64,000 nucleotides of DNA from assembly GCA_002162925.1 (NCBI GenBank), contig MABC01000053.1:62001-126000 (forward strand). The letters are read 5' to 3'. The stretch is from Thalassotalea sp. 42_200_T64. GTDB taxonomy: Bacteria > Pseudomonadota > Gammaproteobacteria > Enterobacterales > Alteromonadaceae. A program made the translations under genes and the position numbers. The notes beneath the pieces were generated by a model. It was not told the origin of the DNA. It was given only the letters and a program-made list of their open reading frames with translations, and made no database searches. Numbering within the stretch: the stretch's first letter is position 1; each line of letters opens with the position of its first letter. Positions 1-64,000 of this stretch are shown here, piece after piece.

Positions 1-2
1 AA

Positions 3-785
3 ATTGGCGATAAAGCCGACTGGCAAAAACGGATGGAAAAAGGCCTTGTTGGTGTTGAAAAGAATGCCTTAAATGGTTTGAACTCTATGCCGGCGAAAGG
101 TGGTAATCCAACTTTAAGCGATAATGACATTAAAGATGCGATTGCTTATTTCCTCGATTCGGCCGGAGTAAGAGCCGCAGCAAATGCAAGCAAAGCAAAG
201 GCTAAACCGAAAGCCAAGCCGGCGCCAACACCAGTGGTAAAAGCGGTTGTTAAAACAGTCAAAAAACCGAAAAAATCAAAAGTGATGAACTTTAACCGCT
301 TGATGAAGCCACCTTCAGAGTGGAATCCACCACCGTTTGAAGATGGTATTCATGACCCCGATGGTGAAGGCGCTTATATGTTACAGCCACCTAGAGAATT
401 GTTTACCAACTTGGAAAAATCCAGCTCTGGTAACCGAGTAGATTGGGTGAAAACCTTGAATAATGGCTTAATTGCGCCACGTTGGGACAAGGCCGATGAT
501 ACAAAACAGCCATTTGTGATGGATTTAAACATTGTACGGGAAGTAAAAGGTTCGATGCCGAATGTGGTTTATCCACATAAACAGCATACCCAATGGCTAG
601 ATTGTTCAAACTGTCACCCCGATATCTTTATCCCGAAAAAAGGTGCCAACCAAATTAGTATGGCCGCTATTTTAATGGGCGAAAAATGTGGTGTCTGCCA
701 CGGTAAAGTGGCGTTCCCGGTGTCTGATTGTCGTAAATGTCATTCTCAAAACAAGAAAAAGCCATTAGTGGCGAGTAGAAAATAA
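3..785 (+). CDS. Cytochrome c5-like / triheme c7 fusion protein (5' partial)
   Basis: This is the C-terminal part of a secreted multiheme cytochrome. The reading frame is open from the window edge, so the true start lies outside and the ATG at 33 is internal. The first ~55 residues match the tail of a class I cytochrome c5 domain (IGDKADWQKR, then SMPAKGG with the axial Met, then LSDNDIKDAIAYF). Its CxxCH should lie just upstream. A Lys/Ala/Pro-rich linker follows, then a triheme c7-type domain with CSNCH, CGVCH and CRKCH and the upstream PHKQHTQWLDC histidines. The last ~150 residues are clearly paralogous to the protein at 16121 (shared NRVDWV, WLDC.NCH and VAFP...CRKCHSQ). Its stop overlaps the next start by one base (TAATG), implying translational coupling. 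Family assignment is firm; the electron partner is unknown. Confidence 0.85.
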   Translation: MGDKADWQKRMEKGLVGVEKNALNGLNSMPAKGGNPTLSDNDIKDAIAYFLDSAGVRAAANASKAKAKPKAKPAPTPVVKAVVKTVKKPKKSKVMNFNRLMKPPSEWNPPPFEDGIHDPDGEGAYMLQPPRELFTNLEKSSSGNRVDWVKTLNNGLIAPRWDKADDTKQPFVMDLNIVREVKGSMPNVVYPHKQHTQWLDCSNCHPDIFIPKKGANQISMAAILMGEKCGVCHGKVAFPVSDCRKCHSQNKKKPLVASRK

Positions 786-1669
786 TGAGCAAAAATTATG
801 GTTTTAACTTATTAAAAACCATGTTCTTGAGCATGGCACTGGTGCAGCCGAATGTTTCGGCCGCACCCGTGCCCGCTGATGCGCAGTTACAACATCAGCT
901 GCAAAAAAAGTTACAACTCATCGATTATATTTTAATCGATATTGAAAAAAAATCCGCTGAGTTGTTTGCCAACGAGCCAATGTTTGCCGACAGTTACCAG
1001 TACTGCAAAAATGAAGTGAACTTAGCGCGTAAGGCCTTGGCTAAGGGCGATAACAAAGCCGCGAAAGATCACCTGGATCAAGCATTCATTAATATGACTT
1101 ATGCCCGTAGCTTCATCCAAAAAACAGCGCCAACAGCCGCAGTAAGCCTGCAAGAATACAAAAAATTACAACAATCGGTCACTGAGTTTAGCCATTCTCT
1201 GCGGCAAACACTAGCCGATAAAACGGACTCTTGGGGATTACAGCAGCAGCTGCAAGTGAAGCAAATTGTCAGCCGGGCAGATACATTATTTGCTGAGCAA
1301 AAAATGCATGCAGCCAAGCGTCAACTGGAAGATGCCTACCGCATGTTGGTGATGACTTTAACTCGCCTGAAAGATAAGCAAACAACGGTGATCAGTCTTG
1401 ACTTTGAAACCCCCCAAGATGAATGCGATTATGAGTTTAAACGCCTGGCAAGCTTTCAAATGCTGGTTAAAATGCGCAAAAACAACAGCAAACTGTCGGT
1501 TAAAAAATTGGCTAAAATTGACAGCCATGTGGCAATGGCTGATACCAAAGCTAAACGGGCCAGTGCGCTAGCCGATAAACGTCAATATGTTGAAGCGATA
1601 AAATTGCTAGAGCAAGCGAACGAACAACTGAAACGCGCATTGCGAATGACAGGTTTAAATATACTTTAG
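785..1669 (+). CDS. Secreted helical-repeat protein, paralogue A (unknown function)
   Basis: I do not recognise a named family. The 294-residue product begins with a probable signal peptide (hydrophobic stretch ending near VSAAP) and is then almost entirely helical, Lys/Ala/Gln/Leu-rich. It has repeated units of the form KG(D)...AA...LDQA (about residues 75-100, 180-200 and 265-290). It carries no CxxCH. The C-terminal ~100 residues align with the next gene (SLDFETPQDE..YEFKR and QANEQLKRALRM against ELSFESIEEEYAYELDR and STKELVRAIRM), so the two are duplicates. Coupling to the upstream cytochrome gene suggests a periplasmic partner or scaffold for it, which is inference. There is some resemblance to YfdX-like helical periplasmic proteins, but not enough to assign. 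Confidence 0.75.
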   Translation: MSKNYGFNLLKTMFLSMALVQPNVSAAPVPADAQLQHQLQKKLQLIDYILIDIEKKSAELFANEPMFADSYQYCKNEVNLARKALAKGDNKAAKDHLDQAFINMTYARSFIQKTAPTAAVSLQEYKKLQQSVTEFSHSLRQTLADKTDSWGLQQQLQVKQIVSRADTLFAEQKMHAAKRQLEDAYRMLVMTLTRLKDKQTTVISLDFETPQDECDYEFKRLASFQMLVKMRKNNSKLSVKKLAKIDSHVAMADTKAKRASALADKRQYVEAIKLLEQANEQLKRALRMTGLNIL

Positions 1670-1679
1670 GAATGTATCA

Positions 1680-2591
1680 ATGAAGTTCTTTTACATCATA
1701 ACTGTGCTAGTTATCACCCTACTTTTTACGGGTACAACCACTGCCTCTGGTGCGGTAGTCAACCCTGAGTTGCAGCAAAAACTTGCGGCCTTTCCTCTGC
1801 CCGATGATATTGCCGGTAAACCCTCGAGATTTGGTTATCTGCGCAAGCTGTTAGGCATCTCTTCAGGGGCGAAGCAAGTGATGAAAAGTGCCAATGTAGA
1901 GGCACACGATGCCTACATTAAGGCTCGTAAAATTTATATTCAAGCGGCAACAGAAAGCGATAACGACAAAGTCAATAAACTACTCGATCAAGCGGTGAAA
2001 CAAATGTATCAGGCGATCCGCTTAGCCTCGCCAAAATCGTTGGTCGATCGCAAGAAAAAACGAGATTATAAACGTCGCCAGCTCAGTGTTAACGCCTTAC
2101 TTGAAGCCTTACAGCGTATTGCCATTGAAAAGGATAATCAGGATGAAACCGATAAAATTAGAGATTATGTCAGGGAATTAACCTCCTCGGCCGACAAATT
2201 AGCCGGAAAAAAAGATTTTGACAAAGCGCGAGAACAGCTCGATGAGGCGTATTTGTTAATCAAAACCGGCATTGAAAATATGCGCCGTGGTGATGTATTG
2301 GTGCGCGAGCTGAGCTTTGAATCGATTGAAGAAGAGTACGCTTACGAACTCGATCGTAACGATACTCACCAAATGTTGATCAAACTGCTCATTGAGAAGA
2401 AATTAGCAACTAAGCCCGCCGCATTTAAAAAGCGCATACAAGACCGGGTGGCCAAAGCTAAAGACTATCGTCAACAAGCCGAGCACATGGCCGCCGATAG
2501 CGATTTTGAGCAGGCGATCAGTGAGCTGGAAAAATCGACGAAAGAATTGGTCAGAGCTATTAGAATGGGTGGTGTGTTTATCCCTGGTTAA
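1680..2591 (+). CDS. Secreted helical-repeat protein, paralogue B (unknown function)
   Basis: The 303-residue product has an N-terminal signal peptide (FFYIITVLVITLLFTGTTTASG), then a Lys-rich all-helical body with no heme motif. It is a diverged duplicate of the gene just upstream, sharing the L.FE....Y.YE.(K/L).R....QMLIK block and the closing (K/Q).L.RA(I/L)RM motif. An AGGA ribosome-binding site sits just before the ATG and the gap to the preceding gene is only 10 bases, so the cytochrome and both helical proteins form one operon. Function is unknown; a structural or chaperone role for the cytochrome is a guess from context. Confidence 0.75.
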   Translation: MKFFYIITVLVITLLFTGTTTASGAVVNPELQQKLAAFPLPDDIAGKPSRFGYLRKLLGISSGAKQVMKSANVEAHDAYIKARKIYIQAATESDNDKVNKLLDQAVKQMYQAIRLASPKSLVDRKKKRDYKRRQLSVNALLEALQRIAIEKDNQDETDKIRDYVRELTSSADKLAGKKDFDKAREQLDEAYLLIKTGIENMRRGDVLVRELSFESIEEEYAYELDRNDTHQMLIKLLIEKKLATKPAAFKKRIQDRVAKAKDYRQQAEHMAADSDFEQAISELEKSTKELVRAIRMGGVFIPG

Positions 2592-2626
2592 TAGATATAA
2601 CCCCTGGATTATAGTAAGTTAATTTA

Positions 2627-2698
2627 AATAACAAAAATAACAAAAATAACAAACATAACAACAGACATAACAATCAATATAACGATCAATATAACAAT
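2627..2698. repeat. AT-rich short tandem repeat between genes
   Basis: Degenerate tandem units of about 9 bases (AAAAATAAC) grade into 12-base units (AATCAATATAAC). They fill almost the whole gap between the helical-protein operon and the PAS sensor gene. No promoter or ribosome-binding site stands out inside it. Confidence 0.7.
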
Positions 2699-2710
2699 GG
2701 ATTAGATGAT

Positions 2711-4564
2711 ATGGCGAACACTCAGAATAGAAACTCAATTGAGCAAATCATTTCTTCAAAAGCAATGCTTAAATTGAAACAAAAAAACAATAAACGCGCT
2801 GCCTTGGCAATCGTTGTTGTCTCCGTTGCTCTACTATTTACCGCCGTCTTTAGCTTTAACTATATTGCCGAAAACGAACTCGATAAAGCCGCCACGAAAG
2901 CGTCGTATAATCTCGATACGGTTAAGTCGCTGCATAATAATCAGCTTAATTTTCTCAAAAATGTCGTTTTTCAATTGAATTCGGAATCGGAATTACAACG
3001 TTTTATTATGGATAAAAATGAGTTGTCCAAACAATTCATTGTCGATAATTGGTTGACCATTACCGAACAGCTGAACTGGATCCATCAAATTCGCTACATT
3101 GATAACAACGGTTATGAACTGCTTAAAGTTAAATTTGACGCCGAGTTAGGCATCGCCGAGCATATTGGTGTGGTGCAAAATATTCGGTCCGAAGATTTTT
3201 TCCAGCAGGCACAAAACCTGAAACAACATGAAATGTATATTTCAGCAATCAACTTAAATCGCGAATATAATGAACTGAGTTACCCGTTAACACCGGTGCT
3301 CAGAATAGCAATGCCGGTGTATCTATCGCCGGAACATTTATCCGGCTACATAGTGGTTAACTTTTTTGCCGATAAACTGCTCTCGATGATTAATGATGTC
3401 ACCTTTAATTTTCCGGGCGTTTCCCTAGTGGTGGACGAACAAGGAAATTACTTACAAGGGTATGAAAGTGAACAAAACTGGTCTTTTGATCTCGCCGGGG
3501 CACAAACGGTTAAATTTCGTGATCAATATGCCGATGTTTGGCGGGCAATGCAGAGTGCTGAAGGCGAGTTCAGCCGTACCGATGACCGCTTTATTTATCG
3601 ACAACTAGACTTTGTTGATAACCTTGGCGAGGTGAAGCGATATTTTGTTATTCAGCATATTAACCGCAATGACGTAGACGCCGAATATGGTGCGCAAATA
3701 AGTAATCTTTACCTGGTGTTTGCCTTACTGCTGATTTTGGCAATATTTGAAATTATTGTAATTTTTAAAGGTAAGCTGAGAAAGCAAGTGGAACACAATT
3801 CTTTAGAATTGATCTCGGCCTTATTTTTCTCAAAAGAGCCGATTTTAATTACCGACTCAAAGTGGAACATTGATGCGGTTAATAAAGCCTTTAGCAAATC
3901 TACCGGCTATTTACTGGATGATGTTGCCGGCATGCCGTGCGATCACCTGTATCTGTTTGACGATGCTGATCTGCTGGCAGAAATGACCAAAACCGTTGAT
4001 CAAGATGGTTTTTGGCTAGGCGAATTGCAAAATAAACGCAAAGATGGTGGTGAAACGACAAATTTGATTTTTGTCAGTTCGGTAAAATCTATCAAAGGTC
4101 GGGTGCTGCACTATGTCGTACAAATGCTCGATATTACCAAACGAAAAATGATGGAAAACGAACTTAAAATTGCCGCCGCGGCCTTCGATACTCGCAGTGC
4201 AATCACCATTACCGATAGAAACGGCAATATTATTCGAGCCAATAAAGCCTTTACCGATATTACCGGTTATGACTTAGCAGACGTACTTGGTCAAAATCCC
4301 AGTATTTTGTCTTCCGGCAAACATGATCAACAATTTTATCAACATTTGTGGCAAGCAATTATTGATACCGGTTTCTGGCAAGGTGAAATTTACAACCGCC
4401 ATAAAAATGGTAGTATTTATCCCGAGTGGATCACCATATCTAGCATTAAAAACGATGCCGGTGAGATTATTTATTACGTGGCCACCTTTGAGGATATTAC
4501 CGAACGTAAACGACTGGAAGCGGAAATTGAAAAGCTATCTCAGGACGATGGAAAACTATATTAA
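2711..4564 (+). CDS. Membrane Cache-PAS-PAS sensor lacking its output domain
   Basis: The 617-residue protein has one membrane segment near residues 33-53, a long extracytoplasmic sensor of the Cache type (~55-320), a second membrane segment (~333-352), then two PAS/PAC domains (~370-480 and ~490-605; ITGYDLADVLGQNPSILSSG is a typical PAS motif). It ends at FEDITERKRLEAEIEKLSQDDGKLY, exactly where related proteins run into a GGDEF domain. The gene at 11473-13827 is a full-length paralogue with the same sensor and PAS layout plus an active GGDEF, so this copy appears to have lost its cyclase. It has no kinase domain. It may signal through the coiled-coil protein encoded 14 bases downstream, which is inference. 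Confidence 0.85.
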   Translation: MANTQNRNSIEQIISSKAMLKLKQKNNKRAALAIVVVSVALLFTAVFSFNYIAENELDKAATKASYNLDTVKSLHNNQLNFLKNVVFQLNSESELQRFIMDKNELSKQFIVDNWLTITEQLNWIHQIRYIDNNGYELLKVKFDAELGIAEHIGVVQNIRSEDFFQQAQNLKQHEMYISAINLNREYNELSYPLTPVLRIAMPVYLSPEHLSGYIVVNFFADKLLSMINDVTFNFPGVSLVVDEQGNYLQGYESEQNWSFDLAGAQTVKFRDQYADVWRAMQSAEGEFSRTDDRFIYRQLDFVDNLGEVKRYFVIQHINRNDVDAEYGAQISNLYLVFALLLILAIFEIIVIFKGKLRKQVEHNSLELISALFFSKEPILITDSKWNIDAVNKAFSKSTGYLLDDVAGMPCDHLYLFDDADLLAEMTKTVDQDGFWLGELQNKRKDGGETTNLIFVSSVKSIKGRVLHYVVQMLDITKRKMMENELKIAAAAFDTRSAITITDRNGNIIRANKAFTDITGYDLADVLGQNPSILSSGKHDQQFYQHLWQAIIDTGFWQGEIYNRHKNGSIYPEWITISSIKNDAGEIIYYVATFEDITERKRLEAEIEKLSQDDGKLY

Positions 4565-4578
4565 GGCGAAGGAAAGCT

Positions 4579-5121
4579 ATGAATCAGAATATTGAGAATG
4601 AACTGGAAGCATTGTATCAGCTAATTAGGCAGGAATCACAAGACGAAGTTCGTATTGAAATGTTGCAGTTACAAGCTGATATGGACAAGCAAATTGAAGG
4701 CTTACAGATTCAAATCGGCAAGTACAAAGCGGTTGAGTCTAAATTCTTAAGCAAGTGCCAGAAATGTGAAAGCAAAAAAGTTTCTAGCTTAACAGAGAAA
4801 TTGGAAGAAACCGTTACCTCAAAAAATGTGCTCAATCATCATTGCGCTAATTTAAAAAATTATAATATAGGGCTCAATGACTTATATGATGATAAGAGCA
4901 ACGAGTTTAATGAACTCACCAGCAAATACGTTAAGCAAGCACAAGCATTGGTGGAATTAACCAAAAGGTATAAGGAATTGGTCAAACAGAAAAAGTCTGC
5001 TGACCAGACCATTAAGCGATATGAAGCAGATTTGAGTCTGTTTAAGGATAACTATTACTCGGATGTTATGAACCAAAGCAAAAGTGTCAGTACCAATTTA
5101 CCAAAAAAAAACTCTGAGTAG
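4579..5121 (+). CDS. Cytoplasmic coiled-coil protein (unknown function)
   Basis: The 180-residue product has no signal peptide or membrane segment. It is rich in Lys, Glu, Gln and Leu in heptad-like spacing through most of its length, so it is probably an extended coiled coil. A CQKCESKK motif near residue 55 gives one CxxC pair (no following His, so not a heme site). A good ribosome-binding site (AAGGAAAG) precedes the ATG, and the gene follows the truncated PAS sensor by 14 bases, so they are very likely co-transcribed. I do not recognise a family. A partner or output role for the sensor is a guess. Confidence 0.7.
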   Translation: MNQNIENELEALYQLIRQESQDEVRIEMLQLQADMDKQIEGLQIQIGKYKAVESKFLSKCQKCESKKVSSLTEKLEETVTSKNVLNHHCANLKNYNIGLNDLYDDKSNEFNELTSKYVKQAQALVELTKRYKELVKQKKSADQTIKRYEADLSLFKDNYYSDVMNQSKSVSTNLPKKNSE

Positions 5122-5195
5122 CTTAATGATCTAGGCTGCTGATAAAAGCAGCCTACATCTCGTATCACTCGAACCTGCCATTGTCATGCGTTGAT

Positions 5196-5209
5196 TTGAT
5201 TAGAATCAA
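5196..5209 (+). promoter_or_regulatory. FNR-type box upstream of ccmF (perfect consensus)
   Basis: TTGATTAGAATCAA matches the FNR/EtrA consensus TTGAT-N4-ATCAA at all ten defined positions. Its centre (5202.5) lies 41.5 bases before a plausible start site near 5244, and a -10 element TACAAT lies at 5232-5237. This is the geometry of a class II FNR-activated promoter and predicts anaerobic induction of ccmFGH. Confidence 0.75.
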
Positions 5210-5231
5210 GCTATCCTCTTTTTTGTGTTGT

Positions 5232-5237
5232 TACAAT
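5232..5237 (+). promoter_or_regulatory. -10 element of the ccmFGH promoter
   Basis: TACAAT is placed as expected for a promoter activated from the FNR box at 5196-5209, about 50 bases ahead of the ccmF start. Confidence 0.55.
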
Positions 5238-5290
5238 ATTGCCTATGTTTTTATAAGTAATCTTATTGGTTGCTTAATTTAGGAAATATG

Positions 5291-7285
5291 ATGATCCCAG
5301 AAATAGGCCACATTTCATTAATTATTGCTTTTGCTTTTGCCTGTTGTCTAAGTGTGGTGCCATTAGTCGGCGCCTGGCAAAATAATAGCCGCGTAATGAA
5401 TTTTGCTAAACCACTGAGTTTTGGCATGTTTTTATTTGTCACTTGCAGTATTGTGATCCTTGCTTACAGTTTTGCCACTGACGATTTTTCAGTGAAATAC
5501 ATCGCCGGCCATTCTAACAGTCTGTTGCCAATTTATTTTAAAATAAGTGCCGTATGGGGCGGGCATGAAGGCTCTATGCTGTTTTGGGTGTTTTCCCTTA
5601 CCGCATGGACATTTGCCGTTGCCGTATACAGTAAAGCGATGGAGCAAGTTTTTATTGCTCGCGTGTTAGCGGTAATGGGGATGATAGCCGTAGGTTTTAT
5701 TGCCTTTACTTTATTCACGTCTAACCCGTTTGAGCGTTTATTGCCTAACTTTCCTATGGAAGGCCGAGATTTAAATCCGTTGCTGCAGGATATCGGATTA
5801 ATTATTCATCCACCAATGTTGTATATGGGCTATGTTGGTTTTGCCGTGGCGTTTGCCTTTGCGATTGCGGCATTGATGAGTGGCAAGATGGATGCTGCCT
5901 GGGCTCGTTGGTCACGTCCCTGGACCGTGGCCGCCTGGGCCTTTTTAACCTTGGGTATCGCGATTGGTAGTTGGTGGGCTTATTATGAACTTGGCTGGGG
6001 TGGCTGGTGGTTTTGGGATCCGGTAGAAAATGTATCTTTTATGCCTTGGCTGGTTGGTACTGCGCTTATTCATAGTCTTGCTGTCAGTGAAAAACGTGAT
6101 ACCTTTAAAAACTGGACGCTGTTATTGGCCATCTTTACTTTCTCGTTAAATCTTTTAGGTGCTTTTCTGGTACGTTCAGGCGTGCTCACCTCGGTGCATT
6201 CATTTGCGGTAGATCCAGCGCGAGGCGGATTTCTATTAGTTTTATTAGCCATTACCGTCGGCGTAACGCTAACCTTATACGCATTACGTGCGCCGAAAGT
6301 GAGTAGTAAAAATCGATTTACTTTACTTTCTCGTGAAACCACGATTTTAGTCGCCTCCAGTATCTTGCTGGTGACGGTGATCACCATTTTATTAGGCACG
6401 CTGTATCCACTGATCATTGATGCCATGGGCTTAGGCAAAATTTCGGTGGGTGCGCCATACTTCAATGCGGTGTTTGTCCCTATGATGACGGTATTGTTTC
6501 TCTTGATGGGCGTTGGGCCACTCATTCGCTGGAAAAAGGCGCGTAAGGGCGAGCTTGCCAAACAATTAAAACCGTTGGCCATTAGCAGTATTGGTTTTGG
6601 TTTGTTATGGCCATTTTTAGTCGATGGCCAATTAAACCTGCTTGTTAGTTTGGGTATGGGCGTCGCCTGTTGGGTAATACTCACCGCCGGCAAAGATATT
6701 GTCAATAACGGCAAAAATAAAGACGGTGACTGGCAACTCGGCAGAATACCATTGAATCACTGGGGCATGGTCGTTGCCCATATCGGTGTGGCGATTAGCA
6801 TCATAGGTGTCACTATGGTGTCGAACTACGAGCTAGAAAAAAATGTTCGTATGGCCGTTAATGAACAAGTGCAGCTTTCAGGTTACAGCCTGGAATTTAC
6901 TGGTACCAAAAATGTACAGGGCGCAAATTACAGTGCAGTGCAGGGACAAATCAATGTATATCAGAATGGAAAATTTGTTACTTTACTGCAACCCGAGCGC
7001 CGTACCTATTTAGTACAAACCATGGGCATGACCGAAGCCGGCATCGATTCTGGTCTATTTCGTGATATCTACGCGGCGTTAGGCGACCCTTTACCGGGTA
7101 ATGCCTGGTCGGTGCGTTTGTATTACAAACCGTTTATTGCCTGGATCTGGTTTGGTGCTCTATTTATGGCTCTCGGTGGCGTTTTAGCCATTATGAGTAA
7201 GCGTTACCGAGCCAAAGCTGCCAGTAAAGTGGCCAAGCCGGTACGCCAATTTGTTATTGAAGATGCAGTACCACAGGGGGGATAA
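5291..7285 (+). CDS. ccmF: Cytochrome c heme lyase subunit CcmF
   Basis: CcmF is the large membrane subunit of the System I heme lyase that attaches heme to CxxCH apocytochromes in the periplasm. The protein has many membrane spans, the tryptophan-rich heme-handling WWD segment (LGWGGWWFWDPVENVSFMPW, about residues 240-260), and conserved HEGS and IHPPMLYMGYVG motifs. Length (~664 residues) is normal. I place the start at 5291 (MIPEIGHISL, as is usual in the family) with AGGA six bases upstream; the ORF track begins earlier at a TTG. ccmG follows after 3 bases and ccmH after that, but ccmABCDE are not in the window. It could be a dedicated second lyase (NrfE-like) for the multiheme cytochromes nearby. 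Confidence 0.95.
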   Translation: MIPEIGHISLIIAFAFACCLSVVPLVGAWQNNSRVMNFAKPLSFGMFLFVTCSIVILAYSFATDDFSVKYIAGHSNSLLPIYFKISAVWGGHEGSMLFWVFSLTAWTFAVAVYSKAMEQVFIARVLAVMGMIAVGFIAFTLFTSNPFERLLPNFPMEGRDLNPLLQDIGLIIHPPMLYMGYVGFAVAFAFAIAALMSGKMDAAWARWSRPWTVAAWAFLTLGIAIGSWWAYYELGWGGWWFWDPVENVSFMPWLVGTALIHSLAVSEKRDTFKNWTLLLAIFTFSLNLLGAFLVRSGVLTSVHSFAVDPARGGFLLVLLAITVGVTLTLYALRAPKVSSKNRFTLLSRETTILVASSILLVTVITILLGTLYPLIIDAMGLGKISVGAPYFNAVFVPMMTVLFLLMGVGPLIRWKKARKGELAKQLKPLAISSIGFGLLWPFLVDGQLNLLVSLGMGVACWVILTAGKDIVNNGKNKDGDWQLGRIPLNHWGMVVAHIGVAISIIGVTMVSNYELEKNVRMAVNEQVQLSGYSLEFTGTKNVQGANYSAVQGQINVYQNGKFVTLLQPERRTYLVQTMGMTEAGIDSGLFRDIYAALGDPLPGNAWSVRLYYKPFIAWIWFGALFMALGGVLAIMSKRYRAKAASKVAKPVRQFVIEDAVPQGG

Positions 7286-7288
7286 AGT

Positions 7289-7840
7289 GTGGCTAAGTTA
7301 ATTCGTTTTTTGCCATTAATCGGTTTTATGTTATTAGGCTTTTTGCTATATCGAGGGTTATTTTTAAACCCACAAGCCATGCCTTCGGCGTTAATTGGTA
7401 AAAAAATGCCTGAGTTTCAGTTAACTCAACTGGAAAATAGTAATGCAGTGGTTTCTACCGCCGATTTAAAAGGCAACATAGTATTGCTTAATGTGTGGGC
7501 AACCTGGTGCCCGGCCTGTAAGCAGGAACACCCTTATTTGGTCGACTTAGCCCGTAACCCCAAGGTAAAACTCTATGGTGTAAACTATAAGGATGAGCGT
7601 CATGCGGCGATGCAATGGTTGCAAAATTATAAAAACCCATACGTGTTCTCTATTTTTGATGTTGATGGCTCGTTAGGATTAGATTTGGGGGTGTTTGGTG
7701 CTCCAGAAACGTTTGTCATCGACCATACTGGTACCATACGTAAACGCTTCGCCGGTCCGATTAACGGCATTGTTTGGCAACGAGAGTTTATGCCGATAAT
7801 TGCACAAATTGAAGCAGAAATCTTTGCCAGCGAAGGGTAA
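7289..7840 (+). CDS. ccmG: Periplasmic thioredoxin CcmG/DsbE
   Basis: Membrane-anchored thiol reductant that keeps the CxxCH cysteines of apocytochromes c reduced for heme ligation. The 183-residue protein has one N-terminal membrane anchor (residues 8-24) and a TlpA/DsbE thioredoxin fold with the active site WATWCPAC (~residue 72) and the family GVNYKDE and GAPETF (cis-Pro loop region) motifs. The start is GTG, three bases after the ccmF stop. It lies inside the ccmFGH operon. Confidence 0.95.
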   Translation: MAKLIRFLPLIGFMLLGFLLYRGLFLNPQAMPSALIGKKMPEFQLTQLENSNAVVSTADLKGNIVLLNVWATWCPACKQEHPYLVDLARNPKVKLYGVNYKDERHAAMQWLQNYKNPYVFSIFDVDGSLGLDLGVFGAPETFVIDHTGTIRKRFAGPINGIVWQREFMPIIAQIEAEIFASEG

Positions 7841-7845
7841 TTATT

Positions 7846-8313
7846 ATGAGTAAACCAATATTTTTAGTCGTCATTTGCGCGTTGTTTTTTTTCTCGTTGT
7901 CTATCGGGGCAAGCCCGGTAGACACCTATGTATTTAAAGATCCACAAACTAAACAGCAGTTTCAGTTATTAACCAAAGAATTACGCTGCCCGAAATGTCA
8001 AAATCAAAATCTGGCCGACTCCAATTCACCCATTGCCGCTGATTTGCGTAAAATTGTTTACGATATGCTGCAAGACGGTAAAACTAGCGAACAGATCGTT
8101 GACTTTATGGTCTATCGCTACGGTGATTTTGTACTCTATAAACCGAAAGTCAATAAAATGACCTATGTACTTTGGTTTGGCCCGGTGGCGTTGTTTTTGC
8201 TGGTGCTTACCGGAATTTTTATCTCGGTGCGTCGCCGCTCAGGCAATAAAGCCGTTGAGGAAGTCGCTTTATCGGCCACTGAGCAAGCGAAATTGGATGA
8301 TTTAATTAACTAG
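7846..8313 (+). CDS. ccmH: Cytochrome c biogenesis protein CcmH
   Basis: Thiol-redox subunit of the heme lyase that holds the apocytochrome and passes it to CcmF. The 155-residue protein has a signal peptide (ends near IGASP), the defining LRCPKCQNQNLADSNS motif with its redox CxxC, and one C-terminal membrane helix (~105-125). This is the short CcmH form without the TPR domain; the CcmI-like TPR partner is probably the gene at 32649. It is the last gene of the operon, followed by a strong hairpin terminator. Confidence 0.95.
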   Translation: MSKPIFLVVICALFFFSLSIGASPVDTYVFKDPQTKQQFQLLTKELRCPKCQNQNLADSNSPIAADLRKIVYDMLQDGKTSEQIVDFMVYRYGDFVLYKPKVNKMTYVLWFGPVALFLLVLTGIFISVRRRSGNKAVEEVALSATEQAKLDDLIN

Positions 8314-8330
8314 ATAATTTAACTAACCAC

Positions 8331-8362
8331 AAAAAAAGATCTGCCTTGGCAGATCTTTTTTT
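8331..8362. terminator. Bidirectional intrinsic terminator
   Basis: A GATCTGCC/GGCAGATC stem is flanked by seven A on one side and seven T on the other. It serves the ccm operon on the plus strand and the Sel1 gene on the minus strand. Confidence 0.9.
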
Positions 8363-8372
8363 GTTCATGGGG

Positions 8373-8906
8373 TTATTCGCAGGATGTTGGTGATAGTTGA
8401 CACAAATAGTCTAAGTTTTTTTGCGCACCTTCAACGTTTAAGGCAACCGCTTTTTTATACCAAAAGCCCGCTTGGGCAAAATCTTCAATTTCTTGAAACA
8501 TCAGGCCTAGCCTCAATTGTGAAGCGCCATGACCTTGTTCCGCGGCCTGTAAATATAAGGCGCCGGCTTTGTTTAAATCCTTTGCTACGCCATGGCCCTG
8601 TTGATACATACTGGCTAAATTATGCTGGGCATCGGCCTGGCCTTGTTCTGCGGCCCTTTGATACCAAGTTAGTGCTTGTTCAAGGCTTGCGGTTACGCCC
8701 CAGCCATTCTCATAGAATACGCCCAAATTACTCTGCGCCAGGGCATCTCCGTGCTCGGCTAGTGGCTGCCAAATTTTGATCGCCTGGGCATAATTTTGCT
8801 GCTCAGCATACTTGAAACCCTGTTCAAAAGTTTCAGTGGCAACAGCAAGAGATGACAATGAAAGCGAGGTTGTAATCAATAATGCAGAAAGTGTGAGCTT
8901 GATCAA
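8373..8906 (-). CDS. Secreted Sel1-repeat protein
   Basis: The 177-residue product has a signal peptide (ALLITTSLSLSSLAVA-TE) and then three to four Sel1-like TPR-type repeats with the typical A..NLG..Y..G.GV..D...A..WY..AAEQG pattern (roughly residues 35-165). Sel1 proteins are protein-interaction scaffolds; the partner is unknown. It converges on the ccm operon and shares its terminator. A second Sel1 module occurs in the diheme cytochrome at 10288, so the scaffold type recurs in this block. Confidence 0.8.
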   Translation of the reverse strand: MIKLTLSALLITTSLSLSSLAVATETFEQGFKYAEQQNYAQAIKIWQPLAEHGDALAQSNLGVFYENGWGVTASLEQALTWYQRAAEQGQADAQHNLASMYQQGHGVAKDLNKAGALYLQAAEQGHGASQLRLGLMFQEIEDFAQAGFWYKKAVALNVEGAQKNLDYLCQLSPTSCE

Positions 8907-9001
8907 AATAATGGCCTGTTTGCTAAGTTATGATAACTTTAGCATAACAAATCATTGTTGATGTTCAATACCTTAACCATAAAACTTGAAAATAATTAGC
9001 C

Positions 9002-10174
9002 ATGACAAAATCAAGCAAGGAACGCAGAAAATCTGCTGCTTCACTGGTAACTACGCAAAAACGACGATTACCATTTTATAAAAAATTCGCCTTACAGTCT
9101 TTTGGTTTTCAATTATCCGACGTGTTAACCAATGAAAATTATTCGGCCGATTTTATCGATACCCGCGCCGATTTCATTCTCGGTCGATTGAGGGTAATGG
9201 CATTGTTATTTGCTGTTTTTGTGCCCTTGTCTTTTGTTTTCGACTTGGTGTTTTTAGAGGCAAAGCAATACCAGCCGTTATTGGTTGCTCGTCTGCTTTT
9301 AGCCATATCTTTGTTCACCTTTGTTTGTTTTTGCAAGCGCAATAATATTCGCCTTGCCACTACCTGGTTGCTGCCGCTGGCCTTTTTGTTGCCTACATTG
9401 TTTTATGTCGCCAGTGAAGTGATTATTCATCATGGCACGAACCAAGAATTTCTTGCCGGTTATGATCTCATGCCATATTTAATTGTCGCCATGCTGGCCT
9501 TATTTCCGCTTACCATCAGCCGTAGCGTGATGGTTTTAACCTTGGTCTTTATTCCTTGCCTGTTACTAAAAATATATACTGGCGAGGTCTTTACCTTAGC
9601 GGCGCTAAACCAGTTCTGGGCATTTTCAATGTTCTCCGGCATCACTATTTGGTTGCAAACCGGACAATTAACCATGTTGTTAAAACTCTATCGTGAATCG
9701 ACTATCGATCCACTTACCGGGTTAATCAATCGTCGGGTATTAGTTAAACGGTTAGAAAAAGAAAAACAACAGGGTAATTTATTTTCACTGATGATTTTCG
9801 ATTTAGACAAATTCAAGCGGATCAATGACGATTATGGTCATTTAACCGGCGATTTGGTGTTGGCTAGCATAGCAAAAGTGTTAACCGCTCAATTGCGTGA
9901 TGACGATATTATTGCCCGTTTCGGCGGTGAAGAATTTGTCGCCGTGCTGGCAAACCAAACAGCAAGTGAGGCTTTTCATGTGGCCGAGCGTATTCGTAAG
10001 GCTTGCGAGAATACGGTAATTAGGGATAAAGATGATAATATTATTAAAGTCACCACCAGTGTTGGTTTAACCCAATACGTAACCGGTGAAGATATAGACA
10101 GCACGTTAAACCGTGCCGATGAACTTCTTTATAAAGCTAAGAGTAGTGGACGCAATAAAGTGGTCTGTCAATGA
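9002..10174 (+). CDS. Membrane diguanylate cyclase (GGDEF)
   Basis: Makes the second messenger c-di-GMP from two GTP. The 390-residue protein has about six membrane helices in residues 60-220 (a MASE-like membrane sensor whose ligand I cannot name) and a C-terminal GGDEF domain (~225-390). The domain contains DPLTGLINRR, FDLDKFKRINDDYGH and an intact active site RFGGEEF, so it should be catalytic. No inhibitory-site RxxD is visible five residues before GGEEF. The gene is monocistronic and divergent from the Sel1 gene. Confidence 0.9.
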   Translation: MTKSSKERRKSAASLVTTQKRRLPFYKKFALQSFGFQLSDVLTNENYSADFIDTRADFILGRLRVMALLFAVFVPLSFVFDLVFLEAKQYQPLLVARLLLAISLFTFVCFCKRNNIRLATTWLLPLAFLLPTLFYVASEVIIHHGTNQEFLAGYDLMPYLIVAMLALFPLTISRSVMVLTLVFIPCLLLKIYTGEVFTLAALNQFWAFSMFSGITIWLQTGQLTMLLKLYRESTIDPLTGLINRRVLVKRLEKEKQQGNLFSLMIFDLDKFKRINDDYGHLTGDLVLASIAKVLTAQLRDDDIIARFGGEEFVAVLANQTASEAFHVAERIRKACENTVIRDKDDNIIKVTTSVGLTQYVTGEDIDSTLNRADELLYKAKSSGRNKVVCQ

Positions 10175-10287
10175 GACTGTTAATCAACTGGTAAAAATTA
10201 CTGGGTCTAGAGTTAGAGGCTTTACCTTAAGGTATTAATATTTAATCGGTAAATTTTGAAGCATGATTTAGTTAAGGATACAGAATA

Positions 10288-11442
10288 TTGCAACGTACAG
10301 TAGTGGTGAAGCACAAGTGGTTGGTTAAAGCTCTGGTCATTGGCGTGATCGGTGTTTCTGTCGTTTTCGTCACCGCCGATAACGCTTTTGATGACAATGA
10401 GTTTACTAATGAATTTGATCACTCCCCGAATTTTTCAGTTCGAGCAAAAACAACGTTTGACAAATATTTAATCCAGGCCGAGCAGGGCGATGTAAAAATA
10501 CAGAATTTCATTGGTTATATGTTGTTTTTTGGCGAGGGTGTTGAGCAAAATTATGATCTGGCGCACGCCTGGTTTCATCGCGCCGCAGAGGCAGGTTTAC
10601 CCCTAGCCAAACGTAACTTAGGGCTCTTGCACGCCAGAGCCGTGCCCGGCATTCCACAACGTTTTTTAGATGCCGATGAATCAAACTACTGGCTTAGCCA
10701 AACTGAAAAAGAATATGAAACCAATTACAATGGCTCCGTCGATGCTGGCTTGTATCAACAAGAGCAAATGTACTCTGATGAGGTTATTGCCATTGACTAC
10801 TTCCTTACAGGCACACCATTTGAATTAGGCGAAAAAGTTTACCAAACGTTTTGTCATGGCTGTCATGGTATTAATGGCATTGCCTCGTACAATGCTGCCC
10901 CTTCCTTTGCCAAAGGTGAACGTTTAAATAAAGATGACTCGCAACTTTTGGCCAGCATTAAAGATGGCAATGGCTTGATGCCCGCATGGGGAAATACACT
11001 TTCAGAGAGTTTGAGTGAAAATGTGCTACTGTATCTGCGAAATGGTTTTGTGCAGCAAAATAATATTACCTCAGCAACCAATACCGATGATTCCGCGATT
11101 GACGCAAACCTATTAGGCGCGCAAACCTATTCCAAATATTGTGCCGGCTGCCATGGCTTTAATGGCATTGCTTATTATGTTAATTCTCCTTCTTTTGCAC
11201 TTAGCCAACGTTTGGATAAGAGTGATGCACAGTTAAAACGCAGTATCCGAAATGGTATGAATATGATGCCCGACTGGGGCAATAAAATTAGTTCACAAGA
11301 AATCAATGCGGTAGTTGCTTATATTCGTACATTATCAAGAGATTTTAACGCCAGTATTGACCAACAATTGAAAGACCCGTTAAGCCATTATTATCGCTTT
11401 CGCCCAAAAGAAAGCTGGTTTAGAACTAAACCCGTTCAATAA
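10288..11442 (+). CDS. Sel1-repeat / diheme cytochrome c fusion
   Basis: The 384-residue protein combines an N-terminal membrane anchor or signal (~residues 10-30), one or two Sel1 repeats (~60-110; FIGYMLFFGEGVEQNYDLAHAWFHRAAEAG) and two tandem class I cytochrome c domains. The heme sites are CHGCHGINGIA (~190) and CAGCHGFNGIA (~285), with candidate Met ligands in LMPAWG and MMPDWG. The start is TTG with an AAGGA site ~8 bases before; the first in-frame ATG would cut into the Sel1 repeat, so TTG is preferred. The two heme domains are close duplicates. Likely a periplasmic or membrane-tethered electron carrier; the fusion to Sel1 is unusual. Confidence 0.85.
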   Translation: MQRTVVVKHKWLVKALVIGVIGVSVVFVTADNAFDDNEFTNEFDHSPNFSVRAKTTFDKYLIQAEQGDVKIQNFIGYMLFFGEGVEQNYDLAHAWFHRAAEAGLPLAKRNLGLLHARAVPGIPQRFLDADESNYWLSQTEKEYETNYNGSVDAGLYQQEQMYSDEVIAIDYFLTGTPFELGEKVYQTFCHGCHGINGIASYNAAPSFAKGERLNKDDSQLLASIKDGNGLMPAWGNTLSESLSENVLLYLRNGFVQQNNITSATNTDDSAIDANLLGAQTYSKYCAGCHGFNGIAYYVNSPSFALSQRLDKSDAQLKRSIRNGMNMMPDWGNKISSQEINAVVAYIRTLSRDFNASIDQQLKDPLSHYYRFRPKESWFRTKPVQ

Positions 11443-11472
11443 TACAAACTTATTATCCCGTGCTCAGGTTGG

Positions 11473-13827
11473 TTACTGGGTTAGGGTTAATTCTTCAGCC
11501 TGGACAACTTTATTTCGACCTGAGTCTTTGGCTTGGTAAAGAGCAATATCGGCACGCTTTACCATGGTATTTAATTCATCACCATTGGTAAATGCTGTTA
11601 CTCCAAAGCTGCAAGTCACTTGCGGGGAAGTCGACATAGCCTGAAACGCACGCCTCAATCGCTCTGCCGTTTGCATGGCACCATGTATATCGTTACTAGG
11701 TAAAAGGACTAAAAACTCTTCACCGCCCCATCTGGCAATAATGTCGGAGCTTCTTAAGGTGTTTCTCGCGGTATTGGCAATGGCGACCAGTATTTCGTCA
11801 CCTTTGTCGTGGCCAAAATTGTCATTTACCGCCTTAAAATGATCAATATCGAATAAAATTAACGCCAAATTTTGTTGATGACGTTGTACGAGACTTAGTT
11901 GTTGTTTAACCTGGTTTTCAAAGCTGCGTCTATTTAAACAGCTGGTTAAAGGGTCGGAGCTGGCTAATGATCTTAATTTTTCTTCCAGTTCTTTTCTGAT
12001 GGTAATATCTTCAAAGGTGGCGACAAAATATTGACTTTCATTAGCATCGGTTATTTTGCTGATATTAGTCCACTGGGGATAAATGTCACCATTTTTTCTC
12101 TTGTTCCAAATCTCCCCTTCCCAGCAACCCTTAATGTTAATGGCATCCCACAATTGTTGATAAAATTCTTTACTGTGGGTGTTCGATGATAAAATTCTTG
12201 GGTTCTGACCAATAACATCTTTGGCTTGATAACCGGTAATGCGACTAAAAGCAGAATTCACTCGTAAAATGTTGCCATTGCTGGCGCTGATAAGAATACC
12301 TGAATTACTTTCCAGGGCAATGGCAGCCAGTTTTAATTCATCCTCTATCTTTTTCTGTTCACTGATATCGATAATATGCATCACATAATGTGAGGTATCA
12401 CTGTTCATTTCGTTAACCGATGCAACCGAAAATGAGCAGGGCACTTGTCTTTTATTTTTACTGTTAACGGTTAATTCGCCACGCCAAAAACCATTTGTGC
12501 TAATTTCATTGCGTATTACCGAAAACGATTCTTTTGATATCTCATCAGCAAATAAGCAGGAGATTGGTTTATTTAGAATATCATCGGTTTGATACCCAGT
12601 GATCTTTTTAAAGACATCATTCATCGAGATGATTTGCCAATTACTGTCGGCAGTAAATATGGCATCATCTGAATTAAATAATACATTGATAAGAGATTGT
12701 GAATAGGATTGAATTTTTTGGTTTAATTGATTTTTAAAGCTTAGCCAAAGGCCGGCGATAGAAAACAATAATAGTGCAAACCCAAATACCATCACCTGAA
12801 TTATTTGTTCTACCAGAGAGTCGTATATATGCTCGGCAGTAATTTGATTGACTAAATAGTAAATAAACTGCTCTTCGTTTGCGTGGTTAAATGAAAGCAC
12901 TCTAAAATTAAAGGTGCCATTAGAGGTAGTTATTTGGCCATGTTGCTGCTGTTTAATTTGTTGCCATTCTGCAGGCAGCTGCTCGGCAAAATTAAAGTGC
13001 TTTCTTGAATGGATACTTTGCCCCCATTCTTGCTCGTCTTTATCAGCTTTTAGATAGTAACCGCTACTGGATAACAATACTGTACGACCAATTGGGTTTT
13101 CCATTATTTGGTTAATGGGTTGCAGTAACTTGTCGGCGTAAACATTTACTTTCAGCAAGCCTTCCGATTTTTTACTGCCCAGATCAATTTTATTGGTTAT
13201 GGTCAGAATAGGGGTGAGTGGATAGGTAGGCTCATTAAACTCTTTATTTAAATCGATTTCCGATAAATGCAATTGCTCACTGTTTGAATGAATAACTTGT
13301 TGACTCGAAAATAGTGATTTTTGGCCTTCACTATTTTCGTCAATAAACGCTTCGTTATTTATTTGATCGTATTGCACACTGATATTGTTATTGCCGAATA
13401 AGGGCAAATATTCAATTTTTGCAAACCAATGCAGTCGTTCAGCAATGGTTTGCCAACTATTTGCGATGAATTGCTTTGATATTTCACTGTTGGTGATTAT
13501 GTAGCGATGCAATTCGGGATCGGCAGCAAATATATGGACCTGATTTTCCAAAAAATTGATGTTGTTGTGAATTAACGCATCAATAGCGTCAATATTATTT
13601 TCTACACTGGCACTCAAGTGCTGGGTTTTTTGCTGCTTAATTAAGTAAAAAGCGCCAACCGTTAGCAAGCTTAAGAGTAAGGTTACAATCATCAGTCTTA
13701 TCAAATAATTGTAGATTGTACTGCGTTTTAGCTTTTGTACCTCTGCTTTCGAGATCAACTGCTCTTGTAAAGCGGCTATGTTGTTAATTTGTTGTGCCAA
13801 TTGTTTTACCTGCGCTATCGCATTCAT
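11473..13827 (-). CDS. Cache-PAS-PAS-GGDEF diguanylate cyclase
   Basis: The 784-residue membrane sensor cyclase has a membrane helix at ~45-66, a Cache-type periplasmic sensor (~70-335), a second helix (~345-365), two PAS/PAC domains (~380-495 and ~500-615) and a C-terminal GGDEF domain (~620-780). The active site RWGGEEF is intact, as are DPLTSCLNRR and FDIDHFKAVNDNFGH. The sensor region (e.g. NFLENQV...L.R.I......SKQFI...W.TI.E.L.W) matches that of the GGDEF-less protein at 2711, so they are paralogues that may sense the same signal. Convergent with the diheme cytochrome gene. Confidence 0.9.
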   Translation of the reverse strand: MNAIAQVKQLAQQINNIAALQEQLISKAEVQKLKRSTIYNYLIRLMIVTLLLSLLTVGAFYLIKQQKTQHLSASVENNIDAIDALIHNNINFLENQVHIFAADPELHRYIITNSEISKQFIANSWQTIAERLHWFAKIEYLPLFGNNNISVQYDQINNEAFIDENSEGQKSLFSSQQVIHSNSEQLHLSEIDLNKEFNEPTYPLTPILTITNKIDLGSKKSEGLLKVNVYADKLLQPINQIMENPIGRTVLLSSSGYYLKADKDEQEWGQSIHSRKHFNFAEQLPAEWQQIKQQQHGQITTSNGTFNFRVLSFNHANEEQFIYYLVNQITAEHIYDSLVEQIIQVMVFGFALLLFSIAGLWLSFKNQLNQKIQSYSQSLINVLFNSDDAIFTADSNWQIISMNDVFKKITGYQTDDILNKPISCLFADEISKESFSVIRNEISTNGFWRGELTVNSKNKRQVPCSFSVASVNEMNSDTSHYVMHIIDISEQKKIEDELKLAAIALESNSGILISASNGNILRVNSAFSRITGYQAKDVIGQNPRILSSNTHSKEFYQQLWDAINIKGCWEGEIWNKRKNGDIYPQWTNISKITDANESQYFVATFEDITIRKELEEKLRSLASSDPLTSCLNRRSFENQVKQQLSLVQRHQQNLALILFDIDHFKAVNDNFGHDKGDEILVAIANTARNTLRSSDIIARWGGEEFLVLLPSNDIHGAMQTAERLRRAFQAMSTSPQVTCSFGVTAFTNGDELNTMVKRADIALYQAKDSGRNKVVQAEELTLTQ

Positions 13828-13924
13828 TGTGAATAATTAACAAGAGATTAAAAATTTTACCTGGTAATCACTGAAAGTTATACTAAATTACGGACTGTTA
13901 AATTTTTAGAATGTCATCAAATCG

Positions 13925-15346
13925 CTAAGCTGACATTGGTAAAGTTATCGTTGCCGAACACCCGAGTTTGGGTTTTGCCTTTATTGTCAGTTGTCCCTGC
14001 ATGTTCTCAATCATGTGGTAACAAAAAGATAAACCCAACCCGGTACCATCATCTTTCGTGGTAAAGAACTCCTGTCCAGCTTGTGCCAGCTCATCCTCTG
14101 TCATGCCTACACCATTATCGTTAACGGTTATCGCCACTCTATCATCGATTAATGTGGAAGTGACGGTAATTTTCCCATGTTCAGTACAGGCATCTACGGC
14201 ATTGCTTAATAAGTGTTGCAGTATTTGTACAAACTGATCCGGCATCATTTGCATCGCAGGTAATTCTCGGTCCAGGTTTAGGGTTAATTTGATGTTAAAC
14301 AAGCGTTCATCGTGTTGCATTAACCGGCAAGTTCTTTCGATGATATCGTTTAAGTCATAGATATCCTGTGCCGATGTTGGCATAGTGGCAAAATTTTCAA
14401 GATCTTGAGAGATCCGCGTTAACCGATTTAACTCCTCAAAAATCATTGCCAGATAGTTATCCACCAAACTTTGTTTTTGTTCGCTGTATTGCTCACCCTC
14501 ATTGAGCAACTTCACTTCGTTTAATAAACCGAAGACACTAGCTAAAGGGTTTCTTATTTCATGAAGAATGCCGGAGGATAGCGCACCAATGGCGGCCATT
14601 TTGTCTTTTTGATAGTATTTCGTCTTAGTCTCGGCTATTAAGACTTCCGCTTTCTTTCTTCTATCTATATCCAGGCCGGTGCCTAAAAAACCGGTTAACT
14701 TACCTGATTCGGTATAACAAGGACTGCCCTGGATAAAAAACCAATGGTAAATTTTGTCCGCTGTGTTTATTCGACACTCTACTTGCATTGGTTCATGGGC
14801 GTTGATCAGATTGTTATACTTGGTGCTGAGTTGTTCACGATCATCTGGGTGAATATTATCAAGCCAGCCCTGGCCGGTGAGTTCATCGAGTTTATTTCCG
14901 GTGAAGGTGAGCCAGCTCTTACTGCAAAAAATCCATTGTCCTGCCGTATTGGCCTGCCAAATCATGGTCGGCGATTGTTTCGCTAACAGTAAAAATTTAT
15001 GTTCACTATTTTGCAGTTCAGTGCGGATTTTTTTTAATTGTTCGCCTAGTAAGTAAGTTATCCAAATGGCTAAAAAAGCCAGTATTCTATTGGTAACTAC
15101 CATCCACTCTATGCCGGCTGGGGCAGAATAAAAATAACCTAATATGGTAAGAAAGGTGCCAGACAAGGCAAACACTAGCGGGTAAACAGGATTATTTGAA
15201 CGGAGAGCCAACAAAACTACGCCAGCATGAGGCACGCCCGCAGCCACGCCGAGTGGGATATACAGGTCAAAAATAAAAATCACCGTGCTTAATGCTAAGC
15301 AAGTGAAAAACAAATAGTTATCTTTCAATGTTAAAAAAGTCATCAA
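13925..15346 (-). CDS. Membrane PAS-domain sensor histidine kinase
   Basis: The 473-residue protein has four to five membrane helices (~residues 8-100), a PAS domain of the fold-3 type (~115-230), a HisKA dimerisation domain with the phospho-acceptor in HEIRNPLASVFG (~260) and a HATPase_c domain (NAVDAC N box, NDNGVGM G1 box, GTGLGLSFC G2 box). It therefore looks like an active kinase. No receiver-domain gene is adjacent, so it is an orphan here. Downstream (15392-15631, upstream in transcription order) lies a 79-residue protein on the same strand that may be co-transcribed. Confidence 0.9.
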   Translation of the reverse strand: MMTFLTLKDNYLFFTCLALSTVIFIFDLYIPLGVAAGVPHAGVVLLALRSNNPVYPLVFALSGTFLTILGYFYSAPAGIEWMVVTNRILAFLAIWITYLLGEQLKKIRTELQNSEHKFLLLAKQSPTMIWQANTAGQWIFCSKSWLTFTGNKLDELTGQGWLDNIHPDDREQLSTKYNNLINAHEPMQVECRINTADKIYHWFFIQGSPCYTESGKLTGFLGTGLDIDRRKKAEVLIAETKTKYYQKDKMAAIGALSSGILHEIRNPLASVFGLLNEVKLLNEGEQYSEQKQSLVDNYLAMIFEELNRLTRISQDLENFATMPTSAQDIYDLNDIIERTCRLMQHDERLFNIKLTLNLDRELPAMQMMPDQFVQILQHLLSNAVDACTEHGKITVTSTLIDDRVAITVNDNGVGMTEDELAQAGQEFFTTKDDGTGLGLSFCYHMIENMQGQLTIKAKPKLGCSATITLPMSA

Positions 15347-15391
15347 TCATCCCTAATATATTGATTTGTTCTCAGCATAAACTATAGACGC

Positions 15392-15631
15392 TTATGCGGT
15401 TAGCTTATCGGCATTGTTAAAAAATTCGACTTCTCCTAAAATGTTGACAAATCCTTCATCGCCATTGGTGTGAATAATTTTGGCGGCGTCTAAATCAAAG
15501 CAATTAGCATAATCCAATTGCCAGCCCACTTGCCCGAGCTTAAATAACATGGTTTTTTGACTTTGGCTTAGCTTGTTCCAAATTTCAATAAAACTGAAGT
15601 TCTTATCTGTTGATACTGCGTACTCTGACAT
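15392..15631 (-). CDS. Small hypothetical protein (79 aa)
   Basis: I do not recognise this family. The product is a small soluble protein with no signal peptide, membrane segment or CxxC; it is rich in aromatic and acidic residues. It lies 45 bases upstream of the orphan histidine kinase on the same strand, so it may be a modulator encoded in the same transcript, but that is only positional. The coding call rests on the ATG, the clean reading frame and the spacing. Confidence 0.5.
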   Translation of the reverse strand: MSEYAVSTDKNFSFIEIWNKLSQSQKTMLFKLGQVGWQLDYANCFDLDAAKIIHTNGDEGFVNILGEVEFFNNADKLTA

Positions 15632-16120
15632 GGAATCCTCTAACTTGTATGCTAGCGTCCTGCTTTTTATTTTCTGCTACCTTGCAATTTTATTCGCTCT
15701 AAAATTATATAAGCAATTAATATGCCACACTTTAAAAATTTTCCGTTGGCGTGTCGCTAAATGTTAGCGGTTCCCGTTACCGCGTTGTTATTTTATGCTT
15801 ACTTAACTTGAAAAGGAGAAATTGCACTTAGACTTTTCGAATTAATTGACGAAATGTCATTATTTTTCTCATTTTTGACAGTGTCTGGGCTTTTCATTCT
15901 TATTTTTGGGAAAGATTCAGCAAAGAATGTTGTACAAAAATTCTCCATTCGCTCTTTTAGAGACTCTAAAACGCCATAACTTGACCTCAAACAATAAATT
16001 TTAGTGGGTAAGCAATTATTATGTCGATGTTTTTTAAGTTGTCTATGTCTATGTATATCTATATGGTCTGATTATTGCTTTATCAAATGGTAAATTCACC
16101 ATGACGGAGCTTTAAATCTT
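15632..16120. other. 489-bp intergenic region with short repeats
   Basis: Divergent spacer between the small gene/kinase pair and the c7 cytochrome operon. It contains two overlapping hairpins, CGCTAA-ATG-TTAGCG (15755-15769) and GCGGT/ACCGC (15767-15783), a TTGACA at 15875-15880 without a convincing -10, and a short tandem CTATGT/CTATAT run (16042-16066). The ORF-track frames here (15573 plus, 15799 minus) use TTG or odd starts and resemble nothing, so I do not call them. Confidence 0.5.
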
Positions 16121-16735
16121 TTGTTAATTGTTGGAATTAAGTTGCTAAAATCATTAATACTTTTATTGTTTCTCTTTGCATTCGCCAGCAATGTACTGGC
16201 CGATGATAGAAGCTGGAAAAAATTAAGTGAAGACAATCTTCACGATCCTGAAAATCCGGCGTTAATGGAATTACAAAACCCTGAAGATGTGTTTCAAGGT
16301 ACACCAGCCGATTTTAAAGGTACGGGGAACCAGGTAGATTGGGTAAGAGCGCTTAATCAGGAGGTGATAGTTCCACGCACCCAGCTTTATGACTCCACCG
16401 AAATCAAGGTTCTTGATTTAGATATTATTATGGATGCAACTGCCGGAATGCCTTTGGTACGTTTTCCCCATAAAGCCCATACTGAGTGGTTAGATTGTGA
16501 TAATTGTCACGATAAAATATTCAAAAAAGAAGCGGGTGCAACTCCGGTGAATATGTTTGCTATTTTAGCCGGTGGCTACTGTGGCAGATGTCATGGCGCG
16601 GTCGCGTTTCCACTTACCGAATGCCGACGGTGCCATAGTCAAAGTCGCAAGACTTTTAAAGGCAAACCTGGCGCTCAACCTAAACCGAGTAAAGTTTACC
16701 TCCCCGTTAAAGAGCAAAAGAAGGCAGACCGATGA
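16121..16735 (+). CDS. Periplasmic triheme cytochrome c7-type protein A
   Basis: Small secreted electron carrier. The 204-residue protein has a signal peptide (LLFLFAFASNVLA-DD) and a triheme c7-type domain with CDNCH, CGRCH and CRRCH (~residues 127, 156, 170), plus additional His ligands in FPHKAHTEWLDC. It is paralogous to the C-terminal part of the fusion protein at the window start. The start is TTG with a CGGAG site ~10 bases upstream; an alternative TTG lies 21 bases downstream. Its stop overlaps the next start (ATGA), so it heads a coupled operon of c7, c7, NHL protein and 11-heme cytochrome. Confidence 0.85.
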   Translation: MLIVGIKLLKSLILLLFLFAFASNVLADDRSWKKLSEDNLHDPENPALMELQNPEDVFQGTPADFKGTGNQVDWVRALNQEVIVPRTQLYDSTEIKVLDLDIIMDATAGMPLVRFPHKAHTEWLDCDNCHDKIFKKEAGATPVNMFAILAGGYCGRCHGAVAFPLTECRRCHSQSRKTFKGKPGAQPKPSKVYLPVKEQKKADR

Positions 16736-17115
16736 ACTTAAATAAAATGATATTAATATCGCTATTGTCTATTCTTGCTATGTTCATTGGAACTTCCGCA
16801 AAAGCTGAATATGCGGACGTGGTGCTTAACAAATATTCTGAGGCAAATGATATGCGCCCGGTGATTTTTCCCCATTGGTTCCATCGTGTACGTTTTCGTT
16901 GTAAAGTTTGCCATTCAGAATTAGGCTTTGAAATGCGAGCCGGCGCCAATGATATCAGCATGGAGAAAATCATGGACGGTGATTATTGTGGTATGTGTCA
17001 TAATGAAGAAATTGCATGGGGATTAGATCATTGCGATCGCTGCCATTCCGGTAAACCAGGTTTAAAAAGTGGCATAAAAGGTGGCCATCAGACTATGGGC
17101 CCTTCTATTTGGTAA
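16732..17115 (+). CDS. Periplasmic triheme cytochrome c7-type protein B
   Basis: The 127-residue protein has a signal peptide (ILISLLSILAMFIGTSAKA-EY) and three heme sites, CKVCH, CGMCH and CDRCH, with His ligands in FPHWFHRVRF. It is a minimal PpcA/c7-like triheme cytochrome, a short paralogue of the gene it overlaps by four bases (ATGA). Such proteins usually shuttle electrons across the periplasm between a quinol-linked enzyme and an outer-membrane or terminal cytochrome; that role here is inferred from the family. Confidence 0.87.
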   Translation: MNLNKMILISLLSILAMFIGTSAKAEYADVVLNKYSEANDMRPVIFPHWFHRVRFRCKVCHSELGFEMRAGANDISMEKIMDGDYCGMCHNEEIAWGLDHCDRCHSGKPGLKSGIKGGHQTMGPSIW

Positions 17116-17135
17116 AAAGAGAATTAATATTTTTT

Positions 17136-18206
17136 ATGGGTAATGTGAGTAAAACAGTTTTTTTACTGTGTGTTTGTTTCGCTATTACAGCCTGCAGTAC
17201 GGTCGATGAAACGCGTAAATTTGATTTTATTGCCGATAAAAATGATCTCAAACAAACTTGGCCATATGGCAATGAAATTGCCCGTTATCTTTATCTGGGC
17301 GATATTACCGGCGAAAACAATCTGACTGCCATAAAACAAAAAAATGAAAGTACTTTAGGCAAACTTTGGCAATTTATTATTGGCGAGTTTGAAGACGAAC
17401 CTGTAGTGTTAAAACGGCCTCAGTCGATAGTTGGTGATGAATTAGGCCGGTTATTTATCACCGATATATCCAATCAAAGTGTTTTTGTCTTTGATACGGT
17501 TAATGGCACCATGGAGCAATGGCCTAATGCCAAGCAACATTATGATTTTGTCAGCCCTGTGGCTGTGGCGCTTGGCGTAAATAATGAAATTTTAGTCGCC
17601 GATTCTGTATTAGGTAAAGTGTTTCGGTTAGACTCTACCGGTAAACCTATTGGTATTATTGAGCACTCTTCGCTAATTAGGCCGACAGGGATAGTTAGGG
17701 TAGCACAAGAAAATAAGATCTATGTAAGTGACACGGTTAGTGACAATATCAAAGTGTTTTCTGATCAAGGCGAATTGCTTGAAACTCTTGGTAAAAGTGG
17801 CAATGGTAACGGCGAGTTCAACGGCCCTACATATTTAGCAAAACACCCGCAAGGGATTTTAGTTGCTGATACATTGGCGGCGAGAGTACAATTAATTGCT
17901 AATGCAAATGGTAAAGTAGAATATATACGAACTCTTGGCGAGCGTGGCCTGCAAATAGGCGATTTAATGCGCCCCAAAGGGGTTGCTGCCGATTCCGCCG
18001 GCAATATTTATATCGTAGAGTCGTACTTTGATCATCTATTAATTTATAATAGCAACGGCGAGTTTCTCATGCCCTTGGGTGGTACCGGATTTTCTCCCGG
18101 TGAATTTTATTTACCGGCTGGCATCTGGATTGATGCCAAAGATCGAGTGTTCATCGCAGATATGATGAATGGCCGTGTGTCTGTTTTTCAGTTTTTAGGC
18201 GACTAA
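17136..18206 (+). CDS. NHL-repeat beta-propeller lipoprotein
   Basis: The predicted lipoprotein has lipobox AITAC-S, so it should be lipid-anchored, followed by an NHL-type six-bladed propeller. Repeats such as RPTGIV...YVSDTVSDNIKVFS, GEFNGPTYLA.....LVADTLAARVQ and GLQIGDLMRPKGVAADSAGNIYIVES cover ~residues 95-355. I prefer the ATG at 17136 because it gives a proper lipoprotein signal; the ORF track starts at a TTG overlapping the upstream stop. It carries no heme. NHL propeller genes sit beside multiheme outer-surface cytochrome genes such as omcS/omcT in Geobacter, and the context here is similar, suggesting a cytochrome-partner or assembly role (inference). Confidence 0.85.
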   Translation: MGNVSKTVFLLCVCFAITACSTVDETRKFDFIADKNDLKQTWPYGNEIARYLYLGDITGENNLTAIKQKNESTLGKLWQFIIGEFEDEPVVLKRPQSIVGDELGRLFITDISNQSVFVFDTVNGTMEQWPNAKQHYDFVSPVAVALGVNNEILVADSVLGKVFRLDSTGKPIGIIEHSSLIRPTGIVRVAQENKIYVSDTVSDNIKVFSDQGELLETLGKSGNGNGEFNGPTYLAKHPQGILVADTLAARVQLIANANGKVEYIRTLGERGLQIGDLMRPKGVAADSAGNIYIVESYFDHLLIYNSNGEFLMPLGGTGFSPGEFYLPAGIWIDAKDRVFIADMMNGRVSVFQFLGD

Positions 18207-18297
18207 TCGCTTTTTTAATTGAGTGTTATTTATTGGATGTTAATAATTGAGTATGTTGGTAATGCAAGTTAGCGCTGTTTGCTCTCACAAAAATAAT

Positions 18298-20712
18298 ATG
18301 GTGTTATTACATAAGCTAGTGCTTAGCAGTTGTTTATTGTTAATGTCTTTAATCTTCATTGATTCAGCAAATGCGGCCGCAGAATCGAATATTCGTAATA
18401 CCAAACATAATTTATCGGCAAATAGTGGCAATACCTTAAGTGCTGATACTGAAACCCAAATTTGTGTGTTTTGCCATACCCCACATGGTGCAACCAGCGG
18501 TGCCGCGCCGTTATGGAACCGTGAATTAAATACTAACTCTTCTTATACCATGTACGATTCATTATCCTTTGACGCCAGAGGTGAAATCGCCAATACTCCT
18601 GGAGGAAGCTCGAAACTCTGTCTCTCATGCCATGATGGCACAATTGCCATTGGCAAGGTTAATGTGTCAAATGGCGTGGTTAACCCAAACATTGTTATGC
18701 AAGGCACCGCTGGTGACGGCACTATGCGGGCAGGCTCAGGTACCAGTAGTGGTTACACTCGTGATCTGGGCGTTAACTTGTCTAATGATCATCCTATTTC
18801 ATTTACGTTTAATACCGATTTAGCCAATGCCGATGGCGAGTTGCGAGATCCCGCCACGGCAACCTATACCGAAAATGCACAAACCAAGACGCTTATTGGT
18901 GATCGTTTACCAGGGGATCATCCACTAATTCCAACAGAAAATGGTCAGGTACAATGTACCAGTTGTCATGATCCACACATTTGGGATCCGACGGATACCA
19001 ACAGAAAATTTTTAAGAGCCAATCGGTTGCAAAAAAACACACCGGCAACCGGCGGCAATTTCAACCCTGATAACGATCAAATATGTATCGCTTGTCATGA
19101 TAAAAATAAAATGGGCAATGCATGGGGCCTTTCAGCACATGCAAACAGTAGCACGGCGAATGAAACCTACTCAGACGCAGCGGCTACCCTAAGAGAATTC
19201 CCGTTAGGCACTAAAGTTTGGCAAGCCGGTTGTTTAAATTGTCATGATACCCATACGGTGAATAATTCTCGCCGGTTATTACGAGCGGGTACCGATCACG
19301 CAGCCGATGGTATTACTGCTCCTAAATTAAGTGGTAGCAGTGCTATTGAGCAAACCTGTTATCAGTGCCATCGTCCACAAGCACAAAGTGCGTTAACGTC
19401 TTCTTTTAACTCTGTTCCGGATATTTACAGTGATTTTAACGATGCGGGTAATATCCATATGCCAATTAGCAACAGTGATCAAAATAAAACTGAAATACAT
19501 AATATTACCGATGGCGATTTTATAGAAGATCGGGGTAAGTTAGGACTGACCAATCCGCTCAATCGCCATGTCGAATGTACTGATTGCCATAACCCGCATC
19601 GAGTGATGAAAGCAAAGAAATTTAATGCGTCTGTTATTGATAATTCTGCCGACGGCGGCACCCATAATCATGGTGCCGGTCATACCAATATTGCCTCAGG
19701 GGCGCTAAAAGGCTCAATTGGCGTTGAGCCAGATTATGGCTCTGATACCACATTTGACACCAATCCAGTGACAGCCGATGCCCGCATTGCTTATATAGTA
19801 AAAAAAGGCGTTGGTACTAGTGAAGCGGTTACCGCTCCTCATGTTACCCGAGAATACCAGGTATGTTTGCGTTGTCATTCGGATTATGGTTTTGGCACTC
19901 AACCGCCGCAATTAGGACAAATGGGCGGGGGGACAACTAAAGGCACCAATGGCGTTGACAATTTAACCAACCAGGCGATGGAGTTTCAGGCGCCAACGTC
20001 TCACCAGGGTGAAGGAACGGGCACTGGTGGTTGGGCGTCAAATAACCACAGGTCATGGCATCCGGTGATGCGACCAACAAGAAGAACTCAAGGGGGAGAT
20101 TCGCGTTGGAATGCCCCCTGGAAAGATCGCGGCAACCAAACCATGTATTGCAGCGATTGTCATGGCAATAAAACCAATGCCGACACAACCACACCTAAAA
20201 CCGGTCAGCCATGGGGGCCCCATGGCTCAAGCAATAATTTTATTTTGAAAGGGCAGTGGGATCCAACAAGTATTTCAACGTCGGGTGGTGACAATCAAAC
20301 TTTATGTTTTCGTTGTCATTCAACTATCTATTTAAATAATGAGAATGATAGTAATACTGGTTTTGTGCATGGCACACATAATAAGAGAATTGATGCGGCT
20401 GACACCAACCGTTGTACCAAATGCCATGTCGCGCTGCCACATGGCTGGAAAAATAAGGCATTTTTAGTGAACTTAAATGATGTTGGCCCAGAGTGCGATG
20501 GTATGGCTGAAGGTACCAATGTAAATGATAGTGATCATCCGGCCTATTTCAGTGGTGCTGGTAATAATTATTTTACCTGTCCACCCTATTACTCCAAAGC
20601 GGTTATGAGGATAAAATCTTGGAGTCAAAGTGGTAGCTGGGGCGAGAGTGATTGTGGTGTCGCGGGTGGTTCTGGCGGAACTGGCTGGATGAAGAATACA
20701 TGTCAAGATTAG
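18298..20712 (+). CDS. Secreted 11-heme cytochrome c
   Basis: Large multiheme electron-transfer protein of about 800 residues. I count eleven CxxCH sites: CVFCH, CLSCH, CTSCH, CIACH, CLNCH, CYQCH, CTDCH, CLRCH, CSDCH, CFRCH and CTKCH, several in the doubled-CxxCH style (CHTPHGA, CHDPH, CHNPH). Numerous extra His residues could be distal ligands. The C-terminal ~80 residues have no heme but four Cys and a Gly/Ser-rich tail. The ORF runs from a TTG at 18247; I chose the ATG at 18298 because it begins a good signal peptide (LVLSSCLLLMSLIFIDSANA), though no start has a strong ribosome-binding site. It ends the c7-c7-NHL operon. Surface or periplasmic location and partner are unknown. Confidence 0.9.
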   Translation: MVLLHKLVLSSCLLLMSLIFIDSANAAAESNIRNTKHNLSANSGNTLSADTETQICVFCHTPHGATSGAAPLWNRELNTNSSYTMYDSLSFDARGEIANTPGGSSKLCLSCHDGTIAIGKVNVSNGVVNPNIVMQGTAGDGTMRAGSGTSSGYTRDLGVNLSNDHPISFTFNTDLANADGELRDPATATYTENAQTKTLIGDRLPGDHPLIPTENGQVQCTSCHDPHIWDPTDTNRKFLRANRLQKNTPATGGNFNPDNDQICIACHDKNKMGNAWGLSAHANSSTANETYSDAAATLREFPLGTKVWQAGCLNCHDTHTVNNSRRLLRAGTDHAADGITAPKLSGSSAIEQTCYQCHRPQAQSALTSSFNSVPDIYSDFNDAGNIHMPISNSDQNKTEIHNITDGDFIEDRGKLGLTNPLNRHVECTDCHNPHRVMKAKKFNASVIDNSADGGTHNHGAGHTNIASGALKGSIGVEPDYGSDTTFDTNPVTADARIAYIVKKGVGTSEAVTAPHVTREYQVCLRCHSDYGFGTQPPQLGQMGGGTTKGTNGVDNLTNQAMEFQAPTSHQGEGTGTGGWASNNHRSWHPVMRPTRRTQGGDSRWNAPWKDRGNQTMYCSDCHGNKTNADTTTPKTGQPWGPHGSSNNFILKGQWDPTSISTSGGDNQTLCFRCHSTIYLNNENDSNTGFVHGTHNKRIDAADTNRCTKCHVALPHGWKNKAFLVNLNDVGPECDGMAEGTNVNDSDHPAYFSGAGNNYFTCPPYYSKAVMRIKSWSQSGSWGESDCGVAGGSGGTGWMKNTCQD

Positions 20713-20786
20713 TCGATGAAAACCTATTATAATGCTATTTGATCCTGCATCTAGTAGCTTGTAGCCTAAACGTCGTTTGGAACTAA

Positions 20787-21773
20787 ATGAATATCTTTAT
20801 CACAAAAATTGCCTCAGTAAAGCTGACGTTTGTATTATTGCTTATGCTGCTTTTTACTATTATTGTTGCTTATAATGGTGAATTTTCCTGGGTAACTTGG
20901 CTAGCATTACCGTTAGTTTTATTGTTATTGAATTTAGTTGCTGCGATATTTTCAAATAAGGCTTTTCGCAGTAATTTACCGTTATTACTGTTCCACTTAA
21001 CCTTGTTGCTTACCGTGCTTTTAGTTGCACTCAGCCGTTTAACTTATCTGGATGCTCATGTCGAACTATTTGAAGGCGAAGTGTTTGATGGCAAACTTGC
21101 AGGCCAAAAAAATGGCTTATTGCATCAATACAGCCTAAAAGCCGGTGATTTCACCAATATTGCCGTGCAATTAGAGTTCACGCCTATGGTGGCCATTACC
21201 GCAATACGTAGTCGAGTTTTGGTAGCCACTAACGCGGGGCCGCATGAAGTTGTCATTGGTGAGCATAAACCCTTGGTTATCAATAACTACCGATTTTATG
21301 TTAGTCGTAATGTTGGTTATTCTGCCGTGTTTAGCTGGCAGGCCCTGCAAGAAAATAGTCCTAACCTGCCGACAGAAACAGGTACCATTCACTTTCCACC
21401 ATTTTTGACCAATCAATTTAACCAGTCGAATTCCTGGCAAGTGCCTAATAGCGATATTGAGCTTTGGTTTATGTTACAGCCTGAAGAAGATTTGTTAGCA
21501 GAAAGAAAATCAATTCAGCTAGCGCCACCACAAAATCATTATATGGTCGTGCGTAACGGTGAAGATCGGCAAGAATTAAGAGTCGGACACCAGTTGCATT
21601 TGCCACAAGGCATCTTAACTTACCATGGTCTACGTACCTGGATGGGTTACAAAGTTCATTATGACCCTTTTAAGGCTTATTTATTAGCAACTTCACTACT
21701 AACGGTATTGTGTTTAGCCTGGTTTTTTTGGCAAAAATTCAATCAACGCAGCTGGCTAACGCCAGTAGCATAA
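20787..21773 (+). CDS. ResB-like System II cytochrome c biogenesis protein
   Basis: Likely one half of a System II (Ccs/Res) heme-ligation complex. The 328-residue protein has three N-terminal membrane helices (~residues 12-85), a large extracytoplasmic beta-rich domain (~90-290; e.g. FRFYVSRNVGYSAVFSWQ-like region) and one C-terminal helix (~297-318), which is the ResB layout, shorter than canonical ResB. It lies 74 bases after the 11-heme cytochrome on the same strand. The matching CcsA is at 24701 on the opposite strand. Co-occurrence with System I ccmFGH nearby is notable. The ResB call rests on topology and context, so it is moderately confident. Confidence 0.75.
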   Translation: MNIFITKIASVKLTFVLLLMLLFTIIVAYNGEFSWVTWLALPLVLLLLNLVAAIFSNKAFRSNLPLLLFHLTLLLTVLLVALSRLTYLDAHVELFEGEVFDGKLAGQKNGLLHQYSLKAGDFTNIAVQLEFTPMVAITAIRSRVLVATNAGPHEVVIGEHKPLVINNYRFYVSRNVGYSAVFSWQALQENSPNLPTETGTIHFPPFLTNQFNQSNSWQVPNSDIELWFMLQPEEDLLAERKSIQLAPPQNHYMVVRNGEDRQELRVGHQLHLPQGILTYHGLRTWMGYKVHYDPFKAYLLATSLLTVLCLAWFFWQKFNQRSWLTPVA

Positions 21774-21879
21774 GATGTATTATTATGTTGCTGCCTATTC
21801 GGCTAATGGTTGATCAAAACAAAAAATTGTTCTGCATGGAAAAATTAATGTAAAATACTGCATTAACCCAAGACCCAAC

Positions 21880-23364
21880 TTACTGTACCGTAAACTCTTT
21901 ACTTCCTAATATTTGCTCACCAGCTAAAATGACTACTTGCCAAGTGCCTCTCTGAAGAGCTTGTGGAGGCGTTAGTTTTTTATACCTATCGCAAATGCCG
22001 GGTGAAACTTTGAGTTCAAATGGAAAGCCCTCACCATTTGGAGAAACTAAAACTAAGGTAAACCGCTGGAATCTGTCTTCGCAAAACCAAATAGTTTGTA
22101 TATCAATTCTATCCGTACTATCAAGAGTGTTTTTAGGAGTAAAACCAGTGCTATCGTTTATCAATCCAACATTTACAGATTTTAAGCGGTTTATGTTAGT
22201 GCTATTAGCGGGTAGCGTGGTGAATTGATCGATTAAAAATGAATAAGAGCCTAATAGCCTGGTATTTTGTTTAATGGTGATTGTCCACTGGCCAATAGTC
22301 AAAGGCTGCTGATGAAATAGCCGCGTTAGTATCCCGGATTGGTTTTTGTCTATGGTTAAAGATTGCTTAAATTGTTGGTGTACCTTTCCGAAACTTGATT
22401 TGGGCCCTTTCCAATATACATCAAAGGTTTCATTCGGTTTGGGGTTTAACCAACGAATATTTATCGCTACCTGCGCTTGCGGGTTAAATGTGTTAGCTTC
22501 GGTAAATATTATTGGTGAGCGGTTTTCTTCAGCGGTGTGACGTTGCTCCAAATAACCTACTTTGAGCTTCGCTAAACCTTGATGATTATTATATAGCTGA
22601 GCATTTTCTTTGACTAACGGCTTTTGCTCGAATAATGTTAAAAAGTCATTATGCTTTTGAATATACCAACTTTTAGTTAATTTTGCATAGTGCTCTGTTT
22701 GTTGCTTAAATTCATCTCTGAGCGCTAAGTTATGCTGTAAATCAGGGTCAATGTTTAAATCATACAAGTGTTTTTCTTGGTTATAGCCCTGTTCAAGGTA
22801 TTTGTATTGACCATCCTTTAACCCCCAATAATGTGGCTGGGCATTGCTTTCAAAGAAATATTGAATTTTTGTTTGAAAATTTTCAGTAAGTACATTACGA
22901 GTTTTATAATCGCCAAAATTGTTATTTCCAGCAATGCTTGCCAAAGTAGGGAGTATGTCACCATGATCTATACTTCTCTTAGAAATCACCGATTGCGTGA
23001 TAGCTCCTGGCGCCGAGATCATTAAGAAGTTTTTTAAAGTGCTTTCCTTTAATAACATACGCTCTAGTGCATGATCGCCAGTAATTGCAAAAATGGTTTT
23101 CTGGTAAAGATTATTTGTTTTTAGCTGTTCTATTAAGCTACCTAGAGCATTATCTACAAAATGAAGTGCTTTATAATAAGCTTTGTCATTGACTGTTAGT
23201 TCGTCATAATCGGTTAGTAACACGCTTTGAAAATTACCAGGCAGAGTGAACGGTTGATGTGGTGAATTACTAATAAACTGAACAAAGAATGGCTTCGAAT
23301 TATCACTAGTGTTGTTGATCCATTGATTCATTCTCTTAACTACGACTCTGTCATCCCCCCCCAA
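21880..23364 (-). pseudogene. Sulfatase/LtaS-type membrane protein, 3' part of frameshifted gene
   Basis: This frame encodes the C-terminal half of an alkaline-phosphatase-superfamily sulfatase: GDD..., then FFVQFISNSPHQPF and the metal-binding ITGDHALE (~residue 95), then ~300 residues of an accessory C-terminal region with a repeated beta-like layout. It begins inside a run of eight G (minus strand) where the upstream part of the gene runs out of frame. Adding one G would join NSWGG to DDRVVVKRMNQW in a single ORF of about 890 residues. Alone it lacks the catalytic Thr and membrane domain, so it would be inactive. Confidence 0.8.
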
Positions 23365-24560
23365 CTATTGAATTCTGTAATGTTATGCTGTGGTAATTTA
23401 GGGTCAAAGTAATCGATATGATCAAACTCTGCCTGTTTAAATAAACTCAACAGGTTGCGAAATTTTAAGTTCGATGCAGAAAATAACCCGGTATTATAAC
23501 CTTGCTTTTTTATTTCTATTGGTAGCAACACTCCTGAAAAAGGCTGTTTAATGATTTCTGGTGTGGAAACCCGGGTTGAAATTTCGCCTCCTGTTAAAAT
23601 GGAGATATTTTCTATTTCGCTTGTTGCCCTATTTAAGGTCAAATCATTAAAAATGATACTATGCTGATATAATTCATCTAAGTTTGGAGTGATATGCTTA
23701 TCTAATACGCCTTTTGGGAATAAGTCAGCATTACCAACTGATTCTAATACGATTAATACAATATTCGGTTTAACTAGTTGTTGTATTTGCCGTGTCGCCA
23801 AGGCTAATTTAGCTTCATTTTCAGGCGTTAACCTTGCTTGTCCATAACGCAGTGAATAAAGATCTTGTTCAATCGGTAAGTCAAATTCGGCTACTTTTTG
23901 TGATTGCAGGGAATGACTTAGAATGTAGCTAAAAGCATTTTGACTTCTTTTGCTTGCTAAATCGTTTAGGTTGAAGAATTGGGCAGATACGATGTGAACC
24001 ACAATTAAGCAGCCGAACAACACTGGGATACCAAACTGTACTAATTTTTTTAAGGGTTGGTTGTTCCACAATAGTGCAATTACGTTATAGCTTGTGGTCA
24101 TCGGCGACATTAATGAGCAGATGAGTAATAGCAATGTTAGGTTGAATAAGACAGTTGGGCTGATAAAGCTGATTATTGAACTATAAAAATAGCTGGTTTC
24201 ATTAAGTTCACTGATGCGCCAGTAAGGTAAATGATTGTGAAAAAATCCATATGTGGCTTGGTCGACAATGGCATAGAGACCGATTATAAAAATTAACGCA
24301 GGTATTAACCAATCGTACATATTTTTGGCTAAAGAAGAATTTTGCTTTATTGCAATTTGTTTTAAAGCAAAACAAATAACAGCAAAGACTAAGGCTACCC
24401 ATATATTTTGCCATTGCAGCATTAATAAACTAATCAACATTGAAAGGGAAAACCAAGAACTATGGCTTTCTACTTGAATAAAAAAGAGTAATAACCAAAA
24501 AACACCGGCAAATAAAAGGGTAATAAATTGGTTGAAATGTACAGTTTCGGTAATTCGCAC
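23340..24560 (-). pseudogene. Sulfatase/LtaS-type membrane protein, 5' part of frameshifted gene
   Basis: N-terminal half of the same gene. It has five membrane helices in residues ~10-225, then the start of an LtaS/phosphoethanolamine-transferase-like sulfatase domain (PNIVLIVLESVGNADLF, TPNLDEL and the probable catalytic Thr in NRATSEIENISILTGG). It ends at FNSWGGMTES where the frame is lost in the G8 tract. The start is GTG with GGAA upstream. An intact enzyme would modify a surface glycan or lipid in the periplasm. The break separates the nucleophile from the later metal ligands, so the two products could not each be active. Confidence 0.8.
23355..23362 (-). repeat. G8 homopolymer at the sulfatase frameshift
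   Basis: Eight C on the plus strand (eight G in the coding strand). Six or nine G would restore the reading frame. Such tracts are classic slipped-strand phase-variation sites and are also common sequencing-error sites. Confidence 0.9.
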
Positions 24561-24700
24561 TAGTTATTCCAAATAAAAAATTCGTCCAGTTAGGTTGTAA
24601 TCAAATCATTGCACACTAATGTTGATAGTGTTGAGCCATAGTAAAATTTAGGTAATATTTAATTTTGTCATTAGAGATTTAATCTGTGTAATTATAATTT

Positions 24701-25543
24701 TTAAATCACTCCTTTATGCGCCACCATGGAAATAAATGGTACCCCAAAAAAGGTGACGAAAGATATGATAAATACCATGATGATCATGACTGAACTAATA
24801 TCTGGTTTTATTTTCCAAGTAATCCGAGCATGTAATAACAAAGCAACAAGTAACCAAGAAATGAATGACCAGGTTTCTAAAGAATCCCAAGCCCAATATC
24901 GTCCCCAGGCGTCTTGCGCCCATATGGCTCCCGCGATTAACATTAAGGTGTCAAAAATCAAACCGACGGCGACAAAGCGGAAGGCCAATATTGCTAGGTT
25001 TTCATCTGCAGGTAGTTGCTTAAACCAATGATAACATGTTCTAAATTTTCGCAGTAAAATAACAACAGATAAGGCCACCGCCATATAAAATATTCCAAGG
25101 TATACTTTCCCAAAAGCCACATGAATATACAGCCATATTGTTTGATATGTTGCAGGGTAAATTGATTCTTCTGCAGGCGCCAATAATATCCAGGCCATCA
25201 TCATAAATAACACCGGTTGAGCGATGACCAGTGGTAATCGAATTTCTTTAATTCGCCAAAACACCAATAGCCAGATTAAGGTGAAACTCCAGATATTACT
25301 CGATAGTATTTCAAACATAGTGACAAATGGGCCATGGTCGAGTCGATACCATCTTAGAGCCAATGCCATGGTGTGGATAACGAAACCTAACGAGGTTAGA
25401 TAAGGAATAATAGTAGGCACTTTACGCCACACAACAGTGCTGATTATGGCGATGCTGCCAGAGAAAACGTATAAGGTTAACGCTGCCCATAAGAATAATA
25501 ACTCATTATCTAAAGAGGATAGTTTAACTAACCAGTCAGTCAT
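24701..25543 (-). CDS. ccsA: System II cytochrome c biogenesis protein CcsA/ResC
   Basis: Heme-channel subunit of the System II cytochrome c synthase. The 280-residue protein has about eight membrane helices and the CcsA form of the WWD domain, WAQDAWGRYWAWDSLETWSFISW (~residues 205-228). Flanking His ligands appear in FVIHTMAL and YIHVAFGK and near LLLHARITWK. Its usual partner is ResB (Ccs1); the ResB-like gene at 20787 is 3 kb away on the other strand with the broken sulfatase between, suggesting a rearrangement of a former resB-ccsA pair. The ATG lies divergent from the TPR gene. Confidence 0.9.
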   Translation of the reverse strand: MTDWLVKLSSLDNELLFLWAALTLYVFSGSIAIISTVVWRKVPTIIPYLTSLGFVIHTMALALRWYRLDHGPFVTMFEILSSNIWSFTLIWLLVFWRIKEIRLPLVIAQPVLFMMMAWILLAPAEESIYPATYQTIWLYIHVAFGKVYLGIFYMAVALSVVILLRKFRTCYHWFKQLPADENLAILAFRFVAVGLIFDTLMLIAGAIWAQDAWGRYWAWDSLETWSFISWLLVALLLHARITWKIKPDISSVMIIMVFIISFVTFFGVPFISMVAHKGVI

Positions 25544-25668
25544 GGTGATTTTTACCCAAGTAATTATTAAATAGCAATTTAAATCTGATAATAGAGCATG
25601 GTATCATTGCTTATGAGTTAATCCCTAGTTGTTTTTCCTTGTTTAAATGTATGTTTTCTGGAGTAAAA

Positions 25669-26337
25669 GTGAATTTATTAAAAGATATACGCGTGCGAGC
25701 ATTGGCGGTGTTGGTGATAGCAATTGCGCTTATTGGCTTTTTGTTAAAACAGACGCCAGATAGCTGGGTGGTTGGCGATCAGAAAAACTACGACAACAAC
25801 GCTACGATACCAACCTATTTAATTAAACCTGAGCAAGATAAAGCTGAAGAGTCAGAGCCAGTAATTTTGGCTAAGCTCGATCCTAAAGGGCATGCCAGCC
25901 AGCAACAACATTTGCAGTTGCAACAACAGTTTAGTGACGCCGCTGAGTTATTGCGAATTGGTCATCACCAACAGGCGATAACGGTATTACATAAAGTGCT
26001 GCAGCAACAGCCAAATATGGTGGAAGCGCATGTTAATTTAGGCTTTGCGATGTTGGGTTTGAAAGATCTGCAAAAAGCTGCAAATTCGTTTGCTTATGCT
26101 CTAGAGCTAAGACCAGAACAAGCTAATGCTTATTATGGTTTGGCGCTGGTTGCAGAACAAGAGCAAGATTATGAAATAGCCCTTAGCGCTATGCGTACTT
26201 ATATCCATTTACGTGAAGACGATCTTTACATTGCAAAAGCCCGAGCCGCTCTGAACTTTTGGCAACAACAACTTGCTCAGCAAAAACAAACTCAACAAAC
26301 CACTAAGACAAAGGAATTAACAGAAAATAGTAAGTAA
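25669..26337 (+). CDS. Membrane-anchored TPR protein
   Basis: The start is GTG with GGAG five bases upstream; the ORF track begins at an upstream TTG. The product (~222 residues) has one N-terminal membrane helix (~residues 10-27), a Gln-rich linker and two to three TPR units (~80-175; AEAHVNLGFAMLGLKDLQKAANSFAYALELRPEQANAYYGLAL region), ending in a Gln/Thr-rich tail. It resembles the TPR parts of CcmI/NrfG, which hold apocytochromes, and lies divergent from ccsA. A role in presenting the multiheme apoproteins is plausible but inferred. Confidence 0.75.
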   Translation: MNLLKDIRVRALAVLVIAIALIGFLLKQTPDSWVVGDQKNYDNNATIPTYLIKPEQDKAEESEPVILAKLDPKGHASQQQHLQLQQQFSDAAELLRIGHHQQAITVLHKVLQQQPNMVEAHVNLGFAMLGLKDLQKAANSFAYALELRPEQANAYYGLALVAEQEQDYEIALSAMRTYIHLREDDLYIAKARAALNFWQQQLAQQKQTQQTTKTKELTENSK

Positions 26338-26388
26338 TCGACAGGTTAAATTAACGTCTATTCATTACCGTCTAAATCGTTAAAAGTT

Positions 26389-26402
26389 ATGATCTTAATC
26401 AA
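26389..26402 (+). promoter_or_regulatory. FNR-type box, 9 of 10 consensus positions
   Basis: ATGATCTTAATCAA differs from TTGAT-N4-ATCAA at one position. A perfect -10 TATAAT lies at 26424-26429, which puts a start site near 26436-26437, 41 bases from the box centre. This again is class II FNR geometry, here driving the small membrane protein at 26509. Confidence 0.65.
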
Positions 26403-26423
26403 ACTACCCGGGTAAGCAAACCG

Positions 26424-26429
26424 TATAAT
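26424..26429 (+). promoter_or_regulatory. -10 element of the 26509 gene promoter
   Basis: TATAAT at the expected distance from the FNR-type box at 26389-26402. Confidence 0.6.
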
Positions 26430-26508
26430 TATCAGTATGTTTATTGTTCAAGTCGCTAGCAAAAAAATTGTTAATCGCTGAACCATTTGAATAGATATTG
26501 AGATAAAA

Positions 26509-26928
26509 ATGCGCTTACCAAAAATCGTTTATGAGAATATGCCGTACTTATATTTTGTTGCAAGTGCGCTTTGCTTTGTTTACGCCGAAAACATTTACCT
26601 ATTTTTTTCTGCCGCCATTCTGTATTTTGCTGGCACCTTTGTTTGGTGTATGCGCTCTTCTTATCGTCGTAAAGATACCCCCAGCCGATTTGCCAAGAGT
26701 ATCTTTAATTTTCGTTTAGGTGACTCTTTATACGAGCTTATGCCTTTTCTTGAATTTGCTCTCGGCATTTGTATTATTCATTTCTTTACCATAGATATTG
26801 TGATTGCCTGCGGGTTTATCTTTTGCTTTATTGGCGTTAAAAATTTAATCATGCGCATCATTAACCGTCGCAAATATACGGCAGAGTTAGCTTTTGGCAA
26901 GAGGATGGCGGGTAAGAAAGCTGAGTAA
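26509..26928 (+). CDS. Small four-helix membrane protein (unknown function)
   Basis: The 139-residue product has four predicted membrane helices (~residues 12-27, 30-48, 77-93, 95-112) arranged as two pairs separated by a basic, Arg/Ser-rich loop (MRSSYRRKDTPSRFAK). No catalytic or metal motif is evident. I do not recognise a family. The promoter upstream combines an FNR-type box and a perfect -10, so expression is probably anaerobic. It stands alone between the TPR gene and the TlpA/P19 group. Confidence 0.7.
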   Translation: MRLPKIVYENMPYLYFVASALCFVYAENIYLFFSAAILYFAGTFVWCMRSSYRRKDTPSRFAKSIFNFRLGDSLYELMPFLEFALGICIIHFFTIDIVIACGFIFCFIGVKNLIMRIINRRKYTAELAFGKRMAGKKAE

Positions 26929-27013
26929 CCTGAGTTCAGGTTAAATAAGGTACGCAATTAACACGTTATTTCTTATCTACGAAACTCATCTGGCTGCAGC
27001 GCATTTCTTCAGA

Positions 27014-27613
27014 TTAGTTATTATTTACTATCTCGGGTAGGCGGTATGGCACACTAGCGATATTATCCATGATCATGTTAAATGCCGCGTCATCATCCCA
27101 ATTGGCGTAACTGCGCAGGTAACTGGTGACTTTTCCCTGGCGATTCAGGATGAAGGTAGCGGGTACCGCATCAACAGGAAATATTTTGCCCAGTTGTTTG
27201 TCGGTATCGATGAACATATCTAAGTGTTTGATATCGAGTTGCTGATAAAAACCACTAACCAACTCCAAACCTTCATCATCTATTGAAATAGGCAATAACA
27301 CAAAGTCAGTGTCTTTGAATTTGTCTTTCAATCTGTCGAGCTCGGGTAATTCCCGCAAGCACGGTCCACACCAGGTAGCCCAGACATTTACTAAGATGAC
27401 TTTGCCTTTATAATCGTTAAAGTTGACTTGCGCGCCGAGATTGTTGTAAAAATTAACCGGCTCGAGGTATCGCGCCGGCTTTACCTGCTTAAAACTGGCA
27501 ACGGTGCCGTCACTGGGATTATCTTTTTGATGATCAGCATGACTCAGAGCCGCAACAAAAAGGGCAGAGGTGAGAACCACAAGGTTAACAAGGCTTGGTT
27601 TGAATATATTCAT
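27014..27613 (-). CDS. TlpA-type periplasmic thioredoxin
   Basis: Thiol-disulfide reductant, about 199 residues from the ATG at 27613 (MNIFKPSLVN). The ORF-track start at 27637 is a TTG lying in the upstream terminator. It has a signal peptide ending near ALSHA-DH, the redox site WATWCGPC (~residue 80), FVLLPISIDDEG and the cis-Pro loop AVPATF. P19-type iron-uptake clusters often carry TlpA-like thioredoxins, and the next two genes here are P19 and a polyferredoxin, so it may serve that system or the cytochromes. A hairpin separates it from the P19 gene. Confidence 0.87.
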   Translation of the reverse strand: MNIFKPSLVNLVVLTSALFVAALSHADHQKDNPSDGTVASFKQVKPARYLEPVNFYNNLGAQVNFNDYKGKVILVNVWATWCGPCLRELPELDRLKDKFKDTDFVLLPISIDDEGLELVSGFYQQLDIKHLDMFIDTDKQLGKIFPVDAVPATFILNRQGKVTSYLRSYANWDDDAAFNMIMDNIASVPYRLPEIVNNN

Positions 27614-27635
27614 TTTTACTATAATTTCAATTGTC

Positions 27636-27661
27636 AAAAAAGGCGAGAAAACTCGCCTTTT
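27636..27661 (-). terminator. Intrinsic terminator after the P19 gene
   Basis: AAAAGGCGAG / CTCGCCTTTT stem with four-base loop, then a T run on the minus strand. It separates the polyferredoxin-P19 transcript from tlpA. Confidence 0.85.
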
Positions 27662-27697
27662 GGTAAAGTTGCTAATTAGCGGCTATTTTACGATGGC

Positions 27698-28270
27698 TTA
27701 GTAGCCGCCTTTTTTACCTATACCTAAGTAGGTCAAGTCCCACGATACCATAAAGGGTTTAAACCAGGCAGAAGGCGCCGTTTCTTTATCCATGTGTAGC
27801 ATTAAATCTGGTGCCGTTACCCGGTACTTGATCGAGTACTTACCTACGCCATTTAATTTTACGTTATTACCATAATGGGGTCCGTCGTTGGCGATCATTG
27901 GCATTAATGAACCTGAGGTAAACCACTTGGTGCCTACTTTTTCGATGCGGTAATCAACCTTTAAATACGGCATCCAGGCACCTGCTTTGAAGCTGTAGGG
28001 ATTATCTTCGGTGACTTCAACTCTTAACTCCAGATGAATGTCGGCACCCTCTGGAATGGCATGGTCCATATCATCCATATTCATTGGCATTTCATGACCC
28101 ATGGCAGCATGATCCATGCCTGCCATTTCAGACATGATCACCGGCTGAATGTACATGCCTTTAAATTCCATGCCATATTTCACAAAACCTTGTTCTTGTG
28201 TTTGACCCGCAGCATTTACATTTAACGTGGTTAACAATAAAGCAGCAAAGGTTAATAATTTTATTTTCAT
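27698..28270 (-). CDS. P19/FtrA-type periplasmic iron-binding protein
   Basis: Family of periplasmic proteins (P19 of Campylobacter, FetP, FtrA) that bind iron and copper for high-affinity ferrous iron uptake. The 190-residue protein has a signal peptide (LLTTLNVNA-AG), EFKGMYIQPV, a Met/His-rich insertion (MAGMDHAAMGHEMPMNMDDMDH), then the hallmark MPMIANDGPHYGNNVKL, TAPSAWFKPF and C-terminal GIGKKGGY. It is co-directional with the polyferredoxin at 28288, 17 bases apart. No Ftr1-type permease is present in the window. The Met/His insertion suggests extra metal binding, possibly copper. Confidence 0.87.
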   Translation of the reverse strand: MKIKLLTFAALLLTTLNVNAAGQTQEQGFVKYGMEFKGMYIQPVIMSEMAGMDHAAMGHEMPMNMDDMDHAIPEGADIHLELRVEVTEDNPYSFKAGAWMPYLKVDYRIEKVGTKWFTSGSLMPMIANDGPHYGNNVKLNGVGKYSIKYRVTAPDLMLHMDKETAPSAWFKPFMVSWDLTYLGIGKKGGY

Positions 28271-28287
28271 ATCATTCTCTAATCATT

Positions 28288-29757
28288 CTAAAGACCAAAA
28301 ATAGCTGGCCACCAACAGAAACCAACAAATAAACTTCCCAGCAGGCCGGTTATGCAAGGTACAATACGGGCTCTTGCCTTAAGTTGTTGTCGGGCCAGAA
28401 TTTTCCAGCCTAACCATAAGCTCCAGATTATACTGAAACTGAACAGGGCGATCTTGATCGAGATCAGTGCCGAGTTGTCCAAACCCAAAATAGTTAGCCA
28501 TTCGAATAGCTTGCCACCTAAACCAATCAGTAATGACACCATGGCAACTGGCATATACTGGTAGGCGAGCTCTTTAAAACTTTGTTTGAAGTTATCGGCA
28601 CTGCCAAACAGTTGCGCCAGGTAGGTGGTTATCGCGTTAATCGCCGACAACACCACAGTAAATACCAAGGTAACGATAGCCATAAAGCCAACAATAGAGA
28701 AAAAGTCTAACCAGTTAAACACTTCTCTGCGCTCAGGGTGAACACTCATTAACCACCAGGGACCAGATTCACCAACCCAGTACATTTCATTGCTGATAAA
28801 CCATTCCCCCAGGCTTTGTCGCATCATTTCATATTCGGGTAGGGTTAACCATAAAAAACCCCCTAACGCGGAGCCGGTGCCTAATAAGAAAAACCACACT
28901 TCGGCAGCACCTGGGTTATGAGTTTTAATTTCTTCAACTTCTTTACCCGGAGCCCTTAATTTAACCATGACACTCGATTTTGCTTCCGGGTTAACACAAC
29001 GAAAACATTCGATACAATGGCGAGATTCACGCTTTTGCCGTAAATCTATCATGGTCGGGCAAAAACTGTTTTCGGCATACTTGTCGCCACCGGCTTTCGG
29101 TTTTTTAGAGGTAAACTGCACCACACCCAAGCGTGAGAACAAGCCAAGCATCAGTCCAATCGGGCACATATGCCGACACCAGGCGCGGTTTTTATTGCCC
29201 CAAATAAAGCCGACGATTATCGCCATCAGCATCACGCCGCCAAATACTTCCGCCAGGGCCTCTGGATGGTCTCTCACGCCAACGGTTTGCCCCAAAAAGG
29301 TAATGATAATAAAACTGACAATTGGCATGCCTTCCCAGCGAATAATTGCCGGTATGCGTCTACGTAAACCACGCTTATTGGCCCATTCACTGGCGGCCCC
29401 CATCGGGCATAATAAACCACACCAGGAGCGCCCGGTGAAGATGACCGATAAAAACACTAAGGGAAACCAAAGGCCCCACATCAGGTAGTTAGAGAACACG
29501 GTAAAGTTATCCAGTGGTGTGGCTTGCTCGCCTGGGTCGGCGAGAAACAATGGCAAAAACAACAAAACTAAAAATAACCCAAACATCGCCAGATGTACCC
29601 AGCGCAGTTTGTCTTTATGGTGATGGAAAAACCACTCAAGCCAGGTTAATCGATTATTTTGATCCACGGCTTTCGGATTGACCACCTCGACACTATTAGT
29701 AATATCTATTATCTCTATCTCTGCACTCGCAGTTGTTGAATTGTCATTTATTGCCAT
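28288..29757 (-). CDS. Membrane polyferredoxin (FtrD/NapH/NosR-like)
   Basis: The 489-residue membrane protein has several helices and the Cys motifs of the NapH/NosR C-terminal and FtrD class: WCGLLCPMGAASEW (~residue 110), WCRHMCPIGLM (~193) and a CIECFRCVNP cluster (~258). These are expected to pass electrons across the inner membrane. In Bordetella-type FtrABCD systems the FtrD polyferredoxin works with FtrA (P19-like), FtrB and the Ftr1 permease FtrC. Here only the FtrA-like and FtrD-like genes are found. No REGLE iron-permease motif occurs in this protein. A perfect FNR box lies 106 bases or more upstream. Confidence 0.83.
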   Translation of the reverse strand: MAINDNSTTASAEIEIIDITNSVEVVNPKAVDQNNRLTWLEWFFHHHKDKLRWVHLAMFGLFLVLLFLPLFLADPGEQATPLDNFTVFSNYLMWGLWFPLVFLSVIFTGRSWCGLLCPMGAASEWANKRGLRRRIPAIIRWEGMPIVSFIIITFLGQTVGVRDHPEALAEVFGGVMLMAIIVGFIWGNKNRAWCRHMCPIGLMLGLFSRLGVVQFTSKKPKAGGDKYAENSFCPTMIDLRQKRESRHCIECFRCVNPEAKSSVMVKLRAPGKEVEEIKTHNPGAAEVWFFLLGTGSALGGFLWLTLPEYEMMRQSLGEWFISNEMYWVGESGPWWLMSVHPERREVFNWLDFFSIVGFMAIVTLVFTVVLSAINAITTYLAQLFGSADNFKQSFKELAYQYMPVAMVSLLIGLGGKLFEWLTILGLDNSALISIKIALFSFSIIWSLWLGWKILARQQLKARARIVPCITGLLGSLFVGFCWWPAIFGL

Positions 29758-29862
29758 AGTAGCTGCTTCTGGTTATGTCGCAAATAATTACCAATGCCGG
29801 TAGTTTTAATGCTGCTATCTTAATCCATTCTTTGCCACTGTTAAGTGAAATATGGTGTTTCA

Positions 29863-29876
29863 TTGATACTGATCAA
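29863..29876. promoter_or_regulatory. FNR-type box in divergent promoter region (perfect consensus)
   Basis: TTGATACTGATCAA fits TTGAT-N4-ATCAA at all ten positions. It lies between the polyferredoxin (minus) and the EAL protein (plus), about equally distant from both starts. Neither side has an obvious -10 at the ideal spacing, so which gene it controls is open. Confidence 0.7.
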
Positions 29877-29992
29877 AAATAAACTTTGGCAACTGATTAG
29901 ACTTGTCAGCAATAAAATATGTCATAACTGTAGCGATTTTTCGCCAGTTATTTCGAATCGAATTGAGTATAAAATAAAATAAAGTTACTGTT

Positions 29993-32617
29993 ATGAATGC
30001 CTATAAACATGAAAAGATGTTCCAGTTAATTAAAGAGCACGCCATTGCTTTTGGTGATTGTGTTAGTGTTTATGATCCGGTTTTGGATAAAGTGGTAGAA
30101 AGTACTGACTGTTTTATGGAAATCATCGATATTGACCCGGCAAGTAACCATATCAAGGCGCAATGGCTAGCCAAAATGAAGTTGTCTGGGCAAGTTTATC
30201 ATGAGGAACTTTTCCAAATAGGAGCGGATTTAAGCCCGGTTTTTAAGGAGTATGAGTTAGTGCATGTTAATGGTAGTGTTCATCATATTCGTCAAGTTAA
30301 CTATCCTTATTTTGATCAGCAAGACCCTGAAAAAACCTTAGTGTTAATCACCTTGCGCGATTGTAACCATGAGTACCGCACCAATCCTAAGCATGTTACC
30401 GAGAATTGGCGTAAGGAAAATAGCTCGCAAGTTCGTTATTTACGCAAAATACTGGCGTTAATCAGTAACGAATGTCAGGCCGACTTTGCCATGCTGGCCA
30501 TTCCTAGTGCCGATAAACAACATGCTCAATCGTTAGTGGCGATTCAGGACGGAGAATTTATTGACGATCTCAATTATGCGCTTAAGGGAACTCCATGTGA
30601 AATTACGGTTAATGGTAGTATTTGTGCGCATAAAAATGATATCCAAAATTTATATCCCGAAGATAATATGTTGGTCAACATGCAGGCGGAAAGCTATATT
30701 GGCGTGCCATTTTTTGATGAAGAAGGCCTGGTTAGCGGCTATTTAGTGATCATCAAAAAAACGTCGTTGCAGGATAAATCGTATTGCAAAAAATTAATTG
30801 AAAACTACCAGGCGCAATTGAATCGCAGAATTCAGCTGTATTTTGCCGATAAGCAGCTGGCGCAAATGTGCCAGGATAAAAGTGGTTTTCTAGGATTTGA
30901 TCAAGAGCAGTTTCTTCTAGGGACAACGCCGTCATCGAAAGAGCTGGCTAGTTGGTCAAACATTTCAAAAGAGACGTTTAACAGTGTCAAAGAAGCGATT
31001 TTGATCACCGATGCCGATAATAACATCATCCATTGCAACCGGGCGTTTACCGATATCACTGGCTATTCATTAGCAGAAGTATTAGCTAAGAATCCTAGTG
31101 TTTTATCCTCAGGCCTCCATGATGCCGTATTTTATCAGCAGATGGAAAAATCATTAGCCGAAACGGGGATTTGGGAAGGCGAAATCATCAACAAAAATAA
31201 ATCGGGAAAAACCTATTCAGAATGGCTGTTTATCCGTGTTGTTTTTGATGAAAACCAGCAAGCGACGCATCATATTGCCGTGTTTAGTGATATTTCTAAG
31301 CATAAAGAAAAAGAAGAATTGTTATATTTTCAGGCAAACTATGATCCATTAACCATGTTGCCAAATCGTAGTTTACTGTTTTTTACTTTAGCCGAGTCTT
31401 TAACCAAACTGGAAGAGCAGCCCGGTAAACCGATTGTGTTAATGCATATTGATTTAAATGGGTTAGCCAGAATCAATGAAAATTTTGATTATAATGTCGG
31501 GGATGCACTATTGGTTGAAACGGCAAGAAGGATCAAGCGCATTATTAATGACGATAGTGTTATGGTGGCAAGGATTTCAGGCGATAACTTTGTGGTGTTA
31601 TTTTCCTGTGTGGAACATACCTTTGATGCCGACAACATCGCAACACGGCTTTGCCAGGAATTGGCAAAAGCTGTGTTAATCGATCAGAAAACGGTAAAAA
31701 TAACCGCAAACATAGGTATTGCGGAAACGTCAAACTCAACATTAAACCCAGAATCCTTGTATTCGATGGCCGAACAAGCCTTACTCAATGCCAAACTTGA
31801 AGGTCTGGGACAATTCTGTGTGTTTGATGAACAATTACGCACGGAACTGAAAAATACCTGGCAATTAGAACAAGAGTTAAATGTTGCCATCGCTGAAGAT
31901 CAGTTTGTCTTACATTACCAGCCGCAAATTGATGCCAGCTCCGGTGAACTACTGGGACTGGAAGCGCTAGTGCGTTGGCAACATCCACAGCGAGGCTTGT
32001 TAGCACCATTCTATTTTATCAGCCTTGCGGAAAAAACGGATCAAATCGTTGATTTAGGTACTTTGGTACTACGTAAGGCTTGCCGACAAATTGCCTTATG
32101 GCAACAAACCTTAGAACAAACATTTACCGTGTCGGTGAATATTTCGCCGCGGCAGTTTGCGTTGGAATCCAGCGCAAACACCATGCAATCTATTATCGAG
32201 GAATCGGCCATTGATACCTCAGGCATCATTCTGGAAATCACTGAAGATGTGCTAATGGCCGATCATAGTGATCTACTCACGACGTTAGGGGCGCTAAACG
32301 AAGGCGGTATTAAATTATCACTGGACGATTTTGGCACCGGCTTTTCTTCATTGTCGTATTTACAGCAATATCCATTGAGTGAACTGAAAATTGATCGCTC
32401 CTTTGTGAAAAGCTTAGGCCATAAGCCGGAGAGTTTATCGATCGTCAAAGCCATCATTTCGATGGCCAATAGCTTAAACTTGAAAGTGGTTGCTGAAGGG
32501 GTTGAGACCGTAGAGCAGCGAGACATACTTGCCGACTTGGGCTGCGACATATTTCAGGGCTTTTATTATGCAAAACCTTTGGCTGTGGCAGATTTAACCG
32601 AATTTATTAAACAATAA
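29993..32617 (+). CDS. PAS-GAF-PAS-GGDEF-EAL c-di-GMP phosphodiesterase
   Basis: The 874-residue cytoplasmic protein has an N-terminal PAS-like region (~1-130), a GAF domain (~140-290), a PAS/PAC domain (~320-435), a GGDEF domain (~445-610) and an EAL domain (~625-872). The GGDEF signature is degenerate (ISGDNF in place of GGDEF), so cyclase activity is unlikely and the domain may bind GTP as a regulator. The EAL domain keeps LEALVRWQHP, NISPRQF, LDDFGTGFSSL and KIDRSFV, so it should hydrolyse c-di-GMP. It is followed after 31 bases by the CcmI-like gene, a surprising pairing. Confidence 0.9.
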   Translation: MNAYKHEKMFQLIKEHAIAFGDCVSVYDPVLDKVVESTDCFMEIIDIDPASNHIKAQWLAKMKLSGQVYHEELFQIGADLSPVFKEYELVHVNGSVHHIRQVNYPYFDQQDPEKTLVLITLRDCNHEYRTNPKHVTENWRKENSSQVRYLRKILALISNECQADFAMLAIPSADKQHAQSLVAIQDGEFIDDLNYALKGTPCEITVNGSICAHKNDIQNLYPEDNMLVNMQAESYIGVPFFDEEGLVSGYLVIIKKTSLQDKSYCKKLIENYQAQLNRRIQLYFADKQLAQMCQDKSGFLGFDQEQFLLGTTPSSKELASWSNISKETFNSVKEAILITDADNNIIHCNRAFTDITGYSLAEVLAKNPSVLSSGLHDAVFYQQMEKSLAETGIWEGEIINKNKSGKTYSEWLFIRVVFDENQQATHHIAVFSDISKHKEKEELLYFQANYDPLTMLPNRSLLFFTLAESLTKLEEQPGKPIVLMHIDLNGLARINENFDYNVGDALLVETARRIKRIINDDSVMVARISGDNFVVLFSCVEHTFDADNIATRLCQELAKAVLIDQKTVKITANIGIAETSNSTLNPESLYSMAEQALLNAKLEGLGQFCVFDEQLRTELKNTWQLEQELNVAIAEDQFVLHYQPQIDASSGELLGLEALVRWQHPQRGLLAPFYFISLAEKTDQIVDLGTLVLRKACRQIALWQQTLEQTFTVSVNISPRQFALESSANTMQSIIEESAIDTSGIILEITEDVLMADHSDLLTTLGALNEGGIKLSLDDFGTGFSSLSYLQQYPLSELKIDRSFVKSLGHKPESLSIVKAIISMANSLNLKVVAEGVETVEQRDILADLGCDIFQGFYYAKPLAVADLTEFIKQ

Positions 32618-32648
32618 TTTCACCAGGTTTTAATGTATTTAACTTACT

Positions 32649-33932
32649 ATGACAAATAATTGGAATTTTATGACTTCATTTTGGATCATCACCGCAGTGT
32701 TATTTATCATTGCTTGTGCCATCGTTTTTTATGCCTATATAAAAAGTAAAAAACAGCAGCAAAGCAAGGTCGATGACAGTCGAAAAAACACCAATGTCTC
32801 ATTGTACCATGAGCATTTGCAAGAATTAGATAACGATTTGGCTGAAGGTGCGATTGAGCAATCGAGTTATCAACAGCTAAAATCTGAACTGAATAAAACC
32901 TTGTTGCAAGATGTTGATAATAGTGACCAACCTGCCATCAGCGCGGGCAAGTTATCGTTATTGCTGCCTATCGCGATGACTCTCTTTATTGTCACCATAA
33001 GTATGTATTTATATAATGGCCTGGGAGCTTCACAACTATTAGCACAACCTGCTGCAGCGGTTGCCGAAAATCCCCATCAAAATTTGGATATGAACCAGCA
33101 AGCACTATTCCGGGTGCAACAATTGAAGATCAAGGTAGAAAATGAGCCAACCAATTCGCAAGCATGGTTTAGTTTAGGTCAGGCATTTACCAACGTTAGC
33201 GAGTTTGATAATGCGGTACGTTCATTTGATCAAGTTATCAGCTTAATTGGTGAGCATGCAGAATTAATCGGCCCGAAAGCACAAGCTCTGTATTATAAAA
33301 ATGATAATCAAATGAATGCTGACATTCAGGCATTGATTGATAGAGCACTTGCGCTTGATCCGATTGATGCCTCTACCAATGTGCTACTTGGCATGGATAA
33401 TTATGCGCAGCATAATTATGCCCAAGCCATTGAACATTGGCAGTTAGTATTAGACAGCGGTCGTCCTGGGGTAAATACTCAGGCATTGGAAGGTGCCATT
33501 AGTGAAGCGAGAAATCAGCTAGCACAAAGCCAGCAGTTATCCGGCGGAGTTGTACCAGTTGCCGATGTAGACCCTGATGCGCCAAGATTAACTTTGGCGG
33601 TGTCATTATCCGATGAAATGCATGACATATTAATGGCTGGCGACGACAAAACGGTATTTGTCTATGCAACAGCAACATCCGGTCCACGTATGCCACTGGC
33701 AGCCGTTAAAATTAAAGCCAGTGATTTGCCGATAACCATTGTACTTGACGATTCACAGGCGATGACTGCGCAAATGAATTTGAGCAGTGTAGATAAAGTT
33801 AATGTGTATGCGGTTGTTTCGATGCAAGGTGATGTCGGCATTAAAGCTGGAGATTATAAGTCGCAATTAATGTCGGTTGATGTCATGGCAACAGAAAAGC
33901 TAACTCTAACCATTGATACTTTGGTTAATTAA
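32649..33932 (+). CDS. ccmI: CcmI-like cytochrome c biogenesis TPR protein
   Basis: CcmI (CycH) binds the C-termini of apocytochromes and presents them to CcmF/CcmH. The 427-residue protein has two N-terminal membrane helices (~residues 10-30 and ~98-120) flanking the typical cytoplasmic segment (LYHEHLQELDNDLAEGAI...SYQQLKSEL), then a periplasmic TPR region (~150-290) and a C-terminal domain of ~120 residues beginning at APRLTLAVSLSDEM, which is common in CcmI/NrfG-type proteins. It lies 24 kb from ccmFGH, directly after the EAL gene. An internal ATG 21 bases in is an alternative start. Confidence 0.87.
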   Translation: MTNNWNFMTSFWIITAVLFIIACAIVFYAYIKSKKQQQSKVDDSRKNTNVSLYHEHLQELDNDLAEGAIEQSSYQQLKSELNKTLLQDVDNSDQPAISAGKLSLLLPIAMTLFIVTISMYLYNGLGASQLLAQPAAAVAENPHQNLDMNQQALFRVQQLKIKVENEPTNSQAWFSLGQAFTNVSEFDNAVRSFDQVISLIGEHAELIGPKAQALYYKNDNQMNADIQALIDRALALDPIDASTNVLLGMDNYAQHNYAQAIEHWQLVLDSGRPGVNTQALEGAISEARNQLAQSQQLSGGVVPVADVDPDAPRLTLAVSLSDEMHDILMAGDDKTVFVYATATSGPRMPLAAVKIKASDLPITIVLDDSQAMTAQMNLSSVDKVNVYAVVSMQGDVGIKAGDYKSQLMSVDVMATEKLTLTIDTLVN

Positions 33933-33937
33933 TACTC

Positions 33938-33956
33938 AGGCCGATAATTTCGGCCT
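33938..33956. terminator. Hairpin between convergent genes
   Basis: AGGCCGA/TCGGCCT stem, followed by a moderately T-rich stretch on the plus strand; probable terminator of the ccmI gene. Confidence 0.55.
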
Positions 33957-34012
33957 GTCTTATTTCTGCTTTATATAGCAGCCCCAGCCTTGGGAAATAT
34001 GAGTTGTTTAGC

Positions 34013-34783
34013 TTAAATACTGTTCGCAGGTTTAGTTTTGGCTAGCCAGTTAGCAATGTTGACTGCCATTTGCTGGTTATTACCGGTTAAAAATTTATTT
34101 TGAAAAATGGCATCATCGGCAAAAACCAGCACATCACCTTTGCCTATTTTTTTATGGATGATGACGGCAAACGTCGATTGATAATCGCCACCATCTTGTT
34201 GTTTATTTTTATTCAGATCTAACCAGGCATCTGCACTGGTTATGGCAAGCGCCGATGCAGACTTATCTTTTGTCTGCAAAGCCCAACCGCCGTATAGATT
34301 AAAATGCTGAACATTGTTAAAAAGCCAATGCGGTACCAATCTTGAAACTGAGAAATCTTTTGGTTTATTGGCCAGCATGGCTTGATGTTCGTTAATTGAA
34401 TAGTTGGATACACCAATATCAAACTCAGCCAACAAGCCACCAACGGTTGGCGCAATATGGATCATGATGACTAATTTGCCACCCGACTTTACATAGTCGG
34501 CAAGTACCTGGCGTTCTTGCAATGAGAATGCCTGAAAAGGCCCGGAGATGATCAGTGCATCCACTTTCGCCAATGCCCGCGGATGAATAACGTCGCTACT
34601 CGCACTCACCTGATTATCAGCAGCAACCAGTGTATCGGCGAATCCGGATAGTCCCAGTTGTCCCTGCTGCTGGTATAAAAATGCCTGTTTGTGTCCTTCA
34701 TCAAAGACGATGTTCGCACTTTGCGCACTTTTGCTTTGCAGAAAACATACGCTTAACACTATTAGCAACAACTGTTTATACAT
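34013..34783 (-). CDS. Secreted GATase-like (DUF4350-type) protein
   Basis: The 256-residue protein has a signal peptide (LLLIVLSVCFLQSKSAQSA), then a flavodoxin/glutaminase-like alpha-beta fold suggested by the VDALIISGPFQAFSLQERQVLADYVKSGGKLVIMIH segment (~residues 72-107), also seen in DUF4350 proteins, and GDVLVFADDAIFQNKF near the C-terminus. No catalytic Cys is seen at the glutaminase nucleophile position, so it is probably a binding domain. Function is not known. It ends the accessory block, facing the MITE and the spc operon. Confidence 0.65.
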   Translation of the reverse strand: MYKQLLLIVLSVCFLQSKSAQSANIVFDEGHKQAFLYQQQGQLGLSGFADTLVAADNQVSASSDVIHPRALAKVDALIISGPFQAFSLQERQVLADYVKSGGKLVIMIHIAPTVGGLLAEFDIGVSNYSINEHQAMLANKPKDFSVSRLVPHWLFNNVQHFNLYGGWALQTKDKSASALAITSADAWLDLNKNKQQDGGDYQSTFAVIIHKKIGKGDVLVFADDAIFQNKFLTGNNQQMAVNIANWLAKTKPANSI

Positions 34784-34856
34784 AACATACCTGATTATTT
34801 GATTCAGTAGTTACACCTATATATACCGAGAACTTCAGCAACGCAACAAAAGTTAT

Positions 34857-35119
34857 ATACCCGCTCCACTTCAAGATGCAGGTTTCAGAGCGCTTGAGCG
34901 ATTCCAATACAAGGCGCAGTTATGTAGTAATGGTTATTCCCTTACAAATAGCTGCAACGACGTAGTGGGATTGCTCAAGCGCTTCTTCGATGGGTTTAAA
35001 AGCAATTTATGCCGCGTTATCAAATTGAACAATGGAACAACCATTCTTTAAATTTAATGCCTTGCCTAAATTGCTTTTAACTCCCACTGAAATCCCGCAT
35101 CTTGAAGTGGAACGGGTAT
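34857..35119. mobile_element. 263-bp MITE-like element with terminal inverted repeats
   Basis: The ends ATACCCGCTCCACTTCAAG... and its complement pair over about 23 bases with one mismatch (TTCCACTTCAAGATGC core). An internal inverted repeat around AGCGCTTGAGC recurs as GCTCAAGCGCT ~80 bases later. No ORF is present, so it would be non-autonomous. It sits between the DUF4350 gene and the spc promoter. No clear target duplication beyond a possible TA was seen. Confidence 0.75.
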
Positions 35120-35164
35120 GAAATATTGACTATTTGCTTATTCTTGTGGATCTGATGTCAGTGT

Positions 35165-35170
35165 TATAAT
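35165..35170 (+). promoter_or_regulatory. Possible distal spc promoter -10
   Basis: GTGTTATAAT at this site is repeated at the stronger promoter 124 bases downstream. Candidate -35 sequences (TTCTTG or TTGTGG) are imperfect. Confidence 0.35.
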
Positions 35171-35265
35171 TTATTAACTGTATGATTTATCAGCAAGTGC
35201 TAGTGGGAAAGATAGTCTTGTTGGTGGCCTAATTGCAATTAGTTAAATTTTAACCAGAAATAAAG

Positions 35266-35294
35266 TACCACTTTTTATTTGGTAGTGTTATAAT
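35266..35294 (+). promoter_or_regulatory. spc operon promoter with GC-rich discriminator
   Basis: A perfect -10 TATAAT (35289-35294) is followed at once by CTCGCGCCCGC. Such GC-rich discriminators mark ribosomal promoters under ppGpp/DksA (stringent) control. The -35 is weak. The leader to rplN is about 95 bases. Confidence 0.6.
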
Positions 35295-35396
35295 CTCGCG
35301 CCCGCTTACCTCAGGCTATGGTTTGGGTAGGTGGATAAAGGCAGTGACGGGTCAAATTTTTGGCCTTGAATTTACAAACAGCGGAGCACATATAAT

Positions 35397-35765
35397 ATGA
35401 TCCAAATGCAATCACAGCTAGACGTTGCTGATAACAGCGGCGCTCGACGCGTGCAATGTATCAAGGTTCTAGGTGGCTCGCACCGTCGCTATGCAGGTAT
35501 TGGTGACATCATTAAGGTTTCTGTTAAAGAAGCTATTCCTCGCGGTAAAGTGAAGAAAGGTGATGTTCTAAATGCGGTAGTGGTGCGCACTAGAAAAGGC
35601 GTTCGTCGTTCAGATGGTTCATCTATCAGATTCGATGGAAACGCGGCAGTAATGTTAAATGCTAACTTACAGCCAATTGGCACACGTATTTTCGGACCAG
35701 TGACACGCGAATTAAGAACTGAAAAGTTCATGAAGATCGTATCTCTAGCTCCTGAAGTACTTTAA
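35397..35765 (+). CDS. rplN: 50S ribosomal protein L14
   Basis: First gene of the spc operon. The 122-residue product starts [18 protein letters not shown] and contains the L14 signature around [17 protein letters not shown]; length is standard. In most gammaproteobacteria it follows rpsQ of the S10 operon closely. Here it is preceded by 600 bases of non-coding DNA holding a MITE and its own promoter, so spc is an independent unit in this genome. Confidence 0.98.
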
Positions 35766-35777
35766 GGAGTCACGAAA

Positions 35778-36092
35778 ATGGCCTCTAAAATTCGTCTAAA
35801 TGACGAAGTAGTAATCCTAGCTGGTAAAGATAAGGGCAAAAGTGGCAAGATCACTAAAGTTCTTACAGCTGATGGAAAAGTATTCGTTGAAGGCATCAAC
35901 TTAATCAAGAAACATCAAAAGCCTGTACCTCAGTTACAGCAACCTGGTGGCATTGTTGAGAAAGAAGCTGCAATCAACGTATCAAACGTTGCGATCAAAA
36001 ACCCTGCTTCTGGCAAGGCTGATCGTGTAGGTTTTAGAATTGAAGACGGCAAAAAAGTTCGTTTCTTCAAGTCTAATAACGAATTAGTATAA
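35778..36092 (+). CDS. rplX: 50S ribosomal protein L24
   Basis: 104 residues with the KOW motif near the N-terminus ([21 protein letters not shown]). L24 starts assembly of the large subunit. It follows rplN by 12 bases with a GGAG ribosome-binding site. Confidence 0.98.
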
Positions 36093-36106
36093 TATTGGAG
36101 TAAACG

Positions 36107-36652
36107 ATGGCGAAACTGCATGATTTATATAAAGATACGATTGTATCATCTCTTGTAAAAGAGTTTGGTTACAAAAGTGTCATGCAAGTCCCTCGGATTG
36201 AAAAGATCACCCTGAACATGGGTGTTGGTGAAGCTATTGCTGATAAAAAAGTATTAGACCACGCCACAAATGATCTTACTGCAATCTCGGGTCAAAAGCC
36301 GATGATCACTAAAGCCCGCAAATCTGTTGCGGGTTTTAAGATTCGTGAAGGCTACCCTATTGGTGCAAAAGTAACTTTACGCGGTGAACGCATGTGGGAA
36401 TTTTTAGAGCGCTTAATCGCGATCTCAATTCCTCGTATTCGTGATTTCCGTGGCTTGAACCCTAAGTCGTTCGATGGCCGTGGTAATTACAGCATGGGCG
36501 TGCGTGAGCAAATTATTTTCCCAGAGATCGATTACGATAAAATCGATAAAATTCGCGGTATGGATATCACTATCACTACTACTGCGAAGAACGATGCGGA
36601 AGGTCATGCTTTGCTGACTGCCTTTAACTTCCCGTTTAAGAAAAAGGTGTAG
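36107..36652 (+). CDS. rplE: 50S ribosomal protein L5
   Basis: 181 residues, standard L5: [37 protein letters not shown] and [10 protein letters not shown]. It binds 5S rRNA in the central protuberance. In E. coli the S8 repressor site lies near the start of this gene; I did not model that structure here. Confidence 0.98.
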
Positions 36653-36656
36653 AGTT

Positions 36657-36962
36657 ATGGCTAAAACATCAATGAAAGCACGTGAAGCAAAACGTGCAAA
36701 ATTAGTTGCTCAATATGCTGAAAAGCGTGCAGCAATAAAAGCGATCATCTCTGACGTAAATTCTTCTGAAGAAGAGCGTTGGGATGCAGTATTAAAACTT
36801 CAAGCTTTACCGCGTGATTCTAGCAGCAGCCGCCAACGTAACCGTTGTGTGATTACTGGTCGTCCACATGGTTACCTACGTAAGTTCGGCTTAAGCCGTA
36901 TTAAATTACGTGAAGCAACCATGCGTGGTGAAGTTCCTGGTCTTAAAAAAGCAAGTTGGTAA
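36657..36962 (+). CDS. rpsN: 30S ribosomal protein S14
   Basis: 101 residues, the long zinc-independent form; no CxxC zinc motif. Ends with the conserved [34 protein letters not shown] pattern. Confidence 0.98.
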
Positions 36963-36976
36963 GGGAGTAATTAATT

Positions 36977-37366
36977 ATGATGACTGATCCTATCGCGGAT
37001 ATGTTTACACGCATCCGTAACGGTCAATCTGCAGCTAAAGTTGCAGTATCTATGCCATCTTCCAAGCTAAAAGTAGCAATTGCTCACTTGCTTAAAGAAG
37101 AAGGCTATATAAACGGTTTTGAAGTATCTACTGAAGCTAAGCCTCAGTTAGAAGTCACTTTAAAATATTTCGAAGGTAAAGAAGTAATCGAAACGATCAA
37201 GCGTGTTTCACGTCCTGGTCTTCGTGTATACAAAGGCAGCACTGAGATCCCTCAGGTATTAGCTGGCTTAGGTATTACGATTGTATCTACTTCTAAAGGC
37301 CTAATGACTGATCGTGCCGCTCGCAATGCGGGTCTTGGCGGTGAGCTCATTGGTACCGTAGCGTAA
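36977..37366 (+). CDS. rpsH: 30S ribosomal protein S8
   Basis: 129 residues beginning (M)[16 protein letters not shown], with the C-terminal [29 protein letters not shown]. Two ATG codons are adjacent; the AGGGAG site fits either. S8 is the translational repressor of this operon in E. coli. Confidence 0.98.
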
Positions 37367-37377
37367 GGAGCAAGAAT

Positions 37378-37911
37378 ATGTCTCGTGTTGCAAAAGCACC
37401 TGTGGCAGTACCTGCTGGCGTTACTGTTACGTTATCTGGTCAAGAAATCACAGTTAAAGGCCCTAAAGGCGAATTAACTCGTACGATCCACAGTGACGTT
37501 GCTGTTTCTCAAGAAGAAAACAACATCATCACTACAATCGTTAGCGACGTTAAAGGCGCTTGGGCTCAAGCCGGTACGACTCGCGCATTAATCAATAACA
37601 TGGTTAATGGTGTGAACACTGGTTATGAAAAACGCCTGATTTTAAACGGTGTTGGTTATCGTGCAAAAGCGGCTGGTCAGAAGTTAAGCCTTTCTTTAGG
37701 TTTCTCTCACCCAGTTGAGCACGCGGTTCCAGCCAGTGTTAAAGTTGTAACTCCTAGTCAAACTGAAATCGTACTTACCGGTGCTGATAGGCAGGAGATT
37801 GGTCAAGTAGCTGCGAACATTCGTGCATACCGTAAACCTGAGCCTTACAAAGGCAAAGGGATTCGTTATAGCGATGAAGTTGTTCGTCGTAAAGAAGCTA
37901 AGAAGAAGTAG
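37378..37911 (+). CDS. rplF: 50S ribosomal protein L6
   Basis: 177 residues with the two-fold L6 repeat and the C-terminal signature [11 protein letters not shown]. Binds near the factor-binding site of the large subunit. Confidence 0.98.
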
Positions 37912-37920
37912 GGTAATACT

Positions 37921-38274
37921 ATGGATAAGAAAACATCTCGTTTACGCCGTGCAAAACGTACGCGCGCTAAAATCAGCGAGTTGGGTGCGAATCGTTTAGT
38001 CGTTCACCGTACTCCTCGTCACATTTATGCTCAGCTTATCGCTCCAACTGGTTCTGAAGTAATTGCGCAAGCATCTACTTTGGATAAAGACATTCGCGAA
38101 CAAGTGAAAGCTACTGGCAATAAAGAAGCAGCAGCTGCTGTTGGTAAAGCAATCGCAGAGCGCGCTTCCGCCAAAGGTATCACTAACGTTGCATTCGATC
38201 GTTCAGGTTTCTTATACCACGGTCGAGTTCAAGTATTAGCTGAAGCGGCTCGTGAAGCTGGCCTTAAATTCTAG
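37921..38274 (+). CDS. rplR: 50S ribosomal protein L18
   Basis: 117 residues, [18 protein letters not shown] start, ending [26 protein letters not shown]. 5S rRNA-binding protein. Confidence 0.98.
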
Positions 38275-38284
38275 GAGTTAGATA

Positions 38285-38788
38285 ATGGCTAATGTAGAAA
38301 ACACACAACAAAGTGAATTTGCTGAAAAGTTAATTGCTGTTAACCGCGTATCAAAAGTGGTTAAAGGTGGTCGTATTTTCAGTTTCACAGCACTAACAGT
38401 AGTTGGTGACGGCAACGGTCGTGTTGGTTTTGGTTACGGTAAAGCACGTGAAGTGCCTGCTGCAATCCAAAAAGCAATGGAAAAGGCTCGTCGTAATATC
38501 GTAAACATTGATCTGAAAGGTACTACTTTACAGCATGCTGTTAAAGGTAAGCACTCAGGTTCTAAAGTTTACATGCAACCTGCTTCTGAAGGTACAGGTA
38601 TCATCGCCGGTGGCGCGATGCGTGCAGTACTAGAAGTTGCTGGCGTACAGAACGTACTGTCAAAAGTATACGGTTCTACTAACCCAATTAACGTTGTACG
38701 CGCTACTATCAGTGCTCTTGCGGATATGAAGTCGCCTGAGTCTGTTGCAGCTAAGCGTGGCTTAAACGTTAGTGAAATACTGGGGTAA
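38285..38788 (+). CDS. rpsE: 30S ribosomal protein S5
   Basis: 167 residues with the double-stranded-RNA-binding fold and [19 protein letters not shown]-terminal [12 protein letters not shown]. It contributes to decoding fidelity. Confidence 0.98.
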
Positions 38789-38794
38789 CTAGAC

Positions 38795-38974
38795 ATGGCT
38801 AAGACTGTCAAAGTAACACAATTAAAAAGTTCTATCGGACGTTTACCGTCACATAGAGCTACATTGAAAGGATTAGGTTTACGTCGTATTCGTCATACTG
38901 TAGAGTTAGAAGATACTCCATCAGTACGCGGTATGTTGAACTTAGTTCATTACATGATTAAGGTGGAGGATTAA
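38795..38974 (+). CDS. rpmD: 50S ribosomal protein L30
   Basis: 59-residue protein too short for the ORF track, read directly from the sequence: [20 protein letters not shown]...[11 protein letters not shown]...[16 protein letters not shown]. Length and sequence are standard for L30. It lies between rpsE and rplO with 3-6 base gaps. Confidence 0.97.
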
Positions 38975-38977
38975 CTT

Positions 38978-39412
38978 ATGCATTTAAATACATTATCCCC
39001 TGCACCTGGCGCTACGAAAGATAAAAAGCGTGTAGGTCGTGGTATCGGTTCTGGTAACGGCAAAACAGGTGGCCGCGGTCACAAAGGTCAAAAGTCTCGC
39101 TCAGGCGGCGGCATTCGTCCAGGTTTTGAAGGTGGGCAGATGCCACTTAAACAACGTTTACCTAAATTTGGTTTTACCTCGCGTAAATCTTTAGTTCGCG
39201 CTGAAGTTCGTTTACACGAATTAAACCATATCAATGGTGATGTTGTTGATATTCACGCGCTTAAAGACGCAGGCATTATCACTCGTAACATCGTATCTGC
39301 AAAGATCATGTTATCTGGTGAAATCAGCCGTAAAATTACGGTTCGTGGCCTAGCAGTAACTAAGGGTGCACGTGCAGCTATTGAAGCTGCCGGTGGTACA
39401 ATAGAGGAATAG
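38978..39412 (+). CDS. rplO: 50S ribosomal protein L15
   Basis: 144 residues with the Gly/Arg-rich N-terminus ([28 protein letters not shown]) and a globular C-terminal half. A late assembly protein of the large subunit. Confidence 0.98.
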
Positions 39413-39418
39413 TACACA

Positions 39419-40744
39419 ATGGCTACACCAGGAATGGAAAACAAAGCTCAAGGCGGTTTGTCTGAGCTTAAACAAAGATTGTTGTTCGTACTCGGAGCGC
39501 TTATTGTGTTTCGTTTAGGTTCATTTGTACCAATCCCTGGTATTGACGCCGCTGTACTAGCTCAGTTGTTTGAACAACAAAAGGGCACCATTGTAGAAAT
39601 GTTTAACATGTTCTCTGGTGGTGCACTTGAGCGAGCCTCTGTATTGGCTCTTGGTATTATGCCGTACATCTCAGCTTCGATTATCACGCAAATCAGCACA
39701 CACATTGTGCCGCATATGCAAGAGTTGAAAAAAGAAGGTGAAGCTGGACGTCGTAAGATCAGTCAATACACACGCTACGGCACACTGCTTCTGGCAACAG
39801 TACAAGCGATTGCGATTTCGAATAGTTTACCTGGTATGATGCCTGGCCTAGTGGTTAACGCTGGCTTTGGTTTCTACTTTACCGCGGTAGTATCTTTAGT
39901 AACTGGTACCATGTTTTTAATGTGGTTAGGTGAACAAATTACTGAACGTGGTATTGGTAACGGTATTTCAATCTTAATCTTCGCAGGTATTGTTGCTGGC
40001 ATGCCATCCGCTGTTGGTCAAACAGCAGAAATGGCGCGTCAAGGTGAATTGCACTTATTAGCATTATTAATCATTGCAGTAATCGTTTTTGCGGTTACGT
40101 TTTTAGTTGTATGGGTAGAGCGCGGTCAACGCCGCATTGTGGTAAACTATGCTAAGCGCCAACAAGGTCGCAAAGTATTTGCCGCTCAAAGTACTCACTT
40201 ACCACTTAAAGTAAACATGGCGGGTGTTATCCCACCTATCTTTGCTTCAAGTATTATCTTGTTCCCGGGTACCATCGCAAGTTGGTTCGGACAAGGTGAC
40301 GGTATGGTGGCTGACTTTTTACAAGAGATCTCTCTTGCATTGTCGCCAGGACAACCTTTGTATGTAATGCTATATGCTGCAGCAATAATCTTTTTCTGTT
40401 TTTTCTACACGGCTCTTGTGTTCAATCCACGTGAAACAGCAGATAATTTGAAGAAATCTGGTGCGTTCATTCCAGGCATACGCCCGGGTGAGCAAACATC
40501 TAGATATATCGATAAAGTAATGACCCGCTTAACATTAGCCGGGGCTTTATACATTACTTTTGTTTGTTTGGTTCCTGAGTTCATGATGATCTTTATGGAT
40601 GTACAATTCTACTTCGGTGGAACATCCCTACTAATTATTGTAGTCGTAATCATGGATTTCATGGCACAAGTACAAACTCATTTGATGTCTCATCAATATG
40701 ACAATGTACTTAAGAAAGCCAATCTTAAAGGCTATGGCCGTTAG
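39419..40744 (+). CDS. secY: Protein translocase subunit SecY
   Basis: The 441-residue, ten-helix channel of the Sec translocon. Recognisable features are [12 protein letters not shown] near the N-terminus, the [15 protein letters not shown] and YAKRQQG regions and the cytoplasmic loop [18 protein letters not shown]. Located as usual between rplO and rpmJ. Confidence 0.98.
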
Positions 40745-40760
40745 GCCAACGGAGTATAAA

Positions 40761-40874
40761 ATGAAAGTTCGTGCATCCGTTAAAAAGATTTGTCGTAACT
40801 GTAAAATAGTTAAACGTGCAGGTGTAGTTCGCGTACTTTGCGTAGAACCAAAACACAAGCAACGCCAAGGCTAA
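40761..40874 (+). CDS. rpmJ: 50S ribosomal protein L36
   Basis: 37-residue protein missed by the ORF track: [23 protein letters not shown]...KHKQRQG. It has the zinc-binding C..C...C..H set (CRNC, LCVEPKH), so this is the zinc form. Preceded by GGAG. Last gene of the spc operon. Confidence 0.97.
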
Positions 40875-40883
40875 TCTTTTACT

Positions 40884-40975
40884 AAAGTGTTACTAGTTGT
40901 AATTTATTGTAATTAGTAACACTTTATATTGCAAAAATGTTGCTGGTTGAGTATCCTTACGGGCTTTTCAACCGG
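40884..40975 (+). promoter_or_regulatory. Structured leader of the alpha operon
   Basis: Two stems occur between rpmJ and rpsM: AAAGTGTTACTA/TAGTAACACTTT (12 bp) and CTGGTTGA/TCAACCGG followed by TTTTCTTTT. In E. coli S4 represses this operon by binding a pseudoknot in the rpsM leader; these stems occupy that position but their fold differs on inspection, and the second one could also act as an attenuator. Confidence 0.45.
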
Positions 40976-41010
40976 TTTTCTTTTAACCCTATAAAATAGG
41001 AGATGTGTTA

Positions 41011-41367
41011 GTGGCCCGTATAGCTGGCATTAACATCCCTGATCGTAAGCATGCAGTAATTGCCATTACTGCTATCTACGGTATCGGTGCAACCCGTGCA
41101 AAGTTAGTTTGTGCAGGCGCTGGTATCGCTGAAGATATTAAGATCAGTGAATTAGACGAAGCGCAAATAGATTTGCTTCGTACAGAAGTGGCGAAATTTA
41201 CCGTAGAAGGTGACTTACGTCGTGAAGTTTCAATGAATATCAAGCGTCTGATGGACCTTGGCTGTTATCGTGGTTTACGCCATCGTCGCAGTCTCCCTCT
41301 ACGTGGTCAGCGCACGAAAACGAATGCGCGTACCCGTAAAGGTCCTCGTAAGCCGATTAAAAAGTAG
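41011..41367 (+). CDS. rpsM: 30S ribosomal protein S13
   Basis: 118 residues from a GTG start ([16 protein letters not shown]). The ORF-track start two codons earlier is less likely because AGGAG lies eight bases before this GTG and the protein then has the standard N-terminus. C-terminal [27 protein letters not shown] is typical. Confidence 0.97.
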
Positions 41368-41383
41368 ATCGAGGTAATTAGAC

Positions 41384-41773
41384 ATGGCTAAAACACCTAC
41401 GCGTACTAAACGTCGCGTTAAAAAACAAGTTGCTGATGGCATGGCTCATATCCATGCTTCTTTCAACAACACAATCGTAACTCTTACCGACAGACAAGGT
41501 AATGCTTTATCTTGGGCAACTGCAGGTGGTTCAGGTTTCCGTGGTTCACGTAAATCTACTCCATTCGCTGCACAGGTTGCTGCTGATCGTGCTGGTAAAG
41601 TAGCACAAGAGTTTGGTTTGAAGAATATTGAAGTATTCGTCAAAGGTCCAGGTCCAGGTCGTGAATCTGCAATCCGTGCCTTAAATGCTGCTGGTTTTAA
41701 AATCACCAACATTACTGACGTTACTCCGATTCCTCATAATGGTTGTCGTCCACCTAAGAAACGTCGCGTTTAA
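41384..41773 (+). CDS. rpsK: 30S ribosomal protein S11
   Basis: 129 residues with [26 protein letters not shown] and the closing [18 protein letters not shown]. Platform protein that shapes the mRNA exit site. Confidence 0.98.
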
Positions 41774-41794
41774 TAGGTCTGTTGGAGAAATAAC

Positions 41795-42415
41795 ATGGCA
41801 AGATATTTAGGCCCAAAGCTAAAGCTTAGCCGCCGCGAAGGAACAGACTTGTTCCTTAAAAGTGGTGTTAGGGCAATTGATACTAAATGTAAGATCGAAA
41901 CTATTCCTGGTCAGCATGGCGCCCGTCGCGGTCGTTTATCTGACTATGGTGTGATGCTTCGCGAAAAACAAAAAGTTCGTCGTATTTACGGTGTTCTTGA
42001 GAAGCAGTTCCGTAATTACTACAAACAAGCTGCTCGTCTTAAAGGCAACACAGGTGAAAACTTGTTAAACCTTTTAGAAGTGCGCTTAGACAACGTTGTT
42101 TACCGTATGGGTTATGCATCAACACGTGCAGAAGCTCGTCAACTCGTTAGCCACAAAGCTATCGTAGTTAACGGTATAGTTGTTAATATTCCATCTTTCG
42201 CTGTTAAGCCAGAAGATACTGTTTCAATTCGTGAGAAGTCTAAAACTCAAGCGCGCATCGCTGCTGCTTTAGAATTAGCGGACCAACGTGAGAAGCCAGT
42301 CTGGGTTGAAGTTGATAATAAGAAAATGGAAGGTACGTTTAAACGTTACCCAGATCGTTCTGATTTATCAGCAGAAATTAACGAACAGTTGATTGTCGAG
42401 CTTTACTCGAAATAA
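41795..42415 (+). CDS. rpsD: 30S ribosomal protein S4
   Basis: 206 residues, [19 protein letters not shown] start and an S4 RNA-binding domain ([26 protein letters not shown]). It nucleates 30S assembly and represses the alpha operon in enterobacteria. No zinc-binding Cys cluster at the N-terminus (C- form). Confidence 0.98.
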
Positions 42416-42440
42416 AGCTGAACTTTAAGAGAGGACAATA

Positions 42441-43430
42441 ATGCAGGGTTCTGTAACCGAATTCCTTAAGCCGAAACTAGTTGGTATTGAAAATATCAGC
42501 GACACTCGCGCAAAGGTAACTTTGGAACCACTTGAACGTGGTTTTGGTCATACTTTAGGTAATGCGTTACGCCGCATCCTACTTTCTTCTATGCCAGGTT
42601 GTGCCGTGACGGAAGTAGAAATTGATGGTGTATTGCATGAATACAGTAGTAAAGAAGGTGTGCAAGAAGACATCATCGAAATTCTGTTAAACCTTAAAGG
42701 TTTGGCGATTGGTTTAGAAGGCAAAACTGAAGCAGTTTTAACTTTAACTAAGTCGGGTGAAGGCCCTGTAACGGCCGCTGATATTCAGCATGATGGTGAT
42801 GTAGAAATCGCTAATCCTGCACACGTTATCTGTAATTTAACAGGTGACGGTTCTATCAGCATGCGTATCAAGGTAGAAATGGGTCGTGGTTACGTTCCAG
42901 CTTCTGTCCGTCGCAACGCCGAGGAAGAAGATCGCGCAATTGGTCGTTTACTCGTTGACGCATCTTTCAGTCCTGTTGAAAGAATTGCTTATGATGTTGA
43001 CTCGGCTCGAGTTGAGCAACGCACTGACTTAGATAAGCTAGTTATCGACATGGAAACTAACGGTACGTTAGATCCAGAAGAGGCGATTCGTCGTGCATCA
43101 ACCATCTTAGCCGAACAGCTAGATGCGTTTGTTGACTTACGCGATGTTAAAGAAGTTGAGCCGGAAGAAGTTAAACCTGCTTTCGACCCAATCTTACTTC
43201 GTCCAGTTGATGATTTAGAACTAACAGTTCGTTCAGCCAACTGTTTGAAAGCAGAAGCGATTCAGTACATTGGTGACTTAGTACAGCGTGCAGAAGTAGA
43301 ACTTCTTAAAACACCTAATTTAGGTAAGAAGTCTCTCACTGAAATCAAAGACGTGTTAGCGTCTCGTGGCTTATCTCTAGGCATGCGCCTAGAAAACTGG
43401 CCACCTGAAAGCATTGCTGATAACGACTAA
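42441..43430 (+). CDS. rpoA: RNA polymerase subunit alpha
   Basis: 329 residues, the standard length. The N-terminal dimerisation domain includes [26 protein letters not shown], and the C-terminal DNA/activator-binding domain includes [20 protein letters not shown] and [14 protein letters not shown]. Confidence 0.98.
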
Positions 43431-43471
43431 GTCGATCACAATTTAATAGTTTAAGAGATAAGGATTAACTT

Positions 43472-43879
43472 ATGCGCCATCGTAAAAGCGGTCGCCAGTT
43501 AAACCGTAATAGTAGTCATCGCCAGGCGATGTTCCGCAATATGGCAAGTTCTCTAGTTAAGCACGGTGTTATTAAAACTACTGTTGCTAAAGCTAAAGAA
43601 CTACGTCGCGTTGTTGAGCCACTAATTACATTGGCTAAAACAGATAGCGTTGCAAATCGTCGTTTGGCATTTGCTCGCACACGCGATCAAGAAGTAGTTG
43701 GTTTATTATTTACAGATCTTGGTCCTCGTTACCAAGAACGTCCAGGTGGTTACACTCGCATTTTAAAATGTGGTTTCCGTACTGGTGATAAAGCACCTAT
43801 GGCTTATATTGAACTTGTAGACCGTCCAGCAGTTGAAGAAATTGTTGAAGACGTTGAAGAAGTTTCAGAAGAAGCATAA
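43472..43879 (+). CDS. rplQ: 50S ribosomal protein L17
   Basis: 135 residues, [24 protein letters not shown] start, with an acidic C-terminal extension ([14 protein letters not shown]). Last gene of the alpha operon, followed by a strong terminator. Confidence 0.98.
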
Positions 43880-43901
43880 ATCGAGTTATTATAATTCGAA
43901 T

Positions 43902-43930
43902 AAAAAGAGTCCTTAGGGACTCTTTTTTTT
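43902..43930 (+). terminator. Intrinsic terminator of the alpha operon
   Basis: AAAAAGAGTCC/GGACTCTTTTT stem with a four-base loop and eight or more T. Confidence 0.95.
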
Positions 43931-43951
43931 GGTAAATGTAAGCACGTTTTG

Positions 43952-44098
43952 AAGCATGGGGGTTCCGTGTCAACTGCTCGCTGTCAAGCATGGAGGTTCC
44001 AAATCAAGTTTGGAATGACGGTGAACATTTTCTAAGAATATTGAAGTTTTCACGATGCTTATTTATTTACGCCACGTCATCCCGTGCTTGCCACGGGA
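43952..44098. repeat. Dispersed-repeat remnants in 342-bp gap
   Basis: The gap between rplQ and prkB holds two direct copies of AAGCATGG(G/A)GGTTCC (43952-43966 and 43986-44000) and a perfect hairpin TCCCGTG-cttgc-CACGGGA (44080-44098) inside a GTCATCCCGTGCTTG motif that is common as an extragenic repeat in proteobacteria. No gene is seen. Confidence 0.6.
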
Positions 44099-44221
44099 CC
44101 TCCTAAATTGACAGCGTGCACTGCTTATCGACGCTTCAGAACGCTCTTTTCACCACTCACCTTGACGTCCCCACTTATAATCCGTACTGTGGTAGGTTGT
44201 ATTGTTATGTAAGTGAATCCA

Positions 44222-45124
44222 ATGTCAGATCGAAATCCAATAATTGCAGTTACCGGCTCATCCGGTGCAGGTACATCAACCACGATGGGCGCTTTTGAGC
44301 ACATCTTTCGCTCTCTGAACATTAACCCTGCAATCGTCGAAGGGGACAGCTTTCACCGATTTACTCGGCCGGAAATGGATCTTGAAAAAAGAAAAGCAAA
44401 AGCCGAAGGCACTAAAGTCAGTTATTTTGGCGATGTGGCAAATGATTTTGACGCCCTGGAAAAATTATTCAAAGACTTTGGTGAACGCGGCGAAGGTAAG
44501 ATGCGCCGTTATCTGCATACTTTTGATGAAGCCGTACCCTATAACCAAATGCCTGGTACTTTTACCCCGTGGGAGCCATTAGGGAAAGATTCTGACCTGT
44601 TATTTTATGAAGGCCTCCATGGTGGTGTGGTTACTGAAAAAAATGACGTTGCCAAGCATGTAGACCTGTTAATCGGTATGGTGCCTATAGTGAATCTGGA
44701 GTGGATCCAAAAAATCATACGAGATACCAACAAAAGAGGGCACTCGAGAGAGGCCGTTAATGAAAGTATTGTCAGAAGCATGGAAGATTACTTTAATTTT
44801 ATCACCCCGCAGTTTTCTCGTACCCACATTAATTTTCAACGGGTGCCAACGGTGGATACATCAAACCCGTTTAGCGCAAAAGTGATCCCTAGTGCCGATG
44901 AAAGCTTCGTAGTGATCCGCTTTCGAGAAATGAAAAATGTAGATTTTCCGTTTTATTTGCGGATGATCGATGGCTCTTTTATGTCTCGGGTAAATACTCT
45001 TGTGGTACCTGGCGGAAAAATGAGTTTTGCCATGGAGCTAATCTTGAAACCCTTGATAGCCAATATCATTGAAAAAAAGCAAGCGGCGAGTAAGCAAATC
45101 GATTGGATGCAGACGTATAAGTGA
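44222..45124 (+). CDS. prkB: Phosphoribulokinase-like protein PrkB
   Basis: P-loop kinase of the phosphoribulokinase/uridine kinase family; the enterobacterial homologue is of unsettled physiological role and usually lies near crp and yhfA. About 300 residues with the Walker A GSSGAGTST near the N-terminus, EGDSFHR, and a conserved FYEGLHGG motif. I start at the ATG at 44222 (MSDRNPIIAVTGSSG) as in homologues; the ORF track begins at a GTG nine bases earlier. The yhfA homologue follows downstream on the other strand. Confidence 0.92.
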   Translation: MSDRNPIIAVTGSSGAGTSTTMGAFEHIFRSLNINPAIVEGDSFHRFTRPEMDLEKRKAKAEGTKVSYFGDVANDFDALEKLFKDFGERGEGKMRRYLHTFDEAVPYNQMPGTFTPWEPLGKDSDLLFYEGLHGGVVTEKNDVAKHVDLLIGMVPIVNLEWIQKIIRDTNKRGHSREAVNESIVRSMEDYFNFITPQFSRTHINFQRVPTVDTSNPFSAKVIPSADESFVVIRFREMKNVDFPFYLRMIDGSFMSRVNTLVVPGGKMSFAMELILKPLIANIIEKKQAASKQIDWMQTYK

Positions 45125-45178
45125 ATCCAGTGAACTGCACTTGAAAAGAAAAAAACAGGGTACCTTGTACCTGTTCCG

Positions 45179-45582
45179 TTACTTTTCCACAATCTCAAAG
45201 TCATGCGTAATCTTCACTGCCTTATTCACATTAATGCCACCGAACAATACTTATCAGCAGATAATGCGACCGCTCTTTCTACATGCTTGGCACTTACCCC
45301 TGTGCCTTTGATGATAAAGTGTAAATGGATATCAGAGAATACACGCGGTACTGTGTCAACTCGTGTGCCGTTAATTTCAACGATACAGTCGCTGATGTTT
45401 TGACGAGATTTTTCCAGAATACTGACCACATCCACCGATGAACAGCAGCCTAATGACAATAATATATTTTCTAGCGGGCTGACTGCATTATTGCCACCGT
45501 TAGCATCCATTAGAATGCTGTGACCACTTTCTGAGGTGCCCATAAACATCTCATCGCTAACCCATTGTACTTTTGCTTTCAT
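45179..45582 (-). pseudogene. yhfA: OsmC-family protein (YhfA-like), frameshifted near the C-terminus
   Basis: OsmC/Ohr-fold protein; family members are thiol-dependent peroxidases, though YhfA's own role is uncertain. The frame from 45582 gives MKAKVQWVSDEMFMG..., SPLENILLSLGCCSSVDVVSILEKSRQ and AVALSADKYCSVALM, then a stop at 45226. The next bases in a shifted frame read NKAVKITHDFEIVEK and stop at 45179-45181, exactly the tail expected for the family. One inserted base (ATG-TTG-AAT) would restore it. The protein as read lacks about 15 residues, so it may be impaired; both putative redox Cys are kept. Confidence 0.8.
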
Positions 45583-45596
45583 GATTATTTCCTAGA

Positions 45597-46163
45597 TTAT
45601 TGTACGTTCGTGCTCTCAAAAATTTTGTCTGCTGATGCGGCAACAAAATCATTATATAAATTACCACAACGTTTTGGGTAGCGTTTGGCAAATTCATAGA
45701 AGCAGCTTGGTATTTTTGCCACTTGATCCGAAAACTTAACACTTACCTTATCAGCCATGGTCGAAGATTGCTCGAGTAACACGTCAGCATCGCCTTTAAT
45801 TTCACCACCGGCAGCATTTAAGCTAAAACCACCATTCTTCACCGCCTGATTAAGTTCGATAATGCAGTCGAAATCTTCTAGGTGATTAATGCTCACAGTA
45901 AAGTGATTAGCTCTGTAGCCCCATGCCGATAACCAGGCGGCATACTCGCTTTCTTTTAGCAGAGTTTGGTATTCTTCATAACTGACTTGCCAATGAGTGC
46001 CTGAGTATAAAAATGACTGACTTTCAACTTTACTAGTGTCAACAATAGCAACAATACGGTTAATTATCTGTTGAGCTGGTAGCGATAACTTTTCCACTAA
46101 CAACTCGCTGATAAATACTTTTGGCAAAGTATTGTCGGGATGTTCAAAGTGCTTAGCGTACAT
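45597..46163 (-). pseudogene. DUF1338 protein, 3' part of frameshifted gene
   Basis: C-terminal ~188 residues of a DUF1338 (VOC-like fold) protein: MYAKHFEHPDNTLPKVFISELLVEKLS..., with metal-ligand candidates in AWGYRANHFTVSINHL and EIKGDADVLLEQSS. Better-known DUF1338 enzymes (HglS) are Fe(II) 2-oxoadipate dioxygenases/decarboxylases; the role beside the ast genes is unknown. The ORF track extends this frame further upstream to 46238, but the real protein continues in the other frame at 46164 and above. Confidence 0.8.
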
Positions 46164-46395
46164 TTTTTTTCGCTTCAAAATGATACTCTCCACACTGTTG
46201 GTAGCCAAGGCTAAGTAGATGCTTAGCGAGTTTTTCAATGCCCACTTTGTCTAAGTTAAAGGTACGGTAGGCAACATGATCATTTACAAGATCTTTGCCT
46301 GTGCTTAAAAGTTGATGAACTTTGCCGGCAGACGGTGTAACCGCTAAGTACTGCTGCCAGATGTGGTCAAATAGTGTGGTGATTTTGGCGCTCAT
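46153..46395 (-). pseudogene. DUF1338 protein, 5' part of frameshifted gene
   Basis: N-terminal 80 residues of the same DUF1338 gene (FDHIWQQYL...GKDLVNDHVAYRTFNL...LGYQQCGEYHFEAKK), ending in an A8 tract (minus strand). Seven A would give EYHFEAKK-MYAKHFEHPD in one frame, about 268 residues, the normal size. It contains the first His metal-ligand candidate (VNDHVAYRTF), so neither half would be active alone. Confidence 0.8.
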
Positions 46396-46530
46396 GGTGT
46401 CCCCTTAGAAAATGAACAATATAATGAATTTTAATGAAACTTGCAACTATAGTAGTATTTATAATATAATTGTGAGGTTCGACTAAAAAATAGGACGATG
46501 CGTGCGGAAAGTTTGGATTGTTGTAACTCC

Positions 46531-46555
46531 CCGACGAAGGAGCCTACCTCGTCGG
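46531..46555. repeat. Palindromic extragenic hairpin
   Basis: CCGACGA / TCGTCGG stem with an 11-base loop in the spacer downstream of astD; no T run on either strand, so it is not a simple terminator. Confidence 0.5.
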
Positions 46556-46582
46556 AAAATTTAGATATTATCGATTGCTTTG

Positions 46583-46605
46583 AAAAAGCAGGGACGGAGC
46601 CCTGC
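46583..46605 (-). terminator. Terminator after astD
   Basis: GCAGGG/CCCTGC stem followed by TTTTT on the minus strand, ending the astC-astA-astD transcript. Confidence 0.75.
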
Positions 46606-46634
46606 AATTTGTATTGAATACGATAAGGTAAGCA

Positions 46635-48104
46635 TTAGATACTTAAGCCCGGGCTCAATTGAGCAGGAAGTTGTACTTTTTCGGCCTCTACTGAGGCAAC
46701 TGGGAATGCACAGTAATCAGCGGCATAAAAGGCACTGGCTCTATGGTTACCACTGTCTCCAATACCACCAAATGGCGCAGCACCGCTGGCACCGGTAATG
46801 GGTTTGTTCCAGTTTACAATGCCGGCACGAATACGCTTAAAGAAGTGGTTGTAGTGTTCTTCACTGTCACTTAACAGACCCGCAGATAAACCAAAGCTGG
46901 TATTGTTTGCTTCGACAATGGCGCTATCAAAGTCATCAAAGCGATACACTTTTAATAATGGCCCAAAGTGTTCTTCATCAGGCATGTCTGCAATGGCTGT
47001 GACATCGACAATGCCAGGAGTAACAAAACCCGTGCCCGGCTTTTTGTGAGTAAGAGCGATTAAAGACGTTCCGCCTAGTTCAACCAGTTGCTCGTGCGCC
47101 GCGACTAACCCCAAAGCGGCACGTTCCGAGATCATTGAGCCGATAAACGGTTGCTCTTCATCATTATAGTAACCAATTTTAATGGCTTTCGTGGCACTAA
47201 TTAATTTTTCTAAAATCGCATCACCAGTGGCATTATTCTCAATAAACAATCGGCGCGCACAAGTACAACGTTGACCTGTAGTAATAAAGGCTGATAGCAT
47301 GATGTCGTGTACCGCGGCATTAACATCAGCAACATCTTTCACGATCAATGGGTTATTACCACCCATTTCTAACGCTAGAATTTTTCCTGGTTTATCTGCA
47401 AATTGTTGGTGCAATAGCTTGCCTGTGGTTGAGCTACCAGTAAAGAATAAGCCATCAATACCTGGGTGGCTGGCTAACGCTTTACCGGTTTCAACTTCAC
47501 CTTGTACCAGGTTAATTACGCCGGCAGGTAAACCTGCTTGCTCCCATAGTTTAAGCATTAACTCTGCAACCATAGGGGTTAATTCAGAAGGCTTGAATAC
47601 TACAGTATTGCCAGCAATTAAGGCCGGTACAATATGACCGTTAGGTAAATGACCCGGGAAATTGTATGGGCCAAATACGGCAACTACGCCATGTGGCTTA
47701 TGACGAATAAACGCTTTAGCACCAGAAATAGGGTTTTCTACAGTACCCGTTCTGTCGTTATAGGCTTTAATGGATAAATTCACTTTCCCTATCATCGCGC
47801 CAGCTTCCGTACGAGTTTCCCAGATAGGCTTACCCGTTTCTTGTGCAATCGCGGTGGCAATTTTTTCTTTGTGTTCGGTTAACACATCCATGTAGCGTTT
47901 AATCACTACAAGACGGTGTTCGACACTGGCAAAACCCCAATCTTCAAAAGCGATACGGGCACTATTTATCGCTTCGTTTACTTGTTCTGCGCTGGCAGAT
48001 TCACCTTGCCAAATTACTTCGTTCAATGCCGGATTTAATGAAGACATAGAGTTACCCATGCCTGGTAGCCATTGACCATTAATAAATTGTACTGAATTTG
48101 TCAT
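46635..48104 (-). CDS. astD: Succinylglutamate semialdehyde dehydrogenase
   Basis: Fourth step of the arginine succinyltransferase (AST) pathway: oxidises N-succinylglutamate semialdehyde to N-succinylglutamate with NAD. 489 residues, aldehyde dehydrogenase fold with the catalytic Cys in [11 protein letters not shown] and the Glu in [42 protein letters not shown] is typical of AstD. Follows astA by 26 bases. Confidence 0.95.
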
Positions 48105-48130
48105 TTTTACCTCTTACTAACACTACGAGT

Positions 48131-49147
48131 TTAAGTTGATGCAATTCTTACCTTGTCGCCATTGGCAACTTGTAAGGCATCGGCCGTTTGCTGGTCGATT
48201 GTCGCTAGATCATTCTCTAAATCGATATCTACTGGCATTAACACTGCTCTAAACTCACGGACTTTAGTGTTACATATCATTTGTTTATTGGTGGTAGTTA
48301 CGCCACCAATGTTAATTGTTAAACGGCTTGAATTTCTGACCGTTTTAATTGATTTAAGTTGCGCTTCTACCGTCGGGCCAGCATCAAAAATGTCAACATA
48401 ACCACGATTAATAAAACCTTCATTTTCTAATAAACGTAAAGCCGGCACGGTTTGCTGATGTACCTTACCAATGACTTTCTGCGCTTCTTTACTTAACAAG
48501 CTGACATAAATGGGGTATTTAGGCATCAATTCGGCAATGAATTCTTTTCTTCCGATACCGGTCAAATAATCGGCGGTAGGAAAATCCATTGAAAAGAAGT
48601 GTTCTTCCAACCACTGCCAAAAAGGCGAGTTGCCATTGTCATCAGATACCCCTCGCATTTCTGCGATCACCGTTTGATTGAAGCGATGTTGGTGTTCAGC
48701 CATAAATAATAAGCGGCATTTCGATAGGAAGCGGCCATAATTATTTATTCGATAATTATCGCGTAAATATAACGTGCACAATTCAGAGCTACCGGTGTAG
48801 TCGTTATTCAACGAAAGAATTTCAACGTTATTATAAATATTGAGTTCGCGCGAAGAATGTACAACTTTACCGATATGGTAATGATAAAAAGCATCATTAA
48901 GGCCGACCGCGGCTTCTATGCCACTAGTGCCAACCACTTCACCAGTTTCAAGGTCTTCCATGACAAACAAATACCCTTCATCACCGCAGGTTTCTACGGG
49001 TGTATGAAATGATTTGGTTGCGCGATTAATTCGGCTTACCAACAATTCTTCATTTACGGGTAAGGAAGTAAAGCCATGACCAGACTCCACGGCTATTTGA
49101 TGCAAAACATCATAATCGCTACTGCGGATAGGGCGGATAATAACCAT
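48131..49147 (-). CDS. astA: Arginine N-succinyltransferase
   Basis: First step of the AST pathway: transfers succinyl from succinyl-CoA to arginine. 338 residues with the family pattern MVIIRPIRSSDYDVLHQIAVESGHGFTSLP, the FLSKCRLLFMAEH region and FFSMDFPTADYLTG. Part of astC-astA-astD; the single-subunit form common in Alteromonadales and enterobacteria. Confidence 0.96.
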   Translation of the reverse strand: MVIIRPIRSSDYDVLHQIAVESGHGFTSLPVNEELLVSRINRATKSFHTPVETCGDEGYLFVMEDLETGEVVGTSGIEAAVGLNDAFYHYHIGKVVHSSRELNIYNNVEILSLNNDYTGSSELCTLYLRDNYRINNYGRFLSKCRLLFMAEHQHRFNQTVIAEMRGVSDDNGNSPFWQWLEEHFFSMDFPTADYLTGIGRKEFIAELMPKYPIYVSLLSKEAQKVIGKVHQQTVPALRLLENEGFINRGYVDIFDAGPTVEAQLKSIKTVRNSSRLTINIGGVTTTNKQMICNTKVREFRAVLMPVDIDLENDLATIDQQTADALQVANGDKVRIAST

Positions 49148-49186
49148 AGTATTTTCTCTAAGATAGTAAGAGTTAAGGCCTAAACC

Positions 49187-50428
<1,242 letters not shown>

Positions 50429-50573
50429 CTAAATGTAGCACAGGCTGTATATGGTTGTTGGTCTAATAGCGTATGCTCTCAACCAAAATTGAGTCAATAT
50501 TATGCCAGAAATTTATGCGGTTGTCTTTGCTTGGGTAGCTTGGAGCCCAATAAAAATAAGGGGTTCTTAGGTT

Positions 50574-50595
50574 TTATTCAATATTTATGCATAAC
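50574..50595 (-). promoter_or_regulatory. Possible ArgR box upstream of astC
   Basis: TATGCATAAATATTGAATA (minus strand) resembles the ARG-box palindrome TNTGAATWWWWATTCANA with about two mismatches. It lies ~170 bases upstream of the astC start; arginine-dependent control of this operon by ArgR is known in other bacteria. Confidence 0.35.
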
Positions 50596-50671
50596 TATAT
50601 TTGTTGATTTCACCTTAACTAATTAACTGCGCGATAAATTCAAAGTAACAGTTATGCTACTTTTGGGATGA

Positions 50672-51019
50672 TCAATTAGGTAAGTGGTAAATGGCTTTTA
50701 ATACCGACTGTTGAGAATTTGTCATGTTGATAAATTTCATGCCGATGAAGAATTGGTTTTGCGAAACGCGGCGATTTACGATTAATCGCACCACAGTAGG
50801 TTCTAATTGTGGTTGTTCGCAAAATTTGATTTGAAACTGTGGCGGGTGATTACATTGTGCCAATATATTGTCGATGCATTGCTTATCAACAATAAGCTGG
50901 ATACCAGAAAGTGAAAGATTTTTCGCATTCCCTAAAAAGGTATCGTTAGTTTCAGATAAAATGATAGAAACATTAAAATCTACATCTAGCCTGGGATGAT
51001 ACCTCCTCTCACTTAACAT
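50672..51019 (-). CDS. PilZ-domain protein
   Basis: 115-residue single PilZ domain, a c-di-GMP receptor. The N-terminal ERRYHPRLDVDF contains the R-x-x-x-R binding motif, and NLSLSGIQL supplies the (D/N)xSxxG motif. It stands between pabA and astC on the same strand and could act downstream of the c-di-GMP enzymes in the accessory block. Confidence 0.85.
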   Translation of the reverse strand: MLSERRYHPRLDVDFNVSIILSETNDTFLGNAKNLSLSGIQLIVDKQCIDNILAQCNHPPQFQIKFCEQPQLEPTVVRLIVNRRVSQNQFFIGMKFINMTNSQQSVLKAIYHLPN

Positions 51020-51099
51020 GCTAACCTCTATTTTTATTATTAATTTATTATATTTACTCTAACATAATTTACTCAACAATGATTTTGTCCGTCGAAAGA

Positions 51100-51693
51100 T
51101 CAACGAGTCCTGCTTGAAATCGTTAGAAAATTTTGCAGTAATTGATGCCCTTGTTCGGTCAAAATCGACTCAGGATGAAACTGTACCCCCATTATGGGTA
51201 AATGCTTATGGCAAATACCCATAATTTCATCGACTTGCCCTTTATCGTCTTCGGTCCAGGCGGTAACTGTTAATTCTGCGGGCAATCGGTCTTTATTGAC
51301 AATTAAAGAATGATAGCGAGTGACCTGCAAAGGATTATTCAGTTTAGCAAACACATTGCTATTATTGTGTTTAATTAATGACGTTTTGCCATGCATCACT
51401 TGCCTGGCTTTTTCTACTGCGCCGCCAAAATGCTGGGCGATACATTGATGGCCAAGGCAAACCCCTAAAATTGGAATTACCCCTGAAAATTGTTTGATAA
51501 TGGCAAGAGATAAACCGGCACTACTTGGATCACAAGGACCTGGTGAAATAACGATGTGATCGGGCTTTAACTGTTTGATCGAGTCGATGGTTAGCTCATC
51601 ATTTCTTTTAACTAATACTTCTTCACCTAAATGTTGAAAGTAGTGCACCAAATTAAAGGTAAAGGAGTCATAGTTATCGATCATTAACAGCAT
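51100..51693 (-). CDS. pabA: Aminodeoxychorismate/anthranilate synthase glutaminase subunit
   Basis: Class I glutamine amidotransferase supplying ammonia to PabB (folate) or TrpE. 197 residues with the nucleophile motif [11 protein letters not shown], oxyanion [12 protein letters not shown] and the His-Glu pair in [14 protein letters not shown]. Position next to astC/argD away from trp genes favours PabA. Confidence 0.92.
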
Positions 51694-51793
51694 TTAGGTT
51701 CCAAAAGTTAAGCCAAAGAAATAAAAAAGATATTATACCCTATAAAGTTAGGCATTGAGCAAGTGTGGTTATGCCGTGTTCCAGGATAAGTAA

Positions 51794-52627
51794 TTACCTA
51801 ATGTTGTTGGTATATACTGATGGCGTTTGAGTAGCAATTACTTCTACTTTATCGCCAATGTTTATAGTTCCCTGATTTAAAGCCACCAGGTTCTGACCAA
51901 AATACACTTGCAGGTCATCTGCCTTTCTAAATTTTTGCAAAGTTGCCATCGGTTCTTTATCTGAGCTACGTATTCCAGTTTGTTCATTCACCGTAGTAAA
52001 CACACAGCGGCTGCAAGGCTTACTTATAGTAAATTCGACTTCACCAATCCGTATTTTTTGCCAAGCATCTTCAGCAAATGCGGAGCAATTGCTAACCACC
52101 AGGTTTGGACGGAATTGTTCGATATTTACTGGAGATGCTAGTTTTTGATTTAAGCAGAATAACGATGCTTCACTGATCAGCAATAATGGATAACCATCGG
52201 CAAAACTTAATTTTTTGTTATAATCTTTAACATTACGCTCAGATTTATCTCCTAAAAAATAGACTTTGCAAGGTGAGTTAATGTACGTAGAAAACCACAG
52301 ATCTATTTCATCATGACAGTGTTGCGAGAATATCTTGTCATTCCAGACTGAAATGTGTTGGTAGCATGCAGAAAAGTTTGTCCGATCGATATTTAAAACA
52401 GCCATGCCGGGGGCTTTTACCATTATTCCATCGGGAGTAATGCTGCAGGTAACTAATACCAACTTTGATTTAGTTCTGCCGGTAATAAACTTACCGTTTA
52501 AGTCGGTTATGACAAAATAGCGATCATGCTCTAAGCCAGTTTCCTGCACTAATGAGCTCGTCAATGAAAGCGCCTTTGTTGATTTTATCGGATAGCTGAA
52601 AATGCTGGTTAATTGTGCGTAACTCAT
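51794..52627 (-). CDS. MOSC-domain molybdenum cofactor sulfurase-like protein
   Basis: 277 residues: MOSC N-terminal beta-barrel (IFSYPIKSTKALSL, GLEHDRYFVITD) followed by the MOSC domain (NIEQFRPNLVVS, then the conserved Cys in KPCSRCVFTTVNEQTG). YcbX-like proteins detoxify N-hydroxylated compounds with molybdenum cofactor; this one lacks the C-terminal ferredoxin domain of E. coli YcbX. Divergent from the MFS gene. Confidence 0.87.
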   Translation of the reverse strand: MSYAQLTSIFSYPIKSTKALSLTSSLVQETGLEHDRYFVITDLNGKFITGRTKSKLVLVTCSITPDGIMVKAPGMAVLNIDRTNFSACYQHISVWNDKIFSQHCHDEIDLWFSTYINSPCKVYFLGDKSERNVKDYNKKLSFADGYPLLLISEASLFCLNQKLASPVNIEQFRPNLVVSNCSAFAEDAWQKIRIGEVEFTISKPCSRCVFTTVNEQTGIRSSDKEPMATLQKFRKADDLQVYFGQNLVALNQGTINIGDKVEVIATQTPSVYTNNIR

Positions 52628-52756
52628 GATTTTCTCGTTAAAAACACCTGGGAGCTATCCATCTTAATGCACTCAATATAAATAAGAAAATTTAATAAAT
52701 AATTCGGCTATAATAGCGTTTGCGCAGATACCATAAATTCACCTTACAGGAAACTA

Positions 52757-53953
52757 ATGAGCAACAACTCGGTTAACTCCAAAATAATTTCGATCGCTGT
52801 CTTATTACCCTTGTTAGCATCAATCGTTGCTATTACTCCGTTAGCAGTAGATTTATATTTGCCCGCTATGCCAATAATTGCTCAACACTTTGCAACGTCA
52901 ATTGCCGATGTGCAAAATTCATTAAGTGTTTACCTGGCCGGCTATGCTAGCGGGTTATTACTTTTTGGACCTTTAGCAGATAAATTAGGGCGACGAAAGT
53001 TAGCTATTTTTGGCCTAACTTTTTTTTCATTAACGTCTTTGTATTTGCCTTTAGCTGAAACCATTGATCAATTTATTACTTTGCGTTTTATCCAAGCATT
53101 TTGTGGCAGTGCCGCAACCGTCGTTGTGCCCGGTATTATTCGTCAGTTTTATGGTAAAGATACGGCCAAAGGCATGTCTTATGTCAGCATGATAATGATG
53201 TTTGCCCCTATGCTGGCACCGACCATTGGCAGTGCAATAATGTACGTTGCCAGTTGGCAAGCGATGTTTTATTTCTTAGGATGCTATGGGTTCGTGATTT
53301 TAGTGGCGACGATATTAAAGTTGCCCGAAATGGAGCGAAAAAAACAGTCGAACCTTGAACATATATCTTTTTTTGGCAATTATAAAATTGTACTTTTCGA
53401 GCGGGAAGCACGCAAATATATATTAACATCGATGCTAGTTTCTTTAGCATTTTTCGCCTATTTAACGGCAATTCCTTTTGTCTACCTCGAGGTCTACCAA
53501 ACCGGGGAATTTGTGTTCAGTTTTTTGTTTGGCATCAATGTCGTCGCATTAATGATGGCGCAATTGATTAATACCAGATTCGTTGGCAAAATTGGCTCAC
53601 AACGGATGTTGATCCTTGCGCTTTATATGGCATTGTTTAGTGCTCTTTGTTTAGTGTCGGTGAATATCCTGGAATTATCGTTATTTTGGACTGTGATCAC
53701 AATTTTGCCATTAATGGGCAGCATTTCTTTAATTGCGGTAAATTCCGACTCCTTGATCTTGATTACTTTCGAAAATCAAACTGGCACAGCAACAGCGGTT
53801 ATTGGCACCTTAAGGTTTGGTATTGGGGCGCTAGCAGGGCCTATTTTGGCTTATTATCACAATGACACCGCGTTACCCTTTACGGTTTTGATGCTAACCT
53901 CAATAATACTTGTGGGTCTTAGTCAATTTTCAAACTTAACTCATAAAAAATGA
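52757..53953 (+). CDS. MFS drug transporter, Bcr/CflA family
   Basis: 398-residue, 12-helix proton antiporter. Family motifs: ITPLAVDLYLPAMPIIAQHF in helix 1, GPLADKLGRRK (motif A) in the 2-3 loop and RFIQAFCGSAATVVVPGIIRQFY. Substrates of the family include bicyclomycin and chloramphenicol; the actual one here is unknown. Confidence 0.92.
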   Translation: MSNNSVNSKIISIAVLLPLLASIVAITPLAVDLYLPAMPIIAQHFATSIADVQNSLSVYLAGYASGLLLFGPLADKLGRRKLAIFGLTFFSLTSLYLPLAETIDQFITLRFIQAFCGSAATVVVPGIIRQFYGKDTAKGMSYVSMIMMFAPMLAPTIGSAIMYVASWQAMFYFLGCYGFVILVATILKLPEMERKKQSNLEHISFFGNYKIVLFEREARKYILTSMLVSLAFFAYLTAIPFVYLEVYQTGEFVFSFLFGINVVALMMAQLINTRFVGKIGSQRMLILALYMALFSALCLVSVNILELSLFWTVITILPLMGSISLIAVNSDSLILITFENQTGTATAVIGTLRFGIGALAGPILAYYHNDTALPFTVLMLTSIILVGLSQFSNLTHKK

Positions 53954-53976
53954 GCCGGTATTTAATCAACTTGGTA

Positions 53977-54147
53977 TCAAGGCTCAGACTTATTAGACTT
54001 TTCTTTATCGGTTTTTAATTCGCTTTGTTGAATACGCCATTTTTGCATTTCAGCCGTGTAGGTACCCCATACGCACGGGTTACAAGAACCGATTTCACAA
54101 CATTCGCTCGCGGCCGGAGGTGTTGGTTGTTCAGTGAGGTTGGACAT
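53977..54147 (-). CDS. Oxidoreductase-like Cys-rich microprotein A (56 aa)
   Basis: Below the ORF-track cut-off; read directly. The 56-residue product has the oxidoreductase-like N-terminal domain pattern CCEIGSCNPCVWGTYTAEMQKW. It converges on the MFS gene 24 bases away. The four-Cys cluster suggests metal binding or redox; the biochemical role of the family is not established. A paralogue follows 79 bases upstream. Confidence 0.85.
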   Translation of the reverse strand: MSNLTEQPTPPAASECCEIGSCNPCVWGTYTAEMQKWRIQQSELKTDKEKSNKSEP

Positions 54148-54226
54148 TTCAAATCATCTTGTCGAAAATACTCTGTTAAACTTTATAAACAGAAAATCTT
54201 TATTTTTCATTGTTATTGCCAACAGC

Positions 54227-54376
54227 TTAGTCAATTTGCGAGTTAATTTTATCTTGCTGAATTCGCCATTTTTGTAGTTCGCTGTAGTAATGGTCCCAAA
54301 CGCATGGGCAACAAGAACCACCTCCACAACAATCATCATCGGCTGGAGGGTAAGGTTTTTCTAGTAATTCAGTCAT
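54227..54376 (-). CDS. Oxidoreductase-like Cys-rich microprotein B (49 aa)
   Basis: Also missed by the ORF track. The 49-residue product carries CCGGGSCCPCVWDHYYSELQKWRIQQ and is a tandem duplicate of the previous gene (shared PPA, CC..GSC.PCVW..Y..E.QKWRIQQ). It has one extra Cys in the cluster. Read from ATG at 54376 to TAA at 54227. Confidence 0.85.
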   Translation of the reverse strand: MTELLEKPYPPADDDCCGGGSCCPCVWDHYYSELQKWRIQQDKINSQID

Positions 54377-54510
54377 GTTAATTTTGCACAGTTAATATTT
54401 CGATTGTCGTTATTTTACCTGAATGGCGATTGAAGTAAAAACCTATTCTTTAACCAATAACAGAATTTATACCATCCCTGGAAATTCTAAGTTAATTCAT
54501 CCCTGAATTA

Positions 54511-54531
54511 AAAAACCCTGCAGTTGCAGGG
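54511..54531 (-). terminator. Terminator after accBC
   Basis: CCCTGCA/TGCAGGG stem, then TTTTT on the minus strand. Confidence 0.8.
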
Positions 54532-54552
54532 CTTAAAAATTATACTGATAAT

Positions 54553-54629
54553 GTACCTTGTACCTTGTACCTTGTACCTTGTACCTTGTACCTTGTACCT
54601 AGTACCTAGTATCTAGTACCTAGTATCTA
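54553..54629. repeat. Tandem heptamer array, 11 units of GTACCTT/GTACCTA
   Basis: Six perfect GTACCTT units followed by five GTA(C/T)CTA variants. The array ends exactly at the accC stop codon, so it forms the 3' UTR between accC and its terminator. Confidence 0.9.
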
Positions 54630-55976
54630 TTACTCAATATCGGCGAGTTTTTTCTCTAGGTAGTGAATATTAGCACCACCACGGGCAAAACCAACATCAG
54701 ACATGATGTCCTCTTGCAAGGCGATATTGGTTTTAATACCATCGATTACTAATTCATCCAGAGCGTTTTTCATACGAGCAATCGCTACATCACGAGTTTC
54801 ACCGTAAGTGATCAGTTTGCCAATCATCGAATCGTAATGAGGCGGTACTGAGTAATCAGTGTAAATGTGAGAATCCCAGCGTACGCCCATGCCCCCAGGA
54901 GGGTGGAAACGAGTGATTTTACCCGGAGAAGGGATAAAAGTACGGGGATCTTCAGCATTGATACGACACTCTATGGCATGCCCCTTTACTTGAATATCTT
55001 CCTGTTTGATGGTTAATTTTTGACCTGAAGCAATACGGAGTTGCTCTTTGATCAAATCAACCCCAGTGATCATTTCGGAAACCGGATGCTCTACCTGAAT
55101 ACGGGTGTTCATTTCAATGAAATAGAACTCGCCATTTTCAAATAAGAATTCGAAGGTACCGGCACCGCGGTAGTTAATTTCTTTACAAGCGTTACAACAA
55201 CGAGCACCAATTTCAGCACGAATTTCAGGGGTAATACCAGGCGCAGGCGCCTCTTCCACAACTTTTTGGTGACGACGTTGCATCGAACAGTCACGTTCGG
55301 CAAGGTGAATTGCATTGCCTTGGCCATCGGCAAGAATTTGAATTTCAACGTGACGAGGGTTTTCCAGGAATTTCTCCATGTAAACCATATCGTTGTTGAA
55401 CGTGTTTCTCGCTTCAGTTTTGGTTAACTGAATCGATTCAATTAAGTCCGCTTCGCTACGTACCACACGCATACCGCGACCACCACCACCACCAGAGGCT
55501 TTGATGATCACCGGGTAACCTATGCGGCGACCGTGAGCGATACTTGCCGCTTCATCGTCGGTAAGCGGACCATCAGATCCTGGAACACAAGGAACTCCGG
55601 CGGCTTTCATTGCTTTAATCGCTGAAACTTTATCGCCCATTAAGCGAATGCTGTCCGCTACAGGACCAATAAAGGCAAAACCTGATTGTTCAACCTGCTC
55701 GGCAAAATCTGCGTTTTCCGCTAAAAACCCGTACCCAGGATGAATAGCATCGGCATCAGTGACTTCGGCGGCGGTAATTAAACGAGGGATGTTTAAGTAA
55801 CTGTCCAGAGCTGATGGTTTACCAATACATATAGTCTCGTCTGCCAATAAAACGTGTTTAAGGTTTTTATCAGCAGTAGAGTGTACAGCTACGGTTTTAA
55901 TGCCTAGCTCTTTACATGCACGTAAAATACGTAATGCAATTTCGCCTCTGTTGGCGATAAGTACTTTCTTTAACAT
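54630..55976 (-). CDS. accC: Acetyl-CoA carboxylase biotin carboxylase subunit
   Basis: Carboxylates the biotin on AccB using ATP and bicarbonate, the first step of fatty acid synthesis. 448 residues with the ATP-grasp Gly-rich loop [37 protein letters not shown] and [23 protein letters not shown]. Overlies accB in the standard accB-accC operon (minus strand). Confidence 0.97.
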
Positions 55977-55997
55977 GGAATTAACCTTACGTTATGC

Positions 55998-56447
55998 TTA
56001 TTCGATTACGAAAAGCGGTTGGTCAAATTCAATTGTGTCTTCATTTTCAGCAAGAATTTGTTTAATAACACCAGACTTGTCAGCTTCAATTTGGTTCATC
56101 ATTTTCATCGCTTCAACAATACATAAAGTATCGCCAGCATTTACGTGTTGACCTACCGCTGCGAAAGCTGGAGCATCAGGCGATGCTGAAGCGTAGAAAG
56201 TACCAACCATAGGTGAACGAACAATATGACCCGTTAGTTCGGCACTTGCAGGGGCTGCAGCAGCAACAGGAGCTGCCATTGCAACAGGAGCTGCAGCAAC
56301 AGGAGCTGCCATTGCAACAGGAGCTGCCATTGCAACAGGAGCACCACGGCAGATGCGAACAGACTCTTCACCTTCAGAGATCTCTAATTCATTGATTCCG
56401 GACTCTTCAACAAGTTCGATTAATTTTTTGATTTTACGAATATCCAT
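55998..56447 (-). CDS. accB: Acetyl-CoA carboxylase biotin carboxyl carrier protein
   Basis: 149 residues with the biotin-accepting Lys in [14 protein letters not shown] (~residue 115) and a C-terminal biotinyl domain. The linker (~35-70) is an Ala/Pro/Met-rich repeat ([10 protein letters not shown]...) encoded by a near-exact tandem DNA repeat, so linker length could vary. Followed by accC after 21 bases. Confidence 0.97.
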
Positions 56448-56471
56448 TAGTACACCTTAGTAATGTTTATT

Positions 56472-56512
56472 TTACTTAACTTAACTTAATTTAATTTAAT
56501 TTAGTTTAATTT
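56472..56512. repeat. Pentamer tandem repeat at the aroQ 3' end
   Basis: ACTTA/ATTTA-type five-base units run through the aroQ stop codon region into the accB upstream region. Confidence 0.6.
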
Positions 56513-56953
56513 GTTTAGTGTGTGATGAGCCGCATCAAGGGCATATTCGTACCCCTTCGCACCCAAACCACAAACAACCCCTTCAGCGATATCTGAAAGG
56601 TAAGAATGATGACGAAACGCTTCACGTTTGTGCACATTAGACAGATGAACTTCAATGAACGGGATATTTACTGCCGAGAACGCATCTCGAAGAGCTACGC
56701 TGGTATGAGTAAATGCCGCAGGATTGATGATTATAAAATCTACCTTTTGGTGTGCCTGGTGAATGGCGTCGATTAATTCATGCTCCGCATTACTCTGCAG
56801 ATGCATTAAATTGATATCTAAAGATTTAGCCTGTATTTCTAAATTAGCAACAATTTCTGCTAAAGTTTGTGAGCCATAGATTTCCGGTTCACGTTTGCCC
56901 AGCATATTTAAATTTGGGCCATTTAACAGTAAAACATTAAACTTTGTAGTCAT
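56501..56953 (-). CDS. aroQ: 3-dehydroquinate dehydratase, type II
   Basis: Third step of the shikimate pathway. 150 residues: [20 protein letters not shown], the catalytic Tyr in [20 protein letters not shown] and [23 protein letters not shown]. Its position just upstream of accB-accC is the usual order in gammaproteobacteria. Confidence 0.97.
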
Positions 56954-57153
56954 CTGCAGCTAAATCCAGTGAAATTATTGTTTTTGAACTATTTAACGTA
57001 TTAAAGCATATCTGCTACTTAGTTTATACGTTGAAAATGTACGTTTTTTCAAATCTCTGCACATTATAGACATTTTCGCAGCAATTAGCAGCAAAATATT
57101 GGTCTAATCAGTGGTGTTATGATTCTGAAAAGGAATATTGAGAGATAAAAATT

Positions 57154-57177
57154 GCAAAAAGGGGCGAAAGCCCCTTT
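57154..57177 (-). terminator. Terminator after dsbD
   Basis: AAAGGGGC-GAAA-GCCCCTTT stem; on the minus strand it is followed by a T run. Confidence 0.9.
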
Positions 57178-57204
57178 GTTTGGCTGGAGCGTTTGAATGA
57201 TAAT

Positions 57205-59067
57205 TTAATTAAATATTTTATTGATATGGTTAGCAAACTCCTCTGCGCCCATAAAACCTGTGACTCGTTGCTGGCTTAATTCGTTGCCATGAACATCAAA
57301 AAATAAAATTGAAGGCAAACCGAACACATCAAAAGATGTCATTAACTCAATACTTTGCGGCTCTCCGGTTTCGGTTAAATCGATTTGTATCAGCACAGTG
57401 TTATGCAAAGCTTGCTGCACTTCTGGCTTGGGAAAGGTGTATTTTTCAAACTCTTTACAGGCAATACACCAATCCGCATATAAGTCGACCATTACCGATT
57501 GGCCCTTGCTATTCGCCTTGGCAACCTCGACAGTTAATTGGTCTAAACTTGCCACATGGATAAATTCTTTGTGAGTTTGCTGTTGTGCAACACCGACATT
57601 AAATAAAGTGTTATAAGCTAAGTTTGCGCCAAAGAATAGCATAACAAATATTATTAAAGCTCGAAGGCCATACCCGATACTGGCTGGCGATTTACGATTA
57701 TCATTGTTTACTACGTAAAAATAGGTGGCGGTAATTAACAACAAAAACGCCCACAATAGGTTAGATACCATTTCAGGTAAGAAACGCTCTAGCAGGAATA
57801 CTGGCACGGCCAATAATAAGAAGCCGAAAACATTCTTGATTACCGTCATCCAATTGCCCGCTTTCGGTAACAATTTACCGCCTGAGCTGCCCAATACTAA
57901 TAACGGTAACCCCATGCCTAAACTCAGAACGTATAAAGCCGAAGCACCAATGACTACATCCCCTGTTTGTGCGATATAAATCAATGCGCCAGTGAGTGGC
58001 GCAGTGGTGCAAGGCGAGGCAACTAAACCAGAAATGGCGCCCATAACAAAGACCGAAACCAGCGAGCCGCCTTTTTGACTTCTGCTTATATTGTTCAACT
58101 TGTTTTGCCAACTTGTGGGTAATGCTAAATTGAACACGCCAAACATCGACAGTGCTAACAACACGAACAATATGCTTAAACCAATTAAAATGGCAGGGTG
58201 CTGAAATGCGGCTTGAAACTGTGCACCCGCTAGGGCAACAGCTATGCCTAAAGCAGTATAAGTAATTGCCATACCTTGCACGTAAGCCATTGATAAAGTA
58301 AACGCTTTACGGGTGGTTAAGTGTTTTCCCCGACCAACAATAATGCCCGTTAAAATAGGATACATAGGGAAAACACAAGGGGTAAAGGAAAGTAATAGTC
58401 CTAGACCGAAAAAGCTGACTAAGGTGAATAGTAAACTATTTCCGGCGAGCATTGATGCCAATTCATCTTGCTGGCTAATGGTTTCGTCATCGTTAATTTG
58501 TCCTGCGCTTGTGTTGTTTTTCGAGACATCAACATATCCTGCGCCAATGGCATTTAAAATAGCGTTAGCGCTTGGGTTAGTTGGTATTTCTTTTGATTTT
58601 TCATTTGCATTAACAAAGCCACTTAACGGTACGGTGTTTTTCGTTGGCGGGTAACACAAGCCTTTATCCGCACAACCTTGGTAAGTGATCGTTAACTCAC
58701 CGTTAGGGCCAACATTATTCAAAGGAACAGTAAATTTAACTTGTTTGTAGTAAACCTGCTGAACGCCAAAATATTCATCTTCATGATCTTCGCCTTGCGG
58801 CAATAGCGGTAAAGTGAACTCGGCATCTGCGGCTTTAAATTTAAATTTACCTTTATATAGGTAGTAACCATCAGCAATGGCAAAGTAAATTTCTAACTTG
58901 TCTTGCTGCTGATTAAAGTCGAATTGAAAGGCTTGCTCTACCGGTAAAAATTCTTGGTCATTGCTGAATAATGAATCAAGTGAAGTATCAAAAATAGAAT
59001 TTTGAGCGGTAGCAGTACCGGTCAATATAGAAACGGTAAGTAGCAATAAAGCAAATATTGAGCGCAT
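57205..59067 (-). CDS. dsbD: Thiol:disulfide interchange protein DsbD
   Basis: Carries reductant from cytoplasmic thioredoxin to the periplasm for DsbC and CcmG, so it feeds cytochrome c maturation. 620 residues: signal peptide, N-terminal alpha domain (~30-155; GCADKGLCYPPT with the redox Cys pair), eight-helix beta domain (~210-465; GLLLSFTPCVFPM and VASPCTTAPLTG), and a C-terminal thioredoxin domain (YADWCIACKEFEKYTF). Precedes cutA on the minus strand as in many relatives. Confidence 0.95.
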   Translation of the reverse strand: MRSIFALLLLTVSILTGTATAQNSIFDTSLDSLFSNDQEFLPVEQAFQFDFNQQQDKLEIYFAIADGYYLYKGKFKFKAADAEFTLPLLPQGEDHEDEYFGVQQVYYKQVKFTVPLNNVGPNGELTITYQGCADKGLCYPPTKNTVPLSGFVNANEKSKEIPTNPSANAILNAIGAGYVDVSKNNTSAGQINDDETISQQDELASMLAGNSLLFTLVSFFGLGLLLSFTPCVFPMYPILTGIIVGRGKHLTTRKAFTLSMAYVQGMAITYTALGIAVALAGAQFQAAFQHPAILIGLSILFVLLALSMFGVFNLALPTSWQNKLNNISRSQKGGSLVSVFVMGAISGLVASPCTTAPLTGALIYIAQTGDVVIGASALYVLSLGMGLPLLVLGSSGGKLLPKAGNWMTVIKNVFGFLLLAVPVFLLERFLPEMVSNLLWAFLLLITATYFYVVNNDNRKSPASIGYGLRALIIFVMLFFGANLAYNTLFNVGVAQQQTHKEFIHVASLDQLTVEVAKANSKGQSVMVDLYADWCIACKEFEKYTFPKPEVQQALHNTVLIQIDLTETGEPQSIELMTSFDVFGLPSILFFDVHGNELSQQRVTGFMGAEEFANHINKIFN

Positions 59068-59069
59068 GT

Positions 59070-59384
59070 TTATTTTTTCACTGTGTCATGTATCCAGTTT
59101 AAATACAGCTCATTGCCTTGCTGGATGGTCAATGCAATGATTTCTACTACATCATAGGGGTGCAGTGCGATTATCGTCTGTTCAAGTTGTGGAAATAATT
59201 GTTGCTTTGATTTGATCAACAACATTATCTCTTCGTCGCACTCTTGCTTTCCTTGCCAACGGTAAAAAGATTTTATTTTCGGCAAAATATTAACACAGGC
59301 AGCCAGTTGGTCCGTAATTAATTTTTCGGCAATAGCTTCTGCCACCTCACTGTCTGGGCAATTACATAATACAATTTGAAACAT
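59070..59384 (-). CDS. cutA: Divalent cation tolerance protein CutA
   Basis: About 104 residues of the trimeric CutA1 fold, with CVNILPKIKSFYRWQGK and the conserved HPYDVVEIIAL. Start placed at the ATG at 59384 rather than the track's GTG two codons earlier. The stop is 2 bases from the dsbD start, so the pair is co-transcribed. Confidence 0.93.
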   Translation of the reverse strand: MFQIVLCNCPDSEVAEAIAEKLITDQLAACVNILPKIKSFYRWQGKQECDEEIMLLIKSKQQLFPQLEQTIIALHPYDVVEIIALTIQQGNELYLNWIHDTVKK

Positions 59385-59565
59385 ATACACTCTCTATTAT
59401 TAGCCTAACTGCTGTCTCCCAACATCGTTATTTTAGCTAAGCAAGTTAATAGTCTATCTTAAAATTAACCGCAGCAGTTATATCAATCCGCATAAGTACG
59501 ACTTCGCTTGAAATAGACCCGATCACCCCAATATAAGTTTCATCACTACAATATTTTGGACCTTT

Positions 59566-60090
59566 ATGTTTAAAGTTTTATTATTACTGTTTATTGTCAT
59601 GCCCATTATCGAGATTATGGTGTTGATGAATGTTGGTGGCCTTATCGGCGTGTTACCAACCATTGTAATTGTTATTTTAACCGCTTGGGTTGGTGCAGCT
59701 ATGGTGCGTCAACAAGGCTTGGCGACTTACCAGTCGGTTCAATATAAATTAGCACAAGGGCAAATGCCTTCTGATGAAATCATTGCTGCTTTACTATTGC
59801 TGGTCGCTGGGGTGCTATTATTAACTCCCGGTTTTATTACCGATGGCTTTGGTCTGTTATTGTTGTGGCCAGTATCGCGAGCTGCTATTGTAAAAGCGGT
59901 GCAAAAACATTTAACGGCTTCTAAAACCAATCATACAAGTTTTTTTCATGGCCAATTTGATCAACATCAATCTGGTGCACAATCTCAATTTTCAGAGGAT
60001 ATAAACTCAGATCAAGGATTTGAAAATCGACATATAGATAGTGAAAAATCCGGTAAAACCATAGACGGTGAGTTTGAGCGCAAAGACTAA
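59566..60090 (+). CDS. fxsA: Membrane protein FxsA
   Basis: Inner-membrane protein named for suppressing F-plasmid exclusion of phage T7. 174 residues with two to three helices (LLLLFIVMPIIEIMVLMNVG, then PTIVIVILTAWVGA, and a LLLLVAGVLLLTPGFITDGFGLLLLWP signature). Its normal place is just upstream of groES. A Gln/Asp/Ser-rich polar C-terminus follows. Confidence 0.93.
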   Translation: MFKVLLLLFIVMPIIEIMVLMNVGGLIGVLPTIVIVILTAWVGAAMVRQQGLATYQSVQYKLAQGQMPSDEIIAALLLLVAGVLLLTPGFITDGFGLLLLWPVSRAAIVKAVQKHLTASKTNHTSFFHGQFDQHQSGAQSQFSEDINSDQGFENRHIDSEKSGKTIDGEFERKD

Positions 60091-60120
60091 TTTTGTTAAA
60101 TAACGACATAATGAAGTCTT

Positions 60121-60155
60121 AATAGCGCCATTTACTTAAATAGCGCTATTTTTTT
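60121..60155 (+). terminator. Terminator after fxsA
   Basis: AATAGCGC/GCGCTATT stem followed by a T run. Confidence 0.8.
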
Positions 60156-60175
60156 AGTTATTTTTCGCGTTATCA

Positions 60176-60203
60176 CTTGAGAGTAAAAAAATAATCCCCA
60201 TCT
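60176..60203 (+). promoter_or_regulatory. Sigma-32-type heat-shock promoter of groESL
   Basis: CTTGAGA (-35) and CCCCATCT (-10) separated by 13 bases match the RpoH consensus (CTTGAAA, 11-15, CCCCATNT) with one mismatch. No CIRCE element is seen. Confidence 0.85.
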
Positions 60204-60267
60204 GTTTACTAACAATAAATTGTTTAAAAATTTTCACTAATTAAAAAATTCATATCAGGAGATATAA

Positions 60268-60558
60268 ATGAGCATTCGTCCTTTACACGATCGTGTGATT
60301 ATCAAACGGAAAGAAGCAGAGTCAAAATCTGCTGGCGGTATCGTATTAACAGGCAGTGCGGCTGAAAAATCTACTCGCGGTGAAGTTGTTGCTGTCGGTA
60401 ATGGCCGCATTTTAGAATCGGGTGAAGTTCGTCCTTTAGATGTAAAAGTTGGCGATCAGGTTATTTTCACCGAAGGCTATGGTGCCAAAACTGAAAAAAT
60501 TGACGGCGATGAAGTGCTTATTTTAAGTGAAGCCGATATTTTGGCGATTGTTGAATAG
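60268..60558 (+). CDS. groS: Co-chaperonin GroES
   Basis: 96 residues, [40 protein letters not shown] start with the mobile loop, ending [18 protein letters not shown]. The seven-fold lid of the GroEL chamber. Transcribed from the heat-shock promoter upstream, with groL following. Confidence 0.98.
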
Positions 60559-60638
60559 ATCTGCTTCGCATCTCTATTTAGACCACTTCGTGGTAATTAA
60601 AAAAATTATTGTAGATTAGGCTTTTGCCTGATGAATAA

Positions 60639-62306
<1,668 letters not shown>

Positions 62307-62352
62307 AAATAGAGTTTAAACTCTAAATTTACTAACTCTGAACATTTAAACG

Positions 62353-62383
62353 AAAGCCTGAATAGCAATATTCAGGCTTTTTT
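62353..62383 (+). terminator. Terminator of groESL
   Basis: Perfect 12-bp stem AAAGCCTGAATA/TATTCAGGCTTT with a GCAA loop, then T6. Confidence 0.95.
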
Positions 62384-62506
62384 ATTTATTATTTTTAATA
62401 ACAACTTTAATTTGATTTCATACTTCTATGGCGCTCTGGGGCACATTGCGCCTTAGAGTAGTTATTCAAAAAATAATCTGGGGAACTTAAGAAACGGATA
62501 ATAACC

Positions 62507-62536
62507 AACAGGAATACTGCAAAGTATTCCTGTTTT
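62507..62536. terminator. Second hairpin in 311-bp gap after groEL
   Basis: AACAGGAATACT-gcaa-AGTATTCCTGTT, perfect 12-bp stem, with a TTTT after it on the plus strand; between groEL and hipA. The rest of this gap holds no gene. Confidence 0.6.
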
Positions 62537-62617
62537 GCATTAAAGCGACTAATAACTCAGTTACCGACAATGCAAGTAGTCTTTTTTCGTCATAGCGAAA
62601 ATTCTAAAATTAGTACA

Positions 62618-63898
62618 TTAGAGCAGGCGCATTACCATCTCTTTGACAACTAAATATTGAACTTGCCTTAGCATCCTTAATTCACCAGGTCGCGCTGGAC
62701 TAGGAGGTAGTAGTTCAACTTGCTGGTAAAGGTTACTAAATTCATCATTAATGCTGCTAGCTATACGATGCAACTGTTTTGAGGCTAACGAGATAGGGAT
62801 GCCTAATGTCTGAGAAAAAGCTAAAACATCTTCTCGTGTGACGTCACTAAATCGTTCCTTGCCGTTAATTGGTACAGATACTTTTTCATTTAAAGGATCA
62901 GTTCCTTCGGGTACGTAGATAATGGTACTTAGCAAGTCATAAAATGGTGTTAATTGAGCGAAGCCTTTCACATAAAAAAAACTGATGTTCTTTAAGTGCG
63001 CATCTCCATTACCAATAAGCAGGTTAAACAGGACCCATTGAAATAACTTTAGTGACGTGATCGCTGGCGGTCTTACTTCTTTAAGTAGCTTTTGATAAGT
63101 TTCTACTGTTGACGCCCTATATTTAGAGCCCCTGCCATACCCCAATAATTGGCATGCATCTACAATGTGTTTTCGCTCTTGCTCGGGATAGTCTCCAATT
63201 CTATCAAATCGCTCGACAATGTAAGCAGGCTCTGGGGTGTAGATAACGTCTACATCAGGCACATCTATACCTAATTGATACGCCAATTTCATCATAAACC
63301 ATTCGTTACGGGTAGTTTGCCAATAGCGATCCGGTTCGGAATGATCCGGTTTTAAAATGTGCGTCGAAGGCGTACCCTCATTACCTTCAAACAAGTCATC
63401 ACCTTGTTTGATTATAAGCATCTTGTGTTGGGCGCCAGCCAACGACATTCGGCTGCCTTGACGGCTATTAAGGGGGGCTCTCGGTAAGTTTTTTATTTTA
63501 TCCCATAACTGCTCGTATGGTAGAGGCGTTGCATCGCTAGCAGGAAATTCAACCAACTCTTCTAATAACGTTAACGCGCCGGCTGATTCTATGCCTGATT
63601 CGGTAAGTAGAGCAAAAGAGTCTTCATGATCTACATCCGCGTCTTTGGCCAGTAATAGTCGTGCGTTTTCTTCTGGTAATAGGTTGTCGAAAAATCGCTG
63701 AACTGGGCGCCTTGTGCCAGAATCAAGATGCTCACCTTCTTTTAATGGGATGTCTGGGCATATCGCAAACCTATTTGGCGATGCTAACCAAGCTTCGTCG
63801 TATTTGAAAGACCAAAACCCATTAGTATCTCGCAACTGTCCCATTAACTGCTTGCCTACATAAACCTGTAGTTTTCTGGCGGCATGCATATCACTCAT
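62618..63898 (-). CDS. hipA: HipA-type toxin kinase
   Basis: Serine/threonine kinase toxin of a type II toxin-antitoxin pair; HipA of E. coli phosphorylates glutamyl-tRNA synthetase and causes persistence. 426 residues: N-terminal couple domain (~10-105), the Ser/Gly-rich loop RMSLAGAQHKM (~149), HILKPDH, and the catalytic/metal motifs GNGDAHLKNIS (~318) and FYDLLST. All key residues are present, so it should be an active kinase. Overlaps the antitoxin stop (ATGAGTGA). Confidence 0.9.
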   Translation of the reverse strand: MSDMHAARKLQVYVGKQLMGQLRDTNGFWSFKYDEAWLASPNRFAICPDIPLKEGEHLDSGTRRPVQRFFDNLLPEENARLLLAKDADVDHEDSFALLTESGIESAGALTLLEELVEFPASDATPLPYEQLWDKIKNLPRAPLNSRQGSRMSLAGAQHKMLIIKQGDDLFEGNEGTPSTHILKPDHSEPDRYWQTTRNEWFMMKLAYQLGIDVPDVDVIYTPEPAYIVERFDRIGDYPEQERKHIVDACQLLGYGRGSKYRASTVETYQKLLKEVRPPAITSLKLFQWVLFNLLIGNGDAHLKNISFFYVKGFAQLTPFYDLLSTIIYVPEGTDPLNEKVSVPINGKERFSDVTREDVLAFSQTLGIPISLASKQLHRIASSINDEFSNLYQQVELLPPSPARPGELRMLRQVQYLVVKEMVMRLL

Positions 63899-64000
63899 AA
63901 TTCGATACTAATTGCTGAATTTGAGAAATCAATTTTCGTTTTGCTCCATCGTTACTTTCAGGTAAGACGATATCAATTTTTACCTCTAACCCAAGTGCTT
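63891..64000 (-). CDS. hipB: HipB-like antitoxin (partial, cut by window end)
   Basis: An open minus-strand frame from the window edge reads ALGLEVKIDIVLPESNDGAKRKLISQIQQLVSNYE and stops inside the hipA start (TGA overlapping ATG). Position and coupling are those of the Xre-type antitoxin; only the C-terminal ~36 residues are visible and the helix-turn-helix lies beyond the edge. Confidence 0.7.
   Translation of the reverse strand, partial: ALGLEVKIDIVLPESNDGAKRKLISQIQQLVSNYE

Follow-up and report, generated by a model that had tools for sequence, protein, structure and literature searches.

The three genes at the start of the window (64,000 nt of Thalassotalea sp. 42_200_T64, contig C33:62001-126000 of a 3.6-Mb genome in 94 contigs), a c5-c7 fusion cytochrome followed by two secreted helical proteins named H1 and H2, lie at the centre of a gene cluster of the Uet (undecaheme electron transfer) type, and their conserved association belongs to a pathway that has already been described. 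The analysis establishes gene order, co-occurrence, predicted fold, duplication and domain fusions; H1 and H2 probably contact the triheme c7 cytochromes and serve as a periplasmic, modular helical-repeat scaffold docking these proteins. As a non-heme helical protein kept in nearly every Uet cluster, and in some of them joined to a predicted copper carrier, H is a concrete candidate for the periplasmic organiser of electron passage to cytochrome conduits in the outer membrane. Uet clusters now extend into marine Thalassotalea-related Gammaproteobacteria.

The fusion cytochrome and the tandem helical proteins

The start of the window cuts the fusion cytochrome gene (window 1..785, forward strand; ORF 3-785 is its 3' part), and the 5' end lies on the same parent contig. 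The full gene (C33:61859-62785, equal to L010:6859-7785) encodes 308 aa with 1+3 hemes: a signal peptide precedes a class I domain, which a Lys/Ala/Pro linker joins to a triheme c7 domain. Four CXXCH motifs are present, and the N-terminal one, CVACH in the class I domain, is encoded upstream of the window. In comparisons with the PDB and Pfam, the matches were to class I cytochromes c555/c5/ScyA for residues 25-99 and to the Geobacter c7 domains 3ov0/3oue (c7 polymers) for residues 231-300, so the label of a c5/c7 fusion in the original prediction was right. Its stop codon TAA (783-785) shares one base with the ATG of H1 (785), giving TAATG, which is the overlap that had been claimed. The predicted match to the c7 protein at 16121 was also recovered: the two are 47% identical over 142 aa, a stretch that takes in the c7 domain.

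H1 (785..1669, forward strand, 294 aa) and H2 (1680..2591, forward strand, 303 aa) are separated by 10 nt. They are paralogues with 31% identity over 139 aa (pairwise E 4e-15), both have signal-peptide-like N-termini, and CXXCH is absent from both sequences. AlphaFold2 predicted all-helical models for H1 (pLDDT 88.7, pTM 0.51) and H2 (pLDDT 92.5, pTM 0.62), which agrees with the earlier claim of tandem helical paralogues with signal peptides and no heme site. Both models consist of successive three-helix units of ~90 aa each, three of them in H1, and the third module carries a strongly conserved cap, LVRxLxFxxxEEEYxYExDRNDTHQML...AIRxxGxxIPG. No cofactor motif was found in the H family. The signal-peptide-like N-termini, mostly without a lipobox, suggest that the H proteins are periplasmic.

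No fold in the PDB matched this architecture. Foldseek, run with the H2 model on the PDB, found no hit with E below 0.3, its top matches being de novo designed helical repeats, and the phmmer matches of H2 in the PDB were all weak (best E 0.03). An identity as tetratricopeptide repeats (TPR), taken as 34-residue two-helix repeats above the Pfam cutoff, was rejected, since curated TPR models match a minority of members in a scattered and weak manner and H2 not at all, and the AlphaFold2 models show three-helix modules. The YfdX family (PF10938) was likewise set aside, with H1 reaching 21.6 bits against a cutoff of 26.6 over 33 residues of a 149-position model. The description of H as a modular family of ~90-aa three-helix units appears to be new, as we found no earlier one.

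Among 36 two-copy clusters, all 72 genes sorted by position across a single branch of the tree (local support of this branch low, 0.195), with H1 of the window on the H1 side and H2 on the H2 side. That uetF is an old duplicate pair also appears new, no description having been found. The pair is not obligatory, because the H1 of Thalassotalea sp. G2M2-11, placed between UetE and H2, has decayed to a pseudogene (L013:2416-2750; L136), and H1 is missing from many clusters. Short ORFs of 60-80 aa upstream of H2 in Rhodocyclales, matched by iterated profiles, were discarded as other-frame readings of the cytochrome gene.

The trio is part of a Uet gene cluster

Uet, known from Ca. Tenderia electrophaga, is a proposed electron route across the outer membrane (PMC10734462, PMC12575090); both papers cite Eddie et al. 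2022, and the latter, a review, names the genes uetABCDEFGHIJ. The parts given for Gallionellaceae and Leptothrix in PMC10734462 and PMC13386937 are the tetraheme UetA, the PPIase UetB, the porin UetC, the triheme UetDEG, the NHL proteins UetHI and the undecaheme UetJ. UetF has no description in the portions of published Uet text examined. In Ca. Tenderia electrophaga, the triheme genes Tel_16515, 16520 and 16530 appear to share a transcript with Tel_16525, a tetratricopeptide-repeat gene that lies between triheme genes; its peptides were detected, the triheme group is highly expressed, Tel_16545 is an undecaheme protein, and a role of Tel_16525 in aligning cytochromes in the bridge was proposed in 2017 (PMC5371394).

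By gene order, Tel_16525 would be UetF, and H1 and H2 would fill the uetF slot as first and second copy; this assignment comes from order and the 2017 'TPR' description. The association had been thought undescribed, a claim that has to be given up, since Tel_16525 corresponds to UetF by order and H1 and H2 occupy its slot: it is the published Uet cluster, whose triheme/'TPR' co-transcription and alignment role were put forward in 2017 (PMC10734462, PMC12575090, PMC5371394). H resembles Tel_16525 in position and in helical-repeat character, and a cytochrome-aligning role had already been proposed for the latter (PMC5371394). The 'TPR' label fits H poorly, as curated models match few members and the modules are three-helix units.

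The agreement with Uet extends to the content and order of tetraheme, PPIase, porin, triheme, triheme, helical/'TPR', triheme, NHL and undecaheme genes. Upstream of the fusion lie, in order, two propeller proteins, the tetraheme protein, the PPIase, a 604-aa protein and a triheme c7 protein. The tetraheme UetA (L009:15179-16099), predicted to be extracellular, has four CXXCH and matches the OmcE filament 7tfs (E 6e-19), and UetB (L009:16406-17392) has a Rotamase domain (E 3e-13). The 604-aa protein (L009:17435-19249) had no Pfam or NCBIfam match and was assigned from place and sequence inspection as a putative outer-membrane barrel in the UetC position. UetD (at L009:19421), the fusion in the UetE position and UetG (16121..16735, forward strand) all exceed the TIGR04257 cutoff for triheme c7 proteins. 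UetG is followed on the same strand by an overlapping extra small triheme c7 gene (16732..17115), an NHL beta-propeller protein of UetH/UetI type (17109..18206), the undecaheme UetJ (18247..20712; 11 CXXCH), whose N-terminal part matches the filament cytochrome OmcE (7tfs), and a ResB-like cytochrome c maturation protein at the cluster end (20787..21773). The CcsA-type cytochrome c assembly gene, which follows ResB in most clusters, is displaced and inverted here (24701..25543, reverse strand).

In this genome the cluster is split, and 13.5 kb downstream separate UetG, the extra c7, the NHL protein and UetJ from the first half. The homologue of the 16121 gene immediately follows H2 in a relative with the same order (L014/L137), and therefore both stretches are one cluster. 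The two related cytochrome operons of the original prediction are better taken as a single split cluster: 16121 belongs to the displaced second half of a cluster that is contiguous in the relative. Apart from the split, the present cluster differs from published Uet in having two UetF copies, c5 on UetE, an extra small c7 after UetG and a host that lacks detectable RuBisCO. No RuBisCO was found in a search of this genome, which is 87% complete, and autotrophic electron uptake is therefore not supported here.

Other systems resemble the cluster less closely. The OetABI/OmcX/OmcS clusters belong to syntrophic sulfate reducers and share a porin with cytochromes, a PPIase, beta-propeller proteins and a filament-type cytochrome, but have 16-/26-heme cytochromes where Uet has its triheme set and undecaheme protein, and the excerpts consulted name no helical partner (PMC10553843, PMC5539420). 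The PCC3/PCC4 porin-cytochrome clusters are likewise predicted outer-membrane electron conduits in overlapping taxa, whereas they use other cytochromes and an inner-membrane b-type protein, and no helical pair is described in the portion of the source consulted (PMC5566968). DFE_0448-0465 and OetABI were dropped as the closest system once Uet, as described, proved to fit gene for gene.

The stretch between the two halves contains ccmF, a TlpA/DsbE-like thioredoxin gene and ccmH, so that System I (CcmF, thioredoxin, CcmH; 5270-8313) and System II (ResB, CcsA; 20787-25543) maturation genes are found within ~20 kb. Adjoining H2 is a membrane sensor (2711..4564, forward strand) with an HK_sensor/dCache-like domain, two PAS domains and no output domain; Thalassotalea sp. 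G2M2-11 and two Gammaproteobacteria MAGs have the same sensor beside H2. The protein at 11473-13827 (reverse strand) is similar in its sensor and PAS regions and has an apparent GGDEF domain, while the first protein ends after PAS. The gene at 10288-11442 encodes a fusion of a Sel1-repeat protein with two cytochrome c domains of class I, and another triheme c7 domain was seen behind an Lcl_C (DUF1566-type) domain at L009:1768-2829.

Distribution and co-occurrence with triheme cytochromes

A scan for the H2 family across 85,462 species genomes yielded 80 loci, and ~130 related loci were read in all. The recurring order was tetraheme, PPIase, barrel, c7, a second c7 that may carry c5, one or two H, c7, sometimes a further c7, one or two NHL, undecaheme, ResB and CcsA, and it was found in Rhodocyclales, Burkholderiales, Magnetococcales and several Gammaproteobacteria; one Schekmanbacteria MAG has the cluster with a different gene order. 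Thalassotalea sp. G2M2-11 (L021/L136) has the fusion-H2-PAS arrangement seen here.

Among 369 class genomes, H was present in 42, TIGR04257 in 48 and UetJ in 40. The triheme c7 family occurred in 42/42 genomes with H and in 6/327 without (Fisher 3e-49), and H in 38/40 genomes with UetJ (Fisher 9e-45); these tests ignore kinship, and the 42 H genomes span 32 genera. In both UetJ genomes without H, a contig ends beside uetE, and one of them carries a truncated cupredoxin-H at the edge. In a sample of 108 H groups, drawn from longer loci chosen by similarity to H2 and described by these fractions, a c7 gene flanks both sides in 79 and directly adjoins at least one side in 92. The predicted fixed association of c7 cytochrome and helical proteins is borne out by these counts. 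Helical proteins commonly occurring without the cytochrome would have spoken against it; since every H genome carries TIGR04257 and 92 of the 108 groups adjoin c7, such cases are not common at genome level, and a minority of members stand apart, including one on contig C79 of this genome.

A cupredoxin-like domain on UetF

In gammaproteobacterial clusters L118-L129 (12/12 fetched), the UetF slot is filled by one longer protein with an extra N-terminal domain. Such proteins, here called cupredoxin-H, belong to a gammaproteobacterial clade (L114-L129, L031, L033, L044 and L138), and some copies have a lipobox. Across 19 sequences, some of them duplicates, a His and a Cys-x2-His-x2-Met motif are invariant, with a spacing that we take to be that of amicyanin-type blue copper sites. 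The domain reaches up to 34 bits against a cutoff of 27 for the Pfam At5g54830-like domain, and its PDB profile matches to laccase and pseudoazurin are weak; these matches are suggestive only of a cupredoxin fold. The c5-fused UetE was found in 46 loci, none with cupredoxin-H, and cupredoxin-H in 16 loci (some duplicates), all with a triheme-only UetE; 42 loci have neither domain. Shared ancestry could lie behind this mutual exclusion. A cupredoxin-like domain on UetF that never occurs with c5 on UetE appears to be new, as no description was found.

Proposed role of the helical proteins

In this reading the fusion is UetE with an extra c5 domain, and H1 and H2 are a duplicated UetF that most likely provides docking sites for the triheme c7 proteins; certain lineages would have a tethered one-electron carrier docked there as well. 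Electrons would then pass between soluble carriers of the periplasm and the cytochrome conduit of the outer membrane, and the conserved last module with the C-terminal cap may be the best candidate interface. A scaffold accounts for the position of H among c7 genes, for the lack of a cofactor motif, for the repeat architecture and for the fusion to a redox domain. It is also favoured by the uetA-J order matched in Beta- and Gammaproteobacteria and Magnetococcales, and by the sequence matches of UetA and UetJ to the OmcE filament. Against it stand free-standing H paralogues and the decay or absence of H1 in places. Further, and only tentatively, UetF may be a dedicated docking hub keeping an exchangeable one-electron carrier near the triheme cytochromes, either a c5 heme domain tethered to UetE or a cupredoxin tethered to UetF depending on lineage, by which one conduit could be wired to different soluble carrier pools.

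The main rival to the scaffold is a folding-helper role, which we judge unlikely: the H proteins would be periplasmic assembly chaperones or holdases acting in triheme folding or heme receipt together with the PPIase and ResB/CcsA, and not parts of the conduit. The cluster does have these folding and maturation genes of its own, weak YfdX similarity was seen in 13/73 members, and both H proteins are basic (pI 9.5 and 9.3; family median 8.8) and UetD-type c7 acidic. However, fusion of a chaperone to a cupredoxin-like redox domain would be unexpected, and the Ca. Tenderia gene, belonging to a highly expressed triheme group and detected by its peptides, looks more like a stoichiometric component (PMC5371394).

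Much less probable still is that the H proteins are redox or metal proteins themselves, for example with a b-heme in the helical bundle. All-helical bundles can bind heme, and H230 and M232 are more than 90% conserved within H2, but H1 and cupredoxin-H do not conserve them and heme-binding families gave no match. We give equally little credence to a signalling branch formed by H and the adjacent PAS sensor, with the cytochrome as a chance neighbour. The great majority of clusters place H between c7 genes with no PAS gene, although the same sensor follows H2 in several relatives, some of whose loci lack cytochromes (L019, L020, L099), and stand-alone H genes of Magnetococcales can adjoin kinases or regulators.

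Stand-alone helical paralogues

The paralogue on contig C79 of this genome (L144:10496-11455, 319 aa) lies beside a MerR-type regulator and a glyoxalase-like gene, and no multiheme cytochrome gene was seen in the 20 kb covered. Stand-alone H proteins of Magnetococcales (L145-L151, L153) have up to four or five recognisable ~90-aa modules; their genes lie beside histidine kinase/response regulator genes at L147 and L148, and beside a protein with five CXXCH at L150 and L151.
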